From Zarea fungicola (taxonomy: Eukaryota > Ascomycota > Sordariomycetes > Hypocreales > Cordycipitaceae), in contig FWCC01000043.1 of the NCBI GenBank assembly GCA_900169235.1, positions 124,001-188,000 on the forward strand: DNA of 64,000 bases, given 5' to 3'. Position 1 is the stretch's first letter. Every line of letters starts with the position of its first letter. This document shows positions 1-64,000 of the stretch, one piece after another. Below the pieces are notes generated by a model. It saw nothing but the letters and a program-made list of their open reading frames with translations. It was not told the DNA's origin and did no database searches. The translations under genes were made by a program, and so were the position numbers.

Positions 1-186
1 GCTCGGTGAAATCCAACACGCTATCTAGTTCTCTCAATTGGGTGAGTTGGAAAATAGGTGTAGAATCCCAACAGAATCCTTCATTTTGCCAGTAATTCTG
101 CCGTTCTCAGATTGTTGAGGCAAAAGTCCTTCTGGCTTGACCAGGTGTTGTCATCCTTTTCGGCAACGCCGTGTAAGCTGCAGGTA

Positions 187-209
187 TAATAACAACAACA
201 ACAACAACA
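187..209. repeat. AAC trinucleotide microsatellite
   Basis: About seven AAC units in a row, just beyond the 3' side of the decayed Crypton. Simple repeat with no evident function. Confidence 0.85.
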
Positions 210-315
210 GTATATCCACATAGGCCTCATAGTGGCTGATTCAGCGGCTTAGTGGAGGCAGCAGCCACTAACAGCCTCCCCACTCAGTGGTTGAAAATAT
301 CCTCCTATATTGTAT

Positions 316-333
316 CGCCGCCGTGAGGCGGCG
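316..333. repeat. GC-rich perfect hairpin beside the Crypton 3' end
   Basis: Seven-base arms CGCCGCC and GGCGGCG flank a GTGA loop in otherwise AT-rich DNA, about 40 bases past the stop of the decayed Crypton reading frame. It could be part of the element's terminal region or a transcript-end hairpin; the sequence alone does not decide. Confidence 0.6.
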
Positions 334-373
334 GAAAAATTCTAAAAGAATTTAATAAATTAAAAAATAACTA

Positions 374-2607
374 CTATACTACTTTCTGCTTTTTATGAGC
401 CTTTTGGCTAGCCCGTAGCTGCTTATAGAATTGATCTATCGAGCAACCTAGCTTCTTGTGTTGATAGTTGACGACCTCCATCGCAGCCTCCTCAGAGCTT
501 CGCTGTGCCTGCGCCCGCCGCTGGATCTCTTTGATAACTTTGAGGCGTAAAGAATACCACTATAGCTCGCTTTGGCGGCCTGCTCGCCACTTATTACCCC
601 ATTTTCTATTGAGTTCTAGTATAGATAACTGGCCATTGAGGCCAACAGTCCATTCCCGCCACAGAGCTTCTACTGTTTTGACTGTACGACTCATACGGTA
701 TAGAGGAACAGCCTCTTCGTCAGCTTCTGAGCCTGTTTTTGAGCCTGTTTCGAGGCCTTTTTCTAGGCCTGTTTCCGTTCCTTTGAGCAGGGCTGTGGCT
801 GCTGCTGGGCCTGTTGCCTGCCCTGCTGGGCCTACTACCGTACTAGGCCTAGCTGTTGAGAGGGCTGCTTGTAAGTGTATGGTTAGGCCACCGGATAAGA
901 GAGCCTGTAAGTGGTTCGATTGGCCTACTATCTTAGCCTGAAGGCGCTGCTCTGTTGCGAGTATTCGGCTCTCATTTTGGGCATTAATTGACTTCAAATA
1001 CTCGGTCAATACTGGGATAGCCTGCGTTAGAAGGTCAAGCTGGCTAGGCTTCTCAGCCTCTTGAATACACTGCCTAAGCTGCTGGCTGTAGGTCTTATAC
1101 TTTGGATGCTGGAATATAGGGTGATTCTAGACAGAACTGGTGGGGAATTAAGGCATAAGAGCCACCGAGTCCTGTATTATGACCTCTCGAAGGTATAGTA
1201 GTAACTCAATGAAGCTGGCAGTGGCGAGGTCATCGCTTTGGTGGGCTTTCCACCGGTCTAGGTCAGGCCAGATCAGGGAAAGCAGGCTGCCTGGGGGCGT
1301 AATATTGGCCCGGCGAATCTCAAAGCAGCCTTCCTAGGCTAAATGGCCTGCCATAATACGCATAAACTTATGAGGCAGGGCATTTAGGTAGCAACCGACC
1401 ATCTACTCCTAGTTCCAGTGACCTGCCCGGCGTATTTGGTCCTCCTTGACCCCTCTTAATTCGGCTGTCTTTGCCCCTGAACTTTGCCCTATATGAGTCT
1501 TCTTTTTTGAGCGAATTCCGGCGTAGCCTAGGGCCTTGACAGCCTAGTCTCGCTGGGAATTGTACGATAGAGGAGCCGTACAATCGGTACCAGAACTTCT
1601 AATAAGCCGGACCTTGTACCAGCTAGCCTTCTGGCCTAGGTCTAGAAAGGCTTTATTGGTCATATCCCAGCGAAGAAGGAAGTAAAAAGCAAGGGCTCTA
1701 AGTAGGCAGGTCAGTGGCTAGCGGCTATATAGGGCCCCTATTGTCTTGAGCCTTCCGTGCTGGTTCTTCTTACTAGCCCTAGTGGTAAGGATCAATGGCA
1801 TACATCGGGTAGAGCCCTCATTGGTCAGCTCAAAAGTGAAGATATCTAAGATTTCCATAGCCTAGCGGTCACCGCCATGGGTTAATATATAGTGACTAAG
1901 CAAGAAGTCAACTAGTGTATGGAAATGACACTCTGGCGAGGTCTTGCTGCGTTCCTAAAGCTGCCTATAGAAATGCTTGAATTCCTGCTCGCTATAGCCG
2001 TTAAGAAGCGTATCCCGGCCTTTATCTTAGAAGCTGGCTTTGTCCCGGGCTGCATCACGGCGCTGGAGGGTCTTGAGATAGTCTTTGACGTTATCCTCGC
2101 GAGGAGACGGGTATATATTCATGCCACGGGCCTTTTGGGTTCAGTATAGGTCAGTTACGGCTATAACGTATAATCGAACAGATCGCCATAATAGCCGAGG
2201 CTCTTCCTCGCCAGCTTCCTCGCCAGCTTCTTCTAGGCTGACTTTAAGGCTCTTTCCTCACAGCGGCCAATTCGCCACCTCTTCTATGAGGAATAATAGC
2301 AGCTTATCCTCTATAATAGTATCTAAGTTATGATACTGCTTATGCCGGCAGAAAGCCTAGAATTCTGCCTACTTTAATAGGTACGCTGAATTCGTATTCT
2401 AGGGCCGCATTATATGAATAGTAGTTAGGATGCTCTATGAATTAGCCTGTAATTCGGCTACGTTGATCGCGTCCTATTCTACGCGTCGCTGCTGTTGCTG
2501 TTGCCTACTAATAGTGCCCACTATAGGATTCCTTGAGGCAGGGGTATCTAAATCAGCAGCTTCTTTCGTGGCCCCGCCAGGGGCCAGTTGCCTGCTTAGC
2601 CACTTCA
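374..2607 (-). pseudogene. Decayed Crypton-type tyrosine recombinase with GCR1_C-like C-terminus
   Basis: Read on the minus strand from ATG at 2607, one frame recovers almost the whole protein of a fungal Crypton transposon. It shows the N-terminal DNA-binding region, the recombinase core (PLILTTRASKKNQHGRLKT near 1800-1740, KKTHIG..SGAKTAEL near 1510-1460, GCYLNALP near 1400-1370 with the presumed nucleophile Tyr) and a C-terminal GCR1_C-like domain (SRTVKTVEALWREW near 690-650, then MEVVNYQHKKLG near 480-440). More than a dozen in-frame stops interrupt it, mostly TAG where the family has CAG (Gln) or TGG (Trp). That is the transition pattern expected of repeat-induced point mutation (RIP). 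A Gln stands where I recall the family having Arg in the THIGR motif (codon 1484-1486). The copy is inactive. Family recall is from memory. Confidence 0.85.
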
Positions 2608-3876
2608 TAATATAGATAATTAGGTTGGCAGCAGCTAGAGGAACTAGTTAATACCGAATTTGAGGTTATCCTGGCTGCCGTATAGCAGCTATGGCGGGCT
2701 TAAAGAAGACGTTGGCTGGCGTCAGAATAGGTACACAATTAGCTAGACACAGGGGAGGGTATCGCCAGAAATGCCTCAAAAAAGAGGGGGAAGCCGGCCT
2801 AGGCTAGGTCAGCATTTTATTCTTATATAGGGTAATTAGCTAAATAAATAGATATACACTAATATGACTAGCCAATTGGTGGTGGGTGGCTGTGGAAATT
2901 ACGGTATATTGTAGGTGGAGACAGCGTGGGAGGAAAATTAGCCAGAATCAGCCGGGGCACGAATACCAGGGACTATTAACGGTGTCAAGTAGACAGTCGC
3001 CGACCTCAGCTGTATGGATTAACATGGGCAAAATTATAGAATAAATTAAATGGATGCGCTTCTCCAACTAGCAAGGCAGATTTCACCCTCATCAATACAG
3101 TACAGCCCTTCAGCCGCAGCACGGGCTATTTTAGTTCACCGAACATGGTTCCCCAGCCTGGTCAGCGTCAGGGCTGAGTGGGTGGTCAAGATCTTCGATT
3201 TCGTGCAAGGCACGGGGCAAACCTCGACCGGGCACCATAAATATTACTCCGCCCCTCCCGGTCGCCAAGTAAATGTGCCTGTCGTTCCTTTGGCGAGCAT
3301 GGCGAGAAATGCGAGTGGGAAGAAGTTCCAGAAGTGCGGCTGAAGACAGATGAACCCCACGCTTACCCAAAAGAAGGTCTGGTCACCGCCGGAAAGTCCC
3401 ATTTCAAGCACAGACCTGTCCAATAGAGCCCCTGCATCGGCACCCATAGGGCACTTTTGACGATCCCGAAAGGCCAAGAGATCCATGCCCCATGGGTGGT
3501 TTGGCTGTGTGGGTCTTGCAACTCTCTATCAACAAAGGCAGAGCTCCTCTATGTTGCTGCTACTATGCCCTTGTGCTGACGCTAGAACCTTATTTACACT
3601 TATACCTTGTGACTTGATATGTGAATAACCAAAATAGACCATGAAGTAAAAATGTTCGATATGAAAGTGGAGGAAAATGCGTTCAGCTACGGAAGTCGTC
3701 TGTCTGAATAGGGTGAGCCTTGCGATGGCACTTACACGACTGTGTATGAGCAGACAGAAACTATAAAGACGTTGCGATCCGACAAGAAATGGCAGGTTGA
3801 CTCACCATCCTTACCTCGATAAGAATAAAGCAATCACACTTGAAACCCAACACCAATCCATCATCCATTCAACAAC
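2608..3876. other. No convincing gene; Crypton flank and upstream region of the NlpC gene
   Basis: The first part (to about 2,900) is probably the 5' end of the transposon and is TA-rich with many TAG and CTA triplets. The remainder has overlapping short open frames on both strands (about 3050-3486) without recognisable domains. The last 200 bases are promoter and 5' leader of the NlpC/P60 gene. Confidence 0.6.
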
Positions 3877-4470
3877 ATGAAGTTCGCCATTCTTGGTATG
3901 ATTATCGCCGCCTCGGGCGCCTTCGCTGCCCCTGCTGATGTAAGTCTGATTCCAACTACATTTGAAAACTCACTGACAACAGTAGGTTGACTTGCTCGAG
4001 GCGCGTACTGGCCCTGGCATTGTGTCCGCCGCTGACAGCCAGATTGGCGTCCCATACGTGTACGGCGGTGGTGGATGCCACGGTAAATCCGACGGTGGTT
4101 TCGACTGCTCCGGCCTAACTCAGTACGCCGTTTGCAAGGCCCAGGGCAAGACCATCCGTAAGTCCCCCAATAACTTTGGACGTATAGATATAGAGACTGC
4201 TGACGCTGACCCCTCACAGCTCGCACTGCCCAGACCCAGTACCACTCCTCCATGGGCAAGCATTTCCCCCGCGCCCAGGCTAAGCCCGGTGACATGCTCT
4301 TCTGGGCCACCGACGGCGACTGCAAGAACAGGGTTGCTCACGTCGCCATCTTTGTCAAGGCCGGTGTCATTGTCAATGCTGCCCACCCCGGCACCAAGGT
4401 CCGCCAGCAGGCGCTCTGGACCTCTTCTGGAGGCGAGAAGATCTGTCCCGATGCTGTCCGCTTCTGGTAA
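3877..4470 (+). CDS. Secreted NlpC/P60 family cysteine peptidase-like protein
   Basis: The protein has 161 residues and three exons (3877-3939, 3986-4157, 4220-4470); introns begin GTAAGT and end TAG or CAG and keep the frame. Residues 1-18 are a signal peptide (MKFAILGMIIAASGAFAA), so it is secreted. The rest is one NlpC/P60 domain: the catalytic Cys is C62 in FDCSGL, the catalytic His is H119 in VAHVAIF, and H134 in AAHPG is the likely third polar residue. The preceding GVPYVYGGGG is typical of these domains. Bacterial members cleave gamma-D-glutamyl-diamino-acid bonds in peptidoglycan. Fungi lack peptidoglycan, so an antibacterial or effector-like role is plausible but inferred. Four Cys outside the active site may form disulfides. 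The start is fixed by the signal peptide. Confidence 0.88.
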
Positions 4471-4493
4471 ATTATTTTTTCTATCAAAATTTT

Positions 4494-4580
4494 GTATATA
4501 TGAGTGGTATATGAGTGGGTATATATGAGTGGTGTATATATGAGTGGTGTATGAGTGGTGTATATAAGAGTGGTGGATAG
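4494..4580. repeat. Degenerate tandem repeat in the 3' flank of the NlpC gene
   Basis: Six to seven imperfect copies of a 12-17 base unit resembling TATATATGAGTGGTG begin about 25 bases after the stop codon. The array probably lies in the 3' untranslated region. Confidence 0.8.
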
Positions 4581-6356
4581 GAGGCGCTGTACATAGGAGT
4601 GTTTTATACAAGGAAAAAAATACAATGTTTTGTATAGTGTTGGGTGCGACGTGAGACCTGTGGAAATGACAACCTTGTCAAATGTTTCGGTTGCGCCGCC
4701 AATCTCCAATAGTCATGTCATATTCATATTAACGCATCGAAACTTTGAGACGCAGAATTTGACGCGGAATCGGTTTCAAGATGAAAGTGCTTTGCGTAGG
4801 CTTCCAGGTACCACTGCACGTCGGCAGCAGTGGCTTGGGACAGAACTGATTCTGGGAACTCTCAGTAGGAAAAGCATCCCTAACACGATTCTTAGCATAA
4901 ATATCAGAAATCAAGAAAATGATCACAGACTTATATGTTCTTTAGAAGTATTTAAAATTGTGGCTGTGGATTTATGTTAAAGATTGGCTGCCTACGTTGG
5001 ACTGGACGTACATTGTAACACAATATTTTGTCCGAGTCTGTGTAATGCCACACATCTCCGATGTAATTGTTTGAATCGGATCCAGTGGCATTGAAGCCTT
5101 CTTTCACGAGTTTGTCAAAGCTTTAGAATTTATAGCCGTGAATTATTAAAATACTGAAGGCAGGATAAAGAGTGCGTAGTCTGGCTCACCTAGGCGTTAC
5201 CCAGTAGTCACTGTCTCGGGACCATAGGCTGTGATGAATTGTACATACGTTTGAACTCCTGTCCTTGTAACGAGCAATACAAAATCCCATGTTTATTTAA
5301 ACAAGCACCTGCATGGCGGTCGTTCCTGGCACCTGGTTCCTGTAAACCAGAACGAAAGTTGTGCGACGCCACGAACGTCCTGAATCCGTCGAGCGAGCTA
5401 CACAACACGACGTACGATGCACAGAAAATTAGTTTCGTATAAAGGATTGCGTCTTTTATTACCTACTAAAGCTTTGCGTTGTTTAACTTATGTGCATAAA
5501 TACATGCAAGTGTGAAGTTTCGTACATATGCGGAGTGTACAGTCTGTCAGGAGATGAAGCGGCGCGCAGCGAGCAGCACAGGGCCAAAATATTCCATTTC
5601 TTGCCGGAATATAATTTTATTCCTATTTTATTCCTATTTTATGATTGTACCAAACATCTTTAGCCTCGTACATCTACAATGCTCTTAGGGTGGTGCCCTA
5701 GAACTGCTGGAGGCTGGCAACCGTCAACCTGTCGGTGGCGAACTCTAATTTCATGCCATTGTTATCTTTACGTAGAAGTACCTTTTAAACAGAGTAAACA
5801 TGCATTCTTTTTCAACATTGTATTAGTCTTTACCTTGCATTCATGTTAAGCTCATCTGTCTCGAGCTGAAGGCCAGGCCGTATCCTTCAACCAGTACATT
5901 CTTTCGACATTTCCAGTGGACATGCCATTCTTCCGTAGTTGATATCCGTTCATGAAATTACATGAATCCCGCCACTCCTTGTCTATTTGGGTACCTGTAA
6001 TGCTTGGTAGTATGCCGGTAACGGTTACATCTCAAGCTTCCACTCCTTCAGCTGTAAAGAGCCAGCTCGTCCCAATTGGCCACAGATTGCTGACCCAGAG
6101 TTAGGAATGTCGCCCACTATTCACAAAGCCCGATCCTCCCAATCTTGGACTGTTCAATTAGTCTCGTCAAATTTGCCTGTCTTTAAATAGGGGGTGCCAT
6201 GAGAGGCCGAATTCGATTGCGGCATTCCACACCTCGAACATCAATATCCAGGATTCAATTCTGCCACTTTATGTCAGTAATTGATATCCAGAGTACCAAA
6301 TTATCACTTCAACTCGCCAATATTGGTCTTTCACCTCTTTATGAACCACTTTCAAG
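4581..6356. other. Long region without a supported gene
   Basis: Only short open frames occur, overlapping on opposite strands, with no domain, signal peptide or credible splice chain. It is AT-rich in places (5440-5660). The final part is the upstream region of the GH128 gene. Confidence 0.55.
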
Positions 6357-7140
6357 ATGGTCCCGTCCAAATTCCTTGCCATGTTGCCTCTTATTGCTTC
6401 CACCTAACTTTCCCCCTGGAAAGCGTGGTCTGGGCAGCAACGACGGCATTGATCTCTCTGGATTTGAACAGATTCCTGCTGAAAAAAGTAAAGTTCGCTG
6501 GCAGTACAATTGGAACAGCGATATAAGTGGCAACAAGATTGCCGCTGCAGAATTTGTGCCCATGCTTTGGAGCGATCGTGGGGATCACACAGGCCAGGGC
6601 TCGAGGCATCTTCTAGGTTTCAATGAGCCAGACCTAGGTAGCCAGGCAAACATGTCGCCGGGCTATGCCGCCGTGGCCTGGAGGCAATGGATGAACCCCT
6701 ACGCCGGCTTGGCGAGGCTCGGCGCTCCGGCCGTGTCCAATGGGGGTTACAATTGGCTACAGCAGTGGTTAAGTGTTTGTAGCGACTGTCACTTTGATTT
6801 CGTGCCCATTCACTGGTATAACCCCCATGATCTCGAGTTTGACCTTGAGGATTGGGTCAACTGTGTCTGCCGGCTTACCGGCAAGCCTGTTTGGGTCACC
6901 GAGGTACGTTGGCTCCGATACTGCTGCGTTCGCATTTGCTAAAATTTCTCCCAGTTCAAGGGACTAGGCAGCCAGGAAGATCAAAGGGCTTTTCTTGCAG
7001 AGGCCATGCAGTTCCTCGAGAGTAGTAGTTGTGTGGAGCGCTATGCGTACTTTGGTTCTGCTGATAACGACCAAGATCTCATTGACAGCAGCTCCGCCAC
7101 CCACTTGAGCTCTCTCGGCAATGATTACTGCCTCAACTAA
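6357..7140 (+). CDS. Glycoside hydrolase family 128 (Glyco_hydro_cc) beta-glucanase with a frame break after the signal peptide
   Basis: The body runs from about 6418 to 6903, an intron 6904-6954 (GTACGT...CAG), then 6955-7140. It is a GH128-type domain: LLGFNEPD carries the acid/base Glu, and PVWVTE just before the intron carries the nucleophile Glu. GH128 enzymes are endo-beta-1,3-glucanases of fungal cell walls. A good signal peptide (MVPSKFLAMLPLIAS) starts at ATG 6357 but lies in another frame and meets TAA at 6405-6407, a few bases before the domain begins. No GT-AG intron fits there, so a one-base insertion or two-base deletion, or a sequencing error, separates signal and enzyme. The domain is also open from an upstream ATG at 6199, but that leader does not resemble a signal peptide. 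The catalytic part looks intact; the N-terminus is doubtful. Confidence 0.75.
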
Positions 7141-9648
7141 GTTTATTTTTCTTCGCCAATGAGAATTGCATAGCTTTCCACTCTTTTTATCATTCATATG
7201 TCTGTATTTGGTGCATATAGCTTGCTAGTTCAGCTTGTACAGAATTTCACTTATCAAAATGAATTGACCACACCTTTTTCCTAACTCATCTACCTCGTGG
7301 TGCGTATTTGATGCGTATTCGCCTGATCGGGGTCTCCCATCTGGATTGAATAGGTGCTCCCTTTGCCCCTCTGGACTGGTCAATCCAAGTTGATGCGTGA
7401 TAAAATTAATGTTGCAAAAACGCTGGCCTGTTTGACAAATGATTATCCATTAACTATAAATAAAAGTTACCAGGATGTATTTGGTTCCTATTTCATTGGC
7501 TCTTCACCTCACCATGCCTCCGGGGTCCACTACGGCATCAGCTTTAGCAGCGCATCACCCGCCAAAAATGCCTTCATTTGTATGAATTAGAATGGGAAAG
7601 TTTTACCAAATTACTTGCATTAGTCAGAATGCTTTCAGAAACCAAGCCCTGGCTGGCGTTCACTGCCCTCCCCTTCACTCCAGGTATCAGTGCAGGGTAG
7701 CGGCAAATCGCCTTCATTCCATGCAATATTACGAGGCAATTCTGGACTGAGGCGTCTTGGCATGAACAGCTTAATTAATTGCATAGCAGCCATCCATCCA
7801 ATACGTCACGCGCACTGCAGCAAGTGATTGCACCATTCGTGACAAGTTGATAATATGACGCGCGGAACTAGTGGACACAGGATGGCCATATGGCCGCTCC
7901 TGCGAGTTGTAAATGAGGAGGCTCCTCAAATTGTTTGCTCCCGGGACGACAGCCGAGTCAAAATTCTCCAGGTCGCCGACTCTTCCAGGACCAAGCTTCA
8001 ACATGGGGCCAACGGTCCGTATTCTTGGCTGCGGCTTGCGGCGATGGGTCTGGATGCAACTGCAGACGCAGGAAGAAAAAAAAAATTAAAAGTCTGTCTG
8101 CGCCATGTCGGAGACATGTACGTGCTGTCATATTTAAGGTTGTGTTACCCTACTTCGCAACATCCGACCCAACAGGCAACGAACAACGCAGCAGCTGATA
8201 ATGAACAAGACATCCACAATGAGCATGTGGTGTGGGTATCGCTGCAAGTCGTGCACGATGAAGAAACTATTTATTTGCTTGCATTGGCATCTTCTTGATG
8301 CTGTCTTGGCCAGCTGCAGGCAGGTACTGGAGAATGCCGTGTCTAGTCTACGGGAAGGCTTTGCGGCGAAACCTGTCCGGAACCTGCAGGTCTTGGTCGG
8401 CGGACAGTGATGTTCGAGGCTGGACTGTAGGTTGGCTGGAACGGGGCGAGAAAAGAGACCACACAGAGAGAAACGAGCGTGCCAAAAACACCATGAAAAA
8501 GCCCCCCGCCTCCAGCAAGCAAGCAGCCAACGAATAGGCAACAGGGGCCATCCATGCAAGCCCGGTTATGCACCACGTTGGAGACACCACCACTTGAACA
8601 GACGGGGAAGAAGCGGCATGCCGGCGAGCCCATGTAGATATCCACCGACAAGACGTATACACAGTAAAATCACATTGAACGATATGACAGAATAACGGGA
8701 AAGCTCAATAGAACTGCACAGGTCCGCGCCGCCTCGACCAGGACAAGAGGTGGGTGTGGTCTCACTCAGAAAAGGACAGCCACTCAGCAGTCGAAGAGCA
8801 ACACCACCACCCCCATTTCAGTTGGAACTCCGATGCGGCGCCACAGGCTGGACCAGAGCGACCACGCGAGAAAGACGCAACGTTTGTCGGCTGGCCCCTC
8901 CCCTCTCCACGCCGCACTGGAGCTATTGTCTCTTTGCTCTCCAGTTTCTACGGTGGTAATAAATGACTGGCTATCGCCCTCTTCCCCTCCAGAGACAGAG
9001 AAGGCGACGTAGAAGAGTAATTTTATTCTCTCATCCACAGGACAAAGCGTTTACGCGTACGGAGTACTTTCATTTGTTTGCTTCCCACAGCCATCCATTA
9101 TCTGGGCTAGGCTGTCAAAAACTTAAGCTGCAGCCAATTGAATCACTCAAAAGAGTTGCCAAAAACTGCGTTAGTGTGACAAGGGAACGGCCGCGAAGTC
9201 AATGCCCGCCTGGTCGGCTCGGAAGCCAACAAGCGTTGTGAGTACAAGCAATTCCCCCATGGGGTTTGTGTTGCTGCGCTCTAAAGTTAACTAGTCGCCC
9301 CTGTGTTTAAGAAGTAGTTTTGTGGTAAACAGCCTGTGACCACGCATTAAGCCTGTCGGCTCTGCCGGAGTCGTGTCTTGGCATCGACTTTGGCCCAACT
9401 GGTTTGCAAACTGATGGTGGATCTAAAGTCGGATTCATAATTTCTTTGTTTGCTTCCTCTTTACCATTTTCAAGCACAAACCGCGATTATTGTGCTTCAC
9501 TCATCAGCGCGAGGTCCCAAGTGCGTATAAGAACGGCGGGTAGCTTCGCTCAACTGGTTAACTGGTTGGGATCTACGCTTACTTGTGTTGGCCCATTTTA
9601 CCAGCCAAGCAAACCGTGAATATCGCAGCGGCGGCTACCAACACCAAC
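7141..9648. other. Region without a supported gene
   Basis: Several open frames of 70-147 codons overlap on both strands, densest at 7855-8660, but none shows a domain, a signal peptide or a splice pattern. Strong two-strand overlap and odd composition argue against coding. The last few hundred bases are the upstream region of the coiled-coil gene. Confidence 0.5.
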
Positions 9649-9990
9649 ATGTCTGCAAAGGTGTCCAGGGAACGCATGGCGGCGCTGCGTCGCGGCTCAA
9701 AACTGCGTGAGCGTCTGCAAGAGGAGATTGACGAAGCCAGACAAAATGTCCAATCCACAGACTACGACCTCCAGTACTACTATCAGCAGATGTCCTATGT
9801 GCATTCAAATGAGATGGATCCCACCAAGCGCCAGCAGGAGATGGCGTACCTCCAAGGCAGCATCAATCATCTACAGAACCAAATGGTGGCGCTGCAACAC
9901 AGACTCAGTGTAGCGATACAGGATTTAGCAGATTTCGAAGATGCTACAGCCGAGGTAGATGAACTTGCGAGTCGAGCAGAGCGGACATGA
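9649..9990 (+). CDS. Small coiled-coil protein of unknown function
   Basis: A single exon encodes 113 residues from ATG 9649; the frame is open further upstream, but this Met begins the charged helical sequence. The product is rich in Glu, Gln, Arg and Leu and predicted almost wholly helical: an Arg/Lys-rich start (SRERMAALRRGSKLRERLQE), then heptad-like spacing of Leu, Met and Val to the end. There is no signal peptide or membrane segment. No family is recognised. The frame is longer and cleaner than its surroundings, which supports coding, but the function is unknown. Confidence 0.55.
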   Translation: MSAKVSRERMAALRRGSKLRERLQEEIDEARQNVQSTDYDLQYYYQQMSYVHSNEMDPTKRQQEMAYLQGSINHLQNQMVALQHRLSVAIQDLADFEDATAEVDELASRAERT

Positions 9991-10672
9991 CGCGCTGAGA
10001 TCCTGGCCTTTGATTTGGAGTACCCGACACCAAAGTGTTGTTGCGATGGCTCCAATGTCGAGAACGAATTCTTTGGCTGTTCGCACACAAGCTTGCATGA
10101 TATGGATAGGAGCATGGAATCAGGATTTGCACAGGCACAGCACATGGACACCAGCATGGAATTTGCACAGCACATGGAAACACTACCATGGAAAGTTGAC
10201 ACATATTATGAGGCGCTCTGCATCAAATTACGGGTGGTTTTCTTGTCAGTATAGCTTAAATGCGGGATATGAATCCCATAAAATAGTACACGCATACGAA
10301 GTAATGATTTAATACACAAAGCTTCCAGGCCGTGGGGCCGTGGATGGGCCATTTTCAAGCTCTGTCTTGGTCGTGAACGATGTGGGGCAGATGCGAACCT
10401 GACATCTCGCAGCGCGATCCAAGACTTGTAACCATCAACATACCAGCCAAACTGCCTATCCGAGTCTGCAGAATTGCCAAACATGAATGATAATCATCTT
10501 TGTTAAATTACGCTCAACAGAAAATCACAGTCTAGAGCGTGGTTGTAGAGCGTGGCGACTGTAGAGCGATAGGCTGGCCAACCAACCACCTTGCCACCGC
10601 GTCTGTGGTGTTACTCTATGCCACACATTTCATCGAACTGGTTGACGTAGCTGAACCGAGAGCTCTGTCTCT
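9991..10672. other. Intergenic; short GCACATGGA repeats
   Basis: No gene seen. Imperfect copies of an element containing CAGCACATGGA lie at about 10137-10182, and several copies of TAGAGCG at 10532-10571. The end is the promoter of the polymerase eta gene. Confidence 0.55.
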
Positions 10673-12731
10673 ATGCCCTCGTCTCCTCTAAACTACGAAC
10701 CACCTTCATCGGTGGAGCAGCAGGACAATGGCCGCCGCACGCGCTCGCAGTTTACCCATCGCCAGTTGTCGCAAATGGCAAGCTACGGTGTGTCAAATCC
10801 GCTCCGCGTGATCGCCCACGTTGATCTCGATGCATTTTACGCGCAGTGCGAGATGGTTCGTCTGGGGCTGCCCGAAGACCAGCCGCTAGCAGTACAACAA
10901 TGGTGAGTTTTTTTCTGACTGCTCATTATCGGCCTGTGTGACTGGTCCTAAGTTTTTGAATAGGCAATCTCTAATCGCCATCAACTACCCAGCCCGGCAG
11001 AGTGGCATTGGTGGTCGTCTGGGCAGCGTCGCTGATGCGAAAAAGGCATGTCCGGACCTCATTGCGCAGCATGTGGCGACGTGGCGGGAGGGCGACGACA
11101 AGTGGGCATACCGTGACGATGCAGCAGCCAACATGGCCACAGACAAGGTCTCTCTTGACCCGTACCGTCTACAGTCCCGCAAAATCCTGGCGCTGGTGAA
11201 GGAACACCTTCCGCAGAATCTGCAGCGCGTCGAGAAAGCAAGCATCGACGAAGTCTTTCTTGACCTCTCTGCCCAAGTACACTCGATCCTCATCGAGCGC
11301 TTCCCCGAGCTCCAGCAGCCACCGCCCTATAATGACTCGCTGGAACGATTACCACTGCCATCCATGTCTGCTCTCGACTGGCAGGCCGATGCGTTGGTGG
11401 ACTTGGACGAGGAGGGTGAGGGAGAAGATCCGGACTGGGATGACGTGGCGATTCTCGTCGGGTCAGAGATTGTTCGTGGGCTACGCGCGGAGATTTATAA
11501 ACGACTACGATACACGTGCTCGGCCGGCGTGGCCTGCAACAAGATGCTCAGCAAGCTTGGCTCCGCGTACAAGAAGCCAAACCGCCAAACGGTGGTGCGG
11601 AACAGAGCTGTGGGCATATTCCTGCACGAATTCAAGCTGACCAAGATTCGGAACTTGGGCGGCAAGCTGGGGGAGCAGGTGGTGAGCATGTTTGGGGCCG
11701 AGCTGGTCAAAGACCTCCTGCCTGTATCGGTGGATCAGCTAAAGGGCAAGCTGGGCGAGGAGACGGGCGTGTGGCTCTACAATACAATACGCGGAATTGA
11801 TACGAGCGAAGTCAACCCACGAACGCAAATCAAGTCCATGCTCTCTGCAAAGTCATTCCGGCCGTCTATCAATACACAGGACCAGGCCGTCAAATGGCTT
11901 CGCATCTTTGTCGGCGACATTTACAACCGGCTGCTAGAAGAGGGCGTTGTTGAGAACAAACGCCGGCCAAGGACGATACACCTGAGCGCCCGACATGCGG
12001 CGCAGACACGGAGCAGGCAGATACCCATACCGCAGGGCAAGCCGATAGATGAGCCGCTCCTGCTAAACTTGTCCAGAGACCTGCTTACTCAGATCCTTGC
12101 AGAAGCTAGCGTATGGCCATGCACCAATCTAAGCCTCACCGTTGGCGGATTCGAGGACGGCATAAAGAACAACATGGGCATCGGTGCATTCCTGGTCAAG
12201 GGTGATGCAGCCGCTTCAAAGGCAACCGAACACGGCAACAGCCCACATGCATCATCAGAGCGGCCACATAAACGAGCTCGTGCAGGTGAGGAAGGCATAC
12301 AACGATTCTTTGCCAAAGGTCGGAGTGAGAGCAGTGATTCGGATGTAACGATGACCCATGTCCCGAAGCAAGGCGATGACAACGCACCAAACCTGAATGA
12401 GTACCATCACAAATCAACTGCAGAAGCATATGCAGACGCAGACGCCGCAGAAGAAAAGGCACGTATTCAAAAAGCACCACCTCAGCAGACCGTCTTGATT
12501 TGCTCTCGTTGCCCCTCTTCATTTGAGATTCCAGAGGCACTGCAAAGCCACATGGACTGGCATATGGCCAAGGACATGCAGGACGAGGAACGTGTCAAGC
12601 CAGCACTCGCGGAAAGAAGTCGAAATGCAGGTAGTAGGGGTCCCACTGGCTCGTCTTCGCTTCGAAGAGGCGGTCGAGGGGGCAGCAGCAGCAAACTTGA
12701 GCCAGGCCAGAGCAAGTTGAGGTTTGGCTGA
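10673..12731 (+). CDS. RAD30: DNA polymerase eta (Rad30-type Y-family translesion polymerase)
   Basis: Exons are 10673-10902 and 10964-12731, with one intron (GTGAGT...TAG) inside the Trp codon of VQQW; the product has 665 residues. The Y-family core is complete: HVDLDAFYAQCE with metal-binding D51 and D53, NYPARQSGIG, and KASIDEVFLDLS with D172/E173. Helix-hairpin-helix-like sequence (KIRNLGGKLGEQV) and the little-finger domain (KSMLSAKSF...) follow. Near the C-terminus is a UBZ-type finger, C-x2-C then H-x3-H, from about C589. IQRFF before it is a degenerate PCNA-binding motif. The enzyme bypasses UV photoproducts at stalled forks in the nucleus, recruited by ubiquitylated PCNA. A core housekeeping gene. 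Confidence 0.95.
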
Positions 12732-14992
12732 TCAGTCATCAATCCGTCTCGACGCTTCGGCGATGACATTGGCAGATTGAATAAATCTAGTGGAATACTA
12801 ATAAACCCGCTCTGACAACGTCTTGTCTGGCATAACGCGGGGTGCATTTACATCCTCCGTCGCTCACGGAAATGGTAATGCGACTGGAGCAGCAACAGCA
12901 ACAGCAAAGCAGGATATTTTAAGCTGGGTGGGGCCAAATAATCCGCAAAAGACGACGACAAACCAATAAAATCATATTCGATTCAGTTCTTAATGACCCT
13001 CGCAATATATATTGCGGAATATCTTTGCTGGTTTAACAAGATGAATGGCCAAAGATCTCACGACGCTCTTGTCGCTGTGTGGGGGTCGAGATGTGACATC
13101 TGGAGACCAACTAACTAGCGGCCAAGCCCGTTGGGTGGCAATTGGGCAGATGGCGTTGATACCCAACTGGGACGAGGCGGTCCGCTGCGGGAACCAGGCA
13201 CCCGCCTCAAACAATGTTTTGTCTAGCTCCGACTAGGGTTTGGCTAGTCTCAGCGAGGGATTGGCACTTTCTGGCCACATTGTTGTTGTTGTACGGAGTA
13301 CAGGCGCTGGTACTATGAAAGCCCGCATAATGGTGAAGAATGTTGAATGCTCTCCATGTCGAAATGCTTTTTGGATGCAAAGAAATCGGGCCACACGACG
13401 ATAACCGCCATGTGGCAGACGGTATGATGACGAGGGTTGAATGTGCGCGACACAGTTACACCACTGACCCAGGAAGAGCCGACTCAGCACTGACGTACAT
13501 TTATTTTCAACAATTTCTTCGATAATGTAGAGACAACTTTGCATTGGTACTGAGACTGAATGAGCAGGCTCGCAACCGGTGCGCGCACCAGCCCTGCCGC
13601 CTTGCAGGTCACTCCCACAGACACATGCACAAAATAGGCGTGGCGATAATTTCACACATGGACGAACTCCACTGCCAGCAGGCATGCCTTTGTGTCTCGG
13701 TGCATGGCAGACACGACGTGCAGGACACGGCTCAAGCCCACCATACTTTGCAGCCAGGGTCCACAGTGTAGTCGGTGTCGAGTGTGGAAGTGTTTTCTGT
13801 GTCCGGTGGCACGGTGGCTAGGGCTCCGGTTATGGGGATGGCACTGCAACCGAATAGAAGCCAGTTCAACTTGATTTTGTTGAAATAAGGAAAGAAAAAG
13901 AAAAAGGATCGTCGGTTTTGGAATTTCGAAAACAGGTTCTTTGACATGGGTGGACGCAGTGGCAGTGTACGACATGGCACACAATAGCCTTGCAGATTTG
14001 GTTGGGCTACCAAGGAACAAACGGCTATTGGGCCTGTCTTTAGGCCGCGATTAAGCAGACATTCATCGACAGTCAAGTGCCGTGCCGTGCGGCCACAAGC
14101 AGGTTTTAGATGCGGACAAGAGTATTAGTTAGTTACCACAGATGTTTGCCCTATGGACTAAGGGATCTAGGAGCCAGCTTACACTGCGAGATAGCTCGGT
14201 AACTGTACGAGCCAGATCAGCCACCAGCAGCAATCGTGACCGACAGCAGAGGCCTGCATGCCCAAGTCACCAACAGCCAATCATGGCAAAGGGTTATTCA
14301 AATCCCTGGTGCTGGAGAAAGCATCCGGCATTACTAGCCCCCACTATTCGTTCTTGCCCTGTTTGCGCTGTTTGTTGTCTTTGAAGCTTCTGGGCCGCAC
14401 CTGCCTCAAGACCCCACCTCCACATGCGTAATCCACCAGTCAAAATCTCCATCCCAGCACCTCGCATCAACGCACAAGCAAAGCTGGCCCAATTACTCGC
14501 CCAAGCGTCGCTGCTCTGACTCCCAACGTGTGAGGGTTTGACGCACACCTCGTCTACTAATAAACTGCCAGTCCCAGGGCCACCAAGCATTATACCACCC
14601 TGTTCTGTTTTGGCACCCAACCCAACCCAGGCGCCTTAGTTTCGCAGTCGTTCCAAGGACCAAGCGTTGACCTGTCCACTGCCAGCCCGCCAAACAGCCA
14701 GCCAGCCAACCAGACAAGTCAGCCCCCCCTCACCCCTGGCCTCTGGCTCTGACCTGGCCAGTCCTTGTGACACGCACGAAATCTTTTGCGGCCCAGCTTA
14801 TTAGTTTCATCACCGCTCTGTACTGCCTGTCCTCTCGCCTTCTCCCGGCGCCCAGCTCGACTTTTTCGCCCCCGCCACCCCCTGCCGCCTGCTTATATCT
14901 TTGCTGCATATTAGACGCTTCCCACGCCCATCGTCTCGTCTTCCGTCTCTCCACGGTTTATTCCCTTCAACCTCGTCATATCCCCCCTCATC
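12732..14992. other. Long intergenic region and RfeG gene upstream region
   Basis: No supported gene. CAACAG-rich sequence occurs at 12890-12907. Short open frames between 13040 and 14720 overlap on both strands and lack domains. The last 250 bases are pyrimidine-rich (14818-14890), followed by TTATATC, as expected for the promoter and leader of the next gene. Confidence 0.55.
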
Positions 14993-16358
14993 ATGTCACG
15001 ACAACAACCCCGCCCTGCGGTCCCTGCGCCCGCTGGATCAGGCACTCGCATGAACGAATACTTTGTGCCTCGAGATGGAATCGACCGCGAAGTCATTTCT
15101 GCCGACATTTGCCGCTACCTGGGCAACGATGCCTTGGTACGGCCTGGTCATTATGAGGTACGACCTCGGCTGCCCATCTCTTTCTTACATTGGCCAACCG
15201 TGCTGACGTTTATTAGAACCCACAAACGGGCCAAACCGTTCAGGGATACTACATCACCGCCTACAGGAACCTGACGACTGTGAGCCTGACCCACGCCGAC
15301 TGAATAGAGAGACGTTACTAAACCTGCCCAGGCCATGATCGAGGATCTCAAGGCAGACTCTGCGCGCTGGGATAGCGAACGCCGTTCGCAAACATCGCGC
15401 AATACCCCTGGAGGTATCCATGGCTCGCGAGATGGCCCAAACTATAACGGGGCTCCTTCTTCTAACTCACAAACAGTGCAGTATCGATACTCCGAGACGC
15501 ACCAGTCGCGTCAGCATCATGGACCTACTGAGCACCCTCCCTTCCAGCAGCAGCCCCCTCAGCAGCAGCAGCAACAGCAGGATCTTTACTCGCGTGACTC
15601 TTTCGATGCTAGTGCTAGATATCCAGGCACCGGTGCCCCGGGATACAATGGTGCCACGGGAAACTTTCCTCCCCAGCAGACCTATGCTCCCGCAGCGGCC
15701 GGTCCCAACTATGGCGGTTACCAACAAGGGCCTACCGGCACGAACCCGGATCCCAGATACCCAAGCCCTGCCAACCAGCCCAACATGATGAGCCCTGGAT
15801 ACCAACAAGAAGTTCCCTATGTGAATACTGGTGCAAACATGAACCAAAGGGGCTACCCGCCCAATGATGGCTTTTCTGGACCGCGCGGGAACTCCTCAGG
15901 ATCTGGACCCCAGCTGCCCATGTATTCCAACGCCGGCCCCGGCCAGCAAGGCTACCCCCAGCCCTCAGGTGTCCAATATCAGTATCAAAACCAGGGACCA
16001 CCCCATCCGGGAAGCGGACAGCAGTATTCTTCCTCTATTCAGCCGCAAGATCCATTCTACGGCAGAGGTCAGTTGCGTACCACGGGCGAGTAGATGCGCG
16101 CCATCTGAACTTGAGTTCTGACGTACTCTAGCCTCACCTGCAGGCCCACAGCCAGGTTATGGAGCCCATGGACAGCAGCAGCAGCCGCAGCAGCAGCCGC
16201 AGCCAATGCAGTTTGACGAGCCCACTCCTCACTCCCGAAGCTCTGCCACTCCTTCTAGCCCCAAACCAGCCTCTGGTGCAACCAAGCGTCGTAGTGACCA
16301 GGACAACGACCGGAGCTCCGTTGAGAGACACCACCGACCTCCCCCCCCTCGCCGCTAG
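14993..16358 (+). CDS. rfeG: RfeG-type putative transcription factor, Gln/Pro-rich
   Basis: The product has 392 residues in four exons: 14993-15157, 15217-15279, 15332-16067 and 16144-16358. All joins use GT-AG and preserve frame. The N-terminus (residues 15-80), with EYFVPRDGIDREVI, DICRYLGNDALVRPG, GYYITAYRNLT and then AMIEDLKADS, is the conserved block of fungal proteins annotated as transcription factor RfeG. The rest is low complexity: a Gln tract near 15550-15580, many GYQQ/PNYGG-like Gly-Tyr-Gln-Pro segments and a basic tail ending in a run of Pro and two Arg. No classical DNA-binding domain is visible, so the transcription-factor label rests on family annotation. The prion-like middle suggests an RNA-binding or condensate-type protein as an alternative. 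Probably nuclear. Confidence 0.85.
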
Positions 16359-17598
16359 ACACAAACCCCCCTACTACTCACTTGATGCCAAACCCTGGCT
16401 GGCCACGGATACCGATGCTTTGATTACATGCTCTACTGGATGCTTCCGTTGAAGCGCTGTCTCTCTTCTCTTGTTACATCAACTCTTCCGCACTGGACTA
16501 TAAACTGGAATACCACCCACGTATATATAATTATCATCTGGAACCCACCCTGGACTACCCACTGGATAATATTTGCGATTTTTGTTCTGTTTTGTTTTTG
16601 GCCACTTCCATTTGGGGATCAAGGTTCCAATGCCGGATATACCTCTATCGTTTTTCTCTTTGATTTCTTTCAAACCTGGATGTTCTCTGCCAGCCCTGGC
16701 TTTTGGATTATGCCCTGGCTTCTTGTTTGGTGTTCCAGTTTGTCTCATGATTGGATTTATCTCATGTCATTTTAGTTGCAATCGGCGTTGGTGGGAAAAT
16801 GGCCGGTTGATATGGTACATTACATGTCGATGTTTGGTCGGTCGACGCGTACCGGCTCTGGTCTGGGTTGTCTCGGTACTGCTTCTTTGCATGCTTTCAA
16901 ACAAGCCACCGTGGGTTCAACATGAGTTGTGCTAACAAACACTCCAGACCAGTGCACGGTGAGCGTCACCGGTTTGTATATATTTCTTCCCAGACCTCTA
17001 TATGGAACTTGCATTTGTTTTCACTCTCGAGAGTGATGGCGGCCGTGACTGGTGTCTGTCTTAACACTCCTAGCTGTCCCTGTTCCAAACAAGCCAGACC
17101 TATTGGACCCCGGAGAGCCTTGGCCTTGTTACTCGGATGGATGGACCTGGAACGCATGGTACAGTGCTGATGGGTTCAAAGCATTGCTTGAACTTTGTCT
17201 GGCTGTGAGAGCCAAGACCCGTCTACGTGGCACACTGCCCACGCCTTTACATTTGGAGGATTCTCATTTTTGGGAGCGTTGAGTCATTACATTCCCGGAA
17301 TCCGCACCCCTGGAGTAGTACACCCTAGTTCACTCTAGTGCAACTGGATTACCTCCAAGAGGGCTCCTCACCACCGTCACCTGAAGACCCATGGCGCGCG
17401 GCAAAGCTCGACGTTGGCATCTTATTCGACATGCGATTTTGCATCTCAGATATAATCATTGTATACTATTTAGGTTCTCAGGACATGATTCCTGCCTACT
17501 GTTATAGACTTGCTTGAATATTTATCTTGTACTTGAAACATCTGATTCTCTAAACAAAGTAAAATGGTCAACGCGTAAGCATAGAAATCAGAGCCCAG
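16359..17598. other. 3' region of rfeG and downstream of the convergent gene; no gene seen
   Basis: T-rich sequence with short open frames (for example 16573-16935) that look hydrophobic only because of T-richness. Likely untranslated 3' sequence of the two convergent genes. Confidence 0.55.
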
Positions 17599-18720
17599 CT
17601 ATTTATCCATCCACCAGAGCTTCTCCAAGACACCACTTGCCTTGGCCAAGTTAATGACAGCCGCCACCCACTCCTGCGAAGGCGAGGCCGGAGGGCCGGG
17701 GTAAAGGCTGGCGTATGAAGGGGGGCAAGCAAAGGGCGTGTACCGATGACGCGGAAGAGACTTTGCATGGCCTACCCCCACGGGGGCAACCTCCTTCGCC
17801 GCCGCCACCGCCGCACTCGTGCCCAGCACGGGAAACATCTTCCTGTACACGCGGCGGCCGATGCCACGCAGCGCGAGGAACTGCTGGGCCGTCACCGTGC
17901 CCAGGAGGGTGCTCTTGCGCAGGCCGGGCATGCTTTCGGGCAGGTCGCCGAGCATATCAGAGAAGCGCATGCCCGTCCTGGCGGTGCCCGTGACCTGTAT
18001 ATAGAGGCCGCGAATATCTGTCCCTGATGTGTGGAATGCGTCGTCATCTTCCGCCTCGTTGTCGGCGTCATTGACAGCCTCGTCGTCGGCGCCATCGTTG
18101 TTGTTGCTGCCGCCGCTGGTGAGTATAAAGAGCTTGTGGTGGTCCCGGCTGGCGTCTGCGGGATCTTGGCCGTAGTAGCGCACGTGAAAGACTATGTGAC
18201 GCGGGCCGGGGTATGGTGCGGTGGGTGAGTATGCAGGAGGAGGATACGGTGGCGGCGGTGAGGACGATTCGGACAATGACGATGGGGACGTGGTGGCTGC
18301 TGCTCTGACGAAGCGGAGGCGAATACCGCCCTCAGCAGGCAGGACGGTGCTCAGAGGGGGCAACGGTACAGGACGCTGAGGAGGAGAGCTTGGAGGGGAG
18401 GGGAAGTGCAGAGAGCCAGAGCACGAGGACGAAGCCGAAGATGAGTCAGAAGACGAGGATGAAGACGAGGATGAGGATGAGGAGGAAGACCACGCAGAGG
18501 TTTCGGGACAACTGCGTGGAATATCCATGGGGGATTGCTCAGGGAGATGGTCGCACCGGCAATGATTGAGTCTGGTGTCTGTAATGGGATGATAACGATG
18601 GCGGTACGGCATGGTCATCTGGAGCTGCTGATGCATACCGTCTTGGGGTAAATCAGAAATGAGGTCGCTGCAGTTACCATTGCCGTTCCAGTTGTCATTG
18701 CCACTGTTGGGTTGGGCCAT
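17599..18720 (-). CDS. Hypothetical protein with Ser tract and conserved-looking C-terminal domain
   Basis: A single 373-residue open frame on the minus strand. The N-terminal third is low complexity: a run of Ser (about residues 78-98), then Pro-rich stretches and PPPPYPPPAYSP near 155. From about residue 170 the sequence becomes globular (GPRHIVFHVRYYG, then HHKLFILTSGG), is broken by an acidic Asp/Asn/Glu insertion near 210-225, and continues through RGLYIQVTGTARTGM, LLGTVTAQQFLALRGIGRRVYRKMFP and SQEWVAAVINLAKASGVLEKLWW to the end. No signal peptide or membrane helix. I do not recognise the family. Frame length and balanced C-terminal composition support a real gene. Confidence 0.72.
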   Translation of the reverse strand: MAQPNSGNDNWNGNGNCSDLISDLPQDGMHQQLQMTMPYRHRYHPITDTRLNHCRCDHLPEQSPMDIPRSCPETSAWSSSSSSSSSSSSSSDSSSASSSCSGSLHFPSPPSSPPQRPVPLPPLSTVLPAEGGIRLRFVRAAATTSPSSLSESSSPPPPYPPPAYSPTAPYPGPRHIVFHVRYYGQDPADASRDHHKLFILTSGGSNNNDGADDEAVNDADNEAEDDDAFHTSGTDIRGLYIQVTGTARTGMRFSDMLGDLPESMPGLRKSTLLGTVTAQQFLALRGIGRRVYRKMFPVLGTSAAVAAAKEVAPVGVGHAKSLPRHRYTPFACPPSYASLYPGPPASPSQEWVAAVINLAKASGVLEKLWWMDK

Positions 18721-21700
18721 GTTTTCCTGCTTTTTGACTGGACGAGGCGTAAAATAATTGAATTATATAAGTCGTTGTTTGGCGAATAGCGTGTTTCAAA
18801 AGGAAGGAAAAGTGTTGATGGAGCAAAGGAGTTGACTATTTCCCGGGAATAGGAACATCTTAATATAAACAACTGCCACATTGATATTCAAGTCTTTAAG
18901 GAACGATTCCACGAAGCAATAGAGGGCAGGCTGCCGGTGTCGCCAAGCGACCAAATCAGGATCGAGGACGAAGCTCGATCCCGGCAGGCAAGAGAACGCA
19001 TCGGCACTCGCTGCTTGCCAACGGTTCAAGAATAAATTCAAGGGTAACTTTGATTCTAAACCCTTTTGGGATCTACAAGGCCGTACTGGAAGTAGTAATT
19101 ATGGCCTGACGGCGACACCGAACGTGCTTGATCGTTTCTCCGTCACGGCGGACGAGGTTGGTGGCGTGACTGTACGAAACGAGGCAGCAAATTAAAGTTT
19201 TGTTGGTTAAATTACGAAACTGACAGGTGGGTGGAGATGTAACAATTCCTTTGTTTTCTTAGAATTAAATGAGTCTTCCGAGGGGTGTTGGCGCAGCTGT
19301 TGGTGGATGGTCTAGTGCAAGGTACGAGACTCCCGGGGCGTGGTTGGTACGGCGGCGGTAAGTTCCATGAACTTGGGAAGATGGATGTAGAGTCAAATGT
19401 GCAGATTTAGTGAGCCTTTCTTATACTGTGTGCTGTAAGATTAGTTAGCTATGAGAACAGGCTGAAGTTCTCTCTGGCATAGGGACATGTTGGCCGCTCT
19501 ACGTAGCTACACTGCATGCAAAACTTACCCATCATCTTCATCAAACAAAGTACCGTACCGCACACTCACATGCAAATCCTGCGCTACTTGCTAGCACACC
19601 ATTTACCTTTGTCGAAGCCTCACTAGTTCAAAGCTCGTCTGGCCGTTTCTCGCTGGCGGGCGATTCTCGGCTATCGGCCGCTTTGGCCATGTTGCCACGT
19701 CTCAGAGAATTAAACAGCCACTGCAGAATATGAATCATTCCTGTCCGTTTTCCCGCTGTCAAATGACTCTGGAGGTTGATCATGGTGCAAGCCACGCAGC
19801 TCAGCTTTGCCGTGCTGAAGCGTGTAGAGGGGGGCCCGGCGTGTATAGTTTAGATTAAACATACACTGGTCTGATATTCACATGGTATTTCAGATATAGT
19901 TATTAATATCTTGGCGTTGTGTATTACTTTTTCTTGACTGGTTTGCCGCGGCGGCGGACGAGGCGGAATCCAGACTGCACCAGGGTGTGTTGGGATTGCC
20001 GCCGATAGCCCTGTTCTGCCTGAGTTGTTTTGAGTCAATTGAAATATGGGTAAAATGCTTGCAGCCAGATGAAAGTTCTTGGCCTTGAAGAACGCGGGCA
20101 TTGGGCGACTCGTATCTGGCGTAGTACAAGGTTGGATGAGGTTGCTTCACAGCCAACGCCCAGAGCCAACGCAAGAACTACTCCGCCTCTTCAAGTCAGG
20201 CTGCAGACTGATTGAAGAAAGCAAAGTATTAAAAAGAATTAAATGAAGCAATTTCTGATAGAATGTGTAGTATTGAAATCATCCTGTTGGATTGTTCACC
20301 ACCTCCAAGGCGTTTGCGGGATTCCCAAGCCAAAGCAATACAAAAGACCTGATGAATATCAACCGAAATTGAATCGAATATTCCGTAAACGAATAATTAA
20401 CAGTAATGAAATAGTATAATTAAAAAAAATACCGGGCATCGCCTTTCCTCGAGAGTTTAGGCTGGAGATTGACAAAGCAAAAATCAAAATAAATGAATGA
20501 AATAAAATCCAGTTAAATACGACAAAATGTACGAAAATCTCCTGTCAGATAAATCTGGTAGTACAGCAGTAAAAGGCAAGATAGAGACAGCTCGTCGTAC
20601 ATTGCAAATTCCTCAAGGTGCACTTTTGTGGTATAGTTGATCAGATAGGCTTTTTCCGTAGTTTAACCGTATGTGGCATATTTGGTGCATTGACAAACAA
20701 TAAAGCCCCACGCTTACGGTGGGTGATCAAAGGGTCCTGCACAAACAAGCTAGCGACTTCTTGTCACGGCAATTAGTGAGTGGGCACAAAAGTACCCCGC
20801 CATTCCAGTGACAGCGGTAAGGGTCCGACCGAACAGATGGCAATATGAATATCCGTGCCGTATACGAGTGTAGTTTATGGCATTGCTGAAATTAGTGACA
20901 GTCAGGGACAAGATTCACAATTGATCCATTTGTCATGACTGTCATTAGAAGCTGCGTGTTGTGCGCCCTAACTGCGCTGCAAGGCTTCCCCACGCGCCAT
21001 GACTTGTGTGCAAGGATCTGCGGCTTACAGCGTATCCCACTGGTAGAGTACCTGTATGGGGTGCTTCTAGCGCTGGTAGTTTTGTACTCGGAGACCTGAT
21101 GGATGCTCATGGATGTTAATGGATGCTCATGGATTGAATGGATGGAATGGGTGCTCATGGATTGCAAGCATGGTGAATGTGATGAATGATACAGCCTTTT
21201 CTGGTCGGACATTTAATCATCACGACAGTGGAAGCTGTTGGCTGTTGTACCGCCTGATGTGGTGCACAGTTGAGCAGCCTTTAACATCCGTGCGCCGCAA
21301 CCCAACCAAACCATCTTAACACGGTGCAGCTCTGGTAACTTGCCTGGTGACAGTTGGGCGACGAGACGCCTGCTGCATCAGGTTTGGAGTGTCTGAGTCG
21401 CAGACTGATGTCTGGTGTCTCATTCTCCTTCTCCATGTTCACCGGCCATTTTAGTGGCTTCGTTAGCGGATGGCACCAGTAGAGCCTCCAGGGACAGGGA
21501 CCAAGCGACCGCCCACCGCCCACCGCGGCCCCCGCCCTGTAAGAACGCCCCTCCATGCCCCAAGCGACAGCGAGACAGCGGTGATGGCTACAGAACCTGC
21601 CGCTGCTAACTGCTAGTCTGGCTCGTCCATCCTCGTGGCGTCTCTCAACTAGCATCGCTCATCCAGTCGTCCAATCCATTAAAATTCTTCATTGTTAAAT

Positions 21701-21991
21701 TCCCCTTCTTCTCTCCCTCTATTTCTCCCATATTCGAATCCCATCTTCAGGGCCGATTCCTTCAACCACGGTCCTGGCGCCTCGACACAGATGCCCCGCT
21801 ACGATAAACAAACCACCAAGAAGAGCAAGCAAGCATCTTAATTTTTTTTCCCCTGCGGTGGAAAACCTTCAGCCCACTCTCTCTTGGCTTGGCCGCCCCT
21901 CTACTTAACGAGCATCCTACAACCACCAAAAACAACACACCCCTCCAAATCCTCCAACGCCCGCCATTCGAATCGCTCGAAGACCGTCGCC
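18721..21991. other. Large region without a supported gene
   Basis: About 3.3 kb with only short overlapping open frames. 20220-20720 is very AT-rich with A tracts. 21720-21900 is pyrimidine-rich and belongs to the importin promoter and leader. No tRNA-like or other RNA structure was recognised. Confidence 0.5.
21098..21173. repeat. GGATGCTCAT-type degenerate tandem repeat
   Basis: Five to six imperfect copies of a 10-16 base unit built from GGATG and CTCAT. No coding sense is apparent. Confidence 0.75.
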
Positions 21992-24900
21992 ATGGACACT
22001 GCCGCCATCAGGGGCTTGTTCGCTGCCAGTCTGGCTGCCGACGCGGACAGCAGACGTCATGCAGAGCTTCAGCTCAAGCAGGTATGCTCGCCCTCGTTGT
22101 TTGTGTCTGTTTTAGCTAGCCCTTGACCGTCATTCTTGGGCCTCTTTTTTTTTCTTCTAATTTTTGCCCCACGAACGACACATTCTCGAAACCGTTGCCC
22201 CCCTCGAGCATCCCGCTACGACGACAATTCTTGCCTGGCTTGCGCCGGCCGTTGCACACGGCTCTCCTGCTCTCATGGCCATTTATTTTTTTGGTCGCGC
22301 GACTCGATAAAATATGTGGCCGTCTTTGTGTACTAATTCGTCGTGCCACCAAACCAGATTGAAGAACAGCCAGGCTTCCTCGTCTGCTTACTCGACATTC
22401 TCGAGTCCGAGCAAGACGCCAGTGTTCGCCTTTCCAGTATGTCTTGTCTCTTCCCTGCAGCGGCAGACCGTTCCGCATCATCACGAGCAGCATCTTCTTA
22501 CACCTCCCAGCAATCATCTTCCTCAAGAACCGCGTCCAGCGAGCCTGGTACACCACCGAGCCCGTCGCCGCAGGCAAACTGATACCCGATGAGGAAAAGG
22601 ACCGCATCCGAGACCGTCTCGTGCCTCTTCTCGCTAATTCCGACCAGCTCGTGCGCCAGCAGCTCGTCCCAGTCATCCAGCGCGTGCTCCAGTCCGACTT
22701 CCCCGCCAAATGGCCAAACTTCATGGGCTTCACCTCGGAGCTGCTCAACACAAACACCCCGGCCTCCGTCCTCGCTGGTCTGCAGTGTCTCCTTGCCATT
22801 TGCCGCGCTTTTAGGTTCAAGGCGTCTGACAGCGACGATCGAGCACACTTTGACAAGATTGTCGAAGCCAGCTTTCCTCGTCTGCTGGCCATCTGCAATG
22901 AGTTGGTAAACCAGGAGAGCGACGAGGCCGGTGAGATGCTGCACCTGGCACTTAAGACTTACAAGCACGCGACATGGGTATGATTCAAGTTTCACCTTGT
23001 TCAACTTTCGGGTTTCTGACATTGTACAGCTCGAGCTCTCCCCCTCTCTCCGCGTGTCCGAAACCAACATTGCCTGGTGTACAGTCTTTCTCCAGACTGT
23101 CGCCAAGGCTGCTCCTTCCAGCGTCATGCAGCAAGATCCTACCGACCGGGAACTACACCACTGGTGGAAGGCCAAGAAATGGGCCTACTTCAACCTCAAT
23201 CGCCTCTTTATTCGGTATGCTGCTACCCGGCTGTCATTGCCTGGTTGTCATTGTTAACTAACCCTCTCCAGCCACGGCAACCCCACCATTCCCGGCAAAA
23301 AGGACGAATCTCTGGCTTTCGCGAAAAACTTCATCGCCAACATTGCTCCCGAGATCCTCAAGCACTACCTCCACGAGATTGAGAAATGGGTGGCAAAGAC
23401 CTCCTGGCTCAGCCGCCCCTGTCTCTCGTATACTCTCATCTTCCTCGACGAGGCTGTCGGCCCCAAGGAAATGTGGCCGCACCTGCAGCCCCATCTGACC
23501 AACTTGGTTACTCACTTCGTCTTCCCTGTTCTCTGCCTGACGGAGGACGATATTGAAAAGTTCGAGGAGGAGCCCGAAGAGTACCTCCACCGCAAGCTCA
23601 CATACTTTGAAGAGGCTTCTGCCCCCGACGTGGCTGCCACAAACTTTCTTGTCAACCTCACGAAACAGCGACGCAAGGAGGTTTTCGAAATCCTCAAGTT
23701 TGTCAACGCCGTCGTCACCGAGTACGAGACTGCGGCCCCCGAAGCCAAGAACCACGTTGCCAAGGAGGGTGCTCTCCGCATGATTGGCACCCTGGCCCCC
23801 GTCATTCTCGGCAAGAAGAGCCCGATTGCCGACCAGATCGAATACTTCCTCGTCCGATACGTCTTCCCCGATTTCAAGAGCCCCCAGGGCTATCTGCGTG
23901 CCCGTGCCTGCGACACCATTGAGAAGTTTGAGCAGCTCGACTTCCAGGACCAAAACAACCTGTTAACCATTTACCGCAATATTCTCGATGGCATGGCCGA
24001 CGAAGCCTTGCCTGTCCGTATTACTGCCGCGCTCGCCCTGCAGCCTCTCATCCGCCACGACCTCATTCGCCAGCACATGAAGCAGAGCATCCCGACCATC
24101 ATGCAGCAGCTCCTCAAGCTCGCCAACGAAGCCGACATTGACGCGCTTGCCAACGTCATGGAAGACTTTGTCGAGGTATTTGCCACTGAACTTACTCCTT
24201 TCGCCGTGGCCCTTTGCGAGCAGCTCCGAGACACATATCTGCGCATTGTCCGTGAACTCATTGAAAAGGAAAGCAAGGCCGCCGACGATGAGGAACTATA
24301 CATTGCATATGACGACAAGAGCATTACCGCCCTTGGTGTCCTGCAGACCATCGGTACCCTTGTTCTCACCCTTGAGAGCACCCCCGATGTACTTTTACAT
24401 ATCGAGGCTGTCCTGATGCCCGTCATCAAGGTGACTCTTGAGAATAAGCTCTATGGTAAGAAAATCTCTCCATCTGTCGTACCAAAACTGACAGTCTAGA
24501 CCTGTATAACGAGGCTTTCGAAATCATTGATAGCTGCACATTCACCGCCAAGGCCATTTCGCCCAACATGTGGCAGGCCTTTGAGCTGATTCACACAACG
24601 TTCAAGTCTGGCGCCGAGTTTTATCTGGAGGATATGCTGCCAGCTCTGGACAACTTTGTCCAGTATGGCTCTCCCCAGCTCGCCCAAAAGCCCGAATATG
24701 TTCAAGCCCTGTTCGAAATGGTGTCCGACATGTTTACCGACCCCAGACAAGGCGGTGTCGAGAGAATCTGCGCTTGCAAGCTGGCCGAGGCATTGATGCT
24801 TAGCCTGCGTGGAAGCATCGACCAGTGCGTCGAGGGCTTTGTTGCCATGGCCATGACCGTCCTGTCAGCCCAGCCCGACGTCAAGCCCAAGAGTTACAAA

Positions 24901-25775
24901 ATCTACCTCGTCGAGATGGTCATCAATGCTATTCACTATAACCCGCTCCTGACTCTCCAGATTCTGGAAACCAAGGGCTGGACCAACCGCTTCTTCAGCC
25001 TGTGGTTTGGCAGCATGTCCTCATTCAGCCGCGTCCACGACAAGAAGCTGTGCATTGTTGCCATTTCCGCCCTTCTGAACCTCAACCACGAGCAGGTCCC
25101 CCCAAGTGTATCTGTTGGATGGCCTCGCCTTTTGCAGGGCATCACGGAGCTCTTCCGCACCCTGCCTGCTGCGCTTAAGAGTACGTATTGTGTTGAGTGT
25201 GTTCAGGCAGTCAATGTTAACTTTTGTAGACCGGGAAGAAGCTCTTCGTGAAGATCCATACTACTCCAGCAACTATACGTACGACGATGACGACGATGAA
25301 TGGGACGACGACGAGGGCAAGTGGGAGGCCGCAGACGAAGAACCTACTGTCGAGGAAGAGCCCACAGAGGCCAAGGAGGAGAGCAACGCGTACCTCGAGT
25401 TCCTTCATGATGAAGTAAGTATCCTCCAAGTGAAATTGGCAACGCTAACAGGCTATAGGCTCAAAAGTTTAGCCGCGCTATCGATGACGATGACGATGAC
25501 GAGCTCCGTGAAGACAGCGTTCTTCTCGAGTCGCCACTCGACAAGGTTGAGCCTTATCAGCTCTTCCGTGCTACCTTGATGAGTAAGGATGCCGACTGCG
25601 TCTACCGCACCGCCTCTGCTGACACTTTCCAGAAATGCAACAAGAGCAGCCCCAGTTCTACACCAACTTGGCCGGCCACCTTTCCCCAGAGGAACAGAAT
25701 GTACTCCAGAGTATCGTCGCCAAAGCCGACGCCATTGCCCAGTCTCAAGTGCCGCCGAACGGAGGCCCCAACTAG
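21992..25775 (+). CDS. NMD5: Importin-beta family karyopherin, Sxm1/Nmd5 (importin-7/8) type
   Basis: Nine exons (21992-22081, 22358-22436, 22511-22977, 23030-23214, 23272-24455, 24500-25180, 25230-25414, 25459-25582, 25633-25775) give 1045 residues, the usual length for importin-7/8. All introns are GT-AG and preserve frame. The N-terminal importin-beta region (RRHAELQLKQIEEQPGF, then IIFLKNRVQRAWY) is followed by HEAT-type helical repeats and the family-typical block KWAYFNLNRLF. An acidic loop (YDDDDDEWDDDEGKW) near residue 900 is characteristic of the subfamily. It carries cargo such as ribosomal proteins and histones into the nucleus and is released by RanGTP. The first intron is unusually long (276 nt) for this window. 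Assignment between Sxm1 and Nmd5 is not certain; fungal databases commonly use the Nmd5 name. Confidence 0.93.
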
Positions 25776-26168
25776 GGCAGGATGATACATGGCGAGGAGC
25801 CTGCGAGGTACTATTTTTAGCAAGCGTGTCGTGCGCAACGATGCAGGTGGGATAGCATAAAGATACCAAAGACCAGCGAGAACATGGGTGGAGTGTTTTG
25901 GGAACGGTAGCGCCTCTTGAAGGTCATTGGGAAAGATACAATCTTATATATAGTAAACGTCGGAAGGACGAATGGTAGTCGTTTGTCTAGTTACATTTGG
26001 CCGCGAGTGTATGTCGCCAATGTGGGTGATTTAGGAGAATAGGAAATAAATTCAACTAATGCGTTTAATTTGTCCATGGTCCAGCTATTCCACGTACATG
26101 TGTACAACGGCGTTGCATGATTTGGCGTGATTTCTTGAGGCTCACCCCACATTCATTAATGCCTGTTG
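25776..26168. other. Convergent 3' intergenic spacer
   Basis: Spacer between the convergent importin and PEX11 genes. It holds no open frame of interest. Confidence 0.7.
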
Positions 26169-27031
26169 TTACTGCGCCCTGTTCCAGATATCCTTCCACA
26201 CAAGAAGCGTGCTGACTGTCATGAAACACCCAATGGTCACATCATCCAGCACGACCCAGCCAATAAACGACGCGGGGAGTGTGAGGTCCAACGCGTCAAT
26301 AATGAGGCGTCGAAGTGGTGGCGCCTGGATCTTATCCTTGGCCGAGGAGGCGGATGCACGGCCAGAAAATAAGCCTGCCCGCTGAACGACGGTGCGGATG
26401 ATGGAGGCGCAAATGGCGTAGAACCAAAACTTGTTGGCCTCGATGAGGATGGGGGTATACCACGCGAGGGTGTGGATGTTCATGACGTGTAGCTTTCGAT
26501 GAGAGCAGTTAGTCTTATAATCATAAATATGCCCATGACTTTTGGACAAGGGCTCAAAGGAGGCAGGGGTGAAATACCATGGTGAGATTTTCCAAGAGGA
26601 AATACATGAGCAGACAGCTCCATTCCACCATGTCCAGCGTCTTGTACGCTATTGAGGCGTAGTCTTTGTGGACCGTTTCGAATACATTTTGGATGCAGTC
26701 GAGGAGGACAAAGAAACGCAGATATCGCCTCGCTGGATTTAATTAAATTAGGCCACTGTCGTTTCTCTATTTTCATGCCAAGTAACTGAAAGGTAGTTGG
26801 CTTACCAAGGTCGAGCTGTGACGCTGCAATGAAACTGCGCGCTGCAATCAGTTCATCAGAGGATTTCGCTGTAATTATGACAATTCCATGAAACAGTCGC
26901 AACGTCAAGTCTAAACCCGCCGTCGTGTTGAGGAATTTGGAGGCTTGCTTGAGGAGAGATGCTGACGGCCGAGCGCGGACGACTGCGGTTTGCGCCGAAG
27001 CATGGCTGGGCTTGGATTTGGACTTGGCCAT
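26169..27031 (-). CDS. PEX11: Peroxisomal biogenesis factor PEX11-like protein
   Basis: Three exons on the minus strand (27031-26806, 26732-26578, 26492-26169) give 234 residues. Introns start GTAAGC and GTATTT; the first is cut after CAAGGTCG (plus strand) and joins to ARRYLRFFVLLDCIQ. The order of segments fits PEX11: an N-terminal helix with LDLTLRLFHGIVII, the RRYLRFF amphipathic segment, a helix with EWSCLLMYFLLENL, then WYTPILIEANKFWFYAIC and a C-terminal hydrophobic region ending in VWKDIW. PEX11 proteins sit in the peroxisomal membrane and promote elongation and division. The divergent sequence suggests a PEX11C-like paralogue rather than the main one. The basic N-terminus (AKSKSKPSH) is short. 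Confidence 0.85.
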
Positions 27032-29123
27032 GATATTTTGCAAGTTTTAGGAATTGGCGGTGAGATGACTATTGTTGTTTAATTGTGCTGCGCGGTAACG
27101 AGGGATGCCACCGTGAAGGAATAGTCTATGATGTTAAAATGAGTGAGTTTGTCGGTGTGCGGCCAAAATGTCGCTAGCCGCGGGCCGCGAGACGCTGGGG
27201 CTAGCAAGCAGAGAATGCACGGCGCCACTCACCAGGTAGGAAATCGGATCAAGCAAAAGCAGTGGACCATGGCAGTAATAGGGAAGCTAGTTTTCGGGAA
27301 TTCAGGAAATGACAAATCTACGTGGACATCTCAGCAAGTGAGGCAGGCACTCGATATTTGTCACGCTGAGGCCGAACCGGCTGCAGCCAGCCTGGGTATA
27401 CAGAAATCCGTTCGGAAACTACCGTTATTACCGTTATTTATTTGATTTTTTTAATATGTTTCTAATATTAATTTTAGCTAAATGTATATAAAAGGCCCGT
27501 TACTGTTGTTGCCCATGTTGAATACTGTCCAAGTCAGTGGACATGGACTTGCAATGCCCATGTGCAAGTTAATAAAGAATACAGGAAAGACTAAACGCAA
27601 GGCAAGGGGATGTGAGATAGAAATGTGTCAGTCGGCATATCTGACTGATGCAGTGTAGGCTCACTGGGTGCACTCTCCCGTTGTGAACCCTTGGCAATGC
27701 CGACAATCCATAAACTCGCAGTCAATACGGCATTCATATATTGAACACAGTCACTATGGTCTATAAAGTCAATAGGGACATAGAAACAATAGACCAGCCA
27801 GGCACGTATACCTATAAAAGACTGCAGCTTGCTCACCGCGTACATCCAAATACGACGCGTCACCACACGCTGCCTGTTTGTATCGCGTTTGCTCGTTTTC
27901 ATTTCCACGCTGCAACCGAAAATTGCCGGGCTGCGCCAATGTGCAATCATTTCCCTTCCTTCTTACACATATAAAGCCCCCTACCCTCATGCTCTTCTTC
28001 TTCCAACAGCAGCAACTACATCATTCGATGGATGCCACATAACTCAAGCCTTCATTCTCTGGGTGGTTATCCTATTCTGACTATTTGTTCTCCCTATCCT
28101 TTATTGGAGAAGATGTGACATCTGCCGTCAAATATGTCGTCGTCCACGAATGTAAGTCGGTTACTTTCTTCTTGTTTGAAACATCTTCTCGCACAATATC
28201 TCCGCATTTCAGTGTCTCTGTCGCACTTTCACACTGGTGTAAGCGTTCATCGTCCGCTCAATTTTGGCTCACTTCAGAATCAGCCACAGCGACCCATGAT
28301 GATGAAATATTGACCAACTTGTCAGTAGCTCAATTGCCAAGCTTAATTCGACTCTAGAGAGCGAAAGTCCTGTCCTCCTGTCTACCTTTATTACATGAGC
28401 AAATCCCGGTGTAACCAGTTCATTTCGGTACTACTACAGATACCCACGCCAATCGTCTTTGAAGTGTTTGGAATGCACGACATGAAGTAGGATATAACGT
28501 CTTCCACGCCAAACAAGATGAATACGTCTTCAAGTCTGAAGTCTGAAGTCTGAATACATGGACATGTGCTCAAACGCTTGTCGCGTCGCCGCCGCTGCGA
28601 CTCAAATCGATGTCTCCAGTGTGAAATTTGGCTTACTCGGCCCGTACTGTGGTACGGAGTTTGACTGCAACATAGAAACATCGACTATGGGACGACAGTG
28701 AAGACGGAGACCGAAGTAGCCAAGATTAGTGAGGTGCTTGGATGGAGCACCCATCGTGCTGCCAACTCGCTGGGGCTGCACTAGACGTATTTCCAGCCCT
28801 CTCGGCCCTTGACCCCAACTTGATACGGCGGCGACAAACAAAAACAGGCTTGAGTGGAAGCCGTGGGATTCTCCAAAGAGCAGATGGTCACTGCATCAAC
28901 GCAGCTATCAAAGGCGTGGCCGAGCCCTGTCAATAAATTAGTGGACATTGGGCAAAACTCGAGTTTACTAATGGAAAAGAGTATCTTTCCGCAACAGATA
29001 AGGATAGGGAGAACAAATAGTCAGAATAGAATGATTCGGAGAAAAGAATGCATGTCACCACACATACTACACAGACACAGTTTACAGTTCACAGCAAGTT
29101 AAAGTTGGAACAAGTGATATTTA
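27032..29123. other. Long region without a supported gene
   Basis: Open frames here are short and overlap on opposite strands. A TATA-like ATATAAAG at about 27969 with a pyrimidine-rich stretch after it could serve a small gene near 28000-28360, where ATG 28134 is followed by a GTAAGT donor, but no exon chain of useful length results. A tandem TCTGAAG triplet repeat lies near 28535-28552. Confidence 0.5.
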
Positions 29124-30685
29124 TTAAAACCTACGGATCGGCTTGGGAGTCTGCCCATAGTACGTCCGCACAATCTTTGGCTCCACGCGGCGCAGCGACA
29201 AGCCGTGGCGCACACCAACGGCTGTGTCGAACTGCTCAACAGTTACAGCAATGCAAACATCATGCTTCCTCGTGTGCTTTGGACACACGTCGTCAACGAC
29301 GTCGCCCCAGTCACCACTTGCCAAGACGAGTTTGAGGCAGTACCACTCCTGTGGTGCCGTCTCCACAAACCCAGTTAGTCTGTCGCGGCTCTCCATGTTG
29401 GTGTAGAGCTGGATGAACACCTCGCAGAGACTGTCCCACGTAACGCTACCCGCCCGAACGACCGGGACCAGGTAGAGGCGCTCAGCAAGCGTGGCTGCGG
29501 CCTTTTCCCAAAACTTTTCGGGGTCCGTCAGCGTATCCAGCTGTGCAGTCGTTGCATCCTGGACGCGCTTTGCCACTTGGGCCGTTTCATCCATGATGTG
29601 CTTCATTACGGACTCTAGGGCTGTCTTGGTTGACAGTTCTGTAGTCGTCAACAGCGTAGTGAGTTCCTGCCGAGCTTGCCCAAGGAATTGGAAAGAGAAT
29701 CCGTGAATTTCTTCTCGACAGCTGCTACGATACCTTGATGAGAGCTGGTCTGAGATTTCTGGATTGCATCCAAAGTCTCCGCCCGCAACTGGTCTTGGTC
29801 CACCCACAGCTGACCTTGTTTACGCTGCAGCCGTGCCCTGACCTCCTCTAAGCGAGTCCATGAGTTCTGAAGCTTTTCTGCTTCCGAGTGGACATTTGCC
29901 TGATCAACACAAAGTAGTTGCTGGGCAAGTTGCAATTGCTTCTGTGAGGCCTCTTGCTGGCTTTCACGCGCCCGCAAACTGTCTTCTTTCGCCTGCAAGC
30001 TCTCATCGCTCGCCGTAATCCTTGCTTGGGTAGTTTCCAGGAGGGTCTGGCCGGCCTGTAGCGTCTCTCGTTGAGACTTCAAGCCCTCTTGCAAGAGCAA
30101 CTCCTGCGCGTTGAGCTTCTCCCTGTCTGCCTCCAGTTGCCTCTGCGCATCATGTAATATATGCTGGGCGACCAGCAGATCTGCTTCGCGTTGGGACAGG
30201 TGGCGCTTGCGCTCCTGCTCCGGAAGAGGACTACCAGCCCTCTTCCTGCCTGCGTCTTGCTGCTCTAGAACCTGAGTCATACACCTATCCTGTACCACTT
30301 GCAACTCAAGCTGCAAGTAATTGGCACGGGAATTAGCAGCATTCAGACTCTCTTGCAAGTAACCGGCACGGGAAGTAGCCATTTTCAGGCTCTCCTGCAA
30401 GTGGCTGACACGGGAAGTGGCTACTTCCAGGCTCTCTTGCAAGTGACCGGCCAGGGAATCAGCCGCATCCAACCTCTCCTGCAACGCAGTTGCAGTTAGC
30501 TGTAACTCTTCATTGGAAGAGCTAAGACTGGACATGTGAGTCAATTCGCCACTGACTAGTGACGTATTGTACTCAAAATCTTTGAAGGATTCAATCCTTC
30601 CAGAAAGACTCTCTGCTGATGGGGAACTTTCCATCAGGATGCGCATTGCGCGAACTTCCTCAAACAATTCATCAAATCTCTGCAT
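29124..30685 (-). CDS. Long coiled-coil protein with C-terminal globular domain, unknown function
   Basis: Exon 1 runs 30685-29734 and exon 2 29674-29124 on the minus strand, joined by a proposed 59-nt intron (GTATCG...CAAG) that restores the frame exactly and gives 500 residues. Without splicing the first frame stops about 30 codons later. Residues 60-315 are almost pure heptad-type coiled coil, including three near-repeats of the form LQESL..A.SR..(Y/H)LQ around 85-130 and long Gln/Glu/Leu/Arg tracts. The last 165 residues look globular (FWEKAAATLAERLYLVPVV, then CLKLVLASGDWGDVVDDV). There is no signal peptide or membrane helix. I do not recognise a family. A frameshift instead of an intron is possible because no clear branch point is visible. 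Confidence 0.65.
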
Positions 30686-32422
30686 TTTGGATCAAGTTTC
30701 CTCAATGCACGTTGCTGCTGATGCCACTGAATTCACTTTAACAATGAATTACTTGCTGAGAGGAAGGGTGTCTTGCGAAAGCTACGCCTGTTAAAGTCGA
30801 CAGTAGCCTGCGTTTGTCGTCTTGGCCACGGGCTGGCAGCCCCTCCACCAACCGAACAAGGCAAGTACCACCTTGCGCGAAACCACTGCTCTTTGCGATT
30901 TGGTAGCAACTCCAAAAAACGGTCGCTATTCTGCTCTGGTCACTACTGATACATTCAGTAGTGGCAGTACATTCCTCCCTAACCCTCCGATTCCGTGTAT
31001 AACACATCGGCGCTCGTAAGACCAGTGTCACAACGGGCACGAGACATCAGCATCAAAAAAAAAAGGCTATCGGGAGAGCAGCAGGAAGCAAATTATAATA
31101 GGATTGCCGTCTACAATTGTCAACAAGGACCTTACTGCATGCGATAGCGGCATATTGACAGGTACCTAGCCAACCGGTTCCGTAATACATCATTTTCAGC
31201 ACAGCCACTGCTCCCTTCATTCATAGAGCGCCCGTGATTAACTCAATATTCTTCGTACCGTTCACAAAATTTCGCATCTGGTTTTTATGGCTTGAGGCGC
31301 CATGTTGGCGGCCTGATGCCTGCCTCCCGATTCAGAATGCTATGCACCCATCAAACGAACGCCACTACCAGATGATGGAAGAATAGAGGATATTTGCAAC
31401 TTGGGCTGAGTGACTACCTAAGTTTTTAGCTAGGGGCGAGACAGATATTTTATAAATGGGGGACAAGACGAAGATATACTGCTGCTTTTCGTCAACAGGC
31501 AATGGAATAAGGGGGACAAATATTCAAAATAGTATAAGCCATTCGGAGAACTGAGAAAAGGAATATGAAGTCTTCTTAACGGCAGTTTCGGAATCCAATT
31601 TATAAGCAACCGCTACTTGAACGTTGGCCAGAAGTCATCTCAGCCGTCCGTGCCACTTCTGGATATGGTGCCATCCATTGAAGCCTGCGTGGTACAAGCC
31701 AGCCACCTACATTAACACAGCGATCAAAATAGTAGCGAACCAAGTGGACACTTTATGCGGTCCAGCGGCGACCTCTCCTGCATATATAGAAGCGATCGAG
31801 AATCGCCGTGGAAGAGAATCCGTGGAGCCGGGGCAAATTGGGCATTCATTTCAGCCGTCCACTTCGTTGCCATCTCATTAGCCAGCCGATCGCTCAAGCT
31901 AACACGTTTGCTGTCAGATCCCGGAGGTCGCCGCTCAGACCGAGAGCCTGGATTCTGGCAGTAGCGTCGGCAAATTCGATTCAACATCGCTTGATCGATA
32001 TATTCTCCCCAGACACAGTAGGCCGGTTTTAGGATACCTGGAAGTTCAGCCAATACAGTCCCCGAATTTGGACATGTTGCAATGATTTGATGACAATGAA
32101 CGACGGTCCAAAGATAACGAGCGGCGCTCTCCGCGTGAGACACCAATCGAGTGGGGCACGTGATGCTATTTTGGCGGGCCATTGAATAACATTGAGTCAA
32201 GCTTCCTCAACAAGCCAAAGTACTTTGAGCATTTCAACCTCTATACATCTCCTAATACCGTTTCAATATATTTCTCCGTTCCTCAAGAATCAATCCGGCG
32301 CTACAATTGTCCCATTGGAAAGGAAAGACTAACGAGTACGCCGACTCCACACCACGCTCAAACCCCAGCTAGACAGATCTCATCCCCACCAATCAACTGC
32401 CATTGGTGATATCATCTTGAAA
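30686..32422. other. Region without a supported gene; ISN1 upstream
   Basis: The only sizeable open frame is a 158-codon minus-strand frame at 31724-32200 with no recognisable domain, treated as doubtful. The last 200 bases are the ISN1 promoter and leader. Confidence 0.5.
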
Positions 32423-34034
32423 ATGACGACTCGTTATCGCGTGGAATGTATGTATTCGGCCTCATTTTCACAATGTTCCTCGGGGGGTGTCCAATTTAGT
32501 CCATTGCCCCTCTGCGCGAGGTCCATCAGCTGCTAACTTTTGGTCAGATGCACTGAAGACTCACCGACGCGACCAATTCATCGGTATGTGCCATTATTCA
32601 AGTCTTATAAAATACTTGTGGAAATTAACTGATGTTTACAGAATGGGTCAAGGGTCTGCTGGCGGTGCCGTTTGTGCTCTACTCCCAGCCAACCGGTATC
32701 GTGGGGGACGGCACGAGCATCGCCAAAATGTCCGAGGAAGCCCATCGTCGCTACGCCGAAATTATGCGCGACGTGGAGATGATGATTGACGATCATAGTG
32801 AGAACTTCGCTTCTTCGCCCGTTTTTCTGAAACTGATGTTTGGTAGTTGCGCGCCAGAACCAAAACTCGCCATTTCCGTCCAAGCTAGGGATGCTGGTTC
32901 CCACAGCGGGACCGTTCTTCACGAGACTGCCGCTCGAGGCCGCATTCAAGTACCAAGACCGCAAACGCTACATTTCCTGTCGCCGTTATGTTGCGCCTTC
33001 ATTCAACGATGTACGACTTGTTCTCAACTCGGCTCAAATCATGGCCGTGACCAACGGCACCCTGCAGCTCGCGACGTTTGATGGTGACGTGACGCTATAC
33101 GACGACGGACAGAGCTTGGAGCCAACCAGTCCAATTGTACCACGCCTTATGAGTACGCTACCTCCAAACATCTCTAGAGAAGCCATGTTGACACGAAATA
33201 GATCTCTTGCGCAATAATATCAAAATCGGCATCGTCACAGCTGCCGGCTACACATCCGCCGACGGCTACTATGGTCGCCTTCACGGCCTGCTAGACACCA
33301 TTGCCGAGTCTACAGAGCTGGACCCAGTACAGAAGCAAAACCTCGTCATCATGGGTGGTGAGGCCAATTACCTTTTTGAATACTCGCAATCTTCGCCGCA
33401 CCGACTAGCGCCGGTACCGCGCTCGCAGTGGTTGACACCAGAAATGGCATCCTGGTCCGATTCTGACATTACAGCCCTTCTCGATGTCGCCGAGTCTGCC
33501 CTCCGCGACTGCATTCGCTCGATGAACTTGCCCGCCAAGCTCATCCGCAAGGATCGTGCCGTCGGTATCATCCCAGACCCGCCAGAGATCCAAATCGCGC
33601 GAGAGAGCCTGGAAGAAACCGTTCTCGTCGTCCAGCGCATCCTGGAGCTCAGCAGCCTGGGCTCACAGGCTCAAGCCGCCGCGGCTGCCAGCAAAATTGG
33701 TGGACCAGGCAGCGCCAGTCCTAAGCGTGGCGTGCCATTCTGTGCATTCAACGGCGGCCGCGACGTCTTTGTTGATATCGGTGACAAGTCTTGGGGTGTC
33801 GCAGTCTGCCAGCAGTGGTTTGGCCGTCGCGATGCCGCGTCGTCGGGAGCCACCGCGGCCAGCACGGCTATCAAAGGCGAGAACACGCTGCACGTGGGTG
33901 ACCAATTCCTTAGTGCCGGCAGCAACGACTTTAAAGCGCGAAGCGTTGGCACCACGGCCTGGATTGCAAGCCCGTCAGAGACAGTCGACTTGCTAGATGA
34001 GTTGGCAGACCTGACGCAAAAGAAGCTTGCGTAA
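32423..34034 (+). CDS. ISN1: IMP-specific 5'-nucleotidase
   Basis: Five exons (32423-32447, 32548-32583, 32642-32797, 32847-33152, 33202-34034) give 451 residues, the normal ISN1 length. The start is set by MTTRYRVEYALKTHRRDQFI, built from two very short exons. The HAD-like catalytic motif is FDGDVTLYDD; downstream family motifs are IVTAAGYT, VIMGGEANYLFEY, RESLEETVLVVQ, GGRDVFVDIGDKSWGV and LHVGDQFLSAGSNDFKAR. The enzyme dephosphorylates IMP to inosine in the cytosol and helps balance the purine pool. One paralogue-specific oddity is an Ala/Gly/Ser insertion between VQRILEL and PFCAFNGG (residues about 340-360). A core gene set among accessory ones. Confidence 0.95.
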
Positions 34035-34077
34035 TACGTCCATTGATGTGCGGTAGGCGGCAACTGAAATCATTCAA

Positions 34078-34088
34078 CGAGAGTATAT
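34078..34088 (+). promoter_or_regulatory. TATA-like element upstream of the CBM39-like gene
   Basis: AGAGTATATAATG lies about 230 bases before the start codon, in the short spacer after ISN1. It is a reasonable TATA box for the downstream gene, but the assignment is positional only. Confidence 0.3.
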
Positions 34089-34316
34089 AATGTTCAAAGT
34101 TCAATACGGAAGGATTTAGTAAATGAAACTTGGGGCCATGGCGTATTAGTTTGGTTGCTACTACTACTGTGAAATGGGGTGTAAACCCTAAGTGTTAAGC
34201 CTCGCGCATGAATTGCATCATAAACTCTCCCACAGGATAAATGAACAGCCTAAACGCAAAACACCAAAACATTCATAGAGGTGCAGTTAGGAAATAAAAC
34301 ATACTGTATTCTCAGG

Positions 34317-34685
34317 ATGAAGCTGTCTACAATTTTCCTCACGGCCTTGGCCACCGTCGGCTACAGCTACACGATCCCCCTGGCGACTGTTAAGGTACGC
34401 TTTCCCAAGGGCATGAGCATCTCCATCCCTCACGATCCGGGCCTGTCGGCTGTCACCTTTCACATCAGAATCAACAAAAAATTTGACGGTATCGAGGATG
34501 GCCAAATCACGGCCAACATAAAGAAGCCTATTGACGGCCTCTGGTTTTTCAAGAGCAAATATACGCCAGTTCGGGAAGGGGATATTATGTATTACTGGAT
34601 CCTTGCAGTCCACGAGGGTAGGACCTATAATCTCATTGATCAATCCTTTGTCTTTACACATTATCAAGATGGCGAATTGAATTAA
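34317..34685 (+). CDS. Small secreted protein made of one CBM39-like (beta-1,3-glucan recognition) domain
   Basis: An intronless gene for 122 residues. Residues 1-18 form a signal peptide (MKLSTIFLTALATVGYSY); the frame also has a Met 12 codons upstream, but the signal peptide fixes the start. The mature chain is one domain with the spacing of CBM39, the N-terminal domain of insect beta-glucan recognition proteins (GNBP/betaGRP): FPKG at 29-32, SIP at 36-38, FH at 48-49, N53, G-x-E-x-G at 58-62, KP at 70-71, G-x-W at 74-76, GD at 88-89, YYW at 92-94, Y104 and DG at 118-119. It has no Cys, also typical. In insects the domain binds triple-helical beta-1,3-glucan and triggers immunity. A fungal secreted copy could coat or mask wall glucan or compete with the host sensor; this role is inference. 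It lies 282 bases after ISN1 on the same strand. Confidence 0.75.
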   Translation: MKLSTIFLTALATVGYSYTIPLATVKVRFPKGMSISIPHDPGLSAVTFHIRINKKFDGIEDGQITANIKKPIDGLWFFKSKYTPVREGDIMYYWILAVHEGRTYNLIDQSFVFTHYQDGELN

Positions 34686-35163
34686 AAGCGCCCAGAGGTC
34701 CGGATTGGGTGAGTGGCAGCGATGACCACGGGGTTGGGTGGCCTAGGAAACGCGTGGAAGACTGAAATTTAATGTTTTACCAATTTTTATCACTTTTATT
34801 ACAAGATAATAAGCTTCCAGGTAGTATAATGGAAAGCTTAGGGTGGTCGGACAATTCAGCGACGAGGCCAGTAGCAGTTGCCAGCCATAACATGAATTAA
34901 AGATGCGCCGCAGACTTATTCACGTGTTTTCCTTATACGCATTGATTTGAAGTAAGCGACAAAATAAATTATATTTCTTCATCATATACTGAAACAAACT
35001 TTTTAATACATTGTACAATCTCTCATAAGACATCAAGGGTAAGTAGTCGACAAGCCGCATTGCCCGCAAAATCAATCTCGGGTCGACAAAAGTTTGGGAA
35101 AAATGAAAAGGGAAAATAAAATAAAATAAAATAAATAAATGCATTTGCCACTGAAACACTCAC
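34686..35163. other. Convergent spacer with AAAT microsatellite
   Basis: AT-rich DNA between the convergent CBM39-like and kinase-like genes. An (AAAT)n tract occupies about 35113-35140. No gene seen. Confidence 0.65.
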
Positions 35164-35955
35164 TCAAGAGCGAGATTCCATTTCTTTTTCGTGCTTCAAC
35201 AAAAAGTTGTACAGCAGCTCAATCCCCAACAAGTCATTCTCAAACTCCGACGTCGTCGTGCCCGCAGGTACCGGCCCATGCTTGGCCGGCAAACTGTACC
35301 CGCGAAACGCGCACGACTCAAAGTTGGCAATGACGAGCAGCGGACCAAATGTCTTGAACATGATGGTGTCCGCAGTGATGTCGTTGTGCACCAGGTTCAT
35401 GGCGTGCAGGTGCTCGACGCCGGCGCGGATCTGCGCGATGCACTTGTCCGCGTCGACGGAGAAGCCGTGCCTGACGCGGTCCGCGAGCGTCTCCGTGCAC
35501 TGTTCAAAGCAAAGACCCGTGATCACTTCATCGCCGCCGGAACCGACGACGTCGCAGCCGTGGAAGCGGATGATGTTGGGGTGCGGGGTGCGCATCAGGG
35601 CCCGGCAGACGCGGGCCTCGTGGAGCAGGTGCTGGCTGAGCGCCGGCGAGCCGTCAAAGTCGACGAGTCGCGGCGTTTTCACATACAGTCCCGCCTTGTC
35701 CCTGTTGGGACACACGATGAGGCCGGGCTGCAGGACCGGCCAGATGGAGGCGGAATCGATGGCCCGCAACAGGCACGGTTCCACGACGGGGAGCTCCTGC
35801 GGCGAGGCGTAGCGACCGGGGACGCGCGCCGTGAAATATTCGGATTTGCTTTTAAATATGACGTGTGTGTAGAGGAACATGGTCACCCCAGAGATTACGC
35901 CCCAGCGTTCCTTCATTGAGTGGAACTCGATATTTTCAGCGCGGGGAGTGGCCAT
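35164..35955 (-). CDS. Protein kinase-like protein lacking the DFG aspartate (predicted pseudokinase)
   Basis: An intronless minus-strand gene of 263 residues from ATG 35955; an in-frame ATG at 36021 would add 22. The chain follows the kinase fold: K93 in LYVKTPRL (ATP lysine), E113 in LLHEARV (helix C), a hinge around GLCFEQCTE, the catalytic loop H190-N191-D192 in VHNDITADTIM, and the position of DFG reading A-N211-F-E. The Asp that binds magnesium is thus Asn. HND instead of HRD, and a following ESC, match the fungal family of small orphan kinases whose usual motif is HNDINP...IIDFDSC. No glycine-rich loop is clear. The predicted product binds nucleotide weakly or not at all and may be a scaffold. 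It ends at residue 263 without a full C-lobe, so it is short for the fold. Confidence 0.7.
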   Translation of the reverse strand: MATPRAENIEFHSMKERWGVISGVTMFLYTHVIFKSKSEYFTARVPGRYASPQELPVVEPCLLRAIDSASIWPVLQPGLIVCPNRDKAGLYVKTPRLVDFDGSPALSQHLLHEARVCRALMRTPHPNIIRFHGCDVVGSGGDEVITGLCFEQCTETLADRVRHGFSVDADKCIAQIRAGVEHLHAMNLVHNDITADTIMFKTFGPLLVIANFESCAFRGYSLPAKHGPVPAGTTTSEFENDLLGIELLYNFLLKHEKEMESRS

Positions 35956-38435
35956 GAGACGTGTGTATATGTGTATGTGTTTGTGTAATACAACCTTTTG
36001 GCCGGGGCGTTTGTGATACACGACCGTTTGTTTGGAATCGTGTTAATTTCCACTCAGATAACAAAAGGGAAAAAGGAGCCGAAGAAAAGGAATTGGGAGA
36101 GAAGGAGGGGTATGCCCTTTTTGTCTGTTCACCCACATACTGTAGCTTGGATCGGCCATGTGTCCCCTCCAATTCTAGACCGATAAGAAAGCATGGAGTC
36201 CAACATTTCCCTTAGCCAGAGGGGAAAAAGTGACATGACCTGGGTCAGCATATGTGACTGGGGCCTATCGTAAGTAGTTTGGAGAGGAGTTTTGAAGTGG
36301 ATGGGTATGGCCTTACAGGTCTATTACATGCTGTTTTCTCAGACATGCAGAAAAAGAAATTCTATCCGAAGGGGAAAAGCAGGCATTTGCTTTTGAACCG
36401 ATGCAAATAACATAAAATTGAAATAAAAAGCAAAACTACCCGAGACAGCTTGTTGGACATTAGGAGGTCCGGCCAGGACAAAAAAGCAAAAACGAGGAGA
36501 CAAGAATCAAGGGAAATGCCTGATGACAGCTACGCCTGACAGACTAATCGATCGCGGGCTCGGAAACTACCGAGCCGCTAGAACTTGAAGGGCAAAGAGA
36601 GGTAACAAAGAGGAGCTAGAGGAAACGTAAAAAGGAAAACTCGTTTCGGGCGACTCTCGTCCACGAAAAACCAGGCCCGCACTTTCTGCCAGGTAGATGA
36701 CTGTGTCTAGGACACTACCTGTATCCCTGTACTGACAACGTCGGCCAAGGCTCTGTATGCTTCGCGTGTTGCAATAGGCTGGATGCGAATGACGATAGCG
36801 GTGGCTGCATCGTGGACGCCGGTGAGTGGAACCCGCGTTGCCCGACATTGATGAAGTCGTTGGAGCGTCTGTGCCTGAGGCGGAACGTTCCCGTCCACAA
36901 ATTGCAATGGCAGTACAATGGTGATGAGACCGATGAGTTTTGACGGTACTTGAGCTCGGAGAGCAATATCGACGGGACATTTGTTGTCCGTTGCGACGGC
37001 GGCCTCGCTTGCATCCCGGACACTGTCCACACGTGCATCAACTTCTGCAAGCTCCATGTCGGCCTTGTTTTCGACCACTTGCTTGATTTCAGACTGTCTC
37101 GCCTGCATGATTGCCTAGCTGTTTGGCCAGCATAGGTTTCCCCGGTTGAACAATACTAAGGTTGGTCCGTAGCGAGGTCTACAATCGGCGGATCAGACCC
37201 AAGGCCGCTTCCCGGTTGCTTGTCTTTGAATGCATTAAGATCCTTCTTGCATGGCCGATCAGCGACATGATTTGCAGAGCTGTTTCAACAGTAACGATGC
37301 ACAAGAGAAGGAAATTGCGTCTCTATTGCTACAGTCTTGTAGTTTTACCAATCTGAAAAAAGCACTCCCCTGGCGCAGCTCTGAAAAAGCCGTCCTCGCA
37401 CGTAATTATCCCACAAAAAGCTGTCTGTGTACTTGAACAATCTGAAAAGGCTGTCTATTTTTGGTTTTTTGGCTCTGAAAAGGCTGTCTTGCCACTTTAA
37501 CCATCTCGAAAAAACACTCTACACACCCGACCACATTCATGACCTTCCGCATACCAAGTCCACATTACATAGGTTATTATTGATAATAGAATCTATTTTC
37601 TTTTTCACATTTTTGTCTTCTTGAATTTGTACTCGATATAATTCCTGGGTTAACCGTTTGTGGTGTGCGTGCGCGCCACCGCCTTGAAGACCATCTAGCC
37701 GAGGCTGTCTGTGTGGAAGACTTTGATCTCGGCTATGGATACCATAAAATCGTGGTATCACAGCATGGTTGGGCCAGAGGCAGATACTGCAACGCCATGG
37801 CCGTCATTGATGTCTGGAATATGCTCTGTGAGTGGAGGGACCTGCTCCATTTCAACGATGTAGACATCCCGGTTGACTTTATTTTCAACTGGCCGTGCAG
37901 CAATAGACCGGTCCCGCGCCATGTATTCTATATTTAGCTTGGCATTCAACTACTCGTTCTGTCGGGTCGGGTCATGGTGAGATCCATTCGCGCAACAGGG
38001 TTGTCGCAGTACAACATGACATAGGCAAAACCAAATGCTCGGCGACTACAGCTTTAAATTAATTAAATTGTTTTAATTTCATTCAGCCTTAAACTAATTC
38101 CAATCTGTTTTCATTTTTGAGAAGTACTCGTTTGTCTGCAGCATTCGCTCCTCCTTCGTGACCGTTTGTAAATCCAACTTCAGGCAAACAACCGCTCGCG
38201 ACCCTTGTGCATGCCTAATTTTTAAGCTACGAGTAAGTCTTGGGCATTTCTATAGATACAGAATTTTACGAAGGTCATAAACAAGCATGCACGCATGTGT
38301 TGGGGAGGCGCCGGCTGGCGGCGGTTGGCATCTGCCAGCCCGCGCAAGACTCACAAACACAACATGCATCGTAAAAACACATAAGCTTCACAGCATTTCA
38401 CAGTCAACATCGCACTCAACTGCAGCACCAAAACC
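35956..38435. other. Region without a firmly supported gene
   Basis: The best candidate is a 133-codon minus-strand frame at 36707-37108, which begins as a charged helix (MQARQSEIKQVVENKADMEL) and ends in hydrophobic beta-like sequence. It overlaps a second minus-strand frame and has no recognised domain. The rest is AT-rich with short frames only. A degenerate tandem repeat is listed separately. Confidence 0.5.
37351..37522. repeat. Degenerate 28-35 base tandem repeat with CTGAAAAAGCYGTC core
   Basis: About six copies of a core similar to CTGAAAAAGCTGTCT occur at roughly regular spacing (near 37353, 37381, 37413, 37442, 37475 and 37505). Sequences between the cores differ. Function unknown. 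Confidence 0.65.
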
Positions 38436-39935
38436 ATGGATCCGCCCACCAACCACGACAACGCCAAAAGCGATACTGCCGGCACGCCACTCCGTGAAGT
38501 GGCCATCAAGCACGAGAGTCCGCGTCTCGTGGCAGAGAATGAATTGCAAATCTCGCACTCGATGAGGGATGCCCCGACGGCCCCGGATGGCCACGCACCC
38601 GACATGTCCCGGCTCGCGTCATCTGTGCCAACAGGAGCATTTGATTGTGCGACGATTCTAGGCCAGTCACGCAACATGGCGCTTCATGCATCCTCTCGAT
38701 TTGCCTCGTCAGTTCCGGAACAGTCGATGCCAATATTTCCACTCGAAGTGTTTGGGCCGGTGAGACTTGACGATAGACCGCCTCGGCCCGTTGGGGAGGA
38801 GCGGCCTCAGGTCGCTGAAGAGGCTCACTCGAGTCCCGTCGTTCCCTCGCGAGCGCGGTTTCCAGATCTGGAAACTTGCATACCTCCAACGAGGCGGTCA
38901 GTGACTGGCTTGGGTGCTTCCCCCTTGGTTTCGATGTCATGGCACCCACTTGAACAGGTGCCGCAGGAAGAGCCAGCACCAGGCCAGCGGGATGGATCGC
39001 AACAGCAGCAGCCAGAGAGACTTCAGGAGACGCCTGAAGAGCTGCCGTTCATTGGAAAGTCGAATGAGAAGTCACCCGTCCAGGCTTCTGGATTGCCAAA
39101 ACGGCTGCAGAAGCAGTCATGGGCCTACTAGCTGCGACGACAGCAGCAAGACGTGCGTCCACAACAGGGGCCACGCAACCAGGCGGACCTTTCTTGGGGG
39201 AAGAAGAAAGGCTCAAGTTTGGAGTGGGATCGCAAAACTGCTTCGATGCTTGCGAACAATGTGGCTACGCGAAAGCAGGTAGCTGCTGAGGTGCGACAAA
39301 AGCCGAAGGAGCCAGCCGACCTGAGTAGGCACTCTGTCCGTGATCTCAGAGGTTCGCGGGATCCTCTGAGCGCCCGTTGTCAAGAATTCATGAGCCGCAG
39401 GAGCTGCGGTAATTGTGGCGTCGTCGGCCACACAATTCGGCACTGCGTCCATCCGTCGGCCGATGGGTTTGTCCATGGCTGTCCGAGTTGCAACACCACG
39501 AATCATGAGAGGCGCAAGGACTGCCCCAATGCGCCGTCGAGTCTGGAGACTCTTCTTGAGCGCGCGGTGACGGACCGCCAGCATCGTCCTCCCCTGGCGG
39601 CATATAGAGACTGGCTTACAATCCTGAAGCAAGCAATCGACGGTGGGCTTGCCCTGCCCACTTCATTCCCTTGGATGCCCTCATTGTTGGGGGAGTTTCG
39701 GACCACTTTCGCCCCCGGAGAGTTTCCTTGGGAGACTTACTCATACACTCAGAATAGCCTGCACGAGTTGCCGTCGGACAGCAAGACGCGCTATCTCGCC
39801 CTCATTCGACGTGATTTCGACGCTTTGAGCCGCGAAATGGAAGATGCACCAATGGAGACTATTAGGCCGCGGAATTACTGTGCGGAGCTTTTTGGATTTG
39901 CACCGACCCTGCGCTACACGGATGCAGACGCCTGA
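38436..39935 (+). pseudogene. CCHC zinc-knuckle protein gene interrupted by one in-frame TAG
   Basis: Two long open stretches lie in the same frame, separated only by TAG at 39129-39131 (codon 232 of 500). The first 231 codons are disordered, Pro/Gln/Glu-rich (MDPPTNHDNAK, later SPVQASGLPKRLQKQSWAY). After the stop the sequence continues without loss of character (LRRQQQDVRPQQGPRNQADL) into two adjacent zinc knuckles: C-x2-C-x4-H-x4-C from about residue 324, then C-x2-C-x4-H-x5-C. A globular tail of about 130 residues follows (YRDWLTILKQAID, then YSYTQNSLHELPSD). Such knuckles bind single-stranded nucleic acid. CAG to TAG by C-to-T change at a CpA site would explain the break, as in RIP. A 54-nt intron over the stop or readthrough is less likely. 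I recognise the knuckles but not the rest. Confidence 0.6.
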
Positions 39936-41296
39936 AGATACGAAAGACGGGATCAGGACGCAGTTTTGCTAGTAGGGCATGGCAGAGAACGTATGGGATT
40001 CAGTAAGCCAAAGCGCCACCGTGGCAATTGTTGTACTGGGGATAGAAACCGCTAGGAAAAAGGAACGGATGAGTTGGAGTTTTGGGGTTGATTAAACTCT
40101 GTCTTGTGTGCGTGACTGTGCATTGAAATCTGCGGGGTGACATGGATTTTCCACATTCGTGTCGCGCGCAAGGGTTTATTAACCAAGTCTGGCAGCAGCA
40201 GTTCTGTTCATCTGCTCCCGCGAGGAGAAAAAAATATTCCGGGATTTCTATTATACTCACTATTCACTGCTATTATTGATTCATTGCTTTTTACTCTTTG
40301 CAACGCAGCAGGCTGATTATCCCTTTCAGCGTCGTGTATCTTAGGCGACATTGTCAGTCCCGCCGACACTCTTACAACACTCCAGATGTACTATTTTCAC
40401 GACGTAATTTTTTCGCGGCGTGAAAAAGAAAAACAAGATCGTCATTTGAGTCAATAAATATTGAGAGTAGTTTTCTGAGAATTCTTTTGTTCTCCGCACA
40501 GAATACCAAGAACAGTACCTGTTGTCAGTCAATGAATGTGGAGTTGGCCTTAGCGGCGGGATATTGGTGGGTTCCGATGGAGATGTCTCGATCGATGCTG
40601 GAGTAGTTTTGGCGCTAAATAAATGTGTCTTGAGGGCATGAAGCGTCACAGAAATGACACCCTTATTGGAAGGTTAGCTCAATTTGCTGTGAGCGAGGCA
40701 CTCAGACACAACTTTGTCCCACCAGAACTCTCACCGTACCCTCTGGGGTAGATGGCTCTTGTGGGGTTCAAGCACGTATAGACCCTCCATAGATGCCTGC
40801 CTGTCGAACCTGCGATCGACGAAGCAATATACGTATGAAAACGTTCCCTCCAGAGATTTAATTGGATCACAACCTTAATAAACCAATCAAAGCGCGAGGA
40901 TTCAGACTCCGAGTGAAGGGCTCGTACATGGATCGGCAGCCCGAGTGAAGCGGGGCACCCAAATTAGTAAAGCGCCTCTTCAAGATTCACGCTTTTGCAG
41001 CTGTTGTTCATCAATGTCATTTTGAAGGGATATGTCACCATGATGACATTGGCGCAGATTGGTTCCAGATAATAGCGTCAGATAGCTTCGGCTCTCAGAG
41101 GGAGTCCCGCGGGAAAACGAAAGTTGAGGTGGCAACGCCAGATGGCGTTTATGCCGCGCCTATAGCAGACTTGCCACCTCCGAGGCGTCATCACCTCAAA
41201 GGTTGCTCAACTACTGTATGTTTTTTTTTTGAAAGCAGGAAACTTGATGCCAACATCATCTCGAAAGGGCGTTTTTTCAATCCATCTTCATGTTAA
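39936..41296. other. Region without a supported gene
   Basis: Short frames on both strands, none with a domain. A T tract at 41220-41229 sits in the upstream region of the SAM-domain frame. Confidence 0.55.
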
Positions 41297-41530
41297 ATGA
41301 CAACACCAGGCTTTTTACAGCTTCTGATCGCTACCAGACTGCTTCCGTATCAGTTTCGATTAGTCGAAAATGGATTCGATGACGTTGAATCTTTGTGCGA
41401 CATGTCAGAAGATGATATGCGGACTATAGGTATACCGCCAGGCCATCGCAAGATCTTGCTGTGGATCTTTGGAAGCGTGCGCTGCCAGAGGCTCGCAGCT
41501 TTCAATCCAAATGTACGTAGTTTGAATTAG
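41297..41530 (+). CDS. SAM-domain fragment or first exon of a SAM-domain gene
   Basis: The 77-codon frame encodes a sterile-alpha-motif-like helix bundle: LLPYQFRLVENGFDDVESLCDMSEDDMRTIGIPPGHRKILLWIF. The sequence FVENGFDD..SL.D..EDD...GI..GHR is the common fungal SAM pattern, used for protein-protein interaction in signalling and in some HMG-box proteins. Just before its stop lies a good donor (AAT|GTACGT at about 41514), so this may be exon 1 of a longer gene, but no convincing second exon follows. It could also be a broken remnant. The surrounding DNA is gene-poor. Confidence 0.45.
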   Translation: MTTPGFLQLLIATRLLPYQFRLVENGFDDVESLCDMSEDDMRTIGIPPGHRKILLWIFGSVRCQRLAAFNPNVRSLN

Positions 41531-43253
41531 TTTACACCAACACGGGCGCATGTTGCGGCGACTGGCCTTTCACGGTGGTGGTTGATTTCTATGCAAATAT
41601 CTACGGGCAGTGGCTGGATTGCGGATGAGGCTTGGCTTTCCGCGGCGACGGCATAGAGCAGGGTCCCTGCTTCTGACAGCCAAGAAGCCACTCTCCAACA
41701 CGTCCACGACAATAGGGCCAAGAGCCTTTAGTTGTTGGCTACTGAATGAAACCATAGCTCTTTATATACATTTCAGTCCATCTGATTCCCCAAGTAGCTT
41801 CATCCATCAAGCCACCCCTACTAACGCAGTGCTGTAGTATACCTCCATGAACGCGACGGCGAAGCCGAAGAACTCGAGCACGGAAGAAATGACAGAACGA
41901 GCATCGACACATTCAACTACACTAGCTAGCTAGGGTTCAACAGCTGTATCTACATTACTGGTGCTGTTGGCTTCCATAAGAATCTTTCCTATGTGCAAGG
42001 GGTTTGCGGGAGTGTCGCCTGCTCTCGCTCGCAAGTGCCATCGGCTTTAGCGGTCAACCTGTCGCAGGTTTCCTCAAATGGCTCTCGCATTCTCATACCA
42101 GTAGCATGTTTTACCACTTCAAAGCGTCAACCATTGCATATCAAGTTGTTACAGCGCATGTTAGCCGCACTGGAAAATGCCAGGACCTGTGCTAGAGGGA
42201 CTGGGCAAGGTGAAAGCCGAGCTAGGTAGCTAGCAGTAGCATATGCCGTCTTTAAGAAAATCTTGGTGCTTGTAAGCTTCCTGGAGCAGGCACTGGCAAT
42301 CTTGGCTGTCCCTACCAACCATGAAACATTGTGACGTGAGACCTCTGTACACCTGGTCCTTGCTAGCTTTCGGTGAAGTCTTTTTTAAAAGAAAAGTGTT
42401 TCTAGTAAATAATGCACTTTTATTTGACTTAAACAACGCATAAACCCGATTCCCTTGTTTTCCTTTCGACAAGATGAACCTAAGCCATACTTAAGTTGGA
42501 GCCAACTAAGGCCTGAGGAAATATATAAAGTACCGTAGCTGATGAGATTGAACCTAAGCTTTCAGCTGAATAGCTAAAAATTATGCCTGGCTTTACCCAG
42601 CTTGCCTTTAGAGATACTGTTTGCCCTAAGAGCCCTCATCAAGGCATCCTGTCACTATGTCCAGTAGGGTCGTTCTTACACAGTCGCTGTCCTTGTAAGC
42701 TGCAAAGTATGAAATTGAGATCATTATTCTACTTATGATTACGGACTGTATATTTATGGGTTGGGTCGCTAAAAGTGGCTGCCTGCCAAAGGTGATATGT
42801 GTGATATGCCAACCCTCGTTTACACAGATGACACTCTCAAACAGTAGCAATCTTCAGGAATACACTTCTTTCAGCATGCGAGCAGTGGGGCGTGCTGCCC
42901 GCCAACCTAAAGGTGGCTGTTACTCCATTCTGGTCACGGTAGTCTGCTTCCCCGGACGAGTTGGGTTGGGTAATGGCTCTCGTATTGAGTCATACAGCTT
43001 GACTGGCTACTATCAATCTATCTACTGTGACAGTATTTCTTTACCATACGCTGCGGCTCTAGCTTGCCCAAGCTTGGCTCCTATCCAGTAGGGTACATGT
43101 AATCATGAGGTAGATGCCGACCTTTGTCCATGGCATCTTCCTCCGAAATCCGTGGTAGCAGTGGCTGCTTACTATGGAATTCTTTTGGGCATGCTTTAAA
43201 GTCAAGGGCACACCTTGATGGTCGTATTTCACTCCACCATCCACTGATACGTT
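41531..43253. other. Region without a supported gene
   Basis: AT-rich, with many CTAG and TAGCT words, especially 41920-42240 and 42480-42640, which resembles decayed repeat DNA. No domain-bearing frame was found. Confidence 0.5.
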
Positions 43254-44535
43254 TCAGAAAGTATTCTTGGACTGCACACCCGCATCATCTCCCAATATTT
43301 CCTGGCGGCTGTCTGCTGACGTCCCTCTTGATCCTCGTTTACTTCGCCCCGTCACGATATTGAGCGAAATTGGTTCCGGCTGTCGTCGAAAGCCATTATT
43401 GCTGTGGCTTTTGACATACGGATATCGTTGTCGAGAATTAGAGCCTGTGGAAACGGGGGAGGCAGTGAAGAACAGGCGAACAGATGGAAGGCAGGCTGCG
43501 ATGATTGCTGGGCAATGTTAGCATAGATTATGACAGCTGGAGAGGGTAGCGCGCCTGCTGTGTTCTCAAGCATAGAATATAGCTGGAACCGTATTGGATC
43601 GACGTTTGTGGACGTGGGATTCGTTTTAACAAGGCGGAGAATAGCAAAGATGATGGGGATAATCGGGCAGCTAAAAATCACAAAAAGGATCTGCTTGTTT
43701 CGTTTGCTCATCTGCAGCTTGTAGAGTAAAGGGAAAGGGATAAGCATTACTGTGGCAGGTCAAGTATTAGCACAACAAGAAATGACACTGGAACGACGTG
43801 AAGCAGGGGTTATACCGAGGCAATCAACTGCAATATCAACTCCCACAGAAAACTGAAAGACGAGGTTCGAATGGTACACATCGGACGGGGTGGCGCAGGC
43901 ACCTGTTTCGTGTTAATGAGGGAAGCTGGCATGAGGGTAATGCGTACCTAATGTGAAAAAATGCTGTATCGGATCGCAGGCAAAAGTCTGCAGGATAATG
44001 CAACCAATGTAGCTTGCCGCTGTAATTACACACATGACCGACCAAAAGATGCGCATTGGAGAGTTGACGGAATCAAAGAGGCGCCAGAAGAAGAACAACA
44101 GCGAGAATTTGACAGCCCACGATGTCGTCCACAGTAAAAGATCGAGCGCAAATTGTAGCCGGAGAAAGAAATTGGCGTCTTCAAAGAATGTCGGGGAAGG
44201 CGGCCTGAGTTTTGCGCTTACAAAGGCAATCTCATACATTGGCGGCATCGCCACCTGGTAGACACTGGCTGTCACGATGTGGCAGAGCATGGCAAACAGG
44301 ATGAAGAAGTCGTTGCTGTAAAATTTTCGATTCCTGTTATACTGGAGGCCGGTTCTAAGCGCTGTAAACACGAGAGAGAGAGCGACGCCTATCCACATGA
44401 TGCTCTAACGAGCGCATTAGAAGAGTCAACTCGTGGCCAACAATCAAGGACAATATTCACCGAGAGAGCAGCCGCTGACAAAAGAGGACCTGATGCTTGA
44501 GGCCCATTGTCCCTCGTACTCGACACCATCTTCAT
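43254..44535 (-). CDS. SAT4/rhodopsin-domain integral membrane protein (PTH11-like)
   Basis: The predicted chain is 355 residues in five exons on the minus strand (44535-44461, 44404-43948, 43902-43816, 43749-43555, 43507-43254). Seven hydrophobic helices are seen, including WIGVALSLVFTALRTGL, FFILFAMLCHIVTASVY, LLLWTTSWAVKFSLLFFFWRLF, VMCVITAASYIGCIILQTF and VIFSCPIIPIIFAILRLV. AIIAACLPSVRLFF at the last helix is the family signature. Related fungal proteins include PTH11-type surface sensors. The first three introns are GT-AG. The fourth (43508-43554) has a clean CTAAC branch point and CAG acceptor, but its donor is GC (CAG|GCGCGC). If it is not spliced, the protein ends at 43352 with an unrelated tail and loses the last helix. 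The alternative frame after the acceptor fits the family better. Confidence 0.75.
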
Positions 44536-46485
44536 GGCGTTTGTCCTGGCACTGGGCCTTCAAACGTCATGAGCGAGAGGCCTAATAAAAGAATTGAATT
44601 GATCTAGGGCCAGTCCAGATGACTTTGATGGCGGCCGTTGGAAATGTGCTTTTGCTCTGTCGTCTTGTGGGGTCTCCTGGAATATAATAGGGACTTGGGG
44701 GGCTGAAAGGAGGGTCATCCTTGACGGCTGGTGCCTCACCTCCGCTAGATCATAACTTAAAGGCAATGGCTATAACGGCTGATGGTGGGTCGGCTTCCTC
44801 TCCCCTTCCCAAGGACTGTTAAAGACGTTAGCGCTCAGACTCGAGTTGACCTTAATGAAGCCTTGCGGAGTACTCGCAGCGGACCATAGTTCATACACTT
44901 GTTGGTGTCGTTGGAGCCGCTAATACGGCCATTTACTTAAAAGTTCCAATGCCACATTACATCCGAGTGCCATTGTCCATTGTTGGTCTGGTTGCAAGCC
45001 ACAAATCATCCCAAGCAGCTCAATGTGAAACCGGGGGACGGGTTGGGGCTCCTAGCGCCGGATGATGCACAAATGTCGCCACGGCGCCGCAGAAAATCAC
45101 GCAAGAAGGAACAAAGAAGCTCCCAACGCCCTCGCGATTGTAATTAAGGCTCTATTCAAGACATCGCACCGACTCTCTTTGAAAAGTATTTTTGGTTTTG
45201 TGTACAAACTTGTAGAAAGTGTTGATTAGTGATACGAGAGTCCTACCTGTTTGTGGCGGCTGACGAAGGCTCAGTCTTATTAGGCCATCTGGTAGCCGGT
45301 GTAATTGTCACGCAGAACAGGAANNNNNNNNNNNNNNNNNNNNNNNNNNNNNNNNNNNNNNNNNNATCACACCCCGCGCAACAGTAATTCTCCGTCCCCA
45401 CACGGCATGCTAGTGGATACGAACTGAGGCTTCGGATGCTGCTATAACAGGTGCTACCGTCGGGTCGGCGAACGGCTTCTTACTTGCATAGTAACTCCGA
45501 GATTTGAATGTCTATTGAAAGGGGTCGGTGAAGCGCTGCTTTGAGACATGGATAAGGAGTAGTAACTCCATAACGGTATTGAATGGAGATGATTGCAGAC
45601 ACTGAAAGAAGTAGGTTTGAATACAAGCTCCCTGTTCCTAGACTACTACATATAGCCAGGAGGCTGCAAGTGGAAGCCGGCAGTTCTGTCGGAGCCAGAT
45701 TCCACATCACACAACGGAGGGGTAAATTCCTTGATTGGCGGATTTGAAATGGCCAAACTGTTTTCCATTACATGTACAGCTGTCATTTGTTCGGGAATAC
45801 CATCCTTTATAATCTCCCGCAGAACCTCTCGGTTTGAATGAACAAACTTCTCACCGAGCGTGCCCTCTATGGACAGCCGCCATGGTAGGACTGAACTAGT
45901 TCTGCAAAGCCAAGGAAGCCAAGTGATTCAGCTTCATCGGAGCTGCCTGTCGCCTTGGCGCCGATTCGACCACGTGTATTTCAATCAATACTAGGCTGCA
46001 ACCTGCAGAGCACGGCTGCAAGTTGTGGTATCAATCTCAAAAATCGCGCTTATCAACAAATCAATTTCGTTGGGTCAGTTTAACAAGTCGCAATGCGACC
46101 CCGGATCACACTTGTCGACAATGTGCCTAGTTCGCACTGGTGGCGCGGACCAATTACCCTGAACGGTTGACCAGAACAATGCTCCGCGCCCGAATCCGCA
46201 GGTTGCGAGATATCAAATACAAGTCGGTCGTATCCTACCTGTTAGTTAATACAGTCTACCTAAATCTGGACTTTGTCCCGTTGTGGATACTGCAGGGGTA
46301 ATAAGGGGCGAACAGGATTGGAGCAGAAGTCATGATGGACATGAACTGTTGCTTGGCCTACCTACGCCATCAAGACAAAGCGGGGGCTTTGTCAACCATA
46401 TATAGGCCAGGAGCAACGGCCGATACTGTCCGCCTTCGGCCACTGGTACGAGCGCCGCGTTCACTAATCGTTGCTTTGACACACA
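44536..46485. other. Long region without a supported gene, containing the assembly gap
   Basis: Short frames only. It includes the run of Ns, so a gene piece could be hidden. The last 100 bases are promoter and leader of the SnoaL-like gene, with a TATATAGG at about 46399. Confidence 0.5.
45324..45365. other. Assembly gap, 42 Ns
   Basis: A run of undetermined bases. Its true length is unknown. Confidence 0.99.
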
Positions 46486-47120
46486 ATGCTGATCAGCACT
46501 GCTTTTCTCGTTGGTCTCGCCGGCCTCACTGGCTCCTGGGCCGCTGCCGATTCTTCTTACTCCGACTCATCCATTCGACAGATTCCCATTGATCCATTCG
46601 ACCTCGCAACCGCCTTTGGAGAATCAGGTGTTGCCAGCAATCCTTCCGACGTGGAAGCAATCCGCAATGCCTTGGCCCATTATCCCTTGGCTATTGACGG
46701 CAAGAACTTTGCCGCCCTTGATCTTGTATTCACGCCCAACGCAGTGACAAACTACTCTGCCCCCCTAAACATCCTGACACCGTTGTCCGCGATTAAATCA
46801 GGGCTGCAGGCCAGTCTTGCACCCGTTACGACTCAGCACACCTATGGCACGCAGGTCATTGATGTTACGTCTTCAAAATCGGCCTCGTCTGTAACCTATT
46901 TCGTCGCAACTCATTTCGGGAAAGGCGTCCACGTTGGCAAGATTGCTACTGCGTACGGCCAGTATCAGGACACATTGGTCAAGCAATCAGGGAAATGGAG
47001 AATTAGTCGCCGAAATTTGGTATACATGGTAAGAGCTGAGATGTTTTACTTCCGCAAGTCTCCGTTGCTAATAACGATCTGTAGGGTCCCATTATTGGCG
47101 ACCTAACCATCTTTTCGTAG
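46486..47120 (+). CDS. Secreted SnoaL-like (NTF2-fold) protein
   Basis: Two exons (46486-47028, 47085-47120) give 192 residues; the intron starts GTAAGA and contains the branch-like GCTAATAAC. Residues 1-20 are a signal peptide (MLISTAFLVGLAGLTGSWAA). From about residue 50 the chain follows the SnoaL/NTF2-like cone fold: DVEAIRNALAHYPLAIDGKNFAALDLVFTPNAV is the opening helix and strand, YFVATHFGKG and YGQYQDTLVKQSGKWRISRRNLVY are the late strands. Family members include polyketide cyclases, dehydratases and non-enzymatic carriers. A secreted fungal version has no assigned substrate. It is convergent with the dioxygenase 250 bases away, and both are secreted, but co-function is only a suggestion. 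Confidence 0.82.
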
Positions 47121-47376
47121 GGGTGAAGCGCACACGGAATCACGGTCGCTGGCCGTCCTGTGACCAAGGAACTTATACAGGGCCTAGCGAAATTGCTGAA
47201 ACTGATAACTGTGGATATGCCGCAATCACGACTAGAACCGCTGGGGTTGGGTCGCTGGTTGTTTGTAAACGCACTGTTGGACGAGACTGGAGATTGGGCA
47301 AAGACATAGAACTCTATTAGTACATGTGCGCCTGAAGCAATAGCAAGTAATTATTTCGGCGTCATAGCATAGCCCG

Positions 47377-48490
47377 TCAGTGGCACACAGCACTCGTATT
47401 CAAAGCGGGATGGTACGTCGCCGCCGGTGTGACAGCCTCACTGTGCGTGACATTGATCCCAAAGGTTATCCAGGCCAGAATGCCATCCTCCAAAGTGCTG
47501 CCAAGACGCATATACTTTGCCTGTGGATCACCACCTGCATTCAGGTCACCCTTGAGTATGAAGTCTTCTGAATTTGTAGTGACAGGCTGCGTATTTGTCG
47601 AATATGGCCAGTATGCATTTGTCGAATTGATGAGATCCTGGTCAAAGTATATCTGCGAAACATACGCCGCTTCTGTGTCAAAGAGTGTCCCATTGGCGAG
47701 CGGTTGGGCATTTAGATGCGCCATGACATGAATGTGGACGGTACGGTTAGTGTAATGGCCGGGAAAGAGGGTCGAGAATTGTACGACTCCATCGACATCT
47801 GTTTTTTGTACGCCTCGGAGCCAGGTATTATAGACATTGGACGGGTCCGCCGCCCCGTTGCCATTAGTAGGGTCAATAACGCCGCCATAAACCCCTGTTG
47901 AGTTGCAATCTATAGTAAACAAAAAGGTTAACGATTTCGCTGTTGAATTGTGGGAACCTGGGTGCTTACTCCAAATGTCAATAAATGCCGCTTCCACAGG
48001 CTTACATGTAGACGCGTCGATGAACTGTATGTCAAGCTCTAGAGGAATTCCTTCCTGTTCTTCAACGAGATCAGATCGTACGTACTCCCCCTCGACGTCT
48101 AATTATTGGTCAGTCCATGTATCAGTAAAGCATAGAGGCACACGACTCACAATATGGCCCAACCATCTCTTCTGGAGACATTGCACATGAAGAGTTACCT
48201 CCGAATAGTGTGGCTGGATCTTGCTCAACAGTGTACTCTGCGCGAGACTCTTCTCCCCGCATCGCAAGGAGGGCACGTTTCTGTTTTAAGCCACGAGCAG
48301 CGAGAGAACGGCGGTGTATTGCCCTCTCAATCACACCATTGGCGTTTAGCTTTGATGAACAATGTGACAGATTGGCCGAGCTTCCTTTAAAGTAGCTCTG
48401 GCGAGCGGTGAGCTCCGCCGTATGGTCCTCGCCCGGATGAGCAGCGACAAAAGAGCCGAATATAGGTAAGAGGAATTTCAAAAGCTTCAT
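47377..48490 (-). CDS. Secreted intradiol ring-cleavage dioxygenase
   Basis: Three exons on the minus strand (48490-48151, 48098-47970, 47909-47377) give 333 residues. MKLLKFLLPIFGSFVAA is the signal peptide. After a linker (ELTARQSYFKGSSANLSHC) comes the protocatechuate-3,4-dioxygenase-like fold: GPYYVEGEYVRSDL, DIWNCNSTGVYGGV across the second splice, TWLRGVQKTD..G, then TLFPGHYTNRTVHIHV. Tyr in GPYY, Tyr in GHY and the two His of HIH are the expected iron ligands. Such extracellular fungal enzymes cleave catechols and related aromatics between the hydroxyls. Substrate is unknown; host phenolics or melanin/quinone intermediates are possible. Several NxS/T sites are present, consistent with secretion. 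Confidence 0.9.
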
Positions 48491-50802
48491 TATGATGAAG
48501 GCAGTTGTTAGTATAATAATGTGTTCTAGAATAGACCGCGTGATTGTTGAAATTCGCAACTCCACTGGTGCTTTGCGTACATGGCCAAGGCATTGAATCT
48601 TTAAATAAGCGTATCTAGTACGTTAATCGTGTTGACTTAGAGTTTGAAGTGATGACGGCCGTTGACGCTCAATCCGTCAGCAAACGTACGTGCCGCGCGT
48701 AGGCCACACGTGGTCGACGTCATGCGCCACTCCCTTGGCTGTTGGCATTTGATTACTATGCCATTTTCAGTTACCGCTACGCAGAGTATATTGGCCAAAG
48801 CCGTTACAGAGTCGATGGAGGAAGGCCTCGTACATACATTGCCCTTACTTACTCATCCTCCACTCCAAAGAACTTTGATTGTGAGTTGGCTGCATCTGGG
48901 AAAGAATTGCCCCAGGAAAATGTGAATGACCGATGTTTAATCCCCATGTTTCACGGTTAGATTCCATTTAATCTGTTTACTCCAAAGTTCCATAGCCTGC
49001 GCGGCTTCTTGCAATTGACTTATCCTCTGGTGCTTGCTCTAAGAATGATGAGGCTACGATGATTACTTTTACAACTCAAATCATAGAAAACTTCCTGGAA
49101 GTTCGCTTTCAAAAGCCCAAGTTTAACCGCTGAATAATCAGTATGGGCAGAAGTTGAAGGAAAAAACAAACCACGTCTTGCCGAGACAATATTCTCAGTA
49201 CGTTTCCGATGGATGCGCTAACCTTTTGGTCCGTGTCACGGCCGATACGGCGCCGGCATTTGTACTCGAGCGTCCGAGCTACTTTACGCGTTACAAGAGC
49301 CTGCGCCGCACGTCGAGAGCGTATTCCTTGCTGTTTACTAGTGATGCCAGCATGGGCGCCAACCCAAAGCCGTCAGACAGGCAGAGAAAGCCCCTTGCCG
49401 TTGCCTGCCTCGATTGAGCTATTTCATTTCCCAATATGATGAGAGAAGACCGAATCATTGTGCCCCATCTTCTAAAGCCACATGCCTATTGTCAGCCACT
49501 GCTGCAGCCCGGCTCCGGCTCCGCGCATCTCAGCAGATCGGAACTCAATTTCAGCAGGCTGACGTATTATTTTGGACGCGGCTCTTCCTCTCCATCCGCT
49601 TTCTTCTCGTGCAGTAGCCAGAATTAGCTGCATCAGCTTCCAAAGAGAAGCCGACGCCGCTCTCGGCCCGGTCGGACATGAAGTACACGTTCAGAAAGTT
49701 ATTTTGCCTTCCTGAAAGCCGATTTAGCCGTTCGCCGGGTTTAAAACTCGCTTTGACCATCCCCACCGCTGCCCCACCGCCACTGGCCGGAAACTGATCC
49801 GATCTTGACCTCGTCGATCTGTTTCGCTTCTCGCACCGTGGGTTGCATTCTTGGCTGCTTCAGCTTTGCCTCCGTCCTTAGTCTGGCCGAGTACCGCTCG
49901 ACTCTACGACTATCAAGACCTGTGCCACTAAATAAACACGAAACTTCCATTGCTTCCCACGCAACCCTGCGTGGTTTCCTGCCGAGGCTGGCCTACGCTT
50001 CAGATTCCTCTATCCCAGTTAAATTACGTATGACAGCTGTGTCGAAGAAAAGTCCGAGCGGCGCAATCCCTTCCGCCAAACTTTTCCATCCACGCGTCAA
50101 CCCACATATTGCTACACAGTCGGACAAGGTTTCTATGCCCATTTTTATTCATGGGTCTTTATTTGTGAATGACTCCTGGGATGATCGATGTCTGGTGTAA
50201 AGTGCCGCCTTTTGAAGCTGAGGTTGGCCGTGGCATATTAGGTACAATTTCTCGATTCACTAGCCTTTCCCCGCTTTGCGTTCTGTTTTAAGGGGGAATA
50301 GTCGAAACTCATTGGAGTGCTGACATCACGGTCAAAGTTTGCGAGTAATTGGACGGATAGACAGTCCTCTCCCGTCGCTACGGAGGGTCCCCTGCCCAAG
50401 AACTGCGGCGGAAATGCTACGCTCGAAATTAGAGCAGTGATGCAATTAGTCGACATAATATGCCATAAATTATCGGTAAAGGGGTACTATGGCCCAGTCA
50501 CCTCGCGGCGGCCATAGCGTCAATGCCATCAATCGGCGTCTCCTCGTCAGATGAACCACTCAGGCAGTACTGTTAGTATTGCAGCTTGGCAAAGCTATAT
50601 ATAATATGCTCACTCTCTCAGTTTTCGCCTCCTTCTTTTTGAACATGCAGCGTGAATGTATTCCACATTCCTTCTCTTCGCTTCGGCTTTCCGTGTTCCA
50701 GTCTTGCCGTCCTAAATACATCCTCGGTCACTCTGTTGTCTAGGCTTATTGTGCTGACACTGGCGGCGGCCCCCATCTTAGCAGTACTCTCCAGACACAA
50801 CC
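48491..50802. other. Region without a supported gene; upstream of the synthetase
   Basis: Short frames on both strands, the longest (49805-50200) without domain or signal peptide. TATATATAAT near 50596-50606 is a likely core promoter element for the synthetase gene, about 200 bases before its start. Confidence 0.55.
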
Positions 50803-53800
50803 ATGGCTGATGGTAAAAGAGAAATCGTCGAGCATTCGGTCAATTGCCTACCGGCCACCTCTCGCCGTGCCGACTCGACACCGCCGTCACACCCGTCGGT
50901 ATCGTCTGAAGACCTGGCTCTCTACCCCTACGAATCAGCTACCAAAGAGCGTACGCTCATCGATATACTCAACGCCTCCATTGCTGCCTATCCTGACGCT
51001 CTAGCTATTGATAATGGCTCGGTGACGCTAACTTACACGGAGCTCGCTGGGCGTATTGCGGGACTGGTCGACCAACTCCGCCAATCTGGCATCGGAGCGT
51101 GCGACAGAGTTGGTATTCGCGTCACATCTGGCACAACAGAGCTGTACATTGGAATTTTGGCTATCCTCAGCGCCGGCGCTACCTACGTTCCGGTCGATGT
51201 GGACGACCCAGACGAACGCGCGGGCCTCATCTGGCGAGAAGCAGGCGCCTGCGCTGTTCTTACGGATAACAACACCATCACGCTTCACGAAACAAAGCTA
51301 AAGGGAGTAATGTCTCCTAGAAAATCGACACCAGACCATGATGCCTGGATCATCTTCACTTCAGGCTCAACCGGCAAGCCCAAAGGTGTCGCTGTCACCC
51401 ACCGCAGCGCCGCTGCCTTTGTTGACGCCGAGTCCCGACTCTTTGTTCCAAAGAAGCCATTGGCTCCTGGTGATCGGGTTCTCGCTGGTCTTTCTGTCGC
51501 CTTTGATGCTTCGTGTGAAGAAATGTGGCTGGCCTGGCGCCACGGTGCGTGTTTAGTCCCGGTACCACGAAGTCTTATCAAGGCTGGCGCGGAGCTCGGT
51601 ACCTTTATTACATCGCAGCATATTTCTGTCATATCGACCGTCCCGACTCTTGCCGCCCTCTGGCCAACCGAGGCACTCAAACGCCTCCGTCTCTTGATCC
51701 TCGGCGGCGAGGCCTGCTCCTCCGAGCTGGCCAACCGCCTTGCCAGCGCCGTTGAGACTGTATGGAATACCTATGGTCCTACCGAGGCAACTGTTGTCTC
51801 CTGTGGTGCTCCCCTCCTGGCCGAGCCAAACGCGACTGTCCGAATCGGTCTCCCCCTTGCTGGCTGGCGCCTCGCCGTGGTTGGAGCTGATGGCCACCCT
51901 GTGTGCTGGGGTGAGGAGGGTGAGCTCATTATTGGTGGTATTGGCATGGCTCGCTATCTAGACCTTGAAAAGGACAGAGTCAAGTTTAAGCCCTCTCTAG
52001 CTTTTGGCGGCGAACGTGCTTATTACAGTGGCGATTTAGTTCGTGCTGAGAAAGAGGGACTCATCTTTATTGGCCGTAATGATGAGCAGGTGAAGCTAGG
52101 TGGCCGCCGCATTGAGCTTGGAGAGATTGACGCTGCTATAATGACTCTAACAGGTGTCAAGGCAGCCGCCAGCGCCATCCAGTGCAGCGACACGGGCAAC
52201 CAGGTGCTTGTTGGCTACATTGTGCGTGATGGCAAAGTGTTGTCCAAATTTGACAGAGAGCAGCTCAAGCACTTGTTGCCACCTACTCTTATCCCTATGC
52301 TGGTTACCGTCGATAGCATTCCCGTCCGCACATCGGGTAAAGTTGACCGCAAAGCCCTTCCTTGGCCTCCTCCTCGGTCGTCTACAGAAGACTTGGCTGA
52401 AGGCACCACCATGGCTTGGGTCTCTGACCAGTGGCGTGCGGTGATTGGCGCCTCTGGTACATCTCCAGAGTCAAACTTTTTCGAGCTTGGTGGCACCAGT
52501 CTCGCTGCCGCACAGATTGTCTCTCAATTACGCCAACATTGTCATATGCTTTCCGTTGTCGATGTCTATGAAAATCCCACACTGGGCGCTATGACGAAGC
52601 GCATTGACGAGCTGCTCGGTACAACAATTACAGAGCGGGAAATCAAGACCGATCCTCGCTGGGCCGTCCTTTTTCAGAGCGTCGTCATTATTGGAGCATT
52701 TCTACTTCAAGGTCTCCGGGAAATGGCAATTCTGCCCGTGTTTCAGAAAATATTTGAGAACGAGCTTGGTCCTGATTCTTGGGCCTCACATCATGCCCTC
52801 CCTTGGTCTGCTGTCGTCGTGTACTTTCTCGTCTTTTTCACCACTCTCGGTCGTTTGCTGACAACAGTCATGATCGTGTGGCCCTTGACTCTGGGTATTC
52901 AGCCGGGAACGTACCGCCGCGCTGGTTGGACGCATTTGCGTTTATGGGCGGCGGAGCGCTTTGTCGATCTCGGTCAAATCCAGTCAATTGCCGGTACACA
53001 CTGGGCTCGCCATTATGCCTGGGCACTCGGCTGTCACATTGGCCGTGACGTGCAACTGCATGCTCTGCCGCCGGTGACTGGTCTGGGTAGTTTCGGCGAC
53101 GGTGCATCCATTGAGACCGAAGTTGATCTAGCCGGTTGGTGGATCGACGGCGATCTGGTGCACATTGGTACTATCACAGTCGGGAAGCATGCTAGAGTCG
53201 GTGCGCGCTGCGTGCTGATGCCCGATGCTGTCGTCAAGGCACACTCTGTTGTTGAACCGGGTATTGCTGTACAAGGCATCTCCAGACACTCTGTCTCATC
53301 CTTGCCGTCCAGACACGAATCTATTCACGATGACGACTTCCAACCAACCAGCGGAGGCGCTGGTATTGGAATTCTCTACACTCTTGCACTTTTCTTCATG
53401 GATGTGTTGCCTCTTCTTGTTTTTGCACCAATCTGGGGTCTTACGCCAATCTTGGTCAAAGACTACAACAACTTCAAGGAAATGTGCATTGGCCTCATTG
53501 TCATGACGGCGCCTGGAGCAATCCTCGGTGGGTGTCTCCGCGCAGCGGCGATGATCATTGTCGTCCGCCTTGCAAACCGCTCCATTCGGCCTGGTACGTT
53601 TTCATGGAACAGCACCAATCATTTTTGTGCCTGGCTTGTCCACTCTCTCATGGCGGAAGCACGCGACTCCATGTATCCCATCTTCTCCAGCCTGTTTACG
53701 CCAACCTGGCTAAGGTTGCTTGGTGCCAAGATGGGTTACAACATAGAAGCCTCTACGGTGGTCACACTACCGTCGCTTCTCACCGTCCATGACGATGCGT

Positions 53801-54816
53801 TTCTCGCTGACCACGCGCTCGCAGCGCCGTACGAGCTTTCGCACGGCAAAATGCGCCTTGGTACAGTGACTGTTGGTGCCAAGTCATTCCTGGGCAACTT
53901 TGCTATTGCCAGTCCAGATACCAGGGTGCCAGATGAGTCACTCGTCGGAGTTCTGGGTTCAACTCCTCAAGGTCTTGAGGAAAACGAGCAGCAGACTGGA
54001 TCTTCATGGCTTGGGCGTCCACCTATGCTGCTGCCCCGTAAAATTGAGGGCGATATTGACGAAACTCGGACATTTACACCCACGACAAAACTCGTCGTCA
54101 TGCGTACCCTTATTGAATCATGCCGCATGGTTCCTGTCATTCTAAGTACTTTGATCCCTCTTATTGCGGACTTGACGGTATATTGGACAATGTGGAGGTT
54201 TGGTTTTGGTTTTGCCATTCTCGCTGCTGGAGCACTCATGATCGGTGTCGCAATTGTCACTGCTCTCATTTACATTGCTGTCAAGTGCGTTGTAACACCC
54301 AACATCAAGGCCGGCGCCACTCATCCTCTCTGGAGCTCTTTTGTCTGGCGTAAGGAACTGGTCGATTGCTTCTTTTACTCTATGACTTTACCGCTTATGC
54401 TTCGTTACTTTCTTGGTACTCCAGTTGTGCCAGCATTCTTTCGTGGGCTTGGAGCTGACATTGGTACGGGTACGTGGATGGAGGCTGCTGCGCTTCCCGA
54501 GGCAAATCTCTGCCACCTTGGGAACGGCGCCACACTGAACAGGGGCAGCGTGGTGCAGTCGCACCTGTTCCACGACCGTCTCATGAGGCTTGACAAAATT
54601 CACCTCGAGTGCGGTGCCACAATAGGGCCTCACAGTATTGCACTTCCAGGCACAGTACTAGGCGCAGGAACAACAGTATATCCGATGTCTGTTGTTATGC
54701 GCGGAGAACATCTTCCAGGCAGCACACGCTGGGCAGGTAACCCAATATGCCCTTGGAGTGGTGAAGAGAAAGAGGGTTCCCGCAGTTCAAGCTGGGATTC
54801 ACCAGACGGGGTCTAG
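50803..54816 (+). CDS. NRPS-like synthetase of epsilon-poly-L-lysine synthetase (Pls) architecture
   Basis: An intronless frame of 1337 residues. Residues 30-520 are an adenylation domain: FTSGSTGKPKG near 185, FDASCEEMW near 234, YGPTEAT near 324, GRNDEQVKLGGRRIELGEI near 424 and TSGKVDRKALP near 520. A carrier domain follows with FFELGGTS, the phosphopantetheine Ser being S566. The remainder is membrane-bound: three pairs of helices (about 620-715, 855-925, 1105-1165) alternate with three left-handed beta-helix, acetyltransferase-like segments (for example VGARCVLMPDAVVKAHS and IGPHSIALPGTVLGAGTT). This A-T-TM2-C1-TM2-C2-TM2-C3 order is that of Streptomyces Pls and of the Epichloe festucae VibA enzyme, which make epsilon-poly-L-lysine. 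Substrate here is not proven; a related diamino acid is possible. No partner biosynthetic gene is adjacent. Confidence 0.9.
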   Translation: MADGKREIVEHSVNCLPATSRRADSTPPSHPSVSSEDLALYPYESATKERTLIDILNASIAAYPDALAIDNGSVTLTYTELAGRIAGLVDQLRQSGIGACDRVGIRVTSGTTELYIGILAILSAGATYVPVDVDDPDERAGLIWREAGACAVLTDNNTITLHETKLKGVMSPRKSTPDHDAWIIFTSGSTGKPKGVAVTHRSAAAFVDAESRLFVPKKPLAPGDRVLAGLSVAFDASCEEMWLAWRHGACLVPVPRSLIKAGAELGTFITSQHISVISTVPTLAALWPTEALKRLRLLILGGEACSSELANRLASAVETVWNTYGPTEATVVSCGAPLLAEPNATVRIGLPLAGWRLAVVGADGHPVCWGEEGELIIGGIGMARYLDLEKDRVKFKPSLAFGGERAYYSGDLVRAEKEGLIFIGRNDEQVKLGGRRIELGEIDAAIMTLTGVKAAASAIQCSDTGNQVLVGYIVRDGKVLSKFDREQLKHLLPPTLIPMLVTVDSIPVRTSGKVDRKALPWPPPRSSTEDLAEGTTMAWVSDQWRAVIGASGTSPESNFFELGGTSLAAAQIVSQLRQHCHMLSVVDVYENPTLGAMTKRIDELLGTTITEREIKTDPRWAVLFQSVVIIGAFLLQGLREMAILPVFQKIFENELGPDSWASHHALPWSAVVVYFLVFFTTLGRLLTTVMIVWPLTLGIQPGTYRRAGWTHLRLWAAERFVDLGQIQSIAGTHWARHYAWALGCHIGRDVQLHALPPVTGLGSFGDGASIETEVDLAGWWIDGDLVHIGTITVGKHARVGARCVLMPDAVVKAHSVVEPGIAVQGISRHSVSSLPSRHESIHDDDFQPTSGGAGIGILYTLALFFMDVLPLLVFAPIWGLTPILVKDYNNFKEMCIGLIVMTAPGAILGGCLRAAAMIIVVRLANRSIRPGTFSWNSTNHFCAWLVHSLMAEARDSMYPIFSSLFTPTWLRLLGAKMGYNIEASTVVTLPSLLTVHDDAFLADHALAAPYELSHGKMRLGTVTVGAKSFLGNFAIASPDTRVPDESLVGVLGSTPQGLEENEQQTGSSWLGRPPMLLPRKIEGDIDETRTFTPTTKLVVMRTLIESCRMVPVILSTLIPLIADLTVYWTMWRFGFGFAILAAGALMIGVAIVTALIYIAVKCVVTPNIKAGATHPLWSSFVWRKELVDCFFYSMTLPLMLRYFLGTPVVPAFFRGLGADIGTGTWMEAAALPEANLCHLGNGATLNRGSVVQSHLFHDRLMRLDKIHLECGATIGPHSIALPGTVLGAGTTVYPMSVVMRGEHLPGSTRWAGNPICPWSGEEKEGSRSSSWDSPDGV

Positions 54817-56257
54817 GACGATGCTGCCTTGCCCGAGCCGCGGTATACTTTTTGGGAAATGAATATTTGAGCATATTTATTGCTTGTGTAAATAAATTTA
54901 AATGATATTATTTCAACAATCCGATACCAACTAGCTCCTCTTGGTCGAAACGCATTCCTACTCTTCTGCCTCATTTCGAGTCACTGCGTCTTGCTTCTTG
55001 CTCCAAAATTGACCGGCCAAAGCACTGATTGACACATGGTGGGGCTCTGGTTGATCCGGATAGCAACGGTTCGATTCTGTTTAGACGGCAGTGCCATTTA
55101 CCACGGCGAAGATCTCCTGACTGTGCCTTAGCGCGTCGTGGGGAAGCATCGGCTACGATTTCCGTTTCTATTCGGATTGTGGATCGATACGACCTCTGCT
55201 CCCTATTGAACGACATACGGTGGGGCAGAGATATGCAGCCTGAGAATGTGAAATGCGAACCGTCCTCGCTTCAATGGACCCTGTTGCAGGGTTCCCAGCA
55301 ACGCCAGTCAGCAACGCCACTTTGGGAACAAGTCATTCACAAGTCACAACAAGGATGCTTCCTGTACCGCACACGCGTTCGCGACACGTCACAAGGCATG
55401 AGAATTTGGAGGATAGAATTTTGAGACACTGCATCTGGATCAAGCGCCCACAGGCCCCGGGTCTCAGACAAGCCAGCTGGCCAAACCATTTGTACCTTTG
55501 CTAGGCTCGAATTCAACCTCGTTTACAAATAAGCGTACATTGCTTTTGCCTTTTGAAACAAAATAGGTCTAGAGACGCCGCCAGGGATGCCCAGCTAGTG
55601 GCGGAAAACGCTAAAAGTAACACTAAAAACGAACGATAAGGCAGGCTCAGTTTAGTTATAGGCTAAGTGTTGCGCCAAAAAGTGGCCAGCTACAACCAAG
55701 GCTGGCTTATTATCCCATATCTGCTTGACACTAAGTCAGGCTGTATACATGTGAATCTCGTACCTCGGTTTCTTGGCCCGTTTTCAGCAGTTTGGGCCAA
55801 CTGTACGGAATTCAGCCTACCGGCAGTTTAGTCACTGTATTTTAAAAGACAGTGATAATGTCTGTGCTGTACACGTCAAAGGAAATACGTGGTAATTTGA
55901 AAGGATTAATAATCTCTTTGTAGGAGGCATAGCGGCGTGCATGGTCTGTAGGAGGCGAGGGTATCTATTTATAAATATAACCAGTAAATTATCAACAATC
56001 AGAATCTTATTAGCTAGTTTAAAGTATCTTTCAGGTAGCCGCCACATGTCCTGTTTTGCGTGATTGTCTCACGGTTTTCGTACTACGACGCTTTCAGCAT
56101 TTTGGCGAAGCCCACCATGATTACTCTGCGGTCCACCGCCAGAACCGTTACGAGGCATGAAACTCGTTCCAGTACGAATGTCTTTCATCAGACTTTCAGA
56201 CACTTTCCCCGCTTTTTGTTTTAACCGTTTAAATTTAAAACGATGTGATTCCCTCTG
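54817..56257. other. Region without a supported gene; decayed-repeat-like stretch
   Basis: Short frames only. 55550-56050 is rich in TAG/CTA and TA steps and may be decayed transposon, but no protein could be traced. Confidence 0.5.
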
Positions 56258-57370
56258 GTGCGAGGGCTAATGCAGGCAACGCTTCTCACTGCCCGCTCCG
56301 TTCTTGCTCAATACATCGCTTCAAAAATGGACGTTTACAAACGCATATACCGGCGTCGGCCATCAAATACATTTTTTGCGATATTTTGTCTTTGTGTAGT
56401 ATATGCTCTCTGGTTATTCCCCTCACAGCTGTCGCAGCGTGTGAGCATGCTCAAGCCGCAAAAATCCACAGCAAACTGCAGCCACTACAGGTGGGCAGAG
56501 TACATTCCAAAACAACCAAAAACGCCTCGAAAGGTGTACGATTTGTTCATGGTGAATACAGAGCTGGATTGGTTAGAGATTCGACTTGCTACTCTCTATC
56601 CTGCTATTGACTTTTTTGTCATTGTAGAGGGTAGCAGGACATTTACAGGCCTAAAGAAAGACCTTCTTGTGAAGAAAAATTGGGCGAGATTTAAGAAATT
56701 TCACAAAAAGATGATCTATCATGAAATTTCGTACGATACTTTTGAGCCAGAAGACGCATGGGGAGCAGAGGCATTCACCAGAAACGCCATGTTTCAACAG
56801 GCTTTTGAGAATCTCACAGGAGCACAGAAGCCCGAGGTCAACGATGTTTTGGTGGTAACAGATGTGGACGAAATACCGAGACCAGAGACTTTGGAAACTC
56901 TTCGTCATTGCAGCTTTCCTCGTCGAGTGACTCTTTGGAGTCGATTCTACTACTACAGCTTCCAATTCCTCCACATCGGCGCAGAGTGGAGTGGCCCAAA
57001 GGCTACCTTTTACGATGGTGCAAACACAATTCTACCTCACGACTTGAGAGCCAACCGGGGCCAAGCACTCGATGACACAGGAAGCATTGCGAATGCGTCG
57101 TGGCACTGCTCCTCATGCTTCAGCACCATTGATGAATTTCGCGTAAAGATTAAGTCATATTCTCATACTGAGCACAATACGGACCAGTACCTGGATAGTA
57201 ATTGGATAATGGACCACGTGCGGATTGGCAAAGACATGTGGGAACGACCGGGCGAGTACTATGAGCCTCTCGCACGGAACGCAGACGTACCTCCTTACAT
57301 TCTTGACAATGCTGGAAGGTATGGCTATCTGTTAAACAGAAGCGGAGAGAATGCAGGTTTTCTGGGTTAG
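56258..57370 (+). CDS. Glycosyltransferase family 17 (MGAT3-like) type II membrane protein
   Basis: A single exon of up to 370 residues; Met at 56258 opens the frame, but M24 (MDVYKRIYRRRPSN), a better type II cytosolic tail, may be the real start. A membrane anchor covers about 38-55 (FFAIFCLCVVYALWLF). The lumenal part has the GT17 core: RKVYDLFMVNTELDWLEIRL, FFVIVEGSRTFTG, NDVLVVTDVDEIPRPETL with the DVDE metal site, and SYSHTEHNT. GT17 includes animal bisecting GlcNAc transferase MGAT3; fungal members are uncharacterised, so donor and acceptor are unknown. Predicted Golgi enzyme, complete and unbroken. Confidence 0.88.
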   Translation: MRGLMQATLLTARSVLAQYIASKMDVYKRIYRRRPSNTFFAIFCLCVVYALWLFPSQLSQRVSMLKPQKSTANCSHYRWAEYIPKQPKTPRKVYDLFMVNTELDWLEIRLATLYPAIDFFVIVEGSRTFTGLKKDLLVKKNWARFKKFHKKMIYHEISYDTFEPEDAWGAEAFTRNAMFQQAFENLTGAQKPEVNDVLVVTDVDEIPRPETLETLRHCSFPRRVTLWSRFYYYSFQFLHIGAEWSGPKATFYDGANTILPHDLRANRGQALDDTGSIANASWHCSSCFSTIDEFRVKIKSYSHTEHNTDQYLDSNWIMDHVRIGKDMWERPGEYYEPLARNADVPPYILDNAGRYGYLLNRSGENAGFLG

Positions 57371-57942
57371 TTTAGGAATTCGTCGATTTTGTAAGAGTTG
57401 TAAGCAACTCTGGAGTTCTTTGGCGTAGCACTGTTAGCGTTTTGTATGTATATAGGCGGCGAGTACTAGCAGCGTGTTGTTTTTATATTCAGCTTGTAGT
57501 CGCTCGACCACCACCGAATCTCGATCGGAATTCGCCGTCTGTGAGATTCTGTTGATGCATGTACGATTGGCTCCCCGTCGGTCCTTGCAGAATCGCCTGA
57601 ATCAGCTATGACAGAGCTTCAAAAATTTAGCCTCTGGCCCAAGGAATTAAGCATTACGAATACACCAGTCAGCATTGGGTAAAGTGGGGCATCACACATC
57701 TCTGTCGATGTGATTGGCCGGATTTGTTCCTTCCCGATGCAGCCCGCTGCTTAGAGAATCATTATGTAAGTACATAAGGGCGCTAGTCCGGAAATGGCGA
57801 TACACCATGGGCGAAATCACCAACATGACGAAGCATTAAAGATGCCGAGCTGCCCATCATGTCTAATCAATTGCAAATGCTTGGGCAAGACAATTTGCCA
57901 GATTATTCTCAAAAATTCTAGCTTGCAGCTTCTTGTCTATAT
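57371..57942. other. Intergenic; no gene seen
   Basis: Contains the 3' end of the GT17 transcript and the promoter of the pirin gene, with TATATATG just before its start. Nothing else is seen. Confidence 0.65.
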
Positions 57943-59022
57943 ATGCTGCGCTTCTTCCTGACTTCTGCAATTTTGATTGCTTTTCTATCCACACTCACCA
58001 TCATCCTGAATCCAAGAGCCTCAGCTTATCTCGAGAACATTACTTCCGCCTTGTTTTCATCAAAGACGCCAGCATCTTCATTATCCCCATCGTCGTCTTT
58101 CATCACAACAACGACATCACCTCTCACCTCACAAGCCCCCATGCTCAAAGCTGCCGGCAACATGTCCAAGTCCGTCCTCAAACACGCCACAATCAAGCCG
58201 CATCACTCCGGCACCCGCGGTCACTCGGACCACGGCTGGCTCGACAGCTACCACAGCTTCTCCTTTGCGGGATGGTACAACCCCGAGTTCAGCAACTTTG
58301 GCTCCCTCCGCGTCCTCAACGAGGACCGCGTCAAGGCCAACTCGGGTTTCCCCACGCACCCGCACCGCGACTTTGAAATCTTCAGTTACATCCTTTCGGG
58401 TGAACTGACGCACCGCGACTCGACCCTTGCCAAAGGTCGCGAAGGTGGGCAGTCGGACAAGTTCTACCGTATGCACCGCGGCGACGTGCAATTCACAACC
58501 GCCGGCTCCGGCGTGGCGCACAGCGAGTTCAACGAGCACAAGTCGGACACGGTGCACTTTTTGCAAATCTGGGCCATGCCGTGGAAGAAGGGCCTGACGC
58601 CGCGCTACCACACCCGCACATTTGACGAGGAGGCCAAGAAGCAGGGGTTCGTCACCATCCTGAGCCCGCTCAAGGGCGGCCCGGAGGCGACGGCGCAGCA
58701 GGAACAGGCTGCTGAGCCCACGGTGCCCGACTCCATCCCCATCCATGCCGATTTTGCCATGGGCGCCGGCATCATCGCCCCCGAGAAGGCGTTTGAGTGG
58801 ATTGTGGGCGCCAAGGCCACCGAGGCTAACAAGAGAAAGGTCTTTGTGCACCTGCCCATGTGCAAAGGTGGCAAGGCCAAGATTCGCATCGACGGCCGCG
58901 AGGATGCAGAGTTTGTCGAGGGCGATGGCGCCTTCATCGATGGTGTGCACGCCGGTGACAAGCTCGTCATTGAGAGCATCGGCTCTGCGGATGCCGAAGT
59001 TATTGTTTTGGACACTGCATAA
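57943..59022 (+). CDS. Pirin-family cupin protein with N-terminal hydrophobic extension
   Basis: An intronless frame of 359 residues. From about residue 67 the chain is a pirin of the YhhW/quercetinase-like type: SGTRGHSDHGWLDSYHSFSFAGWY, GFPTHPHRDFEIFSYILSGELTHRDS, MHRGDVQFTTAGSGVAHSEFNEH, and the second cupin from about residue 255. H and E residues in THPHRDFE and in AHSEFNE are the expected metal ligands. Pirins act as quercetin 2,3-dioxygenases or redox-linked regulators. The first 60 residues are unusual: a hydrophobic helix (FFLTSAILIAFLSTLTIIL) and a Ser/Thr-rich linker, suggesting membrane or organelle targeting. Met at 58141 would give a conventional soluble pirin, so two starts are possible. 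Confidence 0.9.
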   Translation: MLRFFLTSAILIAFLSTLTIILNPRASAYLENITSALFSSKTPASSLSPSSSFITTTTSPLTSQAPMLKAAGNMSKSVLKHATIKPHHSGTRGHSDHGWLDSYHSFSFAGWYNPEFSNFGSLRVLNEDRVKANSGFPTHPHRDFEIFSYILSGELTHRDSTLAKGREGGQSDKFYRMHRGDVQFTTAGSGVAHSEFNEHKSDTVHFLQIWAMPWKKGLTPRYHTRTFDEEAKKQGFVTILSPLKGGPEATAQQEQAAEPTVPDSIPIHADFAMGAGIIAPEKAFEWIVGAKATEANKRKVFVHLPMCKGGKAKIRIDGREDAEFVEGDGAFIDGVHAGDKLVIESIGSADAEVIVLDTA

Positions 59023-59263
59023 ATATACATCTGAGGTTGTTTGGTGCTTGTAATGTATCTCAAATCGGGCTTTTAAGATATTCTAAATAGACATAATGAA
59101 TGAAATGAATGAAATGGATAATTTTATAATTCGACAACATGAATTTGTCTTGTGAGCAGTGCATTATGTGAGCTACTATTTACTCTGCCATTTGATGCAG
59201 CCTTCCACGCTTTCTTACCCCGTAAATATGCCAAACGCAATAATCCAATACTCCGCAAATAAA

Positions 59264-60914
59264 TTATAGTACATAGCGGAAGTCCTTGTTTTGCAGATCC
59301 GTCAAGTCCTCCTCGATTGAGTGAGCGTGCGGAGCTGTACCCGCGTGCTTGTCCCGCCTGTGATTCTCCCACCGCAGCACCAAAGGTGTGATGGACGCAA
59401 TCACGACAACACCGCACAGGCAAATGAAACTGCCCATAAACCCCGCGTGGTAAAGCGGTCCGGGAGAAGCGCCAAAGATGTTGGGGCCGATGATATTGCC
59501 GACGCAGTATCCGATGAATGTGGATGCAGAAACTGTTGATTTCTCTGTGCAAAGGTTAGAACAAGAATCATTACCCGCATGACATTTGTAGACTTACTGG
59601 TGTGTCCTGAAATGTTGGACGCTGCTAGACCAACTGCCAATCCTCCAGAGGCGACCTGCACGGCCATGAGAAAGATACCCGCAAACAGGAGGCCGCGATT
59701 GCTTCGCGGTCCAAACCAGCAGATCGCGTCTCCGGCAATGGAGATGAGTGCGCACACAACAATAGACAGGTAACGGGTGTTCTTGAACTTGCGGGTCAGA
59801 TAACCCGTGAGGAGAATGCTAAGAGCCGTTACAGCGCCAATAGGGCACGTTAAGGCCAGGGAGTCAAAGTGGTCATAGCCGAAGCCGTTGATGACAACGG
59901 TGCCAAACGTGCCGATGGCACCCGACGGCACACCAGTCAGCATGACGAGGAAGGCACAGCTGTACAGCTTGTAGTCGCACAGGGCCTCCTTGAACTGCAC
60001 AGGATTGAACTTGTGGTCCACGGTACCCGCATTGTTCCTCTGTAGGCGCTGAATGGCAATCTCCCTCTCCCGTTCGGTCAGTCGGGTAGACGCCAGCGGG
60101 TTGTCGGGGAGGAGGAAGAAGAGCACCGACGACCAGCAGACGGTGATGGCGCCGAGGATGAGGAAGATGGGCTTCCACGGGAGGAGTGGTCCGTGGATCT
60201 GTCCGAGTCCGTAGTTGATGAGGGGCGAAATGGTCGTGGCCACGCCGACGCAGCAGTACCAAGTCGACATGCGCAGCGCCTGCTCCTCACGCGTCCACCA
60301 AAACGTCACCAACACGGTAAACGCCGGGGCGACGGCCGATTCCAGAAATCCGAGGAAAAATCGGTTCACCATGATACCTGAATAGTTGTGGCAGCCGGCG
60401 GTGCTCATCAGAACAGCGCCCCATAGGAAGGTGGCCCCCGAGATGACGCGCGAGATGGAGAAGCGCTGTGAGAGGAACATCATGGGATACGTCCCGACCA
60501 GGTAGCCAATGTAAAACATCATGGACGCGTTGGCATACTTTTTGTCGTTTGTAATGGCCTTGCCAGCGGCGTTGTGGCCAATGATGGTTGTGAGATGAAG
60601 GTCATTGTTGAATCCAAACTGTGTGGCGGCGCTCATGATGCCCTTGTCATAGCTCTGCAGGGTGTATGTGACCATCATCAGAGGCAGGATCCTTTGAGGC
60701 GTTAGTTGGCAACTCGTTCCTCGCACTGAGCTGAGTGTCCTTACCATAGATCCAGCTTGCGCACAAGCTTCCTCTCCTCCTCTGGGCTGAACAGTTCTTG
60801 GTGCATCTTGGCATCCTCAACCTGTTCAGCTGACTCGCGCGGCTTTGCTTCCACGGTATCCATTGAGGTGTTCATTGTGAGGCTGCGCCGTGTTATTGGT
60901 ATCTCTTCAGACAT
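59264..60914 (-). CDS. MFS transporter, anion:cation symporter (Dal5/allantoate-type)
   Basis: Three exons on the minus strand (60914-60745, 60691-59598, 59544-59264) give 514 residues. After a polar N-terminus (MSEEIPITRRSLTMN) about twelve helices follow: LPLMMVTYTLQSYDKGIM, SMMFYIGYLVGTYPMMFLSQRF, RFFLGFLESAVAPAFTVLVTFWWTREEQALR (family motif), and the second half with GHTKKSTVSASTFIGYCVGNIIGP across the last splice. This fits fungal Dal5-like carriers for allantoate, nicotinate, small carboxylates or dipeptides. Substrate is unknown. It is divergent from the Zn2Cys6 regulator; start codons are 331 bases apart, suggesting local regulation by that protein. Confidence 0.92.
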
Positions 60915-61245
60915 GATAAATACCGAGCGCACCAGCTCATTCTTATAGATGCAAATCTAAGCTCTGATGAACGTGGCAAGACATGCTTGCTCGGTGTTTC
61001 TAGGGGTTCAATTCTCACCAAGGACTGCTTGGCATTGGTGTGGCGCAAAGATGCATGACTCTAATTGCCGAATTTGCCGGGCGCCGGTGCCGCTCCACGT
61101 TATGTTGAGGGAAATTTCGGGAAACTTTTTCCCCACATTGACCATTTTCTTCTCCAGCTTCCCCAGCTTCCCCAGACTTCTCTGCAGTTTTTTACCGAAG
61201 AATGCTAGGGAAAAGTAAATATGATATCTGAAAACCGAGAGTAAC
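60915..61245. promoter_or_regulatory. Shared divergent promoter with CGG-N3-CCG element
   Basis: The spacer between the MFS carrier and the regulator gene. At 61078-61086 it carries an inverted CGG-GCG-CCG, the type of half-site pair recognised by Zn2Cys6 dimers; a further CCG triplet precedes it at 61068-61070. A pyrimidine-rich direct repeat (CCAGCTTCC twice, then CCAGACTTC) lies near 61154-61180 on the regulator side. Binding by the adjacent regulator is inference. Confidence 0.45.
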
Positions 61246-63719
61246 ATGGATACTCCGCGTGCGAGATCTAGGGTTGCGTGCCAGCGGTGCAACCGACGCA
61301 AGGTTAAGTGTGACGTGGCCCAAACGGCCGCGCCGTGCACAAACTGCCGCCAGGATGGCGAGTCCTGCATGGTCCTACCGAGAAAAAAGCATCGGTAAGA
61401 AATTGTGGGATCCTGTTTGCCTCGATACGAACATTACTGATGCCATAGCTTACCGCCATTGACAGACGTCGCAGGAAGCGCAATGCGTCCGGTGAATTAG
61501 GTACGCAGCGCTAGCCTCAACCCACCTCGGTGTATTCGTCCAATGTCCAGAATCTGACGGCTAACATGGGTGAGCAGTATCTGATGACGAGGGAAGCTCC
61601 ATCTTTCCGCCGCGCGTTGCGGCGCCTCACATGCCGCTGCAGAGACTGTCAAGCGTGGATTCGCATGGCGTACAGGGTACCAACAATGGTGATACCTCGG
61701 GAGAGGACTCTGCGTCACTGAATCTTGGCGCACAGAGTGACCTCCGTATGTCAGCCTCTGTTGATTTGCCCCAATAGCTTCGATTGTTGTAAACTGACCC
61801 CTGCCAGGTAATGATGATGCGCTGGAAGATCCATCGTTTGACCCTAGTCACCCTGACGCGCCTCTGCAAGCGCGGGCACGCATGCCCGTAAGACTACCGC
61901 CGAGAAAACGGCATGAAGCAGAGTACATGCACAAGCAAGGCTGTTTCAACATGCTGCCAGACGAAATATGCGACGAACTTATCCGTTGCTACTTTCAGCA
62001 TGTCCATTTCTTTCTCCCCATAGTTGATGTGCCGGCGTTTCTCAACGACTATTGCACAAGAGGCTCTCAGAGCATTAACCCGTTGCTGCTATGGTCTATT
62101 TTCCTCGCCTCTGCAAATGTGCGCTATTCTCTCACACACACTTGAATGACTCAGAGAGCATGTCACCTAACTCGTACTCAGTTTGCAGATATGAACATTC
62201 TAAAGCGGGCTGGCTATCCCTCTAGAAAAGCCATGAAAACGGTCATGTATGACCGGGCCAAGGCAAGTCTCACACCCTACGCTGATGCCTCACTGCTAAC
62301 ACTTCCAGTGTCTCTATGACCTTGATCAAGGAACTGACAAGCTAACACTCATCCGCTCTGTCATACTTTTGGCATTCTGGTACTCAGACCCGCAAGACCA
62401 CACAGGCGCATGGTATTGGATTGGCATTGCCATCTCCATCGCCCAGGCCATCAACCTTCACCGCATTCCAGCCGCCAACGGCCGCGGGAACGATTATTCT
62501 ACAGGCCCATTGTCTAGCATGCGGCGTATATGGTGGTCGCTGGTGGTCAGAGATCGGTGGATTGCTCTAGCAAAAGGTCGACCGATGCGCATCCACAACG
62601 ACAGCTACGACTTGGATATGCCGACACGCGACGATGTCTTGTCCGAGTTGAAGCAAGTAAAAGTCCATGCGCTATCCAAGTTTATCCCAACAAACTCTCC
62701 AAGTCTCACTGACATGTGGCTGCGAAATGTCCAAATTAGCGACATCCTGGGTCATGTCCTCCAGATTCACTACCGTGTCAAAGGGCCCGAACCATCACCA
62801 GTAGAGGTGGACCAAGCATCCCGGCTTCTCGACGGTTTGGCGCTGGGTGCTGACCTTGACAATGAGAATGATGATATTCGTATCCACACTCTGCAGACTG
62901 AATTGCTTTACCAGTAAGCCACTAGATCTTGGACAGTGAGACATTTCTAACAATCGGCAGGGCAACAATTGCTATTCTATACAGACCATACGTCTTGGGT
63001 GCCGTCGGCAAATCCACATTCGATTCAAGTGAAAAATGGCAACGAAATGCTATACGCCGCGCTCGCGAAGCCGCCGCAAGTACGAACAGCCTACTTGAAA
63101 GCTTGATTGAGCTAGATGCCATCAAGTACCTCAAGCCAATGATGTATGCTCATTTCCGCTGCACCTTATGAACTGGGGCACTAACTGTACTAGGATCACT
63201 GCCATGGTGCCAGCGACTCAAATTCATCTTGCAGACTGCAAGTCTGACAACACACTGACCCGTGGGCTGGGTCGGAACAAACTCCAGCTCTGCATGCTCG
63301 TCTTTGCGGATCTGCGTGCGACATACTGGAGCGCCGATGTCATGTACCGATTATTCCAACGGGCACAAACACTTCTAGCCGAGCAAGATGCCAGGCCGAC
63401 TTCTCACGAAGTTCCCATCCATTCAGCCACGCCGGGTGGCGAGCTGCACCAAGTACCCAACCAGCTGCTGGCAGAGAATGAGCAGGCGGCGCCACCACCT
63501 TTGATTCCTGTTCCACCCGCTGGCGCAATGTCCGTCAACCCCATGGGGCAGCAGTTGTGGTCTGGAGCTTCACCTCAGTTTAGCGACGTTGACCAGCTGC
63601 TCAGTCCGGGGTTCTCGTTGTCGCAGGAGATGTTTCTCGACTTTTTCCCGAATTACCCAGCCGGCAATTACGGCAATTTGGCAGTGCCGCCTGTACCGAC
63701 ATATTATTCCCAGCAGTAG
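61246..63719 (+). CDS. Zn2Cys6 binuclear cluster transcription factor with fungal-specific TF domain
   Basis: Eight exons (61246-61394, 61466-61500, 61578-61745, 61808-62118, 62182-62262, 62309-62913, 62961-63143, 63194-63719) give 685 residues. The zinc cluster is C12-x2-C-x6-C-x8-C-x2-C-x6-C41, followed by a basic linker (RKKHRRRRKRN). The middle homology region has FNMLPDEICDELIRCYFQHVHFFLPIVD, GAWYWIGIAISIAQAINLHR, RRIWWSLVVRDRWIALAKGRP and LRATYWSADVMYRLFQRA. The C-terminus is Pro/Gln-rich, a likely activation region. The fifth intron (62263-62308) uses a GC donor (AAG|GCAAGT) with CTAAC branch point. It probably controls the divergent MFS gene; the inducer is unknown. Confidence 0.92.
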
Positions 63720-63940
63720 CGTCGTTTGTTGGCCCAGGCTAAGCCCGTCTGGTTACACTCGGGACATTCCGACCCCTCAATGGACTAAAAGTGGCTTGTC
63801 ATCTCTCAGTTTGCATTGGCGCCATGACACAGACTTGGTGCGGGATGAAACTGACATGACTGGCACATAAATACTATGAAAGCTTCGCCCCAGTAACTTT
63901 TTATTCTCCCCAGTTTTGTCAAGACCTGAAAAAAAACACA

Positions 63941-64000
63941 ATGAAGTTTCTTACACTTTTGCTGTGCCCCCTGGCCGCGACTGCAGCTGCAGCTGCCTCA
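63941..64000 (+). CDS. Start of a secreted protein, truncated by the window edge
   Basis: ATG at 63941 opens a frame of 20 codons to the edge of the window (MKFLTLLLCPLATAAAAAAS), a typical signal peptide. A-rich leader and TATA-like ATAAATACTATG (about 63868) precede it. The mature protein lies outside the window. Confidence 0.6.
   Translation, partial: MKFLTLLLCPLAATAAAAAS

What the first reader, a model, noticed from the sequence alone, without database searches (positions are those of the whole stretch)
34317..34685. A fungal secreted protein consisting of one insect-type CBM39 glucan-recognition domain
The 104-residue mature chain reproduces the spaced landmarks of CBM39 (FPKG, SIP, FH, GxExG, KP, GxW, GD, YYW, DG) and lacks cysteines. 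CBM39 is known to me mainly from invertebrate beta-glucan recognition proteins, where it is the sensor of fungal wall glucan. A fungus secreting it alone suggests a decoy or cloak that occupies beta-1,3-glucan so that a host sensor cannot, possibly gained from an arthropod. The gene has no intron and sits next to accessory genes. Novelty cannot be confirmed here.
Basis: partly seen in the sequence, partly recalled or inferred. Interest (0 to 1): 0.9.

Follow-up and report, generated by a model that had tools for sequence, protein, structure and literature searches.

The report
Insect glucan-sensor domain secreted by fungus
A fungus carries one small gene for a probably secreted protein that is a stand-alone copy of the fungus-sensing domain of an insect immune receptor, most likely picked up from an insect, with part of its sugar-binding face changed; what the fungus uses it for is not known.

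Summary

The decoy idea is unproven. Of six residues named in print as glucan contacts, both fungal proteins keep two; hymenopteran proteins mostly keep four. The second carrier is, as I recall, a mushroom parasite rather than an insect pathogen. The protein could be a glucan shield, a mycoparasite's wall-binding module, or a module with a changed ligand. My searches of the open paper library listed no report of it.

The parts
34317..34685 (+). Complete ORF of the single-domain CBM39 protein (P0001, 122 aa)
34317..34367 (+). Codons 1-17, signal-peptide-like leader; insect mature N-domains begin at the residue matching Tyr18
   Evidence: sequence; alignment to PDB chains; cleavage is inferred
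34368..34670 (+). Codons 18-118, CBM39 domain
   Evidence: Pfam match 20-118; structure match 18-118 to 3ie4
34515..34517 (+). Asn67 at the position of Plodia contact residue Asp49, which is Asp in 81 of 82 non-fungal rows
   Evidence: contact named in PMC7915573 (passage)
34596..34631 (+). Codons 94-105, strand and turn with contact positions: Trp94 (W76, kept), Leu96 (Y78), Gly101 (G83, kept), Arg102 (L84), Thr103 (G85), Asn105 (R87, Asn in all 37 hymenopteran rows)
   Evidence: contacts named in PMC6678557 and PMC6272582 (passages); L84 is a neighbour, not a named contact
32629..34034 (+). Context: ISN1 (IMP-specific 5'-nucleotidase), in two ORF pieces, ending 282 bp before the ATG
   Evidence: PF06437
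35164..36042 (-). Context: kinase-like ORF downstream on the other strand
   Evidence: PF00069 30.8 bits (cut-off 31.7), PF07714 25.6 bits (cut-off 23.1)

Best explanation
[quoted passage not shown] An ancestor most likely took it from an insect as the leader plus first domain, without the C-terminal glucanase-like domain. Most likely mechanism: the secreted module coats a cell-wall polysaccharide, the fungus's own beta-glucan or a related ligand, and so hides it from, or competes with, a host recognition protein. Lacking the glucanase-like domain and with a changed face, it would not set off the cascade itself. Shown by computation: family, single-domain layout, predicted fold, narrow distribution among named fungal proteins, hymenopteran-like sequence, changed contact residues. 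Inferred: secretion, gene capture, binding, shielding. My separate estimates: family and layout 0.97; insect-derived 0.85; shielding role, given the rest, about 0.4.
Against: Both fungal proteins keep 2 of 6 published glucan contacts and lose 10 of 30 insect-conserved columns, so glucan binding may be lost or changed. A Plodia N-domain alone is reported to activate proPO (PMC7915573). Zarea fungicola is, as I recall, a mushroom parasite. AU tests do not reject grouping with ants, short Drosophila proteins, Lepidoptera or beetle-like rows (p 0.285, 0.142, 0.102, 0.113). The fungal stem is long (2.7 changes per site), and full-length receptors were fetched with an ant-containing probe, so other insect orders are poorly sampled. 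Without an alignment the fold prediction fails (pLDDT 42). No expression or binding data.
Confidence: 0.4

Rival explanations
1. Mycoparasite wall-binding module: captured from an insect but now used to attach to, or act with enzymes on, the glucan wall of mushroom hosts, or to shield the fungus from host glucanases. Insect immunity plays no part.
For: The only other named carrier is Zarea fungicola, recalled as the dry-bubble fungus treated as Lecanicillium fungicola in PMC6509529 (whole text), where a beta-1,6-glucanase matters for virulence. A glycosyl hydrolase catalytic-core ORF lies 27 kb away in the window.
Against: Lifestyle of the window's own fungus is unknown. Contact residues for beta-1,3-glucan are changed. 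No expression data.
Confidence: 0.25
2. Altered-ligand module: the domain no longer reads triple-helical glucan. Like the short fly proteins of the GNBP-like3 type, it may act on bacteria, or on another ligand or protein partner.
For: N-W-L-G-T-N at the six contacts against D-W-Y-G-G-R in Plodia; short fly rows that I take for GNBP-like3 (by length and clade) show D-W-T-G-D-H. GNBP-like3 slows bacterial growth when expressed in bacteria (PMC6224176, passages). A weevil protein with CBM39 alone exists (PMC13414360, passages).
Against: The central Trp and Gly83 are kept. The list of six contacts is taken from later papers and is probably incomplete. No functional data.
Confidence: 0.25
3. The gene is a captured relic with no present role.
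For: Long stem and loss of many conserved residues; no known expression.
Against: The ORF is intact in both fungi, which differ at 8 of 120 positions, 3 of them in the leader. Core residues are kept.
Confidence: 0.08
4. Insect contamination of the assembly.
For: Animal-type domain in a draft genome.
Against: The gene is well inside a contig of at least 188 kb with fungal genes on both sides. No insect protein found is closer than 46%, and a 93% match is recorded for Zarea (its contig is only 1933 bases).
Confidence: 0.01

Closest known systems
N-terminal CBM39 domain of insect betaGRP/GNBP3 (PDB 3ie4, 3aqx, 3aqy, 3aqz)
   Different: There it is part of a two-domain receptor in insects; here it stands alone in a fungus with 4 of 6 named contacts changed
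Hymenopteran betaGRP/GNBP proteins (ants, bees, wasps, sawfly)
   Same: Closest sequences found, up to 46%; share Asn at position 87 and seven diagnostic columns
   Different: About 460 aa; most carry a GH16 domain (PF00722) in the precomputed annotation; they keep D49 and, in 36 of 37 rows, G85
Single-domain insect CBM39 proteins: Drosophila GNBP-like3, weevil RfGNBP8
   Same: CBM39 without the glucanase-like domain (PMC6224176, PMC13414360, passages)
   Different: Insect-encoded; different contact residues; profile score to the group I take for GNBP-like3 is 81 bits against 102.5 for Hymenoptera
FGB1 of Piriformospora indica
   Same: Secreted fungal glucan-binding lectin that suppresses glucan-triggered immunity (PMC5095285, abstract)
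   Different: Described as fungal-specific, binds beta-1,6-linked glucose, acts in plants; no claim of shared ancestry
Mr-NPC2a of Metarhizium robertsii
   Same: Insect gene acquired by a hypocrealean fungus and found in very few fungi (PMC3983072, abstract and passages)
   Different: Intracellular sterol carrier with a tested role, not an immune-receptor domain
BbEng1 glucanase of Beauveria bassiana
   Same: Works on the same problem: avoiding recognition of beta-1,3-glucan by insects (PMC10441804, passages)
   Different: An enzyme that removes glucan rather than a binding domain

Membership tests
CBM39 (PF15886) | Profile score above the curated cut-off over the whole domain | tested here: met
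   90.3 bits against 25, profile positions 2-100 of 107
CBM39 (PF15886) | Immunoglobulin-like beta-sandwich as in betaGRP N-domains | tested here: met
CBM39 (PF15886) | Published glucan-contact residues kept | tested here: inconclusive
   2 of 6 kept in both fungal proteins; hymenopteran rows mostly keep 4 of 6; list of contacts is from passages of later papers
CBM39 (PF15886) | Binds beta-1,3-glucan | not testable with these tools
   Needs purified protein
betaGRP/GNBP receptor | CBM39 followed by a GH16 glucanase-like domain | tested here: not met
   Only CBM39 found in P0001 at E up to 10; ORF ends at residue 122
Horizontally acquired insect gene | Rare in fungi, common in insects | tested here: met
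   Zarea is the only fungus named among 1 hit and among the 120 listed of 129 hits; searches need shared five-residue words, and many rows are unnamed
Horizontally acquired insect gene | Nested inside one insect clade with support | tested here: inconclusive
   Sister to 37 Hymenoptera in an 84-row tree, inside them in a 73-row tree; four other groupings not rejected
Anti-immune glucan decoy | Secreted, expressed in the host, lowers glucan-triggered response | not testable with these tools
   Only a leader-like sequence is seen

The most novel reading that the evidence does not exclude
A fungus captured the fungus-sensing domain of an insect immune receptor and turned it against that immune system: the domain is secreted without the signalling part, and its contact face is rebuilt so that it covers glucan, or jams the receptor complex, without triggering the cascade.
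Probability: 0.3. Interest if true: 0.92.

Novelty: new variant of a known kind. Interest (0 to 1): 0.7.

Why it matters
CBM39 is a domain by which insects detect fungal wall glucan. A fungus that makes its own copy, probably of insect origin and with the contact face altered, is a direct, testable case of a fungal lineage reusing its hosts' sensor. If it masks glucan, it would be an animal-side counterpart to FGB1. If it serves a mushroom parasite, it would show an insect immune domain recruited for fungus-on-fungus attack. Either way the ligand can be measured with one purified 12-kDa protein.

Tried and rejected
Contamination: rejected (fungal neighbours on a long contig, no insect match closer than 46%, a 93% Zarea protein). 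Prokaryotic or viral source: 47 and 10 pattern matches, none confirmed by tblastn; this does not prove absence. Chance resemblance: rejected. Repeats: none of 18 bases or more in 32000-37500. Base composition is not decisive: GC 0.472 and GC3 0.61, against GC3 0.49-0.80 in six other ORFs of the window. NCBIfam gave nothing. Folding without an alignment failed. A specific donor order: not decided. Six clade questions were put: four gave p values above 0.05, one needed no test, and one (braconid wasps) did not finish. In the first tree of 103 rows the fungal pair joined P0096 and P0116 at 98/90; these two match leafcutter-ant proteins. The bootstrap had not settled.

Rows left out: the 84-row tree used 37 of the 65 proteins, and 43 of the 120 listed besides Zarea, plus P0001 and two PDB chains. 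The 73-row tree dropped 11 more unnamed rows (long or fragmentary). The profile comparison used groups of 37, 15, 6, 6, 6 and 4 rows, which favours the largest.

The primary structure papers PMC3190723, PMC2710696 and PMC3542770 are not held. CBM39 has been listed in fungi before: one basidiomycete in a survey of 103 fungi (PMC3652786, passage) and Botryosphaeria dothidea (PMC7325678, passage); those sequences were not seen. Of the seven paper searches behind my statement of no report, six showed every paper they counted (22, 1, 0, 9, 2 and 3 papers) and one showed 12 of 35.

Full report
What is there. The ORF at 34317-34685 (+) encodes 122 residues. Residues 1-17 look like a signal peptide; residues 18 to 118 are one CBM39 domain (Pfam PF15886, E 8e-26, 90.3 bits, cut-off 25). 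No other Pfam family appears at E up to 10. There is no cysteine and no N-glycosylation sequon; from Tyr18 the chain has 105 residues, 12.1 kDa, pI 8.2. Against a profile of the 82 non-fungal rows the protein scores 101.9 bits; the best of 1000 shuffles scores 6.5.

Where it is. The window is 124001-188000 of contig C348 in a 43.1 Mb, 456-contig genome with one CBM39 match. Upstream on the same strand is ISN1, an IMP-specific 5'-nucleotidase, ending 282 bp before the ATG. Downstream on the other strand is a kinase-like ORF. Elsewhere in the window are matches to DNA polymerase eta, importin-type domains, PEX11, fungal rhodopsin and a fungal transcription-factor domain. This is a fungal locus, and the nearest neighbour is not an obvious accessory gene.

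Who else has it. The search with P0001 gave 34 candidates and one hit: P0003 of Zarea fungicola, 120 aa, 93% identical. A profile search gave 129 hits, 120 listed. Every listed row that names an organism, other than Zarea, is a fly or a lepidopteran (orders recalled); many rows are unnamed. A third search, with the joined probe, gave 65 full-length hits; the 53 with names are all Hymenoptera (order recalled), the other 12 are unnamed. These searches need shared five-residue words, so distant fungal carriers could be missed, and no collection of eukaryote genomes was open to me. No relative was confirmed in prokaryote genomes or viral contigs.

Origin. The best non-fungal blastp matches by score are hymenopteran: Eciton 44%, Pogonomyrmex 43%, Ooceraea 46%, Cephus 46%. 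In an 84-row tree of 106 columns the fungal pair and 37 Hymenoptera lie on one side of a branch with 99/96; the Hymenoptera alone have 91/74; the fungal stem is 2.7 changes per site. In a 73-row tree without 11 long or fragmentary unnamed rows the fungal pair lies among Hymenoptera, and 26% of bootstrap trees keep the Hymenoptera whole without it. Profile scores are 102.5 bits for Hymenoptera and 53-89 for five other groups, which are smaller. By my cut-offs (over half of one set, under 15% of the other) seven columns are hymenopteran-like and two are like the remaining rows. Against this, AU tests do not reject grouping with ants (p 0.285), short Drosophila proteins (0.142), Lepidoptera (0.102) or beetle-like rows (0.113), and the hymenopteran rows were fetched with an ant-containing probe. 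I conclude: insect-derived, donor order open, Hymenoptera favoured. The partial ant protein P0125 begins at DEHG within the domain, and P0096 departs from it after SHRVVG. If these are exon ends, the donor gene had introns that the fungal ORF lacks (inference).

The binding face. Passages I read name D49 (PMC7915573), W76 (PMC6272582) and Y78, G83, G85 and R87 (PMC6678557) as glucan contacts of betaGRP. Both fungal proteins have N, W, L, G, T, N there. Of 37 hymenopteran rows, 35 have D-W-H-G-G-N. So Asn at 87 is the hymenopteran state, while the states at 49, 78 and 85 are the fungi's own; the neighbouring position 84 is Arg for Leu. D49 is Asp in 81 of 82 non-fungal rows and G85 is Gly in 72 of 81. 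Of 30 columns conserved in the non-fungal rows both fungal proteins lose 10, as does one unnamed row (P0087); the median of 83 rows is 1. The two fungal proteins differ at 8 of 120 positions, 3 of them in the leader. The core and the central Trp are kept, and the face is changed in the same way in both fungi.

What it may do. The leader implies secretion, and the missing glucanase-like domain implies no standard receptor function. I put a shield over glucan first, at modest odds. A Plodia N-domain alone is reported to activate proPO (PMC7915573), so the changed face would have to part binding from signalling. Insects too have proteins with CBM39 alone: GNBP-like3, which slows bacterial growth when expressed in bacteria (PMC6224176, passages), and RfGNBP8 (PMC13414360, passages). 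The short fly rows that I take for GNBP-like3 show their own changed contacts, so an altered ligand is a fair rival. Zarea fungicola is, as I recall, the dry-bubble fungus described as Lecanicillium fungicola in PMC6509529 (whole text; 44.6 Mb), so a role against mushrooms is the other main rival. That the window's fungus is a near relative rests on one 93% protein and a similar genome size.

Known or new. Beauveria lowers glucan recognition with a glucanase (PMC10441804, start of abstract and passages). FGB1 does so with a lectin in plants (PMC5095285, abstract). Insect-to-fungus transfer has a precedent in Mr-NPC2a (PMC3983072, abstract and passages). CBM39 has been listed for fungi in two papers (passages). 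Searches of the open-licence library listed no report of a secreted single-domain CBM39 protein in a fungus. I rate it a new variant of a known kind.

Noticed in passing
window 6187-6942 (+): ORF with a glycosyl hydrolase catalytic core domain (PF11790, 145.9 bits; the family includes fungal beta-1,3-glucanases as I recall), 27 kb from the CBM39 gene.
   Followed up: partly
window 3986-4528 (+): ORF with a weak NlpC/P60 match (PF00877, 24.7 bits, cut-off 23), a peptidase family better known from bacteria.
   Followed up: no
window 46480-60816: SnoaL-like ORF, long ORF with AMP-binding, carrier and hexapeptide domains (50782-54816), GT17 glycosyltransferase, pirin and an MFS transporter close together; possibly a small metabolite cluster.
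   Followed up: no
P0123 (Trichomalopsis sarcophagae, 582 aa): The start shows a second CBM39-like stretch after the first, so some wasps may carry the sensor domain in tandem before GH16.
   Followed up: no
P0058, P0063, P0076, P0077, P0085: Short fly CBM39 proteins have contact pattern D-W-T-G-D-H (four) or T-W-T-G-D-H (one) instead of D-W-Y-G-G-R: another change of the glucan face in single-domain proteins.
   Followed up: partly
window 34287-34661 (-): An antisense ORF of 124 aa overlaps the CBM39 gene; it shows no CBM39 score and looks like chance.
   Followed up: partly
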